Shown here piece after piece: positions 1-40,331 of a stretch of 40,331 bases of DNA. How positions within the stretch are numbered: the first letter of the stretch is position 1; every line of letters begins with the position of its first letter. The notes under the pieces are model-generated. The model was not told the origin of the DNA, did not search any database, and saw nothing but the letters and a program-made list of their open reading frames with translations. The stretch covers positions 1 through 40,331 of IMG/VR virus record IMGVR_UViG_3300032770_000051; one strand, given 5' to 3'. The translations under genes were made by a program, and so were the position numbers. This stretch comes from a virus.

Positions 1-101
1 GCAGACATATCCACACCCAAGACACCAAGTACTGTAGCAAGAACCTGATATGTACTGGACTGGCCAAGCTCGTACAGAATTTTACTTATAAGAGCGTTCA
101 T
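1..101 (-). CDS. Probable holin or small membrane protein (partial, runs off the left edge)
   Basis: Only the first 33 codons are inside the window. The ATG at 101-99 is preceded by AAGGA with an 8-base spacer, a good ribosome site. The visible residues start MNALISKILYELGQSST and continue into a hydrophobic stretch (VLATVLGVLGV). A short amphipathic start, a G-x-S-S-T pattern and then a membrane segment is how many short phage holins and holin-like proteins begin. Its place after the fibre genes, beside other small membrane proteins, fits a lysis region. The rest of the gene is needed to decide, so the function is inferred from the start only. Confidence 0.5.
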   Translation of the reverse strand, partial: MNALISKILYELGQSSTYQVLATVLGVLGVDMS

Positions 102-112
102 AATTTTAATCC

Positions 113-406
113 TTAAAGTTTGGCGGCGAAAGCATCCTTCAGATGCTCAAGCTCAAGCCCAAGGTCTGTAGCGACCTTGTGAAGTTCATTGCGAACATGG
201 TCGAGAAGAGATTCCGGTACAGAATTGTCAGGAGTTGGTTCAGAATCAGGCGCAGAATCAGAATCAGCCACTGGTTCATCAACTACCGGCGCAACTTCTT
301 CTGCAACAGGTACTTCTTCTGCTTCCGGCGCAGCCGGAGCAACTTCGGCCACTTCTTCGGCAGCCAGTGCAACTTCTTCCTCAGCGGGTTTGTTTTCATC
401 ATCCAT
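113..406 (-). CDS. Acidic low-complexity small protein
   Basis: A 97-residue protein. Residues 1-60 are almost entirely Glu, Ala, Val, Pro and Asp (repeated EEVAPV/EEVPVAEE-type units). The last 35 residues look like an amphipathic helix (SLLDHVRNELHKV...LEHLKDAF). The ATG has a purine-rich ribosome site and lies 12 bases after the stop of the preceding membrane-protein gene, so it is probably in the same operon. I recognise no family. The composition suggests a disordered tail with a helical oligomerisation or binding end. The reading frame is preferred over the plus-strand ORF opposite because all surrounding genes are on the minus strand and start with proper ribosome sites. Confidence 0.6.
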   Translation of the reverse strand: MDDENKPAEEEVALAAEEVAEVAPAAPEAEEVPVAEEVAPVVDEPVADSDSAPDSEPTPDNSVPESLLDHVRNELHKVATDLGLELEHLKDAFAAKL

Positions 407-417
407 GATAGTTTCCT

Positions 418-993
418 TTACGAATTAAATACACAGAGTAAACCTGCACCTACAAGCATACCCACAAAGATTTCGCCCCACGAAGCACCTTGAGCAAAGC
501 GTGGAATAGTTGGGAAAGGAACAAACCGGGCGATGATGTATGGAAGCCAGAATAAACTTCCAACAACTAAAAGCCTCAACGACGGTATTCCAAACCAAAA
601 GGCAAGTGCAAATGTTGCTGGAAACATCGCAACTGCTCCAGCTTCACCCATACCGATAGAGTCATACAGCACTGTGCCCATTTTTAAACCAAGCAGATTT
701 GGAAGTTTACGCATCCAAAAGCCTGGTTTTTCTGTTTCTAAACTGCCTCCTACGCCCATCATCTGAAATTCTTCCCAGCCTGTGAGCATTAATCCAACAG
801 TCAAAGCTACCCACAAAGACAGGATTATCAGATAGTGGTGATTTAAGTACAAAAGCGGTGCTACGATCATCGCACAAGCAATCGCTCTCATACCATTAGT
901 TCCAGGATCAATTCCTGTAATCGTTGTAAAGGCTCCGCCCCGAAACCTCCACCAAATTGCACACCAAACAATATAAGCTGCCAGAAAAGTCAT
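418..993 (-). CDS. Polytopic membrane protein of unknown function
   Basis: A 191-residue protein with about five to six hydrophobic segments (roughly residues 1-17, 36-52, 54-72, 118-136, 139-158 and 172-190). The longer reading upstream of 993 is rejected: the ATG at 993 overlaps the stop of the previous gene as ATGA, the common coupling signal here. Between the second pair of segments is a soluble loop with GGSLETEKPGFWMRKLP. I do not recognise the family. An integral membrane protein of this size beside a holin-like gene could belong to lysis or superinfection exclusion, but nothing in the sequence proves either. Confidence 0.65.
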   Translation of the reverse strand: MTFLAAYIVWCAIWWRFRGGAFTTITGIDPGTNGMRAIACAMIVAPLLYLNHHYLIILSLWVALTVGLMLTGWEEFQMMGVGGSLETEKPGFWMRKLPNLLGLKMGTVLYDSIGMGEAGAVAMFPATFALAFWFGIPSLRLLVVGSLFWLPYIIARFVPFPTIPRFAQGASWGEIFVGMLVGAGLLCVFNS

Positions 994-1301
994 AGCAAGT
1001 TTCCTACTAAAAAGACAATCCCAAACAGAGCAAGAAAGTGTAAGAGTGCTACGCAAAGCAAAGCCGCCCCAGCACGAATTAGTGCAATTTTCGGTGTGGC
1101 TTGTCTTGTTCTTGTCTGTGTGCAATGTCCTGGTTGAACGATAATGTCCAATAACTTGCAGACTATGCAACCCCACTGTTCGCCTTTGTCTCTTGATACC
1201 GCAGAATTGTAGCTAATCGTTTGACCTAGTCTCGGATGCGGTAAATAGACATTATTCAAAAATGTATCATAGGCTTCCATTATTCTCTGTATTCTATTCA
1301 T
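990..1301 (-). CDS. Small membrane-anchored protein near the lysis region
   Basis: A 103-residue protein with a soluble N-terminal part and one C-terminal membrane segment (about residues 73-102). The soluble part has the spaced pattern P-x-x-x-x-x-TIS..., a Trp, LLD-x-I and a GHC at about residues 58-60. From memory this resembles short phage proteins, often encoded near lysis genes, that end in a Gly-His-Cys motif, here extended by a membrane anchor. The start ATG at 1301 has AGGAG about 10 bases upstream, and the stop overlaps the next start (ATGA). The function is unknown, and a role in lysis is only suggested by position and topology. Confidence 0.55.
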   Translation of the reverse strand: MNRIQRIMEAYDTFLNNVYLPHPRLGQTISYNSAVSRDKGEQWGCIVCKLLDIIVQPGHCTQTRTRQATPKIALIRAGAALLCVALLHFLALFGIVFLVGNLL

Positions 1302-1340
1302 AGCACCGTGACTCCTAAGCCAGGTACAGAAGTAGAATTA

Positions 1341-1502
1341 CTACAAATTAAATACGTCGATAGTTACCACTACTGCCATTGGCCAGAACCATCCGAAGGG
1401 CCAAGATGGCATAAGCAAAGGAAAAGCAATTTTGGTAGACTTTGCAGTTTCTGCTGGTTCGTGTGACGTTTTCCAACTCTGTAGATTTATGACCGTGCCC
1501 AT
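1341..1502 (-). CDS. Short ORF, 53 residues, Trp/Pro-rich hydrophobic end
   Basis: This ORF starts with ATG at 1502-1500 and has a strong ribosome site (AGGAG, 6-base spacer). It fills most of the 234-base gap between two longer genes and is in the transcription direction of the operon. The first 24 residues are polar. The rest is hydrophobic and rich in Trp, Pro and Phe (PLLMPSWPFGWFWPMAVVV), which could be one membrane segment. No family is recognised. The strong ribosome site and perfect fit in the gap are the main arguments that it is real. Confidence 0.5.
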   Translation of the reverse strand: MGTVINLQSWKTSHEPAETAKSTKIAFPLLMPSWPFGWFWPMAVVVTIDVFNL

Positions 1503-1535
1503 TGGAATCTCCTATGAAGGCTTTATCCCGATCTT

Positions 1536-1985
1536 TTAGTTATGTAGAAGAACAGACTTCGTAATCTTAATTGCTTCGTCCAAGCTTTGAGTGCGAAAAC
1601 TAATCGCTTCGCGTATCATTGGCTGGTCATGAACGTTCATTGAATCTTCAATCGCCATAACCAGCGGTTTGCGATACGCATAAGCCCAGGCAATTTCCAT
1701 AATCGTTCCTGCGCTCAATCTCACCGCGCCCAGAAGATTACACAAAATCAAATCTGCACTCTGGCAGTCGAAATGATTTCTGGTATTAATTCCTCGATCT
1801 GTGGACAAAGGATTGAAACTATAGGATTGATTAAGTTTTCCCTGTGCTTTAAGGAAATTGGCCTGCCTCAAGGGCGAATAGGCATTGATTTCTGGAGCCA
1901 ATTGCTCGACAGCAAAATCACGCCATGCAACTGCTTCATTGAAACTAAGACCACTAATCGGTCCCGAAAGAAATACCTTGAACAT
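1536..1985 (-). CDS. Nucleoside 2-deoxyribosyltransferase-like protein
   Basis: A 149-residue protein, normal length for this fold. It opens with FLSGPISG, the phosphate/nucleoside-binding loop of nucleoside deoxyribosyltransferase and DUF4406 proteins. It then has DRGINTRNHFDCQSADLILCN (Asp at about 73 and 78) and SAGTIMEIAWAYA with Glu97, the position of the family's nucleophile. These enzymes exchange or hydrolyse the base of deoxynucleosides or deoxynucleotides. Its ATG lies 32 bases inside the preceding DUF5664-like gene, so the two are translated together. Together they suggest control of the deoxynucleotide pool or supply of an unusual base. Substrate and reaction (transfer or hydrolysis) cannot be read from the sequence. 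Confidence 0.75.
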   Translation of the reverse strand: MFKVFLSGPISGLSFNEAVAWRDFAVEQLAPEINAYSPLRQANFLKAQGKLNQSYSFNPLSTDRGINTRNHFDCQSADLILCNLLGAVRLSAGTIMEIAWAYAYRKPLVMAIEDSMNVHDQPMIREAISFRTQSLDEAIKITKSVLLHN

Positions 1986-2451
1986 CCTGATCTACATCCT
2001 TTATTGTGTAGTGCTTGGGGTTTTTGTCTGCGTGCATTTCTTTTAATCTCTTAACGTGAGGCGTTAATTTTGCTACCAATTCTGCATAGCCACCTGCAAA
2101 TTGTCGATCATCAATTAATTTTCCAGCCGCTCTTGCATCAACAATTATCGCAAGGCAAGAAAGTGCATGACCTAAATGCGAAATACCTGAATCTGAAGCC
2201 GATTCTTCGCCTTCTAGCCAGGCATTTAAATGTCTCTTACAAGCATCAACATAAATCGAGGCCCTGATACTTGTCTTTCTGTAATTGCTTCGCCCATACT
2301 TCAAACAGCCATCCAACATTCCCAGGCAACCTTCGATGGTTGCAGTTTCAGGCCATAAATGAAGAGGAAGTTTATCCGAACCAACTATATCTTTTGGATT
2401 AATTACGGGTTTGGTTTTTGGTATGTCGCTTAATTTCCTGGTTGGGTTCAT
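1954..2451 (-). CDS. DUF5664-type (dATP/dGTP diphosphohydrolase-like) protein
   Basis: A 165-residue protein that matches the DUF5664 pattern as I know it: NPKDIVGSDKLPL near residue 18, KYGRSNYR at 51-58, an Ala/His-rich helix with RHLNAWLEGEE at 73-83, then SDSGISHLGHALSCLAIIVDA at 86-106, and DDRQF at 114-118. The family is related to MazG-like all-alpha NTP pyrophosphatases. Some members (MazZ of 2-aminoadenine phages) convert dGTP or dATP to the monophosphate. The Glu/Asp/His cluster expected to bind metal is present (E82, E83, D87, H92, H95). The start ATG overlaps the stop of a 21-residue micro-ORF (ATGA). It is coupled to the deoxyribosyltransferase-like gene that follows. Confidence 0.7.
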   Translation of the reverse strand: MNPTRKLSDIPKTKPVINPKDIVGSDKLPLHLWPETATIEGCLGMLDGCLKYGRSNYRKTSIRASIYVDACKRHLNAWLEGEESASDSGISHLGHALSCLAIIVDARAAGKLIDDRQFAGGYAELVAKLTPHVKRLKEMHADKNPKHYTIKDVDQDVQGISFGTD

Positions 2452-2513
2452 TCATTAAACTCCTTTAACTTTTCCTTAGCAGACTTTTCCTTTTTTGTCA
2501 AGCCTTTAGTCAT
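2448..2513 (-). CDS. Micro-ORF, 21 residues, Lys/Glu-rich helix
   Basis: This tiny ORF exactly bridges two genes. Its ATG (2513-2511) overlaps the end of the upstream 70-residue gene (ATGACTAA), and its TGA overlaps the ATG of the DUF5664-like gene (ATGA). An AAGG lies 7 bases before its ATG. The product begins MTKGLTKKEKSAK and is almost all Lys, Glu, Ala and Leu, so it should form a charged helix. It may be a real micro-protein, or simply a means to carry ribosomes across the gap so the next gene is translated by coupling. Confidence 0.5.
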   Translation of the reverse strand: MTKGLTKKEKSAKEKLKEFNE

Positions 2514-2718
2514 TCCTGAACCTTACCACCCCTGGCGGAAGATCATCTAAAGGCTTTGTACTACTCTCAATTATATGTAACAACTTCTGTGCATCTTTTA
2601 TACATCTGATGGTAGAAATCATCAGAGACAACGAGGGATTTACCCCTGAAATCATAACAGCCTGCCACCGATCTTCGAGATTTTTTAATTCTCCAAGTAA
2701 AGGTCTGGGCTCAATCAT
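2506..2718 (-). CDS. Small protein of unknown function
   Basis: A 70-residue, probably helical, soluble protein starting MIEPRPLLGELKNLEDRW and ending DLPPGVVRFRND. The ATG sits two bases after the stop of the XhlA-like gene, so translation is probably continuous. No family is recognised. It might be a cytosolic partner of the small membrane protein in front of it, but that is inferred from adjacency only. Confidence 0.55.
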   Translation of the reverse strand: MIEPRPLLGELKNLEDRWQAVMISGVNPSLSLMISTIRCIKDAQKLLHIIESSTKPLDDLPPGVVRFRND

Positions 2719-2720
2719 GG

Positions 2721-2951
2721 CTACGGACCAGATTTGTGAAAGAAGTTAAAGGAACTTAGTGTTTCCAGTACTGTAGCTATAATTAGAATTAAGGCCCCTA
2801 ACTTCATCAATGCCCACAATGCGCCCCTGCCAATAGAGGCAACATCGCGGAGTTTGTTTACTTCGGTTTTTAGCTCTAAAACTGCCGTTTGCAAGTCTTT
2901 AACTGCTTGCTCAAGGAGGATTAAGCGATTGTCGTTTGATAGCTCGCCCAT
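2721..2951 (-). CDS. XhlA-like small membrane protein (coiled coil plus one membrane segment)
   Basis: A 76-residue protein. Residues 5-42 form a heptad-like coiled coil (RLILLEQAVKDLQTAVLELKTEVNKL), followed by one membrane segment at about 46-66 (LWALMKLGALILIIATVL) and a short tail. This layout is that of haemolysin XhlA-type and related phage proteins, often found close to holin genes. The start is strongly supported by AAAGGAG with a 6-base spacer. It lies downstream of the fibre genes at the beginning of the probable lysis and accessory region. Confidence 0.65.
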   Translation of the reverse strand: MGELSNDNRLILLEQAVKDLQTAVLELKTEVNKLRDVASIGRGALWALMKLGALILIIATVLETLSSFNFFHKSGP

Positions 2952-2978
2952 TTTACTCTCCTTTTAACATGGTTTAGT

Positions 2979-3425
2979 TTACAAGTTTATCTTGGGTTCC
3001 TCTGGAAGAGGCTTAGTAACATCAGGTCGTTCCACTGCCAGTTCCGCCTTCAAAGCCCTGCGATATGTAACTACCGCCTGTGCCTCTGGACCATTAATCT
3101 CAAGCTCACCCATTAGCACAGCCTCGTGAACCAGATGCAAAAGATTCTGTGAAGAGCCTAGTTTATAGTGCAATTCTTTACGGTAATCCTCTACACTTTG
3201 CTGGTAAACCTCTTCTGGCGTATCTTCATGCTCATGAAATACATCATTTGTTACTGACCAAACAGACAGCTTGCCATTGATTCTTGCGTTCCACTGCTCT
3301 TCGGTCAGCTCCAGCAACAAATTTTTGTCCGGCAGAGTTGGATAATGTGCAAAGTCAGTGTCATAAAACTCAAACACTCTCTGTTCTTCTTTGATCTCAG
3401 GGTTATACTTTACATACTTCGGCAT
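2979..3425 (-). CDS. Tail-fibre-associated protein (possible fibre assembly chaperone)
   Basis: A 148-residue acidic soluble protein that follows the large tail fibre gene by one base, the usual place for a fibre assembly chaperone. It has an N-terminal segment with Tyr/Phe/Glu motifs (PKYVKYNPEIKEEQRVFEF), a Trp-rich part (QWNARINGKLSVW), a helical part and a Pro-rich end (KPLPEEPKINL). I do not see a clear match to the classical Tfa domain, so the role comes from position and general shape. The alternative is a structural protein of the fibre. Confidence 0.5.
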   Translation of the reverse strand: MPKYVKYNPEIKEEQRVFEFYDTDFAHYPTLPDKNLLLELTEEQWNARINGKLSVWSVTNDVFHEHEDTPEEVYQQSVEDYRKELHYKLGSSQNLLHLVHEAVLMGELEINGPEAQAVVTYRRALKAELAVERPDVTKPLPEEPKINL

Positions 3426-3426
3426 A

Positions 3427-5439
3427 TCAGTATCCTACCGCGATGAAGTTTTGTGTAATTCCGCCAGTTATCCAACCATTTGAACCATTCCAGGTTTGTG
3501 CATAACCTTGGTAATAAGTAGTATTCGAGCCTGAATTAGTAACGCCATGTACTGATGGTCCAAACTGAGGCCACCGGCCAGCAGCGTTGCCTTCAGTAAC
3601 GACTATATTTGTCAAAGCATTAGGGAACACTATTGGAAAATACGGATACGATGGATTGCCAACATTGTTTGTGCCCCATTGAATGATAAATCCATTTGGC
3701 ATACGGCAGTAGCCATTGGAAGAACCATTTAGAGCAAAATCGCTTAACGCAACTATGCGAGTAGCATCTCCAGAGCCATAAGCCCCGACAGAAATTCGTC
3801 CATAATAGCCTTGGATCAGACTTGGAGCAATAAAGTTACCGTTGTTGTAGAAATTAAAGCCTTGACTGCCAGAAACAAGCGACGTTACACCGCTGCCAGG
3901 ATTAGCTTGCAAATAATAGCCGCTAGCAAAACTTAAAAAAGGAGTTCCACTAATATTACCAGCATAAAATGCTCCACCAAAGCTATTGTACGCAAAATAA
4001 GTAGTACCTTGGCAAACAAGACTGGCATTAGCAGTGATCTGACCGTTGGCGCTAATGGTTCCGCTTACATTAAGATCTGTAAGAACTGAAAGAGTTCCAT
4101 TGACTGTCTGACTGCTACTTACTGTAAGAGCACCGCCTATGGTCGTACCCGCGCCAGTACCGTCGATAACTACTTGCCCGTTGCTTAAATTCCAATAAAA
4201 TGGGCGATAACTGTTCCAAGTTCCAGTCGGAGAACCGGATGCAGTCTGCATAAGATAGCAGGTGGCATTATCATTTCGCAGCATCACACCATAACTGGCA
4301 GCTACAGCACGGAATTGACCACCATTACCACCATTATCAATACCAGTAACGTTTACACCATTGCTAAATGTCGCCAGTCCAGTGCCAACAGTTGTGCCTG
4401 TTACTGACAGGTTGTTGTTTAAAGTCACTGCGCCTGTTACGCTCAAGGTACTGCTCAAAGTGGTTGCACCTTGTGCAGCAAAAGTACCTGTAACCGAGGT
4501 ATTATTACCAACGGTAAGAGTACCTGCAACTGTAGCACTACCGCCGATTGCAAAGCTGCCAGACGCACCCAGAGTTGAAGGATCGCCTGCAATAATTCGG
4601 AAATTAGTTCCATCCGGCTCAACTGCAATCCAGCCCTTAGCTACGACTGTAATTGAAGTTTGACCGCTGAAACTGCTGCCAACAAAAGTACCAGAACCTG
4701 CACTTACGGTAAAAGCATAACCGCTATAGCCACCGACAATAACCGGGCCGTTGTTGGAAGTGAGATAGCCCGAAGAAAAAGTAACAACAAGACTGGCTGC
4801 ATTGCAGTTGATATTTTTACCGCCATCACCTGCAACAACAGAATAATTTGAAGTGATTGTTACTGTACGATTACCGTAGCCTCTGGCCAAGAAGGCATTA
4901 GGACTAATTTCAATCAGTTGCCATTCCGTACCGTCGAAGATCAGAGTTGAATAACCACCAGCCGAAAGTTCACCACCAATCAGTGCCGTACCATTGGGAT
5001 AGGTAATGTTTTTATTACCAGTTCCCATCCAGTTCAGCGTCGAAGCGCCGGTACAAGTTGCAGCAACTTTAACCGAGATAGACAAACCAGCAATCGGTGC
5101 TGGAAAAGTCAAACTTCCAGGCGCAGCAATAACTAGTGCATTAGTCGTACCTGTATCTAAGAAGCTCGGAGCATTGAGCAATGATTGCCAAAACTGCGAC
5201 CAGTAGGTATTCAAAACCCCATTGTCTTGAATATTCTGGTTGATTATCCCGCCCATAAAGTTAGAAATCGCTGCGGCCACAAAGCTCGGCTGGCGCACAG
5301 CCTTATTTACTTGAGTCGATTGGGCAATACCAGTCACAAAGCCATTAACAACAACTGTATCAGAAACCCAAGCCGACTGAGATTCAACACCGGCCCCGGC
5401 ACCAGTAGCAAAAGGAAGGAAATCAATTGTTACAGTCAT
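3427..5439 (-). CDS. Tail fibre protein, receptor-binding
   Basis: A 670-residue fibre. Residues 1-178 are an attachment module (starts MTVTIDFLPFATG) that is clearly duplicated in the 177-residue gene at 5806-6339. Residues about 110-150 contain the DTGTTNA...TGASTLNWMG module common in phage fibres. The middle (about 290-500) is made of repeated beta-strand units such as GTLTVGNNTSVTG and TLSSTLSVTGAVTL, typical of a trimeric shaft. The end (about 570-670) looks like the gp53-like fibre tip: MPNGFIIQWGTN..., FPIVFPNAL and a final IAVGY. The tip should contact the host surface. The ATG follows the previous stop by 12 bases with AGAG upstream. Confidence 0.85.
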   Translation of the reverse strand: MTVTIDFLPFATGAGAGVESQSAWVSDTVVVNGFVTGIAQSTQVNKAVRQPSFVAAAISNFMGGIINQNIQDNGVLNTYWSQFWQSLLNAPSFLDTGTTNALVIAAPGSLTFPAPIAGLSISVKVAATCTGASTLNWMGTGNKNITYPNGTALIGGELSAGGYSTLIFDGTEWQLIEISPNAFLARGYGNRTVTITSNYSVVAGDGGKNINCNAASLVVTFSSGYLTSNNGPVIVGGYSGYAFTVSAGSGTFVGSSFSGQTSITVVAKGWIAVEPDGTNFRIIAGDPSTLGASGSFAIGGSATVAGTLTVGNNTSVTGTFAAQGATTLSSTLSVTGAVTLNNNLSVTGTTVGTGLATFSNGVNVTGIDNGGNGGQFRAVAASYGVMLRNDNATCYLMQTASGSPTGTWNSYRPFYWNLSNGQVVIDGTGAGTTIGGALTVSSSQTVNGTLSVLTDLNVSGTISANGQITANASLVCQGTTYFAYNSFGGAFYAGNISGTPFLSFASGYYLQANPGSGVTSLVSGSQGFNFYNNGNFIAPSLIQGYYGRISVGAYGSGDATRIVALSDFALNGSSNGYCRMPNGFIIQWGTNNVGNPSYPYFPIVFPNALTNIVVTEGNAAGRWPQFGPSVHGVTNSGSNTTYYQGYAQTWNGSNGWITGGITQNFIAVGY

Positions 5440-5451
5440 TTATTTTCTCTC

Positions 5452-5793
5452 TTAGCTTGTTACTGCCACGCCGGACCAAATTGCGCACCAAGTATGAACT
5501 GAAGAAATGTTCTTCACAAATACGGGAGTTCCTGTTCCAGAACCACCACCTTCACCTGTATTTCGCCCATTTGATGCAAATGCAAAAGTACCCAAATTAT
5601 AGCCACTTGCCGCAGGAAGACTTGCTACAGCATAAGAGCCAATATTTCCACAAGCCGCCTGTTGCATGCTGACCGAAGACGTTGTTCCGCCAGCCGGAGT
5701 GACTGTTCCTGTCGAAAGATTCCCGACACCAATCAACTGGCTTCCCGTGACAATAATAGAAATATTGTCAATAGATATTGTATTACCTGACAT
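5452..5793 (-). CDS. Small tail-fibre-region protein with Gly-rich motif
   Basis: A 113-residue beta-rich protein located between two fibre genes that share a module. Its second half has SLPAASGYNLGTFAFASNGR, then GEGGGSGTGTPVF, and a C-terminal W...SGVAVTS. From memory this SNGR...GEG-x-GTG pattern occurs in short phage proteins near fibre genes, often as a domain that ends or caps fibres. There are two cysteines, at about 48 and 102. A role as a structural accessory of the fibre is likely; the exact role is unknown. Confidence 0.6.
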   Translation of the reverse strand: MSGNTISIDNISIIVTGSQLIGVGNLSTGTVTPAGGTTSSVSMQQAACGNIGSYAVASLPAASGYNLGTFAFASNGRNTGEGGGSGTGTPVFVKNISSVHTWCAIWSGVAVTS

Positions 5794-5805
5794 AAGTTCT
5801 ACCTA

Positions 5806-6339
5806 TTATGCAATGTACTGCCATTGAGTGCCGTCAAAGGCAAAGTTGTAGATGCCGCCTGAAAGCAATGTACTCGCGCTAAGTGCAGCAATTGCTTGCG
5901 TTTTTACCGCCACCGCGCCATTGCCCATCCAATTTAATGTCGTCGCGCCGGTATTAGTCGCGGCCATTTTCACTGAAATACACAGCCCTGCAGTTGGCGC
6001 ACCAAAACTCAAACCCGACGGCGTTGCAATAACAATTGTATTCGCCGAACCTGAATCCGCAAAATACCTTGACGTAATAGACGTCAACCAAAGCTGTTCC
6101 ACAAGCGTAGCTACACTGCCATTGTCCAGAACAGAGACATTCAATACATCTGACACCCAATTAGCTTCCGCAGCAGCCATTACAGATGCTTGGCGAATCG
6201 CCTTATTCATCTGCATCGAGAGCGTAATTCCCGATTGAAACCCGTTTGTCACAACTGCATCACTAACCCATGCAGTCTGAGTTTCGACGTTTGCTCCGCC
6301 GCCAATGGCAAAAGGCAAAAAATCTACGGTATTCGTCAT
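5806..6339 (-). CDS. Short fibre protein, paralogue of the long fibre's N-terminal module
   Basis: A 177-residue protein that aligns along its whole length to residues 1-178 of the 670-residue fibre, with roughly half the residues identical (shared DFLPFA-G-GA-VE-Q-AWVSD at the start, NKA-RQ at 45-49, SVKMAAT-TGATTLNWMG at about 122-138, and FDGTQWQYI at the end). It carries only the attachment module and no shaft or tip. It may act as a connector between baseplate and fibres, or be a fibre whose distal part was lost. A duplication followed by divergence is the simplest explanation. Confidence 0.75.
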   Translation of the reverse strand: MTNTVDFLPFAIGGGANVETQTAWVSDAVVTNGFQSGITLSMQMNKAIRQASVMAAAEANWVSDVLNVSVLDNGSVATLVEQLWLTSITSRYFADSGSANTIVIATPSGLSFGAPTAGLCISVKMAATNTGATTLNWMGNGAVAVKTQAIAALSASTLLSGGIYNFAFDGTQWQYIA

Positions 6340-6350
6340 TTATCTATCCT

Positions 6351-7172
6351 TTAAGCTGTAGCAGCAAGAGTTACCCAAGCACCTACATCTAATCCTGAAA
6401 CAGTCGTATTTTCTGCATCCAAACCAAAAAGTGGCGTTCCACCTGGAATACCTCCAGGATAAATTGACGGAACCGTCAAATACACAGTTACACCTGCAGG
6501 ATACAATCCAATTTCGCCACTTTCAAACAGTGCTAAAATAATCGCACTCGGCTGTTGTCCCGTAAGCACAAACATCATCTGCATATTGCCCATATCTTGA
6601 ATGGCAATATTTGACAAATCCCCAAAAATCGTCGCTTCAACATTATAAACTACACCGCCGATTGTCGCAGTGATGTAATTAATGCCACCACCTGATGCTG
6701 GCGCTGTGAGAATACCCATCTCAGTGCCAAAGATCGTATTCCAAGCAGTGTACGCATCCTGAACTGTGCCAGTCCAGCTATTCGCAATAGCCTTCGCTTC
6801 AAGAAGTAGTCGATAGGTTCCATCATCCAAACTGACAATACCCGTAACTGGTTCACCAGTAGTAAACCAAACAGCCTGATTAAAACCTAAACCCGATGTA
6901 TTGAAGCTAAAATACGAATCAATAGCCTCAGCCAGTATTCTCGATCCACCAATCCACAAACCTGTCGTGGTTAAATTCGCACCTACGGCAACAAACAGAT
7001 CATAATTGGTTGGAAAACTCTGAGTTACTGCACTAATATCAGCAAATGGTTGAACACAAGCAGCAATTGTTGCCAAGAAATTCGGAGAATTTTGATACTC
7101 CGAAGTGACAAGATTGGTATAAAGTGATATTGGCGCAGGAATTGTCGCATTTAATGAAATAGAACCACTCAT
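6351..7172 (-). CDS. Baseplate/fibre-attachment protein, DUF2612-like
   Basis: A 273-residue protein directly after baseplate J and before the fibres, where DUF2612 proteins are found in related myophages. Visible family-like features are the N-terminal region with YTNLVTSEYQNSPNFLATI, the central helix-strand region LDDGTYRLLLEAKAIANSWTGT followed by AYTAWNTIFG, and the C-terminal PAGV...FGLDAENTTVSGLDVG. The start at 7172 is chosen over a longer reading because its ATG overlaps the stop of baseplate J (ATGA). It probably links the wedge to the fibres. Confidence 0.75.
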   Translation of the reverse strand: MSGSISLNATIPAPISLYTNLVTSEYQNSPNFLATIAACVQPFADISAVTQSFPTNYDLFVAVGANLTTTGLWIGGSRILAEAIDSYFSFNTSGLGFNQAVWFTTGEPVTGIVSLDDGTYRLLLEAKAIANSWTGTVQDAYTAWNTIFGTEMGILTAPASGGGINYITATIGGVVYNVEATIFGDLSNIAIQDMGNMQMMFVLTGQQPSAIILALFESGEIGLYPAGVTVYLTVPSIYPGGIPGGTPLFGLDAENTTVSGLDVGAWVTLAATA

Positions 7173-8614
7173 GAGACATACACCGTAACCGCTGTAGCAG
7201 AACAACTCGTCGAATAATTGAATGGAATTACTATATCATTAACGCCATATACGATAGCTCCTGAAGACACAGTATTCGATATCGGAATCGACGGACTAAT
7301 ATTTAGAGTATTTCCAGCAATACTTGTAATCGAAGTCTGAAACGGAACGCCGCCGGTAAGGGTGATAAAAATTATTTCATACTGCGTATAAAGCGCACCA
7401 TTACCAACAACAACTGAACTTGCTCCACCAGAAGCAGTAGTGGTTGTTACCATATAATCTGTTCTGGCCTGCGCAACGCCATAAGGTGTGGCAATACTAT
7501 AAGTATCAGAAACTAAATCCAGTGCTGATTGAGTTTGTCCTGTCGAAAGCGTAGCTGCATCGCCTGAAAGATTAGCCGGTCCCCACAATTTGCCATTATA
7601 ACTATCTTCACCGATTGCCAAACTATTAACCAAATACGCAACTGAAGTCTGAATATTGCTGGCCGCATTTGTGGTATAACCAGTAAGGGCGTGAATATTC
7701 ACCAGTACCGCAATCGGAATATAGGCCAAGATAAAGAAGTTAATAATACTTGGCACACCAATCGAATCATAGACCGTTTCCGAAGTCGTGCCATAGGTCG
7801 AAACGCCCGGAGTCTTATACAAAGCAATTGTGCTTGCAATTGTTATTGCATTGCCACCAGCAACTACAGCCGTAATTGAGTGTGCAGGTGTTCCATTTGA
7901 ATCTACTGTTCCAGTATCATTCTTATACATCGCAACCGCAGTAACGCCAGTAACATTCTCTAGCGCCCCTGCAATAGATGCAAGAACTGTCTGTGCAGGA
8001 ACTGCCACCGAAACACTCTGTCTTTGCCGAAGCGCGGCATCAGTTTCTGCAGCTGCACCAACCGAAACCGTATTAGTCCCATTGGTCACGGTCTGCCATC
8101 CAGGCACCGGAGTAAGAATATTCACCAGCGAATAATTTGGCACCGTAACTTGACCCGAAGTGGTCGAAGTTGCAGTAACATTTATTGTACCTGACAACGG
8201 AATGGTTGTGCCATTAGGAATCGACCATTGCGTGTTGAGATTGACGTTATCGCCGATAAGGCAATTATTCAAAACTGTGCCAGTAGTCCCAACAATTGTA
8301 ACCAGCACCGAACTATTACTAGCTACCAGGCGCTGTAAACCATTGATCTTGACTACAGACGACAAACCTGCACCAATGGCTGTAGCCGGACTAAACTGAT
8401 TATATACAGCAATGGCCGAACTATTACAGTCATATATAGCCTGTGCCAAAATCCCCAGCCATTGACCATCCTGACTATCTGGTCCTAAATACACATCCGT
8501 GCCGTAAATAGATTGAAAGCTAGACTGCAAAGAAGCCAGAATTTGATCCATAGATGGACCAGAAATTCCAGAGCTACTTACAGTAACTGCTAAAGTTGAT
8601 AATGTCTGGCTCAT
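7169..8614 (-). CDS. Baseplate J-like wedge protein (Mu gp47-like)
   Basis: A 481-residue protein, the usual length for J-like baseplate proteins. It begins with a helical region containing YLGPDSQDGQWLGILAQAIYD, typical of J-like N-termini (about residues 40-60). Next comes a beta-rich central part with NCLIGDNVNLNTQWSIPNGTT, and then the ETDAALRQRQSVSVAVPAQT segment at about 187-206, which is the hallmark E-S/T-D-x-x-LR-x-R motif. It would build the baseplate wedge with the gp46-like and DUF2612-like neighbours. It is followed by the DUF2612-like gene with an ATGA overlap. Confidence 0.9.
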   Translation of the reverse strand: MSQTLSTLAVTVSSSGISGPSMDQILASLQSSFQSIYGTDVYLGPDSQDGQWLGILAQAIYDCNSSAIAVYNQFSPATAIGAGLSSVVKINGLQRLVASNSSVLVTIVGTTGTVLNNCLIGDNVNLNTQWSIPNGTTIPLSGTINVTATSTTSGQVTVPNYSLVNILTPVPGWQTVTNGTNTVSVGAAAETDAALRQRQSVSVAVPAQTVLASIAGALENVTGVTAVAMYKNDTGTVDSNGTPAHSITAVVAGGNAITIASTIALYKTPGVSTYGTTSETVYDSIGVPSIINFFILAYIPIAVLVNIHALTGYTTNAASNIQTSVAYLVNSLAIGEDSYNGKLWGPANLSGDAATLSTGQTQSALDLVSDTYSIATPYGVAQARTDYMVTTTTASGGASSVVVGNGALYTQYEIIFITLTGGVPFQTSITSIAGNTLNISPSIPISNTVSSGAIVYGVNDIVIPFNYSTSCSATAVTVYVS

Positions 8615-8623
8615 TCTACCTAC

Positions 8624-9010
8624 TCAAGTTATAGAAGATGCAATTACAGTATTTGTTGACGGGAACGAAGTCTGACCAAAAATCGTATTTATACTACTCC
8701 CTGTGACTGTGTAAAGTCTACTTGCAGTATCAAAAACTACTGACCAATTATCCACACTAATCACACCAGGGCTAGACAACGTTGCCTGCTTCAAAATCGT
8801 AGATGCTACCGATAAACCTCCGTAACCTGCAATCTTTGTATTGTAGGGAATACCTGCACTTAAATTCAGAAACCACTCAGTTTGCCAAAGCCTAAGCCGG
8901 GTGCCTAAAATTTGGCAAACCGCTGCTGAACTGTCAATAAGATAATTCCCAGACCCCTGACCAAAGGTCATATCTCCTGTCGAAGAAAGTGCTCTAACTC
9001 GAAGTGTCAT
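8624..9010 (-). CDS. Baseplate wedge protein, gp46/gp25-like
   Basis: A 128-residue protein immediately upstream of baseplate J, the normal place of the gp46/gp25-like wedge protein. The sequence shows a polar beta start with DMTFGQGSGNYLIDS, a helix with AVCQILGTRLRLWQTEWFLNLSAGIPY (about 31-56), and a C-terminal strand region with SVVFDTASRLYTV. The R-L-x-x-W-x-x-EWFL-x-x-x-GIPY pattern is characteristic of this family. With the J-like protein it would form the inner wedge of the baseplate. Confidence 0.8.
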   Translation of the reverse strand: MTLRVRALSSTGDMTFGQGSGNYLIDSSAAVCQILGTRLRLWQTEWFLNLSAGIPYNTKIAGYGGLSVASTILKQATLSSPGVISVDNWSVVFDTASRLYTVTGSSINTIFGQTSFPSTNTVIASSIT

Positions 9011-9067
9011 TTATCTCACCAAGTTACAACTTGCACTGCCACTAAACACAAAATTATCTGATCCATA

Positions 9068-10771
9068 TTACAGTTCGGCATCACCTAAAAAGGTTAGACT
9101 ACCACCACCATTATCACCCCAACTGAAAACTGCACCGCATCCGCTAAATGATGAGTAACTACCGATCCCAGTAATTTGTACGCCTTGTGCAGAAGCCGCA
9201 GCAAGTGTTAACGTACCTAAAGACGTATTAGTTGATACGCCTCCTGGTCCTTGAGCAATAACGCTGGTAGAACCTGTATAAGTTATAGTTGGTACTGCTC
9301 TTTTTGGTTGTGCCCAAGGGATATAGCTTCGTGTATCACCATTAGGCTGATAGGTAATACCTTGAATACGTGGTGCTGGCAACACTTCATAATATCTTTG
9401 ACACAAACCAGACTCAACAGTAATAGGTCTTGTATCAAACTGAGTCGCCGTTGAACCTACTTCAAATTGAACGCCTGATATATAAAATGTCGCGCCATTA
9501 GCTCCGACAACTGAGTTGGTTCCATTTATGCCGAAATAATTTCCAGTCTGCCACGTATATGATGAACCCCAATAAGTGCTACCAACACCCATAGAAAATT
9601 GAAGAAATAGCGAACCAACACTGCCTGTTAAAACCCAAGTGCCACCAGTATCACCAGGAACTGTAAAAGAAATATAAGTCCAGGTATTTGCTACAGGAAT
9701 ACTATAAGCATAGGGATATGACCGTGTTGAAGCAAAATTCTTTACAGTAACAGCAAATCCACCAGTCAGTGAACTATACACCCAAAAAGAAATAGTAACT
9801 GGCTTTGCATTTGCAGTACCCCAACCTAAATCAGCGACATGCCAAGCTTCAATGGGTTGGTAAAAAGTGAAAAAATCGCCGGCTGCCAGACTATAAGACG
9901 AAGATGATTGAAATCCTAAATAGGCTGTTTGATTTGGTGGCATTGCAACGCTATTGAGATTTTGACCCCATGTGCCTTTAGTAGCCAGATTAGCACCAAA
10001 ATACCAACGGTCAATAGTATATCCAACAGCTGTACCACTAGCACCACCATTTCGAACATCGAATATCATCGCGCCATTGATCAGTCGATTCTTCATGCCA
10101 GTTGAAAGTCCAGCAAGCTGACTAAGAATCGTAACCTGATTAGGATTTACCGCAGGTTGAGCAATCGGCCTAATTGCACCAGCACCTAAAATCCATTGCC
10201 CAGCCGTACCATCATACATTACTTCAGTATTTACTGTTTGAAAAAGTTCATATCCTTGCAAAAGACTAGCACCTTGGACAATGTATCGAGCACCACCTCC
10301 AGCGTCTAACGTTGCTGAACCTGTATTGGTACCTGCTGGTACAAATATAACTTTCATTCCGTCTTTATAAGACGTAATAGGTGGAGTTAGTGCAACAACA
10401 TACGCATTTGTAGTACCTGTGTCAGGTCCTGCCATATTAAATTCATTATATTGAATAACCTCATTGAAATTTTGTAAAACTCCCTGCGTGACGTCGGAGA
10501 AAATTGTATCGCCACTTGCCCATGCAACAGCAGTCGAACCTTCCTGCCCACGCAAAACGGTAAGATTTAAACCTGAAACCGAAGTGACATAGACAATCTC
10601 AAATACACCCTCAGTCGCTGGATGAATCAGAGTCAAGGCCAAATACTGCCCTGCAGGGATTGTTGGAAACCCACTAACACTAGCAACAGGAATAGTCGTC
10701 GTACCAGATGTAATTCCACTGGTCAAAGACGTGTCAATGTTATTCCCAAAAACGAAAACTTTAGTCGTCAT
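9068..10771 (-). CDS. Tail fibre/baseplate-attached receptor-binding protein with carbohydrate-binding-like domain
   Basis: A 567-residue protein inserted between the spike gene and the wedge genes. Residues 1-115 are a beta domain starting MTTKVFVFGNN, with LRGQEGSTAVAWASGD, a common phage start module. Residues about 116-170 repeat the DTGTTNAYVVALTPP...TGSATLDAGG module seen in the other fibres. From about residue 228 (KNRLINGAMIFDVRNGG, then IDRWYFG) it has a beta-sandwich of the carbohydrate-binding type, ending in ISGVQFEVGSTATQFDTRP and GLCQRYYEV, features typical of host-range proteins. The last 90 residues form another beta domain. It likely binds a surface glycan. Confidence 0.8.
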   Translation of the reverse strand: MTTKVFVFGNNIDTSLTSGITSGTTTIPVASVSGFPTIPAGQYLALTLIHPATEGVFEIVYVTSVSGLNLTVLRGQEGSTAVAWASGDTIFSDVTQGVLQNFNEVIQYNEFNMAGPDTGTTNAYVVALTPPITSYKDGMKVIFVPAGTNTGSATLDAGGGARYIVQGASLLQGYELFQTVNTEVMYDGTAGQWILGAGAIRPIAQPAVNPNQVTILSQLAGLSTGMKNRLINGAMIFDVRNGGASGTAVGYTIDRWYFGANLATKGTWGQNLNSVAMPPNQTAYLGFQSSSSYSLAAGDFFTFYQPIEAWHVADLGWGTANAKPVTISFWVYSSLTGGFAVTVKNFASTRSYPYAYSIPVANTWTYISFTVPGDTGGTWVLTGSVGSLFLQFSMGVGSTYWGSSYTWQTGNYFGINGTNSVVGANGATFYISGVQFEVGSTATQFDTRPITVESGLCQRYYEVLPAPRIQGITYQPNGDTRSYIPWAQPKRAVPTITYTGSTSVIAQGPGGVSTNTSLGTLTLAAASAQGVQITGIGSYSSFSGCGAVFSWGDNGGGSLTFLGDAEL

Positions 10772-10773
10772 AT

Positions 10774-11466
10774 TTAAGTCCCAGGTTTCGGAATAGCACT
10801 AATACCAGTACCTGGTTTAATGCCTGTGTGTAGATGGTTGGTAAGACTAATAGCATTTCCGCCAGATTGCGACGAAACATCACCTGTAGAAGTGACATTA
10901 CCACTAGAATCGATCATAAAAGTCCCACCAGGAAATACTACTTTGAAATGCGACTGATTGAACTCTATAAAACAACTTCCATCATCTGAACGTATCTGCA
11001 TCGCAGAAGAACTAACGCCAGAAAGAATCCTTGGCATTGACCTTCCGCCAAGTTCAAAAAATCCATCCGACAAATCATGCTTTCTTGCAGAGCCAACACC
11101 ATTCGGCGCTAACTGTGGCTGTATCCCACCTTGCTGCCACCAATTATCAATACATCTTGACGAAAATGCAACCGTACCTTCATCGCCTGCGGCTACAGGA
11201 AATGTCATAGTAAATCCGCCGCCAGACGGAAACTTAATCGGCACCTGTGGCAAAAGTGGCAACTGAATATTTGACCAAGTTACTTTACCACTTGCATCAA
11301 CATTTCTCTGTAATCCCATGACCGTTGGCTGCACTGTCACATGCTGACCATCGGCTGCAACGGCTGTGACTACACAAGGCAGTTTCGTCCATAAGCGGCT
11401 CTGCAAGCGATCTAGCGCAGCATCTATTGCTAGTTGCGGTTCTTGCCACCGCTCAAATCCAAGCAT
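10774..11466 (-). CDS. Membrane-puncturing spike, Gp138-like
   Basis: A 230-residue protein. The N-terminal half has an OB-like domain (LPCVVTAVAADGQHVTVQPTV at about 29-49, then PLLPQVPIKFPSGGGFTMTFPV and GDEGTVAFSSRCIDNWWQQGG). That order is typical of Gp138-family central spikes. The C-terminal part is a narrow beta-helix-like region (SGNVTSTGDVSSQSGG) ending in NHLHTGIKPGTGIS, where the His-x-His pair (about 211-213) could bind a metal at the tip, as in other spikes. It acts as the needle that pierces the outer membrane. The gene follows the hub gene by two bases. Confidence 0.85.
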   Translation of the reverse strand: MLGFERWQEPQLAIDAALDRLQSRLWTKLPCVVTAVAADGQHVTVQPTVMGLQRNVDASGKVTWSNIQLPLLPQVPIKFPSGGGFTMTFPVAAGDEGTVAFSSRCIDNWWQQGGIQPQLAPNGVGSARKHDLSDGFFELGGRSMPRILSGVSSSAMQIRSDDGSCFIEFNQSHFKVVFPGGTFMIDSSGNVTSTGDVSSQSGGNAISLTNHLHTGIKPGTGISAIPKPGT

Positions 11467-11468
11467 GA

Positions 11469-12530
11469 TTAACTTCCACTTTGTTCTGGAATACCACTGT
11501 GAGCAGCAGTTTCTTGGCCTTTTGAATCAACCGTAACTAAGACCAAATCACTATACCAATCATTGCCACGAGAATCGCCATGATGTTCTATGACATAAAT
11601 CACATACTTACCATCCGACGAGGTGTCCATGTAATAATTTAAATCCGCGGGGCCGGGGAACACCGGAGCCTGAAATCCTGGAACATTCGCACCACCTTGA
11701 CTGGCCAGAGTTTGATTAATAATCGCATTATTAATCACTATTGTTCTTCTAAGGCCATAAGATGGATTCAACAACGTTCTTGCTTCAATTCCATCTGAAG
11801 TGGTATTAGGAAAACCAATCAAACCTGTAAGCGAATTGATTACAAAAGCTGTTGTATCAGGAATTGCTGTATTAGACGCTGTGAGAACAAATTGTCCATT
11901 CACTATTGACCAATTCATGGGCTGGCCACCAGCATAAACCGAACTTGCATGAATACTTGCCATATCTGCGCCCATACCATACATCACTGTAGGTCTAGGA
12001 TTTGGCGGAGTATCTGGCACTTGAGCCAAACTATTATCCGGTACTGTAACACCCCACGGAGTAAGAGCTTTACCAATTGTCATCAATCTACCTTTTGCAG
12101 TATTTGCGCTACCACTTATAGTCTGATTGACAATGCTTTGTGTGTAAGGAATATCTCCGTCTGCGGCATCAATTTCAACATACGAATCAACTGCCGATTC
12201 TGCACCAGCTAAAATCTGACGAATCGTTCCATCGAAAATTACACCAAATCGGCCATTTGCATATCCAGCGGCTAATGTCATACGACGATACTGATTCTTC
12301 ACCAAAGTAACCAGATTTGTACTCGGATTATAAACCCTCACAGTGCAATAATTTGGCACTGGGCCGTCGGTTTGTTTTACGTCGAAAATAATTCTTAACT
12401 GCTCTTGTCCTGGAATATCTGAACCACCTGAAATCTGTGTAGCAATATTCTTTCCTGCTGCATCATACACAACCAAGGACCATTTTCTAATCCATTGATC
12501 GGCTAAAAATGGTGAAGTGCTACCAGACAT
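11469..12530 (-). CDS. Baseplate hub protein (gp44/protein D-like)
   Basis: A 353-residue protein located between the baseplate plug and the spike genes. Its N-terminal part (WSLVVYDAAGKN..., LRIIFDVKQTDGPVPNYCTVRVYNPS) is the beta-barrel start of hub proteins in related phages. LAAGYANGRFGVIFDGTIRQI at about 86-106 is a typical G-Y-x-x-x-x-G-x-I-F-x-G-x-I motif. Later, the GYD/LNPSYGLRRTIVINN region and the Asp/Tyr-rich end (NDWYSDLVLVTV) are also hub-like. It should form the central ring under the tube onto which the spike docks. The 96 bases in front of its ATG contain repeat copy A. Confidence 0.8.
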   Translation of the reverse strand: MSGSTSPFLADQWIRKWSLVVYDAAGKNIATQISGGSDIPGQEQLRIIFDVKQTDGPVPNYCTVRVYNPSTNLVTLVKNQYRRMTLAAGYANGRFGVIFDGTIRQILAGAESAVDSYVEIDAADGDIPYTQSIVNQTISGSANTAKGRLMTIGKALTPWGVTVPDNSLAQVPDTPPNPRPTVMYGMGADMASIHASSVYAGGQPMNWSIVNGQFVLTASNTAIPDTTAFVINSLTGLIGFPNTTSDGIEARTLLNPSYGLRRTIVINNAIINQTLASQGGANVPGFQAPVFPGPADLNYYMDTSSDGKYVIYVIEHHGDSRGNDWYSDLVLVTVDSKGQETAAHSGIPEQSGS

Positions 12531-12544
12531 ATTCTACCTTTTTT

Positions 12545-12606
12545 GGCTGTCGGCCCGCCTACGGCGTGCCTCGCCCCACAGGCACAAGGAAAAATCCCAC
12601 CCAGGC
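12545..12606 (-). repeat. Intergenic repeat element, copy A
   Basis: Lies between the plug gene stop and the hub gene start. It shares the block GGCTGTCGGC / GCCTCGCCC and the core (ATTTTTCC then TGTG-CTGTG on the coding strand, 12577-12606) with copy B (37749-37808); the core is shared with copy C (30859-30923). All three lie between two genes in the same orientation relative to transcription. The middle holds a stem-loop (7 of 8 pairs). This copy is the most diverged. Confidence 0.7.
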
Positions 12607-12626
12607 CCCCAAACTTTGGCCTCTAA

Positions 12627-12923
12627 TTAAATTGTCGATTCATCACTGGTATAGTACAAGCCTGAACTCGTGCCCATTCCATCATACGTAGGCAAAGCGT
12701 CTGGATTGTTCGAGGTTTGGACAAATAGATCACCGACAAAACCTAGATACCTATATTGTCGCAGGAGCCCAATACCAGTTACCAACTGAATACCATTGAC
12801 GATTGGATTATTTCCTGAATCGTTAATATCTAAAATCCAAGTCTGATTTACTGTGTTCCAGTACAGATTTAGATTGTAGGTATTACCACCAAGGGAAATC
12901 GAAAATGTTTGAGGAATTGCCAT
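12627..12923 (-). CDS. Baseplate plug-like protein (DUF6983-type)
   Basis: A 98-residue beta-rich protein. It shows a start FSISLGGNTYNLNLYWNTVNQTWILDI, then NGIQLVTGIGLLRQYRYLGFVGDLFV, and a final D/S-rich tail. The pattern Y-x-L-x-x-x-Y-N...W-x-L-D-I, followed by a G-x-x-L-x-x-Q-Y motif, is that of the short plug protein that closes the baseplate hub in Mu-type and related myophages. Its ATG overlaps the stop of the preceding Dit-like gene by one base (TAATG). The location between Dit-like and hub genes is the expected one. Confidence 0.8.
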   Translation of the reverse strand: MAIPQTFSISLGGNTYNLNLYWNTVNQTWILDINDSGNNPIVNGIQLVTGIGLLRQYRYLGFVGDLFVQTSNNPDALPTYDGMGTSSGLYYTSDESTI

Positions 12924-13642
12924 TAGCCGTAATTCGTTGTTGAAGAATAGGTTGAAACTGTAGGCGATGTAGATTGCAGTGGAATAGACTGACCGTTTGC
13001 TGTCGATCCACCAGGAAAGATGGTGTTGTAGCTTGTCTGATTTAAATTGGCTGCCGGAACTGCGGTCTGAGTTCCGCTATTTGTTGTCGGCAAACTGGAT
13101 TGTGGATTTGATTGATTAGATGGATTAGAATCTATCGTCGTAGTTTGAGTGTTGACGATAAAGACTTGAATCAAATTCGCTTCTACGCGAAGCGCCCATT
13201 CAGAGGTATTGTCAGTTTCCACAACAAGCCCGGCCAGAAGCATGTTTTGATAGACACGTTTTCCGGTATAAAGCGTGAACGGCGCCCGGTCGGCTTGAAA
13301 TTGAAGTAAAGCAAGATAGACCGAATTAACATACCAAGGGTCGAAGTTGAAGAAACTTGAATTTGACCATCCAAGACGGAGTTGAACTTCAGCTGGACGC
13401 TTATAGGCGTGATCTGATATATTTGCACCAGCTTCGATTGGATGCTCAGAGATATAGAGTTGATCGTGATGTTCTTCGCGTTCAGTGACGTCGGCGATAA
13501 AGAACAGGCCCCCGGCGGGGCCGCCAAGTGTCTGTGGACCAATAGCTCTAAAAGGCGTAGTGGGAGTCAAGAATACAGGGCCGATAAGACTCCCACCGGA
13601 CATAAACCCACTAATTGCGCTGCCTAATAGTGCGCCTGACAT
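12923..13642 (-). CDS. Dit-like baseplate/distal tail protein
   Basis: A 239-residue protein encoded right after the tape measure. The N-terminus is Gly-rich (MSGALLGSAISGFMSGG). The core at about 50-170 contains DVTEREEHHDQLYISEHPIEAGANISDH, AEVQLRLGW, LALLQFQADRAPFTLYTGKRVYQNMLL and WALRVEANLIQV. That order (hydrophilic start, E-H-P-V/I-E-x-G-A-x-I-x-D-H, then F-x-L-x-T-G-x-R-x-Y-x-N-M) is characteristic of the Dit-like domain in myophage baseplates. The last 65 residues are Ser/Thr/Asn/Gln-rich and probably disordered. It links the tube end to the hub. Confidence 0.85.
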   Translation of the reverse strand: MSGALLGSAISGFMSGGSLIGPVFLTPTTPFRAIGPQTLGGPAGGLFFIADVTEREEHHDQLYISEHPIEAGANISDHAYKRPAEVQLRLGWSNSSFFNFDPWYVNSVYLALLQFQADRAPFTLYTGKRVYQNMLLAGLVVETDNTSEWALRVEANLIQVFIVNTQTTTIDSNPSNQSNPQSSLPTTNSGTQTAVPAANLNQTSYNTIFPGGSTANGQSIPLQSTSPTVSTYSSTTNYG

Positions 13643-13659
13643 TTTAACTCACTTTTCTC

Positions 13660-15906
13660 TTACGATATCTTTGAATAGTAGTTGCGGTATAATGTAGAAT
13701 GTGCCCGAGCAGTAGCATTAAACACAATTGCTCCCATTTCCGAGCCTCGCGCTGTGACGTGAATGGTTGTCGATGGACTAAAATGCAAGTTCCTACCGCC
13801 AACAGCGGGAATAGGAGCAGTGCCCACAGGGGGCTTGGATAGGTGTGCATTTGCACGTGTAACATTGTCTGTGAGTGCAGAGAGTTTATCAAGTAGCTGC
13901 TTTGAGAAAAATGAGGCAAGTGCATCTGCATGTGCTGTAAATTTAGGGTCATTTGCTCTCTCATACAGTTCCATTGCGTTTGCCGCTTGCGGTGCAGTTT
14001 TTGCTACTTTAATTGCGGAAAGCGCAGTTTTCTCGGTTGAGTTGAGTTCATCCCAGACAAGCTGAAGCTGCTTGTTAAAATCTCCTTGCGTATTAAGTGC
14101 AGCATTTTTGCGTGAACCAAGCCATTGAGCGATACCGTAAGCACCAGAAGTTGGGTTTACGGCATTAGGATTGAGGCCAGATTCGGCAAACAATCTTGAA
14201 ACTATGCCAATAGCCTGTTGTTCAGAGAGACCTTTGTTCTCGAAGAATTTAACCCCCTGAAGCAGATTCTGCTGCTGTTGGACAGTGGTAATCCCAGGGC
14301 CTTGCGGAGCAAGTTGATCTGGATTTGCATTAAGTGCAGTACCAGATTCGAGCATATTGTTTGCATCGTCAAACAGTGTTGACGGTTTATCGCTTTGCCC
14401 TTTCGTCGAAGTATTTTGGTTTCGAATCTGTTCTGCCAGGTCCAAAATCCGCTTAATAATCTCTTTGTCTTTATTTTCTTCGGAGTTCTGAACTTTAACT
14501 AAAGGAATACGTGTAGCACTGCCGTGAAGCCAAGAAGTTACGAGGGGCCAAAAGTTTTTGGCATCCCAAATTTCAACGAACGGCGAATGATGCCGTCCGA
14601 AAAGGAAGTCAGACATTGGACTAAGGAAATTGCTATAAATCCATTGTCCGGCTGCGCCAAAGGGTTTGTCTTCTGACTTTTTGACATTGACGTTAACGGG
14701 TTTGTCGGAAGTTAGTTTAGATTCGACAGTAACTGGCTTCTGCGGTGCAGGTGTGGGTTTTGATTCTGTAGGCGGGAGACCCTGCGCTTTTCTTACAGCT
14801 TTTTCCTGCTCAAGGTCTTGTTTTTGAATATCAGTATAGTTTGTTGCAAGCGGAGCTTCGCCGTGTTGCAGCCAGTCGAAGAGTCTCTGAAGAAATGGCC
14901 TTTCTGTTTTGTCAGGATTCTTTGCACTTGGAGCGTTAGGATTTAGGGGACTTTGCGACAAATCCCAGGCAGTTGCACCAGCAGCAAAGGCTAGAGGATG
15001 GGTTATGGCAATAAAGAGTTTGAGCATCCGCAGGAAGCTATCCATAGCTCCTGGAAGTTCAGTTATGACTTTATTGATTTCAGGACCATTGCTGACAAGC
15101 CAGGTCGAAAAGCTTTGCAGGCCGGAAATAATAGATGGCAGAATTGCACTTACTGCACGAGCAGCAACAATTTGAAGAAGTTGTTCAACTTCGTCCAGAT
15201 TCCGTTGGAAATCAATGGACATTTTCATCAACTGGTCTGGATTCAGGCCAGTGACAGAAATCATCTTTGTCGTTTCATCGAGATACTTTTGCAGATCGCC
15301 AAGATTTTGGCCGAGTCTGCGCATAGTTTCGGGATCGACGCCAATAAATCTTTCAATTTGGCGCTTGTAGTATTGATCTGCCTTACTGTCTGAAAGCGAA
15401 CCGTAGAATTTGGCCAGCTTAAGAATTGCTTTTTCTGGGTCTTTTTCGCCTCCAGTTAGACTTTCAAGAAAACTGCCTTTAGGCAGATCACGTAGCTCAG
15501 TGGCTACGTTTGAAAGCATTTCGAGAAGCGAATTTTTGCCAAGGCCAGAAAGCTGGCCCATATTCTGCAACAGCATCATGCTGGTGCCAGTGGCATTAAA
15601 GACGCCGGCTAGTTTTTGTTGGTAGTAATAGAGATCACTGAAGTTGTCGGTGACTCTGGCGACTGCAATGCCAACACCAGCAAGAGTTGCACTGAGACCG
15701 GCGGCCCAGCCAGCCATATCCTTTAGGCTGCCAGTGATGAAACCGCCTATAAAGTCGTCGAGATTGCTAAGGCCAGATTTGATACCTTTGTTTAGTCCAC
15801 CGAAGCCAAGAGTCAGGTCATTCTGCGCCTTGCGAAATTCGGCGTCATCGACTACGTATTTAATCGAGACAACAAATTCTTTAATGATTTCGCCGCCAGA
15901 GGCCAT
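13660..15906 (-). CDS. Tape measure protein with C-terminal tail lysozyme domain
   Basis: A 748-residue protein, the longest tail gene. The first 300 residues are helical with two hydrophobic stretches (about 55-85 and 295-312). The middle (320-540) is charged and low in order. Residues about 548-665 resemble the phage tail lysozyme domain: FFENKGLSEQQAIGIVSRLFAESGLNPNAVN, with Glu575 as probable catalytic acid, then GAYGIAQWLGSRKNAAL. The end has a short beta region. The protein sets tail length, and its enzyme domain should open the peptidoglycan during DNA injection. It follows the frameshifted tail chaperone by five bases, the classic arrangement. Confidence 0.9.
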   Translation of the reverse strand: MASGGEIIKEFVVSIKYVVDDAEFRKAQNDLTLGFGGLNKGIKSGLSNLDDFIGGFITGSLKDMAGWAAGLSATLAGVGIAVARVTDNFSDLYYYQQKLAGVFNATGTSMMLLQNMGQLSGLGKNSLLEMLSNVATELRDLPKGSFLESLTGGEKDPEKAILKLAKFYGSLSDSKADQYYKRQIERFIGVDPETMRRLGQNLGDLQKYLDETTKMISVTGLNPDQLMKMSIDFQRNLDEVEQLLQIVAARAVSAILPSIISGLQSFSTWLVSNGPEINKVITELPGAMDSFLRMLKLFIAITHPLAFAAGATAWDLSQSPLNPNAPSAKNPDKTERPFLQRLFDWLQHGEAPLATNYTDIQKQDLEQEKAVRKAQGLPPTESKPTPAPQKPVTVESKLTSDKPVNVNVKKSEDKPFGAAGQWIYSNFLSPMSDFLFGRHHSPFVEIWDAKNFWPLVTSWLHGSATRIPLVKVQNSEENKDKEIIKRILDLAEQIRNQNTSTKGQSDKPSTLFDDANNMLESGTALNANPDQLAPQGPGITTVQQQQNLLQGVKFFENKGLSEQQAIGIVSRLFAESGLNPNAVNPTSGAYGIAQWLGSRKNAALNTQGDFNKQLQLVWDELNSTEKTALSAIKVAKTAPQAANAMELYERANDPKFTAHADALASFFSKQLLDKLSALTDNVTRANAHLSKPPVGTAPIPAVGGRNLHFSPSTTIHVTARGSEMGAIVFNATARAHSTLYRNYYSKIS

Positions 15907-15911
15907 GAACT

Positions 15912-16513
15912 TTATCTCGGCTTTCTAAGTTGAGGTGGAGGGGTTTGGGCTGTACCTTGTGACATGCGGTATTGATTTTCGACTCTAGCGTCGAGAAAAT
16001 CATTTGCATCTGCGAAGTCGCAGATATCAAGATTTGTGTGATTTATTTCTTTATATTCAATCATTCCTTCGGCTACAGGGCGGAGCAAAAAATCTAGGCC
16101 AGTACCAGAATCAACTAGATTTTGGTTTTGAGTTGGGAAGCTGAAGTTCCAATTCCTGTCTGGCCGGGAAAAAAATTTCCGAGATTTTCTTTCAGAACTG
16201 CAATTACGATCTCGAAAATATCCTGTACACCAATGTCTTCGTACATAAGAGTCGAAGTTCCAGGTGTGGTTAAGGGACTCCAGACTCCATCTGAGAGTTT
16301 TCGCTGGCAAATCATAAGGCATGGGTCGATAATTGCGTCGATCTCTGCATCACTCATTGCAGCAACATGCTGAATGAAGGCTGAGGCCACTTCGGCCTCA
16401 GAGCCTTTAAACGAAGTAGCTAGTGGAGCAATACGTCTGGCGACATGGAGTTGTTGTTTTGGCGTCAATTTGCCAAAGCGATAAGTTCCACTAGATACAG
16501 TAATCTCACCCAT
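15912..16513 (-). CDS. Tail assembly chaperone, long -1 frameshift product
   Basis: If ribosomes slip back one base on the AAATTTTTTT run (16178-16169), the first 115 residues of the short chaperone are joined to 85 residues read in the -1 frame, giving a 200-residue G-GT type protein that ends just before the tape measure. The downstream frame is open from well before the slip site and has no plausible ribosome start of its own. The extension is acidic and helical in the middle (LRPVAEGMIEYKEINHTNLDICDFADANDFLDARVE) and has a Pro-rich end. In lambda and many other phages the long form binds tube protein and tape measure. Slippage efficiency is not known. Confidence 0.75.
16115..16513 (-). 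CDS. Tail assembly chaperone, short form
   Basis: A 132-residue protein encoded between tail tube and tape measure. It starts MGEITVSSGTYRFGKLTPKQQLHVARRIAP and has a helical body (EVASAFIQHVAAMSDAEIDAIIDPCLMICQRK), then a loop with WSPL...TSTLMYEDIGVQDIFEIVIAVLKENLGNFF. The start F-G-K-L-x-x-x-Q-x-x-H-V-x-R-R-I-A-P pattern and the Asp-rich end are typical of tail chaperones in myophages of this type. It supports tape measure folding during tube assembly. A slippery run near codon 114 allows a longer product. Confidence 0.8.
   Translation of the reverse strand: MGEITVSSGTYRFGKLTPKQQLHVARRIAPLATSFKGSEAEVASAFIQHVAAMSDAEIDAIIDPCLMICQRKLSDGVWSPLTTPGTSTLMYEDIGVQDIFEIVIAVLKENLGNFFPGQTGIGTSASQLKTKI
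16169..16178 (-). promoter_or_regulatory. Slippery site for -1 frameshift in the tail chaperone gene
   Basis: On the coding strand the sequence reads GGA AAT TTT TTT CCC in the short frame. It contains AAATTTTTTT, which allows both A-AAT-TTT and T-TTT-TTT heptamer slips by -1. The -1 frame then continues for 85 codons to a stop six bases before the tape measure ATG. A GC-rich stretch CCCGGCC follows immediately and may help the pause. Confidence 0.75.
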
Positions 16514-16529
16514 AGATAGAGTCCTTTAG

Positions 16530-17027
16530 TTAGAGAACCGACGCCACAGCGGCGTTGATTATACCGACAAGGCCCTGGCCAAGTTCGGGCACGATATAAC
16601 CACCAAACAACCATTCGTTGGTGTTACCTTCAGTACCGTAAACCACATCTGGATGTTTCATGAAGGCCATATAAACACCGCCAATGTTGTCGCCCATAAC
16701 CGAGTTACCGACGGTAATGATGTTTTTGCCCCAAAGGGCTGAACCACCAATGCGTTGATAGTTGTAAAGGGCATTTAGTTGGCCGTTAACTGGCGATGCT
16801 TTCAGAAGTCGGACGGTAATCGTTCCCGTCATACCAGCATGAAGGCTGTGCATGATTGAGCCATCAGCACCAGTTACCAATGTATCTTTGTCTTCAGTGT
16901 GGGCAAAAGTAATACCTTCTGCGGCTGTGCCCGCACCATTGGCCAGACCAAAAGCTCCGCCTGGTCCTGTAATAGTTGCATTAACGTCTTGGAAACTATA
17001 GGTATATGCACCACTTGCAAGTGTCAT
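16530..17027 (-). CDS. Tail tube protein, DUF3277-like
   Basis: A 165-residue protein between sheath and tail chaperone. It begins ASGAYTYSFQDVNATITGPGGAF, typical of the DUF3277 start (Y-x-Y-S-F-x-D-V-x-A-x-I-x-G-P-G-G). Next come ITFAHTEDKDTLVTGADGSIMHSLHAGMTGTITVRLLKASPVN (about 40-82), and QRIGGSALWGKNIITV (about 91-106). These are the tube family signatures. It polymerises to form the inner tube of the contractile tail. The ATG at 17027 follows a purine-rich ribosome site. Confidence 0.9.
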   Translation of the reverse strand: MTLASGAYTYSFQDVNATITGPGGAFGLANGAGTAAEGITFAHTEDKDTLVTGADGSIMHSLHAGMTGTITVRLLKASPVNGQLNALYNYQRIGGSALWGKNIITVGNSVMGDNIGGVYMAFMKHPDVVYGTEGNTNEWLFGGYIVPELGQGLVGIINAAVASVL

Positions 17028-17063
17028 ATTGAATACTCCGAGCTAAAATCAGAACTGCGCAAA

Positions 17064-18926
17064 TTAGCGATTAACAGTCAGACTCACGACAATATCATGC
17101 AACGCCCCAGCTTCTTTTGCAAGAATCTGGATAGTAGGCGAAATACGTTGACCGCGCTGCGCTGCGCTTTGAAGTGCCATCGGCGCTGCCCAAACGTAAT
17201 AACCATTACTCAGAACCTGACCCGTTTGCACAGGACCAATACCGGCGCTAGTCCAAGTTCCTGCGGCCAAATAGCCATTATTTACGAAAGCTTGGCAGGA
17301 ATTTTGTGCAGTAACGATCAGTTGGTGCATACCAGCGTCAGTTTGAGGAATTTTAGTATTAGTCGTAACCATCAGATTGAAAAGATCAGTCTGAATTTCA
17401 TTCACAAGACCGTCAAGACCAAAAACTTCGTCAATAAAGTCCTGCGATGCCATCATACCGTTGACTACAATGGCTACGCCATTATTGAAAAGAGCGTAGT
17501 AATTATAGCGTTTGGTGTTCAGGGCTGTTGCCTGCGTAGGAGTCAGAGTTTCATAGGTAAAGCCTGCAAGCTGTTTCCACATAAGCGTAATCATGGAACT
17601 TTGTGCGGAGAAGTCAACAGTCAATAGCTTGCCATATAGTCCGGCTACACCATAGGGATTTTGGGACGAATACATATAAAACGTGCGGGTGTAACCAGCT
17701 GCATTGAGATTGTAGCCAATATCCGCTGTACTAGAAGAAGAAAGCGCCCCAGCTTCCGAAGTAGTAAGGCCGAAGATATGCGGATTGCCAGTAGATGCTG
17801 TACTGGATTCGATATAAGGCGCAATTGCCAAATAATCGCTATCGGCAATATCGCCGTTGTTAGTGCCAGCCGCGAACATCAACCCGTACCAATAGGTTGT
17901 CATCGAATCGAGTGTCTGAACACAGGCAACAGCAGTTTCGGCCGCAACACCAGAAGTTGCGTATTGTGCTAAAGTAGAAGTACCCAAAAGCTGTGCAGAA
18001 ATATCGGTGCCAGAGCCGACTGAAGTCAAAAATCCCATAGACGAGGTTGTGCCAGAAGAACCAGACGAGAAGGTAAAGTTATCAACCGCAGCATTGTAAA
18101 CAACGGTTGCCGTTGTACTACCGGCGATTGTTGCAGTATTCGTTCCCGGCAATGCACCGCCACCAATAAGACCAGTTCCAGGCATCTGCCAGTTTACGCC
18201 GATTGCAATTGGCGTTGCAGTTTGTTTTGTTTCAGTGCCAGTTGAACTACTAGCATAGACGTTATAGCCTGTAACGCCAGCGCCATTAGCCGCAGGACTT
18301 GCAACAGTAACAACGTGGTTGGCCGTGACTAGAAGACTGGATTCGGCACTGGGAGTTGTTTCACCGTTGACTGTGACATAAGTCGTCTTAACATAGTAGG
18401 TTGTCTGTGTGAGAGAACCGCTGGCCGCAGAACCGAGAACTGGCGTACCAGGTACAGTCACACCACCAGCTTGTACCGCAGTCTGAATAGTAGAGGCAAC
18501 GTTGTTGAGATTTGTTGCCGCACTGAAGTTAAGTCCAGTGTACTGGAAGGTTGAACCGTCAATTGTTGCACCAAATGAGCCGGTGGTAACAACTGTCCAA
18601 TTGGATATGCTCTGTTGCGCCGCAGTTAAGAATCCACACTGCAACACGCCATGCGAGGCAGTTTTGGCCCAACGACCAATGTAAAGTGCAGTCGGAGTTG
18701 GCGACTGATCGAAGAAAATAGTTGCAGCCAAATATTCAGGCGCAGTTGTACCAAAGTCACCAGCAACACCTGACAGTGAAGAATAAAGTCTGATTCTTTG
18801 GTAAGTATCAATCACATTCGAATCGCCAATAATCAACAGTGTCTGGAGATTCAAATAGCTTGCGCCTAGCGGCGTCAAAGATGCCGAGACGTTAACCAGA
18901 TTAGTAATCGGCAAACCTACAGTCAT
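17064..18926 (-). CDS. Contractile tail sheath, DUF3383-like, with inserted Ig/FN3-like domain
   Basis: A 620-residue protein. The N-terminal part (LVNVSASLTPLGASYLNLQTLLIIGDS..., YLAATIFFDQSPTPTALYIGRWA) and the C-terminal part (AYIESSTASTGNPHIFGLTTSEAG, VDFSAQSSMITLMWKQLAGFTYETLTPTQATAL, FIDEVFGLDGLVNEIQTDLFNLM) are those of DUF3383 sheath proteins. Between about residues 155 and 265 an extra domain splits the usual IQTAV and TTATVVYNA strands: TYYVKTTYVTVNGETTPSAES, then GVTGYNVYAS and a closing IGVNWQMPGTG. This is an Ig or fibronectin-type pattern. The sheath contracts on infection; the extra domain would face outward on the tail. Confidence 0.9.
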   Translation of the reverse strand: MTVGLPITNLVNVSASLTPLGASYLNLQTLLIIGDSNVIDTYQRIRLYSSLSGVAGDFGTTAPEYLAATIFFDQSPTPTALYIGRWAKTASHGVLQCGFLTAAQQSISNWTVVTTGSFGATIDGSTFQYTGLNFSAATNLNNVASTIQTAVQAGGVTVPGTPVLGSAASGSLTQTTYYVKTTYVTVNGETTPSAESSLLVTANHVVTVASPAANGAGVTGYNVYASSSTGTETKQTATPIAIGVNWQMPGTGLIGGGALPGTNTATIAGSTTATVVYNAAVDNFTFSSGSSGTTSSMGFLTSVGSGTDISAQLLGTSTLAQYATSGVAAETAVACVQTLDSMTTYWYGLMFAAGTNNGDIADSDYLAIAPYIESSTASTGNPHIFGLTTSEAGALSSSSTADIGYNLNAAGYTRTFYMYSSQNPYGVAGLYGKLLTVDFSAQSSMITLMWKQLAGFTYETLTPTQATALNTKRYNYYALFNNGVAIVVNGMMASQDFIDEVFGLDGLVNEIQTDLFNLMVTTNTKIPQTDAGMHQLIVTAQNSCQAFVNNGYLAAGTWTSAGIGPVQTGQVLSNGYYVWAAPMALQSAAQRGQRISPTIQILAKEAGALHDIVVSLTVNR

Positions 18927-18973
18927 TTGAAAAACCTTTCTCTGAATAAATTAAAACTCGGCTTATGGCCGAT

Positions 18974-19663
18974 TTATGGTCCAGGAGCTGTAACTGTCAC
19001 AGTATTTGAAATAATATTTCCGCCTGGAGATTGAGCCTGAACATTGATTGCAGCGCCAAGAAGATTCAGCACTGGATATTGGCGCAATACTGCACGCGTG
19101 AATTTAATTTCTCTATCGACTCTTCTTAGCCATGTATTTTTGATAAGTTCAGGAACTACAGTCTTCGAATAAAATTGAACTACACCCATAGCATAGAGTT
19201 GAAGAATTTCTCTATTCTGGGGAATCTGGAGTCCGTCTCTCAGAAGCGAATCGTAGAGATCGGCATTTGGACCATAGAAAGAGCAAAGAACTGTAAATTC
19301 TTCATACTGTTCCATTACGTCTCTCCCGCCATCAGCGGGATCGTGCATAATAACAGCCCAGCCATGAAGAAGTTCCTGGTCAGTTACACCTACAGAAGCC
19401 CAATTAGTAGTTGCACCTGGCAAAATCGGTGGCTCTGGTTGCCACCGAGGAAATACGAAATTTGGAGATAATTGACAAATTCCAGCAACTAATTGTTGGA
19501 TAAAATTATCAAGGTCTTGCCCCTCAGCAGGCACAGTACCATCTTGATAACCAAAATCGAGGCCATAACCGGGAACGTCAAACTGAAACCTGAACAGCCC
19601 AGGCCCTGGAGGAAGAAACCCAGGCTGTGCAGAAGTTACAGCTTCAACTGGCGTGTTGGCCAT
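18974..19663 (-). CDS. Neck/tail terminator-like protein (gp12-like)
   Basis: A 229-residue protein encoded directly upstream of the sheath. It has a helical start (DLDNFIQQLVAGICQLSPNFVFPRWQPEPPILP at about 51-83), then TNWASVGVTDQE and a beta region (QYEEFTVLCSFYGPNADLYDSLLRDGLQIPQNREIL at about 119-154), and a C-terminal R/E-rich part (LRRVDREIKFTRAVLRQYP). The F-x-V-x-x-S-F-Y-G-x-x-A...D-G-L-x-I-x-Q-N-R pattern is that of the neck terminator in myophages with DUF3383 sheaths. It should cap the tail tube and join the head. Confidence 0.8.
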   Translation of the reverse strand: MANTPVEAVTSAQPGFLPPGPGLFRFQFDVPGYGLDFGYQDGTVPAEGQDLDNFIQQLVAGICQLSPNFVFPRWQPEPPILPGATTNWASVGVTDQELLHGWAVIMHDPADGGRDVMEQYEEFTVLCSFYGPNADLYDSLLRDGLQIPQNREILQLYAMGVVQFYSKTVVPELIKNTWLRRVDREIKFTRAVLRQYPVLNLLGAAINVQAQSPGGNIISNTVTVTAPGP

Positions 19664-19664
19664 A

Positions 19665-20081
19665 TTACACGATGCCTAAAATCTTTGCCGTAGGATGATT
19701 TTGAACTGCCAAAACTACTGCTGGATTGCCAGAGGCCAGAAGTTTGTGGAAAGCTTTGTGTGCTGCAAGATTTACGTCTGTATCTTCTGCAAGAGCACGA
19801 ATCTGTGCCGCAGCTAGAGCATGAGATACATACTCTTTGGCATTAGAATTTCCGCTATGAGCCGAGGCTAGAAGCGCATGTTGCTTCGACTTTACAAGCA
19901 ACGGTCTCGCTTTGAGCCGTTCCAGTGGATTACGATTGGCCAATGCTTTATCCGATTCAGCTTGAAGTTTTTCTGCCTGCTCTGCATGATGCTGGCTCTG
20001 CCCCACATTTGCATCAGCAATATGGATTTCCGCCAGTTCCTCATGCCAAACCGCGTGATGCAACATAATTGGTCTTTTCAT
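19665..20081 (-). CDS. Helical His/Ala-rich protein in the neck cluster, unknown function
   Basis: A 138-residue protein starting at the second in-frame ATG (20081), which has GGAG with a 7-base spacer; the first ATG has none. It is almost entirely helical and rich in Ala, His, Lys and Leu (HHAVWHEELAEIHIADANVG, QSQHHAEQAEKLQAESDKAL, KSKQHALLASAHSG). It lies between the head-closure-type gene and the neck terminator, where no additional protein is standard. I recognise no family. Possibilities are a virion accessory protein or an assembly factor. Confidence 0.6.
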   Translation of the reverse strand: MKRPIMLHHAVWHEELAEIHIADANVGQSQHHAEQAEKLQAESDKALANRNPLERLKARPLLVKSKQHALLASAHSGNSNAKEYVSHALAAAQIRALAEDTDVNLAAHKAFHKLLASGNPAVVLAVQNHPTAKILGIV

Positions 20082-20105
20082 AATAAAACTCCACAATAAA
20101 ACACA

Positions 20106-20522
20106 TTACGGACTAATTCCAAGCGGCGCCTGATCTACATAATCCATCGAAACTGCGATGACTTTTACATAGCCAGGATTGTAATTAGAATAATCATCAA
20201 GAGCTGTAATCAAATACTGATCGTTGTTCCAGATAACAATATCTGGGGCATAAGTGTTAGGACTGTTTTCAACAGTAGATGGTCCACGCAGAATAAAGGG
20301 TGTTGTAATTTCCAGTGCTTTATACTGGTATTGCATATCCTCTTCACGGCGCAGAGAATCGGGAGTGAATGGCAGAACAACGCCTCTGACCAGCATAGGC
20401 AAAGAATTTATCAAATGTACTCTGCCATTAGAATCTATGGTCTGCTTGCGCCGAATAACCTGAAATGTATCCAGAAACTCAGGCGCAAGCAGTGCATCTT
20501 TCATGTCCAAAGGAACGGCCAT
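20106..20522 (-). CDS. Head-closure/head-tail connector protein
   Basis: A 138-residue beta-rich protein between the HK97 gp10-like gene and the neck terminator. It shows ALLAPEFLDTFQVIRRKQTIDSNGRV at about 10-35, LVRGVVLPFTPDSLRREEDMQYQYKALEITTPFILRG at about 44-80, and PDIVIWNNDQYLITALDDYSNYNPGYVKVIAV at about 93-124. The V-x-W-x-x-D-Q-Y-x-I-x-x-x-D-D-Y/W pattern is characteristic of stopper and head-tail joining proteins. It should seal the head after packaging and link it to the tail. Confidence 0.75.
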   Translation of the reverse strand: MAVPLDMKDALLAPEFLDTFQVIRRKQTIDSNGRVHLINSLPMLVRGVVLPFTPDSLRREEDMQYQYKALEITTPFILRGPSTVENSPNTYAPDIVIWNNDQYLITALDDYSNYNPGYVKVIAVSMDYVDQAPLGISP

Positions 20523-20536
20523 AAAACAAATTCTTT

Positions 20537-21151
20537 CTATGGAATTAGATTCTTGCCGACTTTACGCATGAGGGTGTTGGGACCTGCCGGAAGCACTTCG
20601 TGAAGTTTTGCACTCAAGTATAGGCGGTTGCCATTTTTATCAATCATAAACGAAAGCGCGTTGCGAAGTCTCCCGGTTTCAATAAGCGGAATTGTCAGAG
20701 TTATTCCTGCAAGCTTTCTTGCAGTGATAGTCGCTGGACGCAATGGTTTATGATTTCCGAAGAGAATATACCATCTAACGCCGTTTCTTGCAGTACGGCC
20801 CATGTTTATAAGCGCGTCTCTGGGTATGCCTTTGGCCAAAACTTCACGAATTGCAGGACCAAGAAGTGGAATAATTTTCGGCATTACCGATTCAACACCA
20901 GGGACCAAAAATGGCCTGCGAGGAATGTTTAGTTTTGTATCTCCATGCTCAATAATATAAGCAATTTGTGGATTATCTAGATGCACGCCATGACGACGCA
21001 ATTCATCTGACGCCATCACATGCCGTTTGCGATATTCTTTCGGAAAGCCAATTTTTACTTCATATTCACACAAATCTTGTATCGCGTCGTAAACCATCTT
21101 TGTATTGTCGATAGTGACTCGACTATCGACAATGGAACGGATAGTTTTCAT
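20537..21151 (-). CDS. HK97 gp10-like head-tail/tail completion protein
   Basis: A 204-residue protein. The start at 21151 is chosen because its ATG overlaps the stop of the DUF4054 gene (TAATG); a longer reading begins inside that gene. It contains the pattern of gp10-like proteins: VKIGFPKEYRKRHVM, AYIIEHGDTKLNIPRRPFLVPGVESVMPKIIPLLGPAIREVL (where I-E-x-G...I-P-x-R-P-F-L-x-P is the typical block), and a C-terminal Arg-rich part. Its place between connector proteins is standard. It takes part in finishing the head-tail junction. Confidence 0.8.
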   Translation of the reverse strand: MKTIRSIVDSRVTIDNTKMVYDAIQDLCEYEVKIGFPKEYRKRHVMASDELRRHGVHLDNPQIAYIIEHGDTKLNIPRRPFLVPGVESVMPKIIPLLGPAIREVLAKGIPRDALINMGRTARNGVRWYILFGNHKPLRPATITARKLAGITLTIPLIETGRLRNALSFMIDKNGNRLYLSAKLHEVLPAGPNTLMRKVGKNLIP

Positions 21152-21693
21152 TAATAGATTCCAGAACCGGGACTTCCTGGCAACCACGGTGGAGGTCCAG
21201 CCCATCCAGGGCCATTCATTCCACCAGTTGGGTCACATCCGATACCAATTTGAAGTGGCACTGCACCAACAAGTCTTGCAAGGCGCAAAAATCTCCGGCC
21301 GTAGATGGTCAAACCCCAATGACCGGCATCTTTCTCTAAACCAGAGGCTGGATCATAGTTTATGGTCAGTCCATTTACAGTACGACCAGATATAGTACCG
21401 CCAACAGTGCCAGGAGTAGCATTAACTGATGATGCGTCACTTGCTTGAACCTCAAGTGCAAGATTATGCGCGATAAAAAGTTCAATCCCGTGATCTTGCA
21501 ATGATCTGGGGCCACTGGCCCCTGGCGGAGTATAAGTCCCAGGTGTTGTATCCCAGAATGAAGTTCCATAAGCAGTCTGCGTCAGCATCAAATAGCCAAT
21601 GGCTACCCAGTAGCTCACAGCAGATTCAGGGAATCGTCCCTGATCCTGAAATTCAGGATAATCTGCAACAAAATCTTCATATCCTACGGTCAT
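21151..21693 (-). CDS. Head-tail adaptor, DUF4054-like
   Basis: A 180-residue protein. DUF4054-like features are the start FVADYPEFQDQGRFPESAVSYWVAIGYLML (where F-x-x-x-F-P-E-F-x-x...F-P-x-x-x-I-x-x-x is the family start), then HGIELFIAHNLALEV at about 68-82, and GRTVNGLTINYDPASGLEKDAGHWGLTIYGRRFLRLARL at about 102-140. The C-terminal tail is Gly/Pro-rich. It is the adaptor binding the portal at the neck. The start overlaps the stop of the upstream gene by one base (TAATG). Confidence 0.85.
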   Translation of the reverse strand: MTVGYEDFVADYPEFQDQGRFPESAVSYWVAIGYLMLTQTAYGTSFWDTTPGTYTPPGASGPRSLQDHGIELFIAHNLALEVQASDASSVNATPGTVGGTISGRTVNGLTINYDPASGLEKDAGHWGLTIYGRRFLRLARLVGAVPLQIGIGCDPTGGMNGPGWAGPPPWLPGSPGSGIY

Positions 21694-22367
21694 TAGTTAT
21701 TTTTTCCATAAGATTCGGGTTGAACTTTTGGACCTTCGGCTGGATATTCTGCGGGCAAGGCAGTCGGTTCACCCTGGAATTTTGCGTCAGGGTCCCAATA
21801 AGAACTATTTTTGGCATTAACATTTGCCAAAGATTCGCCCTTCGGGTGATGCGCAGGAACTGTTGGTTTAGAATAGCCAGCGGCACTAACGGCCTTACTG
21901 TGTTCTGTGCGTTCAAGGCCCATATTTGGACGCGAAAGCGGATCAAGTTCTTTCGGCTCTACATACGAATGTACGTTTTGGCCAGAACCCATTTCCTTCG
22001 TGCTGTAGGCCGAAGGCTTTGTGAAATTCGGCATCTCAGCAGCAGGCATAATTGATTCGAAAGGCTCATCGCTGCGTGATGCAATATTAAGCGGACTCAT
22101 CATCGCCTCTGGACCAGATGGAACACCTTCTTTGCCAGGGCTCCATTCTTGTTTATCGCCCCACATAGCACTATTGCGGCGATTAATATCGCTTAAAGAC
22201 CCTGCATTTGGATTATAGACAGGAACCTTACTCATTGAATCACCGTCACTTTCTCGTGCTGTATTTAATGCCGCTGCAACAGCCTGTTTCTGGGGATGGC
22301 CAGACTTCACCATTTCCGAAATATTATGAGAAATAGTTTCTTGGGAATGACCTTTTTTGAGCGGCAT
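21693..22367 (-). CDS. Low-complexity protein with N-terminal phage motif (MPLKKG...)
   Basis: A 224-residue protein. The first 38 residues ([38 protein letters not shown]) match a short motif found at the start of many phage proteins (K-K-G-x-S-x-x-x-I-S-x-N-I...G-x-P-Q-K-Q-A-x-A-I/A-A). From residue 45 the protein is rich in Pro, Ser, Asn and Glu and looks disordered. Two related segments occur: [19 protein letters not shown] (about 51-69) and [19 protein letters not shown] (about 173-191), so it contains an internal repeat S-L-(S/A)-(D/N)-(I/V)-N-x-(R/K)-N-S-x-(M/Y)-W. Role unknown, probably virion or assembly related. Confidence 0.65.
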
Positions 22368-22378
22368 TGGAATTGTCC

Positions 22379-22573
22379 TTAACCTTTGGTTTTGGTTACA
22401 GGTGCAGCAGGCTCAGGTGCAGGCTCAGGCTCTACAACTTTTACTGCAACTTTCAGCAAATAGGGATGATCTGCATGTTCATCTGGAACTTCACAAACTC
22501 CAGGATAAAACTGCACATACACTCCCGGCTTGAATTGCATCCTGACTTTGTACTTGAAATCAAATTTAGCCAC
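22379..22573 (-). CDS. Small protein between capsid and neck genes
   Basis: A 64-residue protein starting with GTG at 22573 (GTGGCTAA overlap with the upstream stop; AAGGA with a 7-base spacer). Residues 1-47 form a beta-like segment ([41 protein letters not shown]). The end is Pro/Glu/Ala-rich. Similar short proteins (Y-x-V-x-M...F-x-x-G-x-Y-x-V-P-D-x-x-A-x-H-W/P-Y) often lie near head genes in phages; the function is not known to me. Confidence 0.6.
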
Positions 22574-22970
22574 GACCTAATCCTTCAATTTTTTCGTCGA
22601 TTTTGAATTCTGCTTCGTCAATAATAGTTGAAAGCCCAACTGTTGGCCACGCTTTTTTGATTGCCCGTGATGCTTCGACAATGTTTATTGATGGACATTC
22701 TCTGAGCATAGCCATAACTGCTCTTCGAATATTCATTTCAGTCAAGTCTTTACGCACAAGTTTGATCCAGCCTAAGCGAGGAATAACCAATGCAGTTAAT
22801 GCAGGAAAATCTATTCCCTTCATTCTTGCATTACGGCGATGCTCTTCAACATAATCAAAGAGCAATTGCACAGATTCAGGGTCTAACTCTTCACCAAGCC
22901 ACGAAGTTAGACCCTCAGTTAATCCTATAAGCTCTGCGCACAGAGCCGGATCATTCTCGTCGTCAATCAT
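22566..22970 (-). CDS. Helical protein downstream of the major capsid gene
   Basis: A 134-residue acidic, mostly helical protein that follows the major capsid gene by five bases. It contains LTSWLGEELDPESVQLLFDYVEEHRRNARMKGIDFPALTALVIPRLGWIKLV (about 21-72) and a helical end (NIRRAVMAMLRECPSINIVEASRAIKKAW). I do not recognise the family. In this place many phages encode a head-completion or capsid-associated protein. Confidence 0.6.
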   Translation of the reverse strand: MIDDENDPALCAELIGLTEGLTSWLGEELDPESVQLLFDYVEEHRRNARMKGIDFPALTALVIPRLGWIKLVRKDLTEMNIRRAVMAMLRECPSINIVEASRAIKKAWPTVGLSTIIDEAEFKIDEKIEGLGRG

Positions 22971-22975
22971 AGACT

Positions 22976-24067
22976 TTAGATTCCGTCACGATAGCCCACA
23001 GTTTCAGGGTAAACCACTTCAAGCACGCCGAGACGGCAGAAATAAGTGCTCTTATGATAAATCCCATCATACTGAATAGGAGTGCGTTGCATCAGAGTCA
23101 TCGGATAACGAATACGTTCCGGGTCTTTGGTATATGCAACCATACGATCGACAGTACCAGTCTGGCCAATCGTACCGCCAACACCTGCACCCTGGCACCA
23201 CTTCAGCGGGAAGATTTTCAGCTTCGCAACGCCAGAAGAAGTCAACAGATTATTCTCCAGAAGATAACGCAGGATCGACACGTTACCAGCATTAGAAACA
23301 ATCTGCGTAGAGATGTAGGAGTATTGTGCCGGTGGCAGCAACAGCCGATTCGGTGGGAAAGACCAACCAGAAGCTGCCCAGACGTTATTCAGAATTTCGT
23401 TAACGTCGTTCAGAATTTCCGGCGGGGTTTTGTTTACCCACTGAGTTGCATTGCTTGCACCGACTGCAACGTTTGCAACGTTAGAAACCTGACCAAGATT
23501 AGCCGAGGCATTGTTGTAGTTAACCATGCCGTATTCGGAGAAAGTCGTATCTCCGTAATACACCATTTCGTCGATATCCATCTGGTGCTTCAGTTGCATA
23601 CCGAAAAACTTCTGCTGGTCAATTGGACGACCAACAAGTGCTGCCGATTCCAGTTCCAGAATCGTATACTTCAGTTCCATGCTCCAGGGACGCAGAGCGT
23701 GGGGAATTTTGGCAATGTCAACACTAATGCCAGTAATCTGAGTTGTGTCTTTACCAACCCAGGCTTTGCCGTTGCCAATACTTTGGCCAACACCCGGACC
23801 AGAAGCAGAACCATAGGTCGAGAGCGTGAAGCTCGAAACTTCGTTTGCGATTGTCACATCTTCACGAAGATCAACGTCACGCCCCCAAGTTACGGCTGCA
23901 AGTGGCTCATGCAGGCGCAGGTCGAGGCGTTCAAGCTCGCCAACCAAGAAAGCGCCTGTTGAGTCAGCGACCTTTCCGTCCGCCATCTTAATACGAATGG
24001 GAAGTTGCTTCCCACGCATATTACCTTTGGCGTCGTGACTATATTCCTTGCCATCAAACGTGAGCAT
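22976..24067 (-). CDS. Major capsid protein, DUF2184-like
   Basis: A 363-residue protein. It carries the DUF2184 capsid signatures: an N-terminal arm, a first core segment (LHEPLAAVTWGRDVDLREDVTIANEVSSFTL at about 53-83), then ITGISVDIAKIPHALRPWSMELKYTILELESAALVGRPIDQQKFFGMQLKHQMDIDEMVYYGD (about 111-173), and WSFPPNRLLLPPAQYSYISTQ (about 235-255). The D-x-x-V-Y-x-G-D motif and the P-x-x-L-L-L-P-P motif are typical of HK97-fold capsids of this family. It forms the prohead shell. It is preceded by the cement-like protein and the protease/scaffold, the expected order. Confidence 0.9.
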   Translation of the reverse strand: MLTFDGKEYSHDAKGNMRGKQLPIRIKMADGKVADSTGAFLVGELERLDLRLHEPLAAVTWGRDVDLREDVTIANEVSSFTLSTYGSASGPGVGQSIGNGKAWVGKDTTQITGISVDIAKIPHALRPWSMELKYTILELESAALVGRPIDQQKFFGMQLKHQMDIDEMVYYGDTTFSEYGMVNYNNASANLGQVSNVANVAVGASNATQWVNKTPPEILNDVNEILNNVWAASGWSFPPNRLLLPPAQYSYISTQIVSNAGNVSILRYLLENNLLTSSGVAKLKIFPLKWCQGAGVGGTIGQTGTVDRMVAYTKDPERIRYPMTLMQRTPIQYDGIYHKSTYFCRLGVLEVVYPETVGYRDGI

Positions 24068-24097
24068 CTCAGAACTCCTATAAATTTATGAAATAGA

Positions 24098-24631
24098 TTA
24101 GACGTTAAATGCCAGTTCGCAAATGCCATAAGCATCCGGTGCTGAGTTGTAGTAGGTCTGGCCATTAGTGGTAATACCAAGGATGTTTGCACCAGAAGCA
24201 GCTTCAAATCCACCCTGATAGTGCGGAGAAGAAGTCGTGCCATAGTAAACATACACAGCACCACCTTTAGCTGGTGTACCATTAACAGGGACCATGATAT
24301 AACCAGACTTCAGCACGTCGAGGCAGTTTGCAGGCGAAATACCACCTGTATAGCCAGTGCTGAAATCAGCTTCACCCCAGTTTTCAGTAGAAACCGAAGG
24401 CCCAGTTGCTTGTGTCGGAAACTGACGAACAGCAACGCCATTGATTGCCGTAAGCGCTGAGTCAGATGCAATAATCTGACGGAAAGTGCCAGATGTAGTA
24501 TAAACACCAGCCTGCCCAGGGAACAGAATTGGGTTTGTTGCATCATTGATATTCGGTTCAATACTAGCAGGATGCGTACGATTCACATCACCAGCAAATC
24601 CGGCACCCATACGATAAGTAAACGCGACCAT
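24098..24631 (-). CDS. Structural cement/head decoration protein (DUF2190-like region)
   Basis: A 177-residue protein between protease/scaffold and major capsid. It begins VAFTYRMGAGFAGDVNRTHPASIEPNI, which is typical of the cement proteins in this kind of head cluster (Y-R-x-x-G-x-x-G-D-V-x-R...ATIE). Next come NPILFPGQAGVYTTSGTFRQI (about 33-53) and GYIMVPVNGTPAKGGAVYVYYG (about 109-130). A cement protein binds between capsomers and stabilises the shell. Confidence 0.8.
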   Translation of the reverse strand: MVAFTYRMGAGFAGDVNRTHPASIEPNINDATNPILFPGQAGVYTTSGTFRQIIASDSALTAINGVAVRQFPTQATGPSVSTENWGEADFSTGYTGGISPANCLDVLKSGYIMVPVNGTPAKGGAVYVYYGTTSSPHYQGGFEAASGANILGITTNGQTYYNSAPDAYGICELAFNV

Positions 24632-24662
24632 TTTAAAATCTCCTTTGAAATATTTTCAACTA

Positions 24663-25748
24663 TTAGCGAGTAGAACCACCAGTACCCCAAATTGCTTCAG
24701 ACTGTTCACGAAGTTTACGGCTCAAATCACCAATCGAACCAACAGCAATCGCGCCAGCCGGCGAACCGACATTAGACACAGTGAACGCGGCCTGATTATT
24801 GCGGTCACGATACATCCCCGCAAGAGCACGGAAAGTAGTTGTGACAGAATCGCAGGTCATCCGGCGAAGATCGGCGCCGCGAGTCAGATTGTGAAGATCA
24901 GCGCCTTGTTCCATATCCTGCGAAACATGATTCAGTACCCGGCGACGAAAACCGCACATGGTATTAATGACATTAACCGGATGCTTCGAATCCACCGTCG
25001 GAATACGAACACCAGGAATAATAATCTCTGCATCAGCAATCATATCCTGCCACTGTTCATGCAGGCGGGCCATTGTATCACCGGCTTTACGACGACGATC
25101 GCCAGTAGTTCCTGCAAATTCAGCACCGGAAGAACCAACAGGAGCTTCTGCACCAAATCCACGAGGAACGGATTTGTTTTTGGTATTGGTTTCGCCGGGA
25201 TGGTCCATTTCAATCCCGTTGCCTTCGGAATAATCACCGCCTTCGTAGATGCCTTTATTCGGCGGATGATTAAAATGCGGCTCCCGGCGTTCCAGATTTG
25301 CTTCATCACCAAAGCCAGACGGTTCTTCTTCTTCACCACCAGATGCCGGTTCGCCTTCACCGCCACCTTCACCAATTCCCAATGCTTCGCAAATCATATC
25401 CAGCTTTTGGGCCAATTGGCCATGTTGCTGTTGAAGCATAGCAACGTCATCCTGGACTTTCTTCATGCCGCCGTCGCCCAACGCAGGTTCAGTTGCTCCT
25501 GCTGCCGGAAGTGCTGGTGCTGGTGTAGGACTTTGCATAGTATTGTCTCCGCCCGCTGAATGGGGATGTAAATGAATATGAGTGTGATCGCCACCAGATT
25601 CAGGAGCCGTAGAGGCAACTTTTTCTTCGGCTTCTTTTGTAAGAGAAGCCAGTTCATTAGCATCCCTTGCCTTAAACGCACGACCAATAAAATCCGCAAT
25701 CCAATTTGTCGGCTTCACTTCGGTAGTGGTTTCAGATTCAGTCGTCAT
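24663..25748 (-). CDS. Probable nested scaffold protein from an internal start
   Basis: Inside the DUF2213 gene, codon 189 is an ATG (25748-25746) with AAAGGAG and a 9-base spacer, a better ribosome site than many gene starts in this window. It would make a 361-residue protein consisting of the scaffold part alone, starting MTTESETTTEVK just after the protease domain. Lambda C/Nu3 and many other phages make a scaffold from an internal start in the protease gene. The ribosome site and its location exactly at the domain border support this; expression is inferred. Confidence 0.55.
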   Translation of the reverse strand: MTTESETTTEVKPTNWIADFIGRAFKARDANELASLTKEAEEKVASTAPESGGDHTHIHLHPHSAGGDNTMQSPTPAPALPAAGATEPALGDGGMKKVQDDVAMLQQQHGQLAQKLDMICEALGIGEGGGEGEPASGGEEEEPSGFGDEANLERREPHFNHPPNKGIYEGGDYSEGNGIEMDHPGETNTKNKSVPRGFGAEAPVGSSGAEFAGTTGDRRRKAGDTMARLHEQWQDMIADAEIIIPGVRIPTVDSKHPVNVINTMCGFRRRVLNHVSQDMEQGADLHNLTRGADLRRMTCDSVTTTFRALAGMYRDRNNQAAFTVSNVGSPAGAIAVGSIGDLSRKLREQSEAIWGTGGSTR

Positions 25749-26312
25749 CGCTTTAATCTCCTTTGGTTTGCTATCATATATTCTGCATTTTGGACCGCAA
25801 CGGCCACTTTGAACTAAAGCAACATGGTTTCCAATGATGTTGACTTGTTTAGCTTGGCCGGGGCCGATCTGCACATAATCAGCATCGTAGCCGCAAGAGA
25901 CTTCACGTTTGCGGTTGCTTAAAATTTCTTCGATTGCCAATTCATCTGTAACTAAAATATCTGCCATCAAAATATCATCAAGAATCCCCCCACCACGCCG
26001 GGGTGAAAGCACTGTACCCACAGCTACATCACGCCAATTTTCCGGCGTAACATCTACAATTTCACCATTAACCGAAGGATGTTCAATTACAAAAGGCTTG
26101 CCAGCAAAAGATGCAATAGACTCTGGTTTAAAGACTTCCTCCGGTGGGCGAATAACATGAACAAATCCGTTGCCATCTGGCTCTAACGGCATTTCCTGCG
26201 ACGTATAAAGCTGCTCGCCAGTCCTGGCAATAATAACATCCTTACAGATTAAGAACCCCTCCGGGGTTCGGAGAAGCTTATCTGAAAGCTGTTCTGTAAA
26301 AAAGAAACGCAT
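24663..26312 (-). CDS. Prohead protease/scaffold, DUF2213-like
   Basis: A 549-residue fused protein. Residues 1-180 resemble the DUF2213 protease: FLICKDVIIARTGEQLY, the FVIEHPSV motif (about 74-82), RKREVSCGYDADY with Ser139, and NHVALVQSGRCGPKCRIYD with His163. Residues 240-256 contain a His-rich bead (HTHIHLHPH) followed by GG. The rest is a scaffold: a Gln/Leu helix (KVQDDVAMLQQQHGQLAQKLDMICEAL at about 285-311), a long acidic, Gly-rich linker, and a helical C-terminus with CGFRRRVLNH and RRMTCDSVTTTFRALAGMYRDRNN. The start has AGGA with an 8-base spacer. It processes and shapes the prohead and is probably removed by self-cleavage. Confidence 0.85.
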   Translation of the reverse strand: MRFFFTEQLSDKLLRTPEGFLICKDVIIARTGEQLYTSQEMPLEPDGNGFVHVIRPPEEVFKPESIASFAGKPFVIEHPSVNGEIVDVTPENWRDVAVGTVLSPRRGGGILDDILMADILVTDELAIEEILSNRKREVSCGYDADYVQIGPGQAKQVNIIGNHVALVQSGRCGPKCRIYDSKPKEIKAMTTESETTTEVKPTNWIADFIGRAFKARDANELASLTKEAEEKVASTAPESGGDHTHIHLHPHSAGGDNTMQSPTPAPALPAAGATEPALGDGGMKKVQDDVAMLQQQHGQLAQKLDMICEALGIGEGGGEGEPASGGEEEEPSGFGDEANLERREPHFNHPPNKGIYEGGDYSEGNGIEMDHPGETNTKNKSVPRGFGAEAPVGSSGAEFAGTTGDRRRKAGDTMARLHEQWQDMIADAEIIIPGVRIPTVDSKHPVNVINTMCGFRRRVLNHVSQDMEQGADLHNLTRGADLRRMTCDSVTTTFRALAGMYRDRNNQAAFTVSNVGSPAGAIAVGSIGDLSRKLREQSEAIWGTGGSTR

Positions 26313-26322
26313 CAGATAAATC

Positions 26323-26856
26323 CTATTTTCTCAAAGAAAGAAATTTCATCGTAATGGCGTATTGCAAAGCCGAATCGTGATAACTCGAACCATAACCCTT
26401 GATATAAGCCTCTTTCGCAAGAGTCAGATACAAATTCGCCAACTTAGTCACGTCGGTAGATGTTTCAGTAATTGGTTTCAACCGCCGCAACTCAATTGCA
26501 ATATCTTCGCCTTTCTTTGCTGCTTCGCGCAAAGTTCTAATCTGTTTTACTAAATTCTGCGCCACTAACGCATAGCGCCGTGGATTTTCCAGCGTTTCCC
26601 ACATTTCATCAAAACGTCGACCTACTGCCCTAAGTCTTTCCATTCTAGCTTCTTGCTTCGGGCCGGGGTCAGGTTTTTCACTAACCGCTGGAGAAGCTGC
26701 TGGATTTGCAATTGGCTTAGACTTAGAGACATTGCCCCCGGTTGTCCATTCACCAACTGCATTTCGTGGTTCATTTGGATCAAACTCATCATGGCCAGAC
26801 AAGGCTCGAGTCCCTCCCGAACCATAAGTATGTAAGTGAATATGACGGTGTGGCAT
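26323..26856 (-). CDS. His-bead protein with FDPNEPR motif and helical C-terminus
   Basis: A 177-residue protein. It starts with MPHRHIHLHTYGSGG (alternating His and hydrophobic, then Gly), followed by DEFDPNEPRNAVGEWTTGG at about 22-40, a motif seen in many phage proteins near the prohead protease (F-D-P-N-E-P-R-x-x-x-G-x-W-T). Residues 68-177 are helical, with a K-A-A-K-E...GSSYHDSALQYAITMKF end. The start overlaps the stop of the preceding His-bead gene (TAATG). Its role is unknown; location next to the protease suggests a head assembly accessory. Confidence 0.6.
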   Translation of the reverse strand: MPHRHIHLHTYGSGGTRALSGHDEFDPNEPRNAVGEWTTGGNVSKSKPIANPAASPAVSEKPDPGPKQEARMERLRAVGRRFDEMWETLENPRRYALVAQNLVKQIRTLREAAKKGEDIAIELRRLKPITETSTDVTKLANLYLTLAKEAYIKGYGSSYHDSALQYAITMKFLSLRK

Positions 26857-27068
26857 TATCTTGAAACCGGCATCCGAGGCTTACCACCGCAAGAGCAATC
26901 ATGTTCTTGTGGCTGCGAAACCATAGGCTGAACTGGTTGAACTTTTGGCACCACCGGCTTAACTGCCGTTGGACTTTTCACCACAGGTGTTGCAACTACT
27001 GCATCTTTGGCAGGTGGGGCTTTCACCCCACCACCTATATAAAGATGCAAATGAATATGTTTTTCCAT
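26856..27068 (-). CDS. Small His-bead protein, Pro/Val-rich with C-terminal Cys motif
   Basis: A 70-residue protein starting MEKHIHLHLYIGGG, followed by a Pro/Val/Lys-rich stretch and a C-terminal HDCSCGGKPR. The His-bead is nearly the same as in the next gene (HIHLHTYGSGG), in the DUF2213 protein (HIHLHPHSAGG) and in the small gene behind the large terminase (HIHIHL). Alternating His and Cys at both ends could bind a metal. The function is unknown. A purine-rich ribosome site (AGGATAAC) precedes the ATG. Confidence 0.6.
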   Translation of the reverse strand: MEKHIHLHLYIGGGVKAPPAKDAVVATPVVKSPTAVKPVVPKVQPVQPMVSQPQEHDCSCGGKPRMPVSR

Positions 27069-27089
27069 GGGAGTTATCCTGAAAAGGAA

Positions 27090-27563
27090 TTACTTATAAA
27101 ACACATCCACATAAACACCAGCCACTGCGGTGCTAGTATCACCATCAGCGCCACCATGAGTCAAACAATAACCCATTCCGAGAGGGAACTTCTCACCGAA
27201 ATCGCCATTATTAATCGGGAAATAAGTAATTGTCGAAGTCGGAATGGTAATCGAAAGTTCAAGATTCGTCGTTGCACTGCAAGTCGGCGCCGCAGTGCCG
27301 TTGTAGAAATGTAAATACTCCAGCGTTGCAACAGTATTGTTGACCTGAACACCAAACAATGTGCGTTGACCGGCTGCACCAACCAAATGAGAATTAGTTG
27401 TAGTTGTGCTGGCATAATGGTCATCCAACATACCCTGACCAGCCGGAACAATACCAAAGTTCTGTTGCGGCGAACCCAGAACTGGCGGCGCGGCCATTGC
27501 CGAACCAGCGCAAGTTACTGCTAAAGCTGTAGCAGCAACCCCAAATTTAAGAATCTTTTTCAT
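27090..27563 (-). CDS. Exported virion-decoration-like protein, paralogue 1
   Basis: A 157-residue protein with a Sec-type signal peptide: Lys-rich start (MKKILKFG), hydrophobic core and an AMA|APP cleavage site after about residue 24. The mature part has GSPQQNFG, then FGVQVNNTVATLEYLHFYN, APTCSATTN (Cys), a beta stretch with IPTSTITYFPINNGDFGEKFPLGMGYCLT (Cys), and DGDTSTAVAGVYVDVFYK at the end. The end pattern F-x-x-G-x-x-Y-x-L-T...D-x-x-T-A-V-A...V-x-V-x-x-Y-K is common in phage proteins of about 110 residues that I believe decorate virions. It is a close paralogue of the next gene. The signal peptide is unusual. Confidence 0.75.
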   Translation of the reverse strand: MKKILKFGVAATALAVTCAGSAMAAPPVLGSPQQNFGIVPAGQGMLDDHYASTTTTNSHLVGAAGQRTLFGVQVNNTVATLEYLHFYNGTAAPTCSATTNLELSITIPTSTITYFPINNGDFGEKFPLGMGYCLTHGGADGDTSTAVAGVYVDVFYK

Positions 27564-27576
27564 ATTTCAAATCCTC

Positions 27577-28047
27577 TTACTTATACAGCACGTCGAGGAT
27601 AACGCCAGTTGCGGCATTAGTATTATCACCGTCAGCGGCTGCACCAGTCAAGCAATAGCTCAATCCTGCAGGAAAGCTTTCACCAAACATTCCCTGGTTT
27701 ACAGCAACAACAGTCGTTGTAGAAACCGGAATCTTGTAGGTGAACTGAATATTCGTTGTCCCAGTGCAAGTCGGCGCTGTTGCTGAATTGTAAAAGTGCA
27801 AATAATATGCTGTGCCTGTGGTATTATTCACCACAAAACCAAACATCGTATGCTGACCAGCAGCAACAAGAGTTGAATTAGTCGTTGCAGCAGAAGTCAA
27901 ATGGCTATCAGTCAAGCCAGGACCAACTGCCTGAATACCAAAATTCTGTTGTGGCGAACCCAAAGCCGGAGGCGCAGCAAAAGCCGCACAGCCCATTGCA
28001 AGAGCCAAAATAGCACCTGCAACAGTAGTTTTCAGAAAATTCTTCAT
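27577..28047 (-). CDS. Exported virion-decoration-like protein, paralogue 2
   Basis: A 156-residue protein with a signal peptide (MKNFLKTTVAGAILALAMG, cleavage AFA|APP). The mature part aligns throughout with the 157-residue neighbour: LGSPQQNFGI, GQHTMFGFVVNNTTGTAYYLHFYN, APTCTGTTN (Cys), F-x-E-S-FPAGLSYCLTG (Cys) and VILDVLYK. Roughly half of the residues are identical. The two Cys of the mature part are conserved in both copies and could form a disulphide in the periplasm. The gene pair is separated by only 13 bases. A ribosome site AAAGGAAT precedes the ATG. Function is inferred from the fold-like pattern only. Confidence 0.75.
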   Translation of the reverse strand: MKNFLKTTVAGAILALAMGCAAFAAPPALGSPQQNFGIQAVGPGLTDSHLTSAATTNSTLVAAGQHTMFGFVVNNTTGTAYYLHFYNSATAPTCTGTTNIQFTYKIPVSTTTVVAVNQGMFGESFPAGLSYCLTGAAADGDNTNAATGVILDVLYK

Positions 28048-28072
28048 AGTCTAATTCCTTTACTGTTTTAAA

Positions 28073-28360
28073 TCAAAAAATTGGAATGACCTCGTAAGGA
28101 TAAACCACGCCATTACCTAATGAATCAAGCCAAGACATAGTTAAAATATTCGATCTGAACTTAATATCATAAGGATGGCTGGTAACATAGCCAAGTCTGA
28201 AACATTTCACCTCTCGTTTCGCGATTCTCTCCTGCAAATGAATCCACTTCGTCAAATCTATATCTACAGATCGGCTATGGCCATCACCTGTGAGAAGAAA
28301 CTCATATGGAGCAACTGCAGAAATATTAGGAATATTTGTTTCAGCAAACTTTATCATCAC
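28073..28360 (-). CDS. Small protein of unknown function in the accessory island
   Basis: A 95-residue protein that reads as beta-rich and contains FAETNIPNISAVAPYEFLLTG, VDIDLTKWIHLQERIAK and VTSHPYDIKFRSNILTMSWLDS. No membrane segment or signal peptide is visible. It follows the 87-residue gene by 15 bases and precedes the exported pair. I do not recognise the family. Its adjacency to the PSD-like and amidino-enzyme genes suggests a common operon only. Confidence 0.55.
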   Translation of the reverse strand: MMIKFAETNIPNISAVAPYEFLLTGDGHSRSVDIDLTKWIHLQERIAKREVKCFRLGYVTSHPYDIKFRSNILTMSWLDSLGNGVVYPYEVIPIF

Positions 28361-28375
28361 CGAGTCGCTGCCAAG

Positions 28376-28639
28376 TTATTGCTCAGTTACATTGTAGTCA
28401 ACTATAGGCCCATTTTGCGGCGTCGCAATAGGCAGGCCAGGAATAGTCTGCCTTGAGCCTGGCAAAAATGGCAGTGGAATCGTTCCACCAAAAGAATTTC
28501 TGTTCACTCCCGAAGTCTGTGGCGTTGTTCTTGGTGCCTGTTGCATCGAAATAACTTGCCGACCGCCAGTTTTAGGCAAAATCGACACTGTTCTCTGTTG
28601 CAACCGCTGTATAAAAGTTAAAGGACATGACGGATACAT
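28376..28639 (-). CDS. Small Pro/Gln-rich protein
   Basis: An 87-residue protein rich in Pro, Thr, Gln and Gly (QQAPRTTPQTSGVNRNSFGG, IPLPFLPGSRQTIPGLPI), probably with little stable structure. Its ATG overlaps the stop of the PSD-like gene (TGATG), so translation is coupled. No family is recognised. It might be an accessory of the enzyme before it; there is no direct evidence. Confidence 0.55.
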   Translation of the reverse strand: MYPSCPLTFIQRLQQRTVSILPKTGGRQVISMQQAPRTTPQTSGVNRNSFGGTIPLPFLPGSRQTIPGLPIATPQNGPIVDYNVTEQ

Positions 28640-29340
28640 CAGATTAATACCTCAAACAGTGCATCAACACCAGCCTGAACATGCACTCCAGCCCTTAAAA
28701 GGGGCTTCACATATTGTCCTGGAATAATCAAATCAACTTGACTACCCCAGCGAATCGCTGAAAATCGAGCATTTTGAGGGAAAAAATCATTCTGCCGAAC
28801 TGAAAACGGTGTAATCGTATTCACTTCATCGTCTGCAATCTGAACAATATAATAATTAACCTCTTTAACTGGGCAATAAATCTTATTTACCATCCGGGCA
28901 TTGTAAATCTCATAGCCCGAATAGTTGAAATTCACTAAATCCTTCATCAATTCGTTTTCAGTCGCCAACATTGGCTGATTATACGTCAAAATCGGCGGAA
29001 AAGGACGAAAATTTATCAATCCTTCTGTCGGCATCCGATTTACATGCGGGTCGTAATACGTCATAAACACGCCAGCGACCCAATAATCCTTCTCCGTCAA
29101 TTCTTCTTGGACAATATCTGAAAGTTTATGATATTTTCCTTTAATTCCAATGACTCCCGAAGCTGAAATTCGGTCAATATACAAAAGCACACCATCAGCA
29201 GCCGAATAAACTACTTTATGGTCCATAATCCGTGCCCGATACGGATCGCGGAAAAACTTTTCCTCCGACATTTGCCGTTCAGGCACCGAATCAAACTCTG
29301 CTTTCGCTCTTTTTGTCCAAATCTTCAGTTCCTCAGCCAC
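28639..29340 (-). CDS. Phosphatidylserine-decarboxylase-like enzyme
   Basis: A 233-residue protein, the size of the short soluble PSD type. I place the start at GTG 29340 (GGAAGG with a 7-base spacer, overlapping the upstream stop as GTGGCTGA); an upstream TTG has no good ribosome site. It shows the family blocks in order: FFRDPYR (29-35), YSAADGVLLYIDRI with Asp49, GVFMTYYDPHVNRMPTEG with His99, NARMVNK, VNYYIVQIAD and IRWGSQVDLIIP with the self-cleaving Ser200. The Asp-His-Ser set for forming the pyruvoyl group is therefore intact. The substrate may be phosphatidylserine or, as in some relatives, a free amino acid. Such enzymes are not usual in phages. Confidence 0.8.
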   Translation of the reverse strand: MAEELKIWTKRAKAEFDSVPERQMSEEKFFRDPYRARIMDHKVVYSAADGVLLYIDRISASGVIGIKGKYHKLSDIVQEELTEKDYWVAGVFMTYYDPHVNRMPTEGLINFRPFPPILTYNQPMLATENELMKDLVNFNYSGYEIYNARMVNKIYCPVKEVNYYIVQIADDEVNTITPFSVRQNDFFPQNARFSAIRWGSQVDLIIPGQYVKPLLRAGVHVQAGVDALFEVLI

Positions 29341-30253
29341 TTTCCGACCTTCCTGGCTGAAAATCAAAATAATTCAGATGCATTACCAAACAACTTAGCG
29401 CCGCACCTGATTTTCCAAACTCAGAAATGTTAAAAACAACACTTTCCATCGAATTATCAGCCGCAGTCTTTTCAACAAAATCTACCAACTGCCTTTGAAC
29501 CGCATAATCTGCATCTTTTGCGCTTAACTGCCTAATATCAGAGCCGACCAAAACAAGACGCCTAACCCGGACACAATTAGTAGCTCCGGCCACCATAATT
29601 TCTTTGGGCGCGGCAATGATTTCAGCAACTTTTTCCAGTGCTTTAATCTCGTGAGAATCGATTTCTGAAGTTGCAACAACAATCTTTTCCCTCGTCAGTG
29701 GAAAAATCAAACAATCCAGATGATAGGCTTCTGGATTTTTCAGTCTTATCGGGATAATATTCATATCATAGGTATCAGCAAACCATTTAATCGCTGCAGA
29801 AGTTGTTCTCATGCCATAAGACATGATATAAATATTATCCCTCAAATACTTAGCATCTGCCTCACCTTCAAAGTATTTAGGACAAATATCTACTACATTT
29901 TCAACACCCAACATCTTAAGAAATGCAAACCCAGGTAATGTTTCGCCGCGGCGCGGAGGGGACCGAAAGGTGCTTACAACAACCGTATAATCTTTTAAAT
30001 GCGGAAGAACAACACCAAGATTTGCTACAAACGGTTGATCTTGAAGCCCAGGATAAGAAGGAACGAGATAAACCAAACCAACAGAAGAGAGAAAGTTATA
30101 AATCTGCAAAAACTGGACTAGAGCTTTGTTTCGATCAATTTTTCTTTCAGCAGGTGACAATTCCTGCATGAAAGCATTGTTCGCTTCGCCCGTGTCCAAA
30201 TAGAATGGCGGAGACATTGCAAAAACTGGATAAGATACTTTATTGTAATCCAT
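29333..30253 (-). CDS. Amidinotransferase/DDAH-like enzyme
   Basis: A 306-residue protein, typical length for the dimethylarginine dimethylaminohydrolase/arginine deiminase/amidinotransferase fold. The catalytic set is visible: FEGEAD at 128-133, YHLDC with His178 and Asp180, and the C-terminal SEFGKSGAALSCLVMHLN with Cys288. These enzymes attack guanidino groups through the Cys and either hydrolyse or transfer an amidine. The N-terminus (SPPFYLDTGEANNAFMQ) also fits the family's substrate loop. The gene overlaps the PSD-like gene by eight bases, so the two are coupled. Whether it acts on arginine, a modified arginine, an amino-lipid head group or another compound cannot be told. Confidence 0.7.
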   Translation of the reverse strand: MDYNKVSYPVFAMSPPFYLDTGEANNAFMQELSPAERKIDRNKALVQFLQIYNFLSSVGLVYLVPSYPGLQDQPFVANLGVVLPHLKDYTVVVSTFRSPPRRGETLPGFAFLKMLGVENVVDICPKYFEGEADAKYLRDNIYIMSYGMRTTSAAIKWFADTYDMNIIPIRLKNPEAYHLDCLIFPLTREKIVVATSEIDSHEIKALEKVAEIIAAPKEIMVAGATNCVRVRRLVLVGSDIRQLSAKDADYAVQRQLVDFVEKTAADNSMESVVFNISEFGKSGAALSCLVMHLNYFDFQPGRSESG

Positions 30254-30256
30254 ATC

Positions 30257-30814
30257 TCAAGCTGCACTTTTCTCTTTGTGTGTTTTTTCGATTTCTAATT
30301 GTATAAATTCTTCTTGTTTTTGTTTACGGGCAGAAATAGCTTCCTCTAAAGAAGAATAATAGCCAAGATGGTGCAATTTATAATTATACTGTATATAAGC
30401 ATGCCATTTATTTTTCTCACAACTCCAAGAAACTCCAATATGACCTGAAGTGTTATTACGAGGTACATTTATTTTATTTAAATTATTTCCAGATTTTGTT
30501 GTTAAACGTAAGTTTTCTTCACGGCAGTCTAATCCATTACAATTAATATGGTCAATCAGATTTTTGCTTTTACCCATAATAAAAGCATGTAGATGTGTCA
30601 TTTTATATTCTAAATGCCAACCCTTGTAACCACCACTCTTCTTCCACTCACGCCTACCGGTAGGAATACTATTAGTTGCATAAGTGCAACTTCCGCTAGT
30701 AGTTAAGTGCCAAGGTCCAGCTTTAACTACTCTTTCATAATGTTTTTCATCAACAATGGCAAAATCTTTATTATTAGATAAAGGAATTAGTTTACAATTT
30801 GCTGGACAGTCCAA
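30257..30814 (-). CDS. HNH homing endonuclease with AP2 domain
   Basis: A 185-residue protein. Residues 70-105 hold the HNH centre (MTHLHAFIMG, LIDHINCNGLDCREENLRL). Residues about 122-165 are an AP2-like DNA-binding domain (SGHIGVSWSCEKNKWHAYI, then LGYYSSLEEAISARK). This layout is standard for free-standing HNH homing endonucleases of phages. The gene is noticeably richer in A and T than its neighbours, a sign of separate origin. The start is TTG at 30814. It lies immediately downstream of repeat copy C, in front of the amidino-enzyme gene; I see no intron sequence around it. Confidence 0.85.
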   Translation of the reverse strand: MDCPANCKLIPLSNNKDFAIVDEKHYERVVKAGPWHLTTSGSCTYATNSIPTGRREWKKSGGYKGWHLEYKMTHLHAFIMGKSKNLIDHINCNGLDCREENLRLTTKSGNNLNKINVPRNNTSGHIGVSWSCEKNKWHAYIQYNYKLHHLGYYSSLEEAISARKQKQEEFIQLEIEKTHKEKSAA

Positions 30815-30858
30815 CTTCTGTTCTCTCTAGTAACTGACAATGGACGGCGCGGACCTCT

Positions 30859-30923
30859 CGGCCCCTTTAGGGGCCGTTCGGTTTCCGCACCTACACAGAC
30901 ACAGGGAAAAATTCCCCCCAGGC
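30859..30923 (-). repeat. Intergenic repeat element, copy C
   Basis: Lies between the zinc-ribbon gene stop and the HNH gene start. The core (30894-30923) is identical to that of copy B for about 25 bases and includes the palindrome GGGAATTTTTCCC followed by TGTGTCTGTG on the coding strand. The other part differs from copies A and B but also forms a perfect hairpin (CGGCCCC/GGGGCCG, 30859-30876). Orientation relative to transcription is the same in all copies. Confidence 0.75.
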
Positions 30924-30930
30924 CGCGAAG

Positions 30931-31164
30931 TTAACCCATATCTTCTAAACAAGAACCGCAGTGAACTTCATCTTTACGTGGAAGAAAGGCTTTTCCACAA
31001 ATTTTGCAGAGCGGCAATTGACCATCAACCATTCTTGCGAAGTCTGCATCCGAATATCTTCGGATAGTTGAACAAATAAACGTGCAATCAGACTTAAGCT
31101 GCTTTACTGTTTTGACAAGTGGATCATCGGGCCTTCGGCCCGGTTCATGCTGGTTTGTAGACAT
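30931..31164 (-). CDS. Small zinc-ribbon protein
   Basis: A 77-residue protein. The start at 31164 is chosen because it overlaps the portal stop by 20 bases; a longer reading would lie far inside the portal gene. The C-terminal part has two Cys pairs, CKICGKAF and CGSC, 17 residues apart, forming a treble-clef or zinc-ribbon pattern. The N-terminal half is helical with KTVKQLKSDCTFICSTIRRYSDADFARM. A hairpin (31128-31142) lies inside its early codons. A DNA- or protein-binding role is likely, but nothing points to a specific one. Confidence 0.6.
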   Translation of the reverse strand: MSTNQHEPGRRPDDPLVKTVKQLKSDCTFICSTIRRYSDADFARMVDGQLPLCKICGKAFLPRKDEVHCGSCLEDMG

Positions 31165-33268
31165 TGCCAATTTCAAGCCAACGCTTGACCCCTGGAATAT
31201 CTGTTTCACGTACCGAAAGAATGTTGCCACCATTTGGATAAGATGCTTGATACGCCTGGACAGCAGAATTTGCATCCTTAAATCCAAACAATATCTTATG
31301 CTCATCGAAAGTGCTTGCGTCTGCTCCGGCGGAATTAAGCTTGCCCTGATTCACAATCCAAACTCTCTGCGAATCAGCGTAAGGTCCGACGAAACAATCT
31401 AATCCTTCACCAAATCCTTCCGCCGAGCGGCTATTTTGGATATAGCCGTAGTCTGCGGCAAGCGGCGGGAAGTCGGGAAACCGAATCTCTCCCACAAAGT
31501 TTTCCAGTGCGATGGGAATACCCGCGAACTCGATATAGTGCTGGGAGTTGATTCCGTTGATTGCGTTTGCAATGTCATCTACTGCCTCCGTTAAAGAGGG
31601 CGTAGAATTTGGATTCATTATTCCTTTAGGCGAATTAATTACCTCATACAGATTGCACCCACCGGGCGGTTCAGGATTACTTGCTGAATCCAATTCTTCG
31701 CTAGTGTCAGGGATATTTTCTTCTGGAGTTTTAGGCGGTGTAACATTTCCAGAAGCATTAAAGTTCCCAGGTTTGACGCCAGACTCGGATGCCAGACTTG
31801 AACCACCCGGCCCCGGTGGGGCCGGAGTTGGGTCTGCTTGTTGTTGTAGTTTGCGCTTCGCAAAAGTTAGTCTTGCTTGTTGAATATCGGCCTCGGTGAT
31901 ATTTGTCCAGAGGCCGTTGACGATAGAAGCCTGTTTTAGTTCTTTGAGCGCGAGCGCGTCTGGAACTAGGCCAGATTCCCATGCTGAAAGAACGGCGGCA
32001 GTAACTTGCGCCCCGGCGGTGGCACGCTCTGTTTCCGAAAGTTGCCACAAAGGATTGAAGACGAAATTAAAGTCTTCGGGTAATTCTATTCCTTCGGATT
32101 TGGCCATCGCGCGGTAGATGGTCGTAATCATTGGCCGAAGTTCGCGCTCTTGGCGTTGTCTTATTCCGTCGTAATAGTTCCGCATGTCAGATTCGCCGGT
32201 TGAATTAAGACCGGCAGGAGATTGTCCAAAGAGTCTAACCAGCGGAATTTGCAGCGCACCGGAGATTTGCTGACCAAAGTGAATAAGAGCATCAGCGATA
32301 CCGGAGAAGGAAGTACCTGCGGAAACTTGTGCCGCGAAATCGTCTTCTGAGTCAATTAAGGTTATTCCTTCAATGCCTTGATACCGGCGCATCATTTCGA
32401 CATACTGTTGAAGCTGGTTTACCTGCATCCCACCCGTGGCGATAATTTCACGGAGTTTGCTGATTTTTAAAGTCCGGATGTAGGATTTGTAGACGAGTTG
32501 TGCTGCGCCATTAGTCGCAGAATCGAAGGCGATAAGTCGATCATAGAGCCTTTCCACTACGGAAATGCCCCACATATTTTCCATAACCCTTTGCCAGTAG
32601 GGAAGTCGGACGCCTTCATGGCGTAAAACTCGGGTGTGATGGATGCGCATACCCTCGAAAGTTACACCAGTACCTGATGCGATAACCCAGTAACTGGCCG
32701 GAACTTGAGAATCGTCACCAACGCCGCGGACCATATGATTGAGATCAGGTTCAACCATCCAGCGATCGTAGACCATAAGGCCACGAAATGCACCCAGGCC
32801 AATGCGAGAAATATCGAGAGGGTTTCGCGGGTCTTGCCCGTCAATCATTAGCGCGGCTAAAGCCCCGCCGTATAGGCGGCCCCAACGAATTGTATCGTTG
32901 ATAGCGGGCCAAACTCCCCATTTAATTGCAGCAGTTTCGAGTTTCTTAATTGCGCCAGGGGGCATTTCGCTGGTGATGGTAATGCCCATTTTAGTCATGT
33001 CATCGGCAATTGCGTCAATTGCAACACCAACGATCCAAGAACCGCGATGAATCCATTCCAGCAGAGTTCTGTCACGAGTGACAGGAAGAAACCCGTAGGT
33101 CGAGTCACTAAGCGCGTTGTTTGTCCCAAGGCCCAAATTTAGGGAAAAGTTTTGGAACGTATCGCCAGTAAACTTTTCGCTTAATCTCGTTTCTGTGCCT
33201 TGAGCGCGGGAACGTTTCCCGTCGCTGCCAGCAGAAACTCGATATCTGGGTTTATCTCGGTCGGCCAT
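31145..33268 (-). CDS. Portal protein (DUF1073-like) fused to an inorganic-pyrophosphatase-like domain
   Basis: A 707-residue protein. Residues about 35-450 are a DUF1073 portal: RTLLEWIHRGSWIVGVAIDAIADDMTKMG, WGRLYGGALAALMI, GTSFSGIADALIHFGQQISGALQIPLVRLFGQSPAGLNSTGESDMRNYYDGI. A Pro/Gly/Ser-rich linker follows (475-540). Residues about 583-700 then match the InPase-like domain of phage polyvalent proteins: DYGYIQNS, GEGLDCFVGPYADSQRVWIVNQ (Asp624), FDEHKILFGFKDANSAVQAY (654-673) and VKRWLEI. The portal forms the dodecameric DNA gate. What the extra domain does in the capsid is unknown. It follows a small gene with an overlap of 17 bases. Confidence 0.85.
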   Translation of the reverse strand: MADRDKPRYRVSAGSDGKRSRAQGTETRLSEKFTGDTFQNFSLNLGLGTNNALSDSTYGFLPVTRDRTLLEWIHRGSWIVGVAIDAIADDMTKMGITITSEMPPGAIKKLETAAIKWGVWPAINDTIRWGRLYGGALAALMIDGQDPRNPLDISRIGLGAFRGLMVYDRWMVEPDLNHMVRGVGDDSQVPASYWVIASGTGVTFEGMRIHHTRVLRHEGVRLPYWQRVMENMWGISVVERLYDRLIAFDSATNGAAQLVYKSYIRTLKISKLREIIATGGMQVNQLQQYVEMMRRYQGIEGITLIDSEDDFAAQVSAGTSFSGIADALIHFGQQISGALQIPLVRLFGQSPAGLNSTGESDMRNYYDGIRQRQERELRPMITTIYRAMAKSEGIELPEDFNFVFNPLWQLSETERATAGAQVTAAVLSAWESGLVPDALALKELKQASIVNGLWTNITEADIQQARLTFAKRKLQQQADPTPAPPGPGGSSLASESGVKPGNFNASGNVTPPKTPEENIPDTSEELDSASNPEPPGGCNLYEVINSPKGIMNPNSTPSLTEAVDDIANAINGINSQHYIEFAGIPIALENFVGEIRFPDFPPLAADYGYIQNSRSAEGFGEGLDCFVGPYADSQRVWIVNQGKLNSAGADASTFDEHKILFGFKDANSAVQAYQASYPNGGNILSVRETDIPGVKRWLEIGNVYKPA

Positions 33269-33461
33269 TAACTGTTTTCACTTCTTCAATGGAACAAATT
33301 CCATTGTTGATGGTTAAAAGATATTCTTGATCTGGCTTGAGCTGTCCAGGAAGGACTGGTTCACCGTCTTTGAAAACTGTGTATTCGCTGCCATTATATG
33401 CGTAGGTGAGATACGGATTCGGTGGCATATCATCAGGACGGTCTTTATTGGTCACAAGCAA
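33252..33461 (-). CDS. Small protein upstream of the portal gene
   Basis: A 69-residue protein, probably beta-rich (YLTYAYNGSEYTVFKDGEPVLPGQLKPDQEYLLTIN). The start is uncertain: TTG at 33461 has no strong ribosome site, and the first ATG (33428) would shorten the protein to 58 residues. Its end overlaps the portal start by 17 bases. No family is recognised. Confidence 0.5.
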   Translation of the reverse strand: MLVTNKDRPDDMPPNPYLTYAYNGSEYTVFKDGEPVLPGQLKPDQEYLLTINNGICSIEEVKTVNGRPR

Positions 33462-33897
33462 AACTCATCTGATTACCATGTACTGTCATGGTTATGTGGT
33501 CAAAGCCGGAAAGGCCAAACAGCGCCATGTTTTGGGAGCTTGCTTCAGCGGTAACATTGTGCAAAGTACAGTCACCAATTTTTAGTTCAGGAATTGTCAG
33601 AAAGGTCATTTCCTGGAAACTGCCATTGGCAGTTGTTGCAAGTGCTGTCTCGCCGTTAGCAGTGAGATGGAGTTTCTTCAGATCATTTTCAGGAAGCGAG
33701 ATAAAAGTTGCACCTGTGTCTACGATGAAGGTTTCGGGAACTGAGTTTATAGTCGTTGGGAGGACAAAGGAATCGCCGGCATAGGTAGCAGAGAAACTAG
33801 AACCTGCCCGTAGGGCAGGTGCAGGTGCAGGAGTTTTAGCACAACAGGCTAAAGCCAAAAGCGAGAGTAAGGCCGCTATGCGGCTGCGCGTTGTCAT
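33445..33897 (-). CDS. Exported retropepsin-like aspartic protease
   Basis: A 150-residue protein. The start at 33897 is chosen because its ATG overlaps the stop of the preceding gene (ATGA) and because it places a signal peptide at the N-terminus: MTTRSRIAALLSLLALACC, with two Cys at the end but an imperfect lipobox. The body has FIVDTGATFISLP at about 57-69, with Asp60 as catalytic residue, then ELKIGDCTLHNVTAEA and ALFGLSGFDHITMTV. This is the clan AA single-domain retropepsin pattern, active as a dimer. It is located between large terminase and portal, an unusual place for an exported enzyme. Its target is unknown. Confidence 0.75.
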   Translation of the reverse strand: MTTRSRIAALLSLLALACCAKTPAPAPALRAGSSFSATYAGDSFVLPTTINSVPETFIVDTGATFISLPENDLKKLHLTANGETALATTANGSFQEMTFLTIPELKIGDCTLHNVTAEASSQNMALFGLSGFDHITMTVHGNQMSFACDQ

Positions 33898-34106
33898 TTG
33901 TTGCTCGGTTCGACACTTTTGCCTTCTAAAGGTTTCTTTCTGCGCCAACGGATTTTGGCAGCTTTAGATGCAATTTGATGCCTACGGCCTGGAGCCAGAA
34001 CAGCAGCGCGGGCCATTCCACCGAAATGGCCCAAAACCGCAGCAGCTTCTTTTGCAGACTCTGAAGCATCTACTGTCAGATGAATGTGGATGTGTTTGTC
34101 GGCCAC
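33894..34106 (-). CDS. Small His-bead protein
   Basis: A 70-residue basic protein starting with GTG at 34106 (AGGA with an 8-base spacer). The N-terminus reads MADKHIHIHLTVDA; the rest has Ala-rich and Arg/Lys-rich parts (GGMARAAVLAPGRRHQIASKAAKIRWRRKK). The alternating His bead is shared with two genes at 26.3-27.1 kb and with a segment of the prohead protease/scaffold. The basic second half could bind nucleic acid. No family is recognised. It follows the large terminase by 10 bases and overlaps the protease gene (ATGA). Confidence 0.55.
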   Translation of the reverse strand: MADKHIHIHLTVDASESAKEAAAVLGHFGGMARAAVLAPGRRHQIASKAAKIRWRRKKPLEGKSVEPSNK

Positions 34107-34116
34107 AGAACAAATC

Positions 34117-36153
34117 CTAGATATGAGGGTTTAAAGCCTTGGTCCCTTTCGGGACCAACCAACGACCAGGAGTTAGAAGTCTAGGCAAAGTTGCATCAGG
34201 AAAATGAACAACAGAAGGCAGAGGCAAAAATATTGCTTCATCCGCTGGTCCGGGGATTTCTTTGCCCTGGATTTTGCGAATTGGCTGTGCTGCTTTAGCT
34301 GCGGCAATAAGTTCTTTTTGCACCGCTATCGCGGCGCGTCGTTCTTGCGCTGTAATTTGCTGTTTGTTCTTTTCCATTTCTGCACGAGAGGCTAGTTTTT
34401 GCCACGTTGCCCAGACGCCACGAGAAGCTGTAACGATTAGCCCTGCAACCGAACGGGCGAGATTGTCATTACCAGTAGCGTTGACGGAATCACGTCCGAC
34501 TTTAGTGACTGAACGTTCAAGTGTGTTCAGTTGCATTAGCAGCCGAGGATTGTCCAGAAGTTCGACTTCACCGGCGGCCAGAATGGGCATAAAATCGCGA
34601 TAAATCTCGGGAAGAGTGAATTTAGTCGGTTCGTAAATTATGCCGACTTTTGAGAAATATTCCTTAGGCCAATCGCCTGTAAAGTGATCGCCTTCGATGC
34701 GAGCTATCGCATAGCGATTGAGGGTTTTGGAAATTGATTCGATTACTTGAGTCAGGCTTTGGTTTGCAGAAAACTCTTCGATGTAGTCGAGAATTGCTGT
34801 TCCATCGCTTGCAAGGTGTGCGATAGCGAAGCTTGGCCGATCTGAAGTTGAACCGGGTACTGCGAAATAGGCACTGTAGCGTATGAGAGCACTTGGTTCG
34901 AGTTTCTCACGACTTGACACCACGCACTTATTGACTGCTGTACGTGAAGCGTAGCTTGCTTTGCTGAAAGAGGCTTTAATTTCTTGATATTTCTGATTGG
35001 CCAAAGCCAACGCAGTAACCGTGTCGTCGTGGAGTCCTTCGGGTGCTTCGTATTTAATGCCAGTGCGGGTAACTTCGTATACGAAATTGCAAAGTTCATC
35101 AACGATAGGCCCTTCAGGAAAACCAAGTTCATGGGCTTGAATTGAAATCGCAAGCGATTCCATAAGCTTTTGCTTCGACTGCGGCGATAAAATAAAGCCC
35201 TCGAAGTTGTCGAAACCATTGTCCTGGAGTTCTTCCAGAACTCGGTCGCCGATGCCGGTGGCATCGACTAAGGCGGGAGTAACATCGCCAACGATTTGTT
35301 TGGTAATCTTTTCGCTCTGTTTCCAGGTCCGCCCTTTCCAGCGGTCAAAGAAGCAAACTTTACCGTCTTCATCTAGGCCGATGACGACAAAGAAGTCTTT
35401 CTTTCTGGCAACGTCGATACCGAAAACGACTGGCGGCTTAGAACTCAAACCCTGAACACAGGCTCGGATGTGACTTTCGCCAAAAGGATTACCGTAATCA
35501 TCTGACGGTTCGGCCAAATACAGTTCATTGAAGACTGCTTCTGGAAGCGATTCTTGAAGCGATTTCACCTCGCTCTGCGCGATAACACCGCCTTCAACGG
35601 CATCATAAATCGTCAGTTTTGCGTAGTGATATTCGCTGTCGGGATTGTTAGTTTCTTCTTGCGCTTTGCGCGAAAGGCGATAGTACCAGGAATTTTTGCC
35701 CTTAACGTTACCGATTATCAAACCGCCGCCAAGGGTGGCGGAAAGCGTTGAACGAATAGCGTGCCACGCTTCTTCTTTAACGCGGCTTGCTTCGTCAATA
35801 ACAGCGCCGTAAACGTCTTCACCGTATAGGCTGTCAGGGTTGTCGCCTGATTTAAACCATATCACTGTTCCATTTAGGAGATTTATGGTCATCTTCTGTT
35901 CGTTTGAAGAAAACGAACCAGGCGTTAAATACGCCTTCAGGCGACGAAATGCAATATCAGCTTGGCCGAAGATCGGAGCAACCCACCAATAATTGTAATT
36001 TGGTTTGCCCTTTAGAGCCTGCTCAACAATCCAAACAATAGCGCCGACGGTTTTGCCCGATTTGGACGATGCCTCGATAAAACTAAAGCGTTTGCCTGAG
36101 AATAGCGCCGCCTCTTGCTTTGGATAAAGTTGTGGACGGGTAAATTCAGCCAT
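34117..36153 (-). CDS. terL: Terminase large subunit with an additional degenerate nuclease domain
   Basis: A 678-residue protein, longer than usual. Residues 1-235 are the ATPase: Walker A ASSKSGKT at 28-35, Walker B VYGAVIDEASR with Asp120-Glu121, motif III IIGNVKG at 146-152. Residues about 243-390 are an RNase H-like nuclease with FGIDVARKKD (Asp247), VDATGIGD (Asp297, Asp303) and HDDTVTALALA (375-385), so it should be active. Residues about 425-580 look like a second terminase nuclease: SFAIAHLASDGTAILD, RIEGDHFTGDWPKEYF, GIIYEPT, ELLDNPRLLMQLNTLER, GRDSV, GNDNLARSVAGLI. The first catalytic Asp there is replaced (AVPGST), so this copy is probably inactive. The protein drives DNA packaging and cuts concatemers. 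Confidence 0.9.
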   Translation of the reverse strand: MAEFTRPQLYPKQEAALFSGKRFSFIEASSKSGKTVGAIVWIVEQALKGKPNYNYWWVAPIFGQADIAFRRLKAYLTPGSFSSNEQKMTINLLNGTVIWFKSGDNPDSLYGEDVYGAVIDEASRVKEEAWHAIRSTLSATLGGGLIIGNVKGKNSWYYRLSRKAQEETNNPDSEYHYAKLTIYDAVEGGVIAQSEVKSLQESLPEAVFNELYLAEPSDDYGNPFGESHIRACVQGLSSKPPVVFGIDVARKKDFFVVIGLDEDGKVCFFDRWKGRTWKQSEKITKQIVGDVTPALVDATGIGDRVLEELQDNGFDNFEGFILSPQSKQKLMESLAISIQAHELGFPEGPIVDELCNFVYEVTRTGIKYEAPEGLHDDTVTALALANQKYQEIKASFSKASYASRTAVNKCVVSSREKLEPSALIRYSAYFAVPGSTSDRPSFAIAHLASDGTAILDYIEEFSANQSLTQVIESISKTLNRYAIARIEGDHFTGDWPKEYFSKVGIIYEPTKFTLPEIYRDFMPILAAGEVELLDNPRLLMQLNTLERSVTKVGRDSVNATGNDNLARSVAGLIVTASRGVWATWQKLASRAEMEKNKQQITAQERRAAIAVQKELIAAAKAAQPIRKIQGKEIPGPADEAIFLPLPSVVHFPDATLPRLLTPGRWLVPKGTKALNPHI

Positions 36154-36175
36154 GAGACAAGAATTGAGCTTTCAA

Positions 36176-36847
36176 CTAGAGTTTTTCATGGACTGAATAA
36201 AAAGCATATTCGGTAGCATCTTGAGCTAAAGATGCAGGATCTAATACGCCATTTTTTACTATTATATTGAAGTTGCCATTTAACAGCTTATGAATATCCA
36301 AGTTGTCACCCGACCAAATAAATTTATCTTTATAAATTATCGGGATACAACGAAATTTGTTGTTAGCTACGAATAAACGGCCTTTAGATTTCAAAGATCG
36401 TTTAATCTTATTGACTTCTAGAATTGGGTCCAAACAATGTTGCAAAACCCAAACTGCGACAGCAAAATCGAATTTAAATGATTCAGGTTGAAATTCTTCC
36501 GAAGTCATTACAGAAAAATTGGGGGAGTCTACATACTCAACCGCCAACTTCGTCATATGGCTATTGTCAACGCCGACGACTTTGCAATTAAACTTTTGGA
36601 TCAATGCTTTAGCGATGCGGCCAATGCCGCAGCCAAAATCCAAAACGGTAGAATTTTCCGTTATAGCGCAGCTTTCTGCAATCAATTCCAAAAGATAGGG
36701 CGTTTCCGCTTCCCATCTTTCATCAGTAGTAGCGCCTCGCTCCGCGGTTAGAATTATTGCTTTTGCATCTTCAATAGTATTTACCTCAAAAATTTTCTTG
36801 CAGTAAACTTCACTTACAGGAACTGGAATCACTATCGGCTCAATCAA
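36176..36847 (-). CDS. Class I SAM-dependent methyltransferase
   Basis: A 223-residue protein with the SAM-binding motif VLDFGCGIGR at 68-77 and the acidic strand VVGVDNS at 90-96. The C-terminal half has FAVAVWVLQHCLDPI, typical of small-molecule or lipid/sugar methyltransferases (class 11-like) rather than DNA methyltransferases. The start is TTG at 36847 with AAGGA and an 8-base spacer. The gene is AT-rich compared with its neighbours and is preceded by a terminator, so it looks like a later insertion between the MT-A70 gene and terL. Substrate unknown. Confidence 0.75.
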   Translation of the reverse strand: MIEPIVIPVPVSEVYCKKIFEVNTIEDAKAIILTAERGATTDERWEAETPYLLELIAESCAITENSTVLDFGCGIGRIAKALIQKFNCKVVGVDNSHMTKLAVEYVDSPNFSVMTSEEFQPESFKFDFAVAVWVLQHCLDPILEVNKIKRSLKSKGRLFVANNKFRCIPIIYKDKFIWSGDNLDIHKLLNGNFNIIVKNGVLDPASLAQDATEYAFYSVHEKL

Positions 36848-36906
36848 AGTTAATATCCTTTAAACAGGGTTTGTAAAAACTTTTTTATTTTTAATCCTGT
36901 AGGTAT

Positions 36907-36938
36907 AAAAAAAGTGCAGCTAATTGAATAGCTGCACT
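36907..36938 (-). terminator. Rho-independent terminator
   Basis: On the minus strand a perfect 10-bp stem (AGTGCAGCTA/TAGCTGCACT, 36913-36938) with a 6-base loop is followed by a run of six T. It would end transcription coming from terS and the MT-A70 gene, before the second methyltransferase. The + strand side has no comparable T run. Confidence 0.85.
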
Positions 36939-36955
36939 AAAGTAGGAAAACCCTA

Positions 36956-37105
36956 TCAGGAAAACACACCCAAGCCACCCGGAGGACTCGCTAAGGATAA
37001 GGATGGTATATCTTGTAGGTTGGGCAATTGGCAAGGGGAATATGTGGTGGGCAAAAGATTTTTAGTTAAGAGACATACCTTGCTAGCGAATCCAGCCTTA
37101 CTCAC
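36956..37105 (-). CDS. Possible short ORF, 49 residues
   Basis: An open frame starts with GTG overlapping the stop of the MT-A70 gene (GTGA) and runs for 49 codons to just before the terminator. The product would be uncharged and Leu/Pro/Ser-rich. There is no clear ribosome site other than the coupling overlap. An 87-codon plus-strand ORF also spans this part, against the direction of every other gene. This stretch may simply be a 3' untranslated region. Confidence 0.25.
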   Translation of the reverse strand: MSKAGFASKVCLLTKNLLPTTYSPCQLPNLQDIPSLSLASPPGGLGVFS

Positions 37106-37728
37106 AAATCCAAATCATCAAGATTTAGAAGTTTTTTGCCATTTTGCGTTCTTTTGGTTTTTAGCGGTGCTCGCAGAGCTTCAGTAAAGAGTTGAGTCTG
37201 ATTACCAAACACATCCCAGCCGGGTTTAGTTTCACGAGCAAACATTTCCAGATACGGGCCGGGGACTAGGCGTTCTATTGCCGATCGGACTTCATCTGGT
37301 TTTCGCGAATGTTCCCTTCGCGGGGCGACGATAAGTCTTTGCACATCTGCATTGAGACGTTTAGGCTTTCCACGCGTAGCTAAAAGACATTGTTCAGGAT
37401 TAGCTCTTGTCCAGTAGCCCATGCCGGTGAAGAAAGTTTTTTCATCTTTGTTTGTTTTTGCCCAATAGAAACCAACAGTTTTGTACTCAAAGCCCCAGAG
37501 AGAAATTAATTCTAAGGCTTTAGGCAAAAGCGGATCTGTTGCCCAAAGAAACAATACACAGTCTTCTGCTGCCCAATTGGTTACTGGTATTGCTGCAATC
37601 TGTTCAAAACTCATTGTGTCGTAATGCGCAATTGCTCCACGATCAGAGCCAGTTTCATCGTCATAAACTTTAAAATGCCAGGGCGGATCGGAGTAGATTA
37701 CTCCATATCTTTTTTGTTCTTCTGACAT
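37102..37728 (-). CDS. MT-A70-type adenine methyltransferase
   Basis: A 208-residue protein, taking the ATG at 37728 (a TTG six codons earlier is less likely). It carries the DPPW motif (SDPPWHF at about 13-19), then YDTMSFEQIAAIPV, CVLFLWATDPLLPKALELISLWGFEYKTVGFYWAK, and RREHSRKPDEVRSAIERLVPGPYLEMFARETKPGWDVFGNQ, which are all standard in phage MT-A70 enzymes. It methylates the N6 position of adenine in DNA and probably protects phage DNA from restriction. It lies downstream of repeat copy B. Confidence 0.9.
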   Translation of the reverse strand: MSEEQKRYGVIYSDPPWHFKVYDDETGSDRGAIAHYDTMSFEQIAAIPVTNWAAEDCVLFLWATDPLLPKALELISLWGFEYKTVGFYWAKTNKDEKTFFTGMGYWTRANPEQCLLATRGKPKRLNADVQRLIVAPRREHSRKPDEVRSAIERLVPGPYLEMFARETKPGWDVFGNQTQLFTEALRAPLKTKRTQNGKKLLNLDDLDL

Positions 37729-37748
37729 AACAGAGATTTCTTTCAATT

Positions 37749-37808
37749 GGCTGTCGGCGCGCTATCCAGCGCGCCTCGCCCACCACAGACACAGGGAAAA
37801 ATTCCCCC
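37749..37808 (-). repeat. Intergenic repeat element, copy B
   Basis: Lies between the DUF6362-like gene stop and the MT-A70 gene start. It consists of GGCTGTCGGC, a perfect 8-bp hairpin (GGCGCGCT/AGCGCGCC, 37756-37775), GCCTCGCCC, and the core 37784-37808 with the palindrome GGGAATTTTTCCC followed by TGTGTCTGTG on the coding strand. The left part is shared with copy A; the core is shared with copies A and C. Confidence 0.75.
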
Positions 37809-37837
37809 GCGCCGCGGGCTTTCGCGCAGTTGTTACT

Positions 37838-38335
37838 TCAGGACTTGGTGTGAAGTTCCACAAAAGACTTGATTTTTTGGGCGCGCTCTGGGTCGAGGTT
37901 TAGGGCGATCTGGCGCAGGCCCTGCCGGTGGAGAGAGGCGATAGTTTTGCGGTCCAGGGAAAGGAGTTTTCCGATGCGGGAAAAAGAGTAGAGTTGTCGG
38001 CCTGAGTTTGGTGCAATTAAGCTTCTGGCGTGCATGATGCGCCGGATTTGGATTGAGGGTATTAGAAGGATTAGGTTGAGGATTTCGTCGATGAATTTGA
38101 TTTCGTCTTTGAGGGGCGGCACGGGCCGCAGTTTGATGTCACTGTAGCCGTAGGCGATAGAGGCGTCGGCGGGAAAGTTGGGCCAACAAACGCCGGGCGC
38201 GGAGGGTCCGGGGCGCGGAAGTGGTAGTGAGAGAAGTTTTTCTCCTGCCCATTTTAGCCAGGAGTCGATTTCTTCGGGCTGCACTATGGGCGGCGGCCGC
38301 TGCGCGATGGGGGCGATTGTCATTAATTCCTCCAT
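37838..38335 (-). CDS. DUF6362-like protein
   Basis: A 165-residue protein, starting at ATG 38335 (AGGAGA with a short spacer; the upstream ATG has none). It matches the DUF6362 order as I know it: a helix with EEIDSWLKWAGEKLLSLPLPRPGPSAPGVCWPNF, then YGYSDIKLRPVPPLKDEIKFIDEILNLILLIPSIQIRRIMHARSL, and a C-terminal helix-turn-helix-like region (FSRIGKLLSLDRKTIASLHRQGLRQIALNL). The last part looks like a sigma-factor-type DNA-binding motif. The family is common in phages and prophages, near terminase genes. A regulatory or packaging role is possible. Confidence 0.7.
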   Translation of the reverse strand: MEELMTIAPIAQRPPPIVQPEEIDSWLKWAGEKLLSLPLPRPGPSAPGVCWPNFPADASIAYGYSDIKLRPVPPLKDEIKFIDEILNLILLIPSIQIRRIMHARSLIAPNSGRQLYSFSRIGKLLSLDRKTIASLHRQGLRQIALNLDPERAQKIKSFVELHTKS

Positions 38336-38349
38336 GAATTGTCTCCTGG

Positions 38350-38943
38350 TTAGGTTGTTAGTTTTGTATGGCCAAGCCAAAGGAGGATATTGTTTTCGAG
38401 GGGTTTTGCATCGCGGATTTTCGCGATGGTCTTTTTTACTTCGGGGGTAAGGGATTTGGCGATTACTATGCCGATAGGATCGGTGGTGAGGTTGTAGGCT
38501 TTGCGGATGACGGGGATGTAGAGATTTTGGAGTTTGTTTGTTCCGTCGAGGGTGTATTTGAGTTTACATTCGATGATGATTAACGGAGCCTCCGGCTCCG
38601 TTGGCCAGAGGATGAAATCGGGGGAACAGAAGAATTCGTCGTTGTAGTAGAACCAGGGATTGTGGTAGATTTCGTAACTGTCGTGAAGGGCTGATGCGGA
38701 GAGGGATTCGAGGACTTTTTTCTCGTAGCGAAGTCCTTGGGCTTTTAGTTGGTTATTGGGTTTGTTGTTTCGGGCGAAGATTGGTTGTGGAACTGCTTTT
38801 GCGGAAGTTATTCGCACTTTACGTCTTCTCCAGGTAGTCTGGCGATAGGTTTTGCGCCGCTTCGCGGTGAGGGATTTGGCCATGAGGGTTTTGAGAAGGT
38901 TCTTGCATTTGAGGTATTGGAGATAGAGGTAAAGGATTGGCAT
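38350..38943 (-). CDS. PD-(D/E)XK nuclease-like protein
   Basis: A 197-residue protein. The first 55 residues are basic (MAKSLTAKRRKTYRQTTWRRRK). Then comes GLRYEKKVLESL with Glu74, CSPDFILW with Asp109, and LIIIECKLKY with Glu125 and Lys127. This is the complete PD-(D/E)XK metal-binding pattern (E, PD, ExK). The ATG overlaps the terS stop (TAATG). Endonucleases of this kind near terminase genes may assist packaging or attack competing DNA; the target is unknown. A hairpin of 9 bp (38582-38602) is built into codons between the PD and ExK motifs. Confidence 0.75.
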   Translation of the reverse strand: MPILYLYLQYLKCKNLLKTLMAKSLTAKRRKTYRQTTWRRRKVRITSAKAVPQPIFARNNKPNNQLKAQGLRYEKKVLESLSASALHDSYEIYHNPWFYYNDEFFCSPDFILWPTEPEAPLIIIECKLKYTLDGTNKLQNLYIPVIRKAYNLTTDPIGIVIAKSLTPEVKKTIAKIRDAKPLENNILLWLGHTKLTT

Positions 38944-39605
38944 TAGGGATTGGAAGGTGGATTTTCGGATTCTGTGGATTTTTCGGGTTTTTCGGATTCT
39001 TTGGGAGTTGGTTCTTCGTGGTTGATGGTTTTGAGAGCCGCCGCCTGCGGCGGCTGAAAGCGGGGAGTTCCGATGTTTAGGGTTATGGCAGTTGGTTGTT
39101 GAGTTAGTTGGATGCTTTGTCTTGGTGGAGCGACTGTGCGGTCTGCACCTAATTCGACTATTTTGCGGAGTTCGGAAAGTGGCATTGCTGCGCGCTTTTC
39201 GTCGTCTTCGAGTCTGTCGGTTAGTTCGTCAAGTGCCGTTTCGGCTGCGGTTTTTAGTTTTTCTTGGATGCGCTGGCCGTCTTCGATTTGATGTTCGGCG
39301 ATTTGGTCGGAGTAGTAGGAGATGAGTTCTTGGAAAGTCGGGTCTGCGACGAGTTTGGCGATACGGGCTGTGGACGAGCCGGCCATTTGTGCGACTTCGG
39401 CGTGAGTGAAGCCTTGTGAAATTAGTTGGGCAAGGCGGTGATGGATTGCACGAATTTGCTGTAGTGGCCTGTGGGCTAGGAGTGAGCCAGAGCCCACGCG
39501 GAGTATGTCTTCGGGCGTTAGTTCGCGAATCACACTAAACGCGAGAGTTTTGAAGCTCCCGCGTTTGGGTAGAAGGGATGAGAAGTCGAAATCGTCAGAT
39601 GGCAT
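38943..39605 (-). CDS. terS: Terminase small subunit
   Basis: A 220-residue protein. Residues about 50-80 have a helix-turn-helix (LAQLISQGFTHAEVAQMAGSSTARIAKLV), followed by long helices (YYSDQIAEHQIEDGQRIQEKLKTAAETALDELTDRLED) that could form the oligomer core, then VELGADRTVAPPRQSIQ, and a disordered Pro/Glu/Ser-rich tail. This order fits small terminase subunits, which bind the packaging site. It opens the packaging cluster. Its ribosome site GGAGGG lies in the loop and arm of a perfect hairpin (39610-39624) just before the ATG. Confidence 0.75.
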   Translation of the reverse strand: MPSDDFDFSSLLPKRGSFKTLAFSVIRELTPEDILRVGSGSLLAHRPLQQIRAIHHRLAQLISQGFTHAEVAQMAGSSTARIAKLVADPTFQELISYYSDQIAEHQIEDGQRIQEKLKTAAETALDELTDRLEDDEKRAAMPLSELRKIVELGADRTVAPPRQSIQLTQQPTAITLNIGTPRFQPPQAAALKTINHEEPTPKESEKPEKSTESENPPSNP

Positions 39606-39664
39606 TTTTCGGCCCTCCGGGCCGTGAAGTCGTTAGTGTTTGACATTTTTCGGCCTCCGGGCCG
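39603..39664 (-). promoter_or_regulatory. Duplicated hairpin plus ribosome-site unit in front of terS
   Basis: On the coding strand the unit CACGGCCCGGAG(G)GCCG followed by AAAAATG occurs twice, 41 bases apart. In both, a GC hairpin (39651-39664 and 39610-39624) contains the GGAGG that should bind the ribosome, at proper distance to an ATG. The second ATG starts terS; the first starts a 38-codon ORF (39530-39646) in another frame. The hairpin may hide the ribosome site. Confidence 0.6.
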
Positions 39665-39668
39665 TGGA

Positions 39669-39869
39669 TTAGTCTTCGAGTTCGACTGTCACAGTTAGTT
39701 GACCATTGTCGTCAACAGAATCGCGATAACTTTGCGGAGCAAAGTTTTGGGCGCGCAATTTGTGTTGATAATGACCGAGAAAGTTCGAGGTCTTAACAGA
39801 GTCAAGAATGGCCTGAACTTTTTGGGTCTCGAATTTCGGCCCTTCGGGCCGTGCAATCGTCATTATCAT
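39669..39869 (-). CDS. Small protein of unknown function, first longer gene of the operon
   Basis: A 66-residue soluble protein with an excellent ribosome site (AAGGAG, 8-base spacer). It contains MTIARPEGPKFETQKVQAIL and ends with DNGQLTVTVELED. The RPEGP segment is encoded by a perfect hairpin (CGGCCCTTCGGGCCG, 39837-39851), one of many in this window. No family is recognised. It follows the promoter and the 25-residue micro-ORF and precedes terS. Confidence 0.65.
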   Translation of the reverse strand: MIMTIARPEGPKFETQKVQAILDSVKTSNFLGHYQHKLRAQNFAPQSYRDSVDDNGQLTVTVELED

Positions 39870-39900
39870 CGCAAATACTCCTTGGGTAAAGTTTAAGATT

Positions 39901-39978
39901 TTAGCATGAGTTAGGTTCGTTTTCTGTAGGTTCGTTTTCTGTCGCTTCGCAGCAGTCGTTAGATGTTAAGTTTGGCAT
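39901..39978 (-). CDS. Micro-ORF, 25 residues, with tandem TENEP repeat
   Basis: Starts with ATG at 39978 and has AAAGGA with a 6-base spacer, as good as the structural genes. The product begins MPNLTSNDCCEA, continues with two tandem TENEP units and ends NSC. The repeat is due to a perfect 15-bp direct repeat (39912-39926, 39927-39941). It may be a leader peptide of the operon or a true micro-protein. Confidence 0.45.
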   Translation of the reverse strand: MPNLTSNDCCEATENEPTENEPNSC

Positions 39979-40134
39979 TTTGTTTCCTTTATTTAGTCTT
40001 TGGCCGGAGGCCAAAGGTATGTACGAAAAAGGTGGAAAAAAGTTCTAGGGTATGAGGGTCCGCCCCGCACAAAGTAAAAAAGATTTTTTACCTAAACCGC
40101 CTTTCGCGCAGCGGCCATATAATGGCACAAGTTT
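39979..40134 (-). other. Leader region with hairpin and AT palindrome
   Basis: Between the promoter and the first micro-ORF the leader holds a perfect 8-bp hairpin (CTTTGGCC/GGCCAAAG with loop GGA, 39998-40016) and an 18-base AT palindrome (GTAAAAAA-GA-TTTTTTAC, 40074-40091), which could be an operator or a structured RNA element. No convincing gene is seen here. Confidence 0.5.
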
Positions 40135-40163
40135 ATTATACTCTAATGCTCTAGCAAAGGCAA
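40135..40163 (-). promoter_or_regulatory. Sigma70-like promoter for the packaging operon
   Basis: On the minus strand TTGCCT (40163-40158), a 17-base spacer and TATAAT (40140-40135, perfect -10) form a good host-type promoter pointing to the terS operon. The expected start of the RNA is near 40127. No -10/-35 pair of similar quality was noticed elsewhere in the window. Confidence 0.65.
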
Positions 40164-40250
40164 GTAGATTCTGCATCATAAAACCTAAATTCTGAATCAG
40201 TTTCAAGAGCAAAAGATTGAAGCGAGAGATTAGACAAAAGGTTGAAGTAA

Positions 40251-40270
40251 CAGGGGGATTGCTCCCCCTG
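40251..40270. other. Strong GC hairpin upstream of the promoter
   Basis: CAGGGGG and CCCCCTG flank a 6-base loop. Neither strand has a convincing T run after it, so it is at most a weak terminator of the genes to the right. The stretch 40164-40331 shows nothing else I can support. Confidence 0.4.
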
Positions 40271-40331
40271 CCACATTGCAAAGTAAAGGCGCAGATTAAA
40301 GCAGCGAATCAAGGTCCAGAGTCGCAACCTT

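Follow-up and report, generated by a model that had tools for sequence, protein, structure and literature searches.

A phage gene pair encoding a phosphatidylserine decarboxylase-like protein and an arginine dihydrolase-like enzyme, a possible route from arginine to a small amine

The window analysed here, a 40,331-nt stretch of viral DNA, carries on its minus strand a series of head genes that extends from a portal protein gene (31145..33268; PF06381, E 5e-92), whose product has a C-terminal InPase-like domain (PF18823, E 3e-18), to a major capsid protein gene (22976..24067; phrog_264, E 1e-69). Between these lie, on the same strand and in this order, an HNH endonuclease gene that is probably a homing gene (30257..30814; PF13392 and several HNH PHROGs), a gene for a guanidino-group-modifying enzyme nearest to ArgZ/AgrE (29333..30253), a gene for a pyruvoyl decarboxylase-like protein of the phosphatidylserine decarboxylase (PSD) superfamily (28639..29340), a gene for an 87 aa protein (28376..28639) directly downstream of the latter and a DUF2213 prohead protease/scaffold gene (24663..26312; PF09979, E 2e-47; phrog_530). 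The 87 aa protein gave no Pfam or PHROG hits and has a counterpart in the related locus L085. The two putative enzyme genes, hereafter termed partner and decarboxylase, form the cassette described below. No RNA families or tRNAs were found in the 40,331-nt window.

The original prediction had recognized a PSD-like enzyme at 28639-29340 while remaining silent on the strand; the plus strand of this segment contains many stops and the minus strand is open. The resulting protein of 233 aa begins at a GTG codon at 29340, a start backed by an AGGAAGG upstream and by L085, the nearest relative, in which the homologous start reads ATG-GCT; a longer TTG frame reaches 29367 and adds 9 to all residue numbers. 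Membership of the PSD superfamily was borne out by the match to PF02666 (E 5e-20, 72.3 bits against a cut-off of 22), and the residues assigned earlier to the family blocks are placed exactly when the GTG start is used: D49 in SAADG, H99 in DPHVNRMP and G199-S200 in RWGSQVD. In TTG numbering these are D58, H108 and S209, which do not vary among the relatives that cover the region. An AlphaFold model was obtained with a pLDDT of 89.8 and a pTM of 0.85 (Bacteroides and Campylobacter rows were left out of the alignments used for structure models). The fold comparison that had been suggested together with the prediction returned a PSD-family enzyme, the L-tryptophan decarboxylase PsiD (8x4q), as the sole convincing PDB match (E 2e-3, prob 1.00), a modest one with a TMq of 0.45 and only 16% identity; such a search may miss E. 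coli PSD, whose solved chains are deposited as cleaved subunits. PsiD belongs to the fungal psilocybin pathway and acts on a free amino acid, but it is larger than the phage protein and uses a substrate different from the one considered here. Judged from its sequence, the decarboxylase is a real and intact PSD-superfamily relative that shares with E. coli Psd and PF02666 the fold family and the predicted Asp, His and Gly-Ser catalytic and self-cleavage residues.

The partner gene, absent from the original prediction, is the key to function. It lies upstream of the decarboxylase gene, overlaps it by 8 nt and encodes a protein of 306 aa that matches PF19420 (E 8e-12). A profile built from 36 partner relatives matched first AgrE (6lrf, E 3e-28) and ArgZ (6jv0, E 1e-25), and the AlphaFold model (pLDDT 92.7) retrieved by Foldseek 13 top PDB structures that were all ArgZ/AgrE (best E 2.4e-21, TMt 0.87), with a clear gap between these (E 2e-21) and the next family, DDAH (E 4e-14). 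The partner residues E129, H178 and C288 occupy the catalytic positions of the superfamily and are invariant in relatives, and its R101 and R149 are found in ArgZ/AgrE as well. These cyanobacterial enzymes (Sll1336, Alr4995), the best match in both sequence and fold, possess a second, ornithine cyclodeaminase part, whereas the phage partners are single-domain proteins, about 23-26% identical to them and with residues of their own: E131, C181, S287 and H292, near the active site, are specific to the family and may indicate a substrate other than arginine. The fold of the partner is thus secure but not its precise reaction, as NCBIfam Arg_dihydro ranked first with 67.5 bits, far below its cut-off of 450, and dimethylargininase was nearly equal at 63.9 bits. 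We also considered N78, an invariant residue that aligns with ArgZ N71 (6juz is the N71S variant), as proof of a dihydrolase and dropped it as non-discriminating, because ordinary Bacteroidota homologues share this Asn.

Relatives of both genes were retrieved from viral contigs by alignment-based scans, which returned 157 decarboxylase and 120 partner relatives where a single-protein scan had returned none. Our set of loci drew on the best 80 of the 157 and the best 80 of the 120 and included a bacterial contig, a Bacteroides phage and the window itself. Both genes were present in 153 loci, falling into 36 clusters at 90% identity, and were immediate same-strand neighbours in 152 of them, the remaining one having a small open frame between the two; these counts measure linkage and not natural frequency, given that the loci overlap and that each search contributed no more than its best 80. 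The partner came first in 151 loci and the decarboxylase in one (L152). Loci with one gene comprised three environmental ones, truncated at the locus edge, and two from Fletcherviruses. Among cultured phages, the decarboxylase occurs in 45 of 50,697 records, all from Campylobacter or Bacteroides, and the partner accompanies it in every one of the 45, two further records carrying a partner relative alone. In the Campylobacter Fletchervirus NCTC12673 the two genes are about 42 kb apart, and therefore persist together without physical linkage. The two proteins also co-diverge, their pairwise distance matrices being correlated with r = 0.96 (as high in none of 2000 permutations), a value that could also result from shared phage ancestry. 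Both proteins are already held in PHROG 12670 (decarboxylase) and PHROG 12759, annotated as of unknown function, and none of the papers searched describes the phage gene pair. We conclude that the two genes constitute a widespread and overlooked phage cassette.

The location of the decarboxylase gene in the head cluster, pointed out earlier as unexpected, was confirmed by its position between the portal gene and the prohead protease and major capsid genes, and the association with head genes is not random. A T4-type major head protein gene is found near the cassette in 29 of the 36 clusters; in 23 it is the gene directly upstream, and in 27 the cassette is followed by a PhoH-like gene. In PHROG searches, examples from T4-type clusters gave phrog_138 for the major head protein, phrog_213 for the portal and phrog_207 for the protease; the head genes of the window gave phrog_264, phrog_146 and phrog_530. 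Cassette-free kin of the window phage (Edwardsiella ZHS and Burkholderia Magia) lack such genes in the interval from portal to major capsid. As the T4-type module is unrelated to that of the window and cassette-free kin exist, the cassette has found its way into two or more head modules that are unrelated. Fletcherviruses show a different placement, with the partner outside the head cluster.

Signs of small-molecule chemistry were found in other carriers. A scan of genome contigs with the partner returned a sole relative, in a Saprospiraceae MAG, where the pair is complete, where a gene for a MATE transporter overlaps its end in the same apparent operon and where a canonical PSD is encoded as well. 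Cassette-type partner genes occurred in two of 395 Bacteroidota genomes, this MAG and L163, the latter with a partner match at E 2e-103 and the decarboxylase gene absent within the 3.9 kb examined. An agmatine-deiminase-like gene stands directly after the pair in the viral contig L115 and is present in all six cassette-bearing Bacteroides phages, while a search of 50,697 phage records gave just 11 with such a relative; because the six Bacteroides phages form one lineage, these amount to two independent cases.

Taken together, these data led us to a reading, to which we give slightly less than even chances, in which the decarboxylase gene supplies one of the two enzymes of a mobile cassette that, during infection, converts arginine to a small cationic amine. 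In a first step, as fold and residues suggest, the ArgZ-like partner would hydrolyse the guanidino group of arginine to yield ornithine, ammonia and CO2. The PSD-fold protein would cleave itself at Gly199-Ser200 to form a pyruvoyl group and would then act on the soluble amino acid ornithine to give putrescine. The reverse order, from arginine through agmatine to putrescine, would require activities of the same two types and end in the same product. An ornithine or arginine decarboxylase activity of the PSD-like protein is suggested by its pairing and fold; we know of no PSD-fold ornithine or arginine decarboxylase. Expression with the head genes suggests that the amine may help to fill heads or support late replication, either as a counter-ion of the DNA or as a source of polyamines, and host enzymes could convert it to spermidine. 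Virions can contain polyamines (PMC7226272), although chlorovirus virions hold too little of them to neutralise the DNA as counter-ions (PMC7019647). Phages encode other putrescine enzymes (PMC9992855), and these phage and chlorovirus systems resemble the proposed cassette in leading from arginine or ornithine to putrescine, including by pyruvoyl decarboxylases; those, however, derive from AdoMet decarboxylase, unlike the PSD-fold phage protein, and no PSD-like or amidinotransferase enzyme is named there. More tentatively, the cassette could represent an undescribed and widespread phage pathway, inserted into unrelated head clusters, that supplies virus production with putrescine or a related amine by means of an arginine dihydrolase and a pyruvoyl decarboxylase of PSD fold; ornithine or arginine decarboxylase would then have a new origin, in the PSD family. 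Arguing against the arginine-to-putrescine reading are the partner score below the Arg_dihydro cut-off, the closeness of dimethylargininase, the family-specific partner residues, the modest PsiD match, the absence of spermidine synthase and AdoMet decarboxylase from the 28 phage records in which they were sought, and the Fletcherviruses, whose two genes are separate and whose partner gene lies outside the head cluster.

The same observations leave some room for a rather unlikely alternative, in which both enzymes act on another free guanidino or amino compound and produce a non-polyamine amine or a guanidine, for example an exported or signalling metabolite. The family-specific partner residues would fit such a substrate, as would the invariant D179 of the decarboxylase (TTG numbering), which takes the position of a Gly in canonical PSDs and to which a meaning can be given only by conjecture. 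The neighbouring MATE gene in the Saprospiraceae MAG points the same way, as do the phage records, in which neither the two polyamine enzymes nor, in those searched, a carbon-nitrogen hydrolase was found. Against this, the ArgZ-type fold and the shared R101 and R149 indicate arginine, and the agmatine-deiminase-like genes of two lineages are consistent with arginine and agmatine chemistry.

It is unlikely to a greater degree that the amine becomes part of phage DNA through base hypermodification, as known from phiW-14, a phage with putrescinyl-thymine. Genes compatible with such a role do occur: in L152 a Tet/JBP oxygenase gene (9358-10740) directly follows the cassette, and genes of the IMPDH/GMP-reductase type and for a dUTPase lie near it in Bacteroides phages (in SJC03, L002:10280-11254 and 5166-5666). 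The Tet/JBP gene is however the only one in 28 phage records, and a search for HMUDK-type kinases, run without a positive control, gave no match.

We consider improbable, too, that the protein is a true phosphatidylserine decarboxylase altering host phosphatidylethanolamine late in infection, the role first put forward for it. PF02666 membership and the intact catalytic residues speak for this role, and the family profile matches E. coli PSD over the N-terminal half (E 1e-10). The PSD-like proteins nevertheless reached none of the NCBIfam equivalog cut-offs for PSD and archaetidylserine decarboxylase (about 112-377 bits), their best scores being 59-73 bits. A strongly hydrophobic N-terminal stretch is absent in all 37 PSD-like proteins, as is an amphipathic domain of the length found in the E. 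coli type; the KD maximum at the decarboxylase N-terminus is about 1.0, compared with 2.6 in a canonical short PSD. E. coli PSD requires a three-helix amphipathic N-terminal domain to associate with membranes and to be cleaved efficiently, and its substrate must carry acyl chains (PMC7952604). The phage protein is also shorter than E. coli Psd; since canonical PSDs can be short too, we gave up length as proof of solubility and kept the missing hydrophobic N-terminus as the usable feature. Finally, the near-obligate partner is of an arginine-dihydrolase-like type, the fold match is to PsiD, and a canonical PSD is encoded anyway in the genome of the Saprospiraceae carrier. Of the two targets originally proposed, host lipids or an amino compound, the former is not supported, and an enzyme that decarboxylates a free amino compound is the more likely reading.

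Modification of a virion protein rather than a metabolite, for instance capsid protein deimination, would agree with the major capsid gene beside the cassette in 29 of 36 clusters but is very improbable, as the closest structures are free-arginine enzymes, head modules differ among carriers, the bacterial copy adjoins an exporter and not a capsid gene, and the Fletchervirus partner lies away from capsid genes.

If the arginine-to-amine reading is correct, annotations of phage genes as phosphatidylserine decarboxylase and amidinotransferase, for example in Campylobacter Fletcherviruses, would be misleading, as the two genes would stand for two steps in a single amine pathway that occurs in phages with differing head modules and hosts. 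The cassette would then reveal another evolutionary source of viral pyruvoyl amino acid decarboxylases and connect arginine metabolism with head assembly or DNA packaging in a way that can be tested.

Two further observations concern the window and its nearest relative. A pair of small proteins that resemble each other is encoded side by side at 27090-27563 and 27577-28047 of the window; both have N-termini like those of signal peptides and contain the motif LGSPQQNFGI, neither gave a Pfam or PHROG hit, and L085 has the pair too. The terminase large subunit of L085 (3056-6124) is 1022 aa long, compared with 678 aa in the window, and looks interrupted by an intein-like insertion.

Follow-up and report, generated by a model that had tools for sequence, protein, structure and literature searches.

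The gene pair analyzed here, which encodes a guanidino-modifying enzyme (AMI) and a protein with the phosphatidylserine decarboxylase fold (PSD), is a conserved unit, and there is strong support for a coupling between the two genes. Phages keep the pair as a unit in six or more different gene settings, and it is common to phages and bacteria. Most likely, the pair uses arginine to make putrescine or a related amine. We tentatively propose, at somewhat less than an even chance, that AMI and PSD make up one small metabolic unit leading from arginine to putrescine, for which we infer the substrates, the order of the steps, the product and its use. The broader reading, in which an arginine dihydrolase and a PSD-fold ornithine decarboxylase, kept as a unit and shared with bacteria, would constitute a widespread, hitherto unrecognized two-step putrescine pathway of phages, is put forward with greater reserve.

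Genomic context of the overlapping genes

The window, that is, the whole stretch of viral DNA that was analyzed, is the IMG/VR record IMGVR_UViG_3300032770_000051 (40,331 bases), and AMI and PSD are our names for two of its genes (Table 1). The 8-base overlap of their reading frames, noticed earlier in an examination of the letters alone (hereafter, the sequence-only reading), is confirmed. An identical overlap at the AMI stop codon, with ATG replacing the GTG of the window, is present in a related phage contig, L002, where the pair is likewise found in the portal-to-protease setting. The AMI proteins of the window and L002 are 75% identical and the PSD proteins 64% identical, with dN of 0.22 and 0.30 and dS of 2.0 and 1.7, respectively (both dS values are near saturation). 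Because dN is far below dS, AMI and PSD are real genes under purifying selection; chance or mis-called frames were rejected on the strength of this selection together with the family matches described below. The HNH endonuclease gene was considered as a further member of the unit and rejected, being missing at that position in L002.

Table 1 Features of the window around the AMI-PSD pair
Feature	Coordinates	Strand	Remarks
Tail sheath	17064-18926	minus	
Major head protein	22976-24067	minus	phrog_264
Prohead protease	24663-26312	minus	
Small genes between PSD and prohead protease		minus	
PSD, phosphatidylserine-decarboxylase-fold protein	28639-29340	minus	233 aa; GTG start at 29340
AMI/PSD reading-frame overlap	29333-29340	minus	8 bases, GTGGCTGA; also in L002
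AMI, guanidino-modifying enzyme	29333-30253	minus	306 aa; arginine-dihydrolase-like
HNH endonuclease	30257-30814	minus	between portal and AMI
Portal protein, long C-terminal extension	31145-33268	minus	phrog_146, phrog_4660; head gene cluster
Terminase	34117-36153	minus	

The head gene cluster has several other features. The C-terminal extension of the portal protein is common to phage minor head proteins and other large phage proteins. Two tandem paralogs among the head genes (27090-27563 and 27577-28047, minus strand) have signal-peptide-like starts and a common APPxLGSPQQNFG motif, and L002 has two similar proteins. Small proteins of the head cluster that start with a His-rich stretch (e.g., KHIHLHLY) are encoded at 26326-26856, 26859-27068 and 33897-34106 (all on the minus strand), and two more in another locus, L006 (6153-6407 and 13125-13457). 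In L002, a frame that lies before the terminase sequence on its upstream side (7-2124) contains the stretch HLYLTNGFVPTHN, which we take to resemble an intein end, presumably belonging to a putative insertion in the terminase ATPase motif.

Conservation of the pair in viruses

Among the 80 viral loci taken from the 120 IMG/VR relatives of the first AMI alignment seed, PSD adjoins AMI on the same contig in 79, the sole exception being a contig that stops 66 bases past AMI. The search seeded with PSD only, for which 80 of 244 relatives were taken, gave a matching picture: AMI adjoins PSD in 78 loci, and the remaining two contigs start with PSD. A further AMI seed, of greater diversity, contributed 80 of its 192 relatives; in the pooled set of 169 loci, many of which are repeated contigs, AMI without PSD appears only in two views of one truncated contig, and six Campylobacter loci contain PSD with no AMI within the stretch. 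With an earlier PSD seed, AMI was present on the stretch in 10 of 16 loci, and the other 6 come from Campylobacter phages with AMI elsewhere. Single-sequence scans of viral contigs returned one relative for one scan and none for the other. The coupling suggested by the sequence-only reading, which had named a lack of neighborhood in related phages as evidence to the contrary, is thus borne out, the pair being adjacent in nearly all loci of the first AMI-seeded set and of the set seeded with PSD only, whose exceptions lie at contig ends.

Gene order was compared for 93 distinct AMI sequences with PSD, and is AMI-PSD in 91 and PSD-AMI in one (L081); in one more locus (L099), the two genes lie on opposite strands, against the usual order. 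The ATG nearest to the AMI stop codon overlaps this stop by one base in 79 of the 91 AMI-PSD pairs, a count that rests on the nearest-ATG rule and on predicted start codons.

A search of 50,697 GenBank phage records detected AMI in 47 and PSD in 45; comparison of the two lists by eye indicates that all 45 PSD-bearing records also have AMI, and 45 of the 47 AMI-bearing ones carry PSD. These 45 records comprise 39 Campylobacter and 6 Bacteroides phages, the Fletchervirus records being close kin and counted as one lineage. The two AMI-bearing records that lack PSD are phiXF1, which has a distant DDAH-like gene (24%), and PP921807, which has 619 short annotated frames and is probably poor sequence. 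In Bacteroides phage DAC16, AMI and PSD are adjacent (DAC16_238 and 239), whereas Campylobacter phage NCTC12673 carries them as gp044 and gp085, separated by about 43 kb. The retention of both genes in Fletchervirus without linkage argues more strongly for a joint role than linkage by itself would.

When the 155 pairs were reduced to 26 representatives with an AMI identity threshold of 80%, the pairwise divergences of AMI and PSD proved closely matched (Mantel r 0.91; none of 5000 permutations reached this value, or even exceeded 0.60). This match, as judged from sequence comparison, shows co-inheritance and not function because genes that travel together give matched divergence anyway.

Phage lineages and gene settings

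The pair is present in several unrelated phage lineages. Most of the environmental loci belong to a T4-like (marine) group in which the major head protein gene is followed by the pair and then by PhoH: the head protein gene is located at most three genes upstream of the pair in 58 of the 60 loci with room, and PhoH at most three genes downstream in 60 of 65 (L038 and L039, where the gene caller missed AMI, were left out of both counts and represent a separate setting). In the window and L002, the pair resides on the portal side of the head cluster, and in L007, it adjoins the DNA polymerase gene. The Bacteroides type is characterized by primase, dUTPase, dCTP deaminase-like and DNA polymerase genes; in Fletchervirus, AMI is located between the primase-helicase and sliding clamp genes and PSD after GroES. 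The L081 setting includes SbcCD-like genes and a Tet/JBP oxygenase gene (9358-10737) that adjoins the pair, there in the PSD-AMI order, and hints at DNA base modification.

Bacterial carriers of the pair

A scan of genome contigs yielded five bacterial loci (L102-L106); gene calls in such high-GC contigs are rough, and the matches there rest on profile searches. PSD adjoins AMI in three of these loci (L103, L104 and L105) and is one gene away in L106, where a gene of the agmatine deiminase family separates the two. In the Myxococcales locus L102 (2-2897), a carboxynorspermidine decarboxylase gene, nspC (298 bits against a cut-off of 409, the gene being cut by the contig end), is followed by two tandem AMI copies, and PSD was not found on this 4.6-kb contig. 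Sampling of three phyla (398, 235 and 396 genomes, seeds included) added four genomes with the AMI subfamily. PSD is present in two of these (G301 and G814, a fragment in the latter), and there is no PSD near AMI in the other two (G336, which has two AMI copies, and G750); two further genomes gave only weak AgrE-like matches. The pair is found in 6 of the 9 bacterial genomes having the AMI subfamily and is rare, at less than 1% of those sampled.

Bacteria carry the pair in sporadic operons adjoining exporters: in four of the five full bacterial loci, the gene after the pair encodes an exporter, of the MATE type in L103, L104 and L105 and of the ABC type in L124, which suggests a small product. 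Four of the six pair-bearing genomes (G003, G004, G005 and G301) have another PF02666 protein elsewhere that matches far more strongly, and the paired PSD is therefore not the housekeeping enzyme there; the search of the other two (G002 and G814) gave only the paired PF02666 match.

AMI resembles arginine dihydrolases

AMI matches the Pfam DDAH_eukar model (7.9e-12; 45.4 bits, above the cut-off of 23), which evidently covers a group wider than DDAH, and phrog_12759 (1.8e-50). In the profile search of the PDB, AgrE (2.5e-32) and ArgZ (2.5e-30) rank as the closest relatives, compared with E of about 0.4 for human or bovine DDAH-1, and DDAH was accordingly rejected as the best name. In structure comparisons with the AlphaFold2 model (pLDDT 92.3), ArgZ and AgrE rank first (Z 34-35), followed by DDAH (about 27, up to 27.7), AstB (about 27), arginine deiminase (26), amidinotransferases (about 24), among them SxtG and the polyamine amidinotransferase HsvA (23.7), and agmatine deiminase (21). 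Of the earlier description of this gene as DDAH/amidinotransferase-like, the guanidino enzyme stands, and DDAH gives way to ArgZ/AgrE as the nearest solved relatives.

The profile alignment matches AgrE N22, D65, N71, R90, E93, E118, R139, H168, D170 and C264 with N26, D72, N78, R101, E104, E129, R149, H178, D180 and C288 of the window protein, and all ten are invariant in 28 of 28 members. The sequence-only reading, for which loss of the active-site residues in homologs would have counted against the pair, had placed the histidine and the cysteine correctly (His178, Cys288); its Glu/Asp range of 130-133 falls within the motif FEGEAD (128-133) and misses the catalytic Glu129 by one residue. 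We take AgrE N71 to be the residue behind the second hydrolysis, and R90 and R139 to hold the substrate carboxylate. The titles of PDB entries 6juz, 6jv1 and 6lrh indicate that C264 and N71 of ArgZ/AgrE were mutated, trapping the substrate or an intermediate. Judging from the alignment and the model, AMI probably works like an arginine dihydrolase; we call it dihydrolase-like and do not file it as a member of the NCBIfam arginine dihydrolase family (NF052232) because its 67.5 bits are far under the cut-off of 450. A role of AMI in making the inosine DNA of Fletchervirus was set aside: hydrolysis of the guanidine part of guanine gives xanthine, not inosine.

PSD is a decarboxylase-fold protein with features unlike those of ordinary PSD

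PSD matches PF02666 (4.8e-20, above the cut-off and over nearly its full length) and phrog_12670 (4.1e-30), and its nearest solved relative by sequence is E. coli PSD (profile E 1.1e-11). It falls below the NCBIfam PSD equivalog cut-offs (best 59.2 bits versus 183) and has no counterpart to positions 1-36 of the short PSD model, TIGR00164. A48-D49-G50, K67, F92, H99, M124, E128, N147, D170, Q189, G199-S200 and P207 are invariant in 23 of 23 members; with the GS site and the catalytic Asp and His residues (D49 and H99) among them, the PSD-like assignment made earlier holds. Self-cleavage is predicted from these residues to occur at Gly199-Ser200, with S200 as the pyruvoyl source. The cleavage motif is GSQ, or GSM/GSA in a few members, and GST or GSR are the usual forms in PSD. 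A hydrophobic N terminus is lacking in 23 of 23 members (best N-terminal 19-residue mean hydropathy 0.43).

With the PSD model (pLDDT 85.4), Foldseek produced no significant match. In VIA, the highest-scoring structures are glucose-specific EIIA (Z 11.2) and E. coli PSD (11.0), followed by the tryptophan decarboxylase PsiD (9.7) and the Aspergillus oryzae arginine decarboxylase (9.0), with the remaining folds at Z of 7.4 or less; the EIIA rows, which are level with PSD, are attributed to a common beta arrangement. Neither PsiD nor the A. oryzae enzyme was recovered with the PSD sequence profile. These two enzymes provide a precedent for the PSD fold taking free amino acids, including arginine. 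None of the sequence features examined fixes the decarboxylase substrate of PSD, and "phosphatidylserine decarboxylase" in phage gene catalogs may not be a lipid enzyme.

A putative route from arginine to putrescine and its alternatives

In the proposed route, AMI, as a cysteine guanidino-hydrolase of the arginine dihydrolase type, would convert L-arginine to L-ornithine with release of CO2 and two ammonia. The soluble PSD protein would cut itself at Gly199-Ser200 to form the pyruvoyl cofactor and would decarboxylate ornithine to putrescine, which the phage could use as a DNA counter-ion, translation aid or building block. AMI is placed before the decarboxylase because the conserved carboxylate-side arginines imply an intact carboxyl group. 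This is the simplest chain, without need of another gene, and it fits the polyamine-type bacterial neighbors (nspC by the two AMI copies in L102 and the agmatine-deiminase-family gene in L106), the exporters, and the head and replication settings, where a DNA counter-ion is plausible. In favor of the route, neither of the two polyamine decarboxylase families examined, PF02784 (PLP Orn/Arg) and PF02675 (SpeD), was detected in any of 34 pair-bearing phage records, many of them fragments. A search of these records for spermidine synthase was also empty, and nothing past putrescine is therefore seen, which counts against the route. Among the three options of the sequence-only reading, a polyamine-like product or use of arginine fits best, and modification of an aminolipid fits worst. 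The substrate of PSD is the weak link of the pathway, and we know of no PSD fold for ornithine decarboxylation; the EIIA match, the lack of a Foldseek match, the low score of AMI against the arginine dihydrolase cut-off, and the presence of AMI without adjoining PSD in L102, G336 and G750 also count against it.

The alternative that survives best, although we consider it unlikely, is that PSD is an arginine decarboxylase that makes agmatine, while AMI uses arginine alongside it or takes a related guanidine that bears a carboxyl group; together, the two would drain arginine or yield agmatine and ornithine. AMI keeps R101 and R149, whose counterparts in AgrE presumably face the substrate carboxylate, so that agmatine would be a poor AMI substrate and both enzymes would compete for arginine. 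In favor of this alternative, a PSD-fold arginine decarboxylase in the PDB matches the model at Z 9.0, and this A. oryzae enzyme is listed as a pyruvoyl arginine decarboxylase in the available text of a 2025 paper (PMC12283126).

Rather less probable is an amidinotransferase activity of AMI, whereby the amidino group of arginine would be transferred to the amine made by PSD to give a guanidino compound. The superfamily is the same, the structure comparison also matched HsvA and SxtG (Z about 24), and the exporters by the bacterial pairs suggest a small product; however, the hydrolases ArgZ, AgrE and DDAH match better (Z 26-35), and N78 is a residue in common with the dihydrolases. We regard as improbable that PSD makes phosphatidylethanolamine or another aminolipid, with AMI modifying the head group or supplying a precursor: against the above-cut-off PF02666 match and the position of E. 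coli PSD as the nearest solved relative by sequence stand the absence of hydrophobic N termini from all 23 members, the separate strong PSD in 4 of the 6 pair-bearing bacterial genomes, and the missed NCBIfam cut-offs (59 versus 183 bits).

There is only a slim chance that the product is a building block for hypermodification of phage DNA bases, for example, a putrescine-bearing base. The Tet/JBP oxygenase next to the pair in L081 and the replication and nucleotide genes that surround AMI and PSD in Bacteroides phages, L007 and Fletchervirus are compatible with such a use, but that neighbor was seen in one lineage only, head genes surround the pair in the window and the marine T4-like group, and Fletchervirus DNA reportedly contains inosine for guanine, which is not an amine-bearing base. 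Finally, that the pair destroys arginine or frees nitrogen in infection, with the decarboxylase serving only to draw the reaction onward, is very improbable: ArgZ and AgrE are established to free two ammonia per arginine, but this would leave unexplained both the constant presence of the decarboxylase and the exporters by the bacterial pairs.

Comparison with known systems

The cyanobacterial arginine dihydrolases ArgZ (Sll1336) and AgrE (Alr4995) resemble AMI in fold (Z 34-35), and seven key residues of AgrE (N22, N71, R90, E118, R139, H168 and C264) are identical in AMI; unlike these enzymes, to which it is only about 24-27% identical, AMI is a single-domain protein with no ornithine cyclodeaminase domain. 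PSD shares PF02666, the GS site, the ADG aspartate and the D-x-H histidine with E. coli PSD and the short archaetidylserine type (TIGR00164), but differs from ordinary PSD in the GSQ motif (GSM/GSA in a few), the lack of a hydrophobic N terminus and the pairing with AMI. PsiD and the A. oryzae arginine decarboxylase have the fold in common with PSD (Z 9-10), but these enzymes are fungal, longer (346-382 residues) and not matched by the sequence profile. The Fletchervirus "aminidotransferase" gp044 and "phosphatidylserine decarboxylase" gp085 are homologs of AMI and PSD (about 37% and 34% identity, respectively) that, unlike the window pair, are unlinked.

Pyruvoyl enzymes of phages that give putrescine or agmatine are known: SpeD-derived ornithine and arginine decarboxylases were shown by Li et al. 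2023, as described in the available parts of that paper (PMC9992855). They belong to PF02675, in contrast to PF02666 of PSD, and PF02675 is absent from the 34 pair-bearing records. The same parts of the paper report no arginase in phages, and its list therefore includes no phage route from arginine to ornithine; a term search of this text gave no result for phosphatidylserine decarboxylase, arginine dihydrolase, amidinotransferase or Campylobacter. Cellular relatives are covered by Li et al. 2023 JBC, as far as the available text goes (PMC10407285). In a search covering few subscription journals, no description of the AMI-PSD pair as a system was found; the only paper returned, an ocean survey, includes psd and genes of the creatine pathway in its discussion of viral genes and, in its accessible portion, does not present them as a pair (PMC11360552). 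The statement of the sequence-only reading that no phage system of this kind had been described agrees with the literature searched, but GenBank entries of Campylobacter and Bacteroides phages already contain the two genes, each annotated by itself; overall, its observation is confirmed and more general than a single sequence could reveal, and its interpretation is partly supported.

Phage polyamine synthesis is thus already known, and the AMI-PSD enzyme pair was not found described in the literature searched. If the proposed reading is correct, the pair would represent a compact route from arginine via ornithine to putrescine and a new ornithine decarboxylase fold, and its conservation in both cultured (Campylobacter, Bacteroides) and environmental phages would allow a simple genetic test of the phage need for polyamines.
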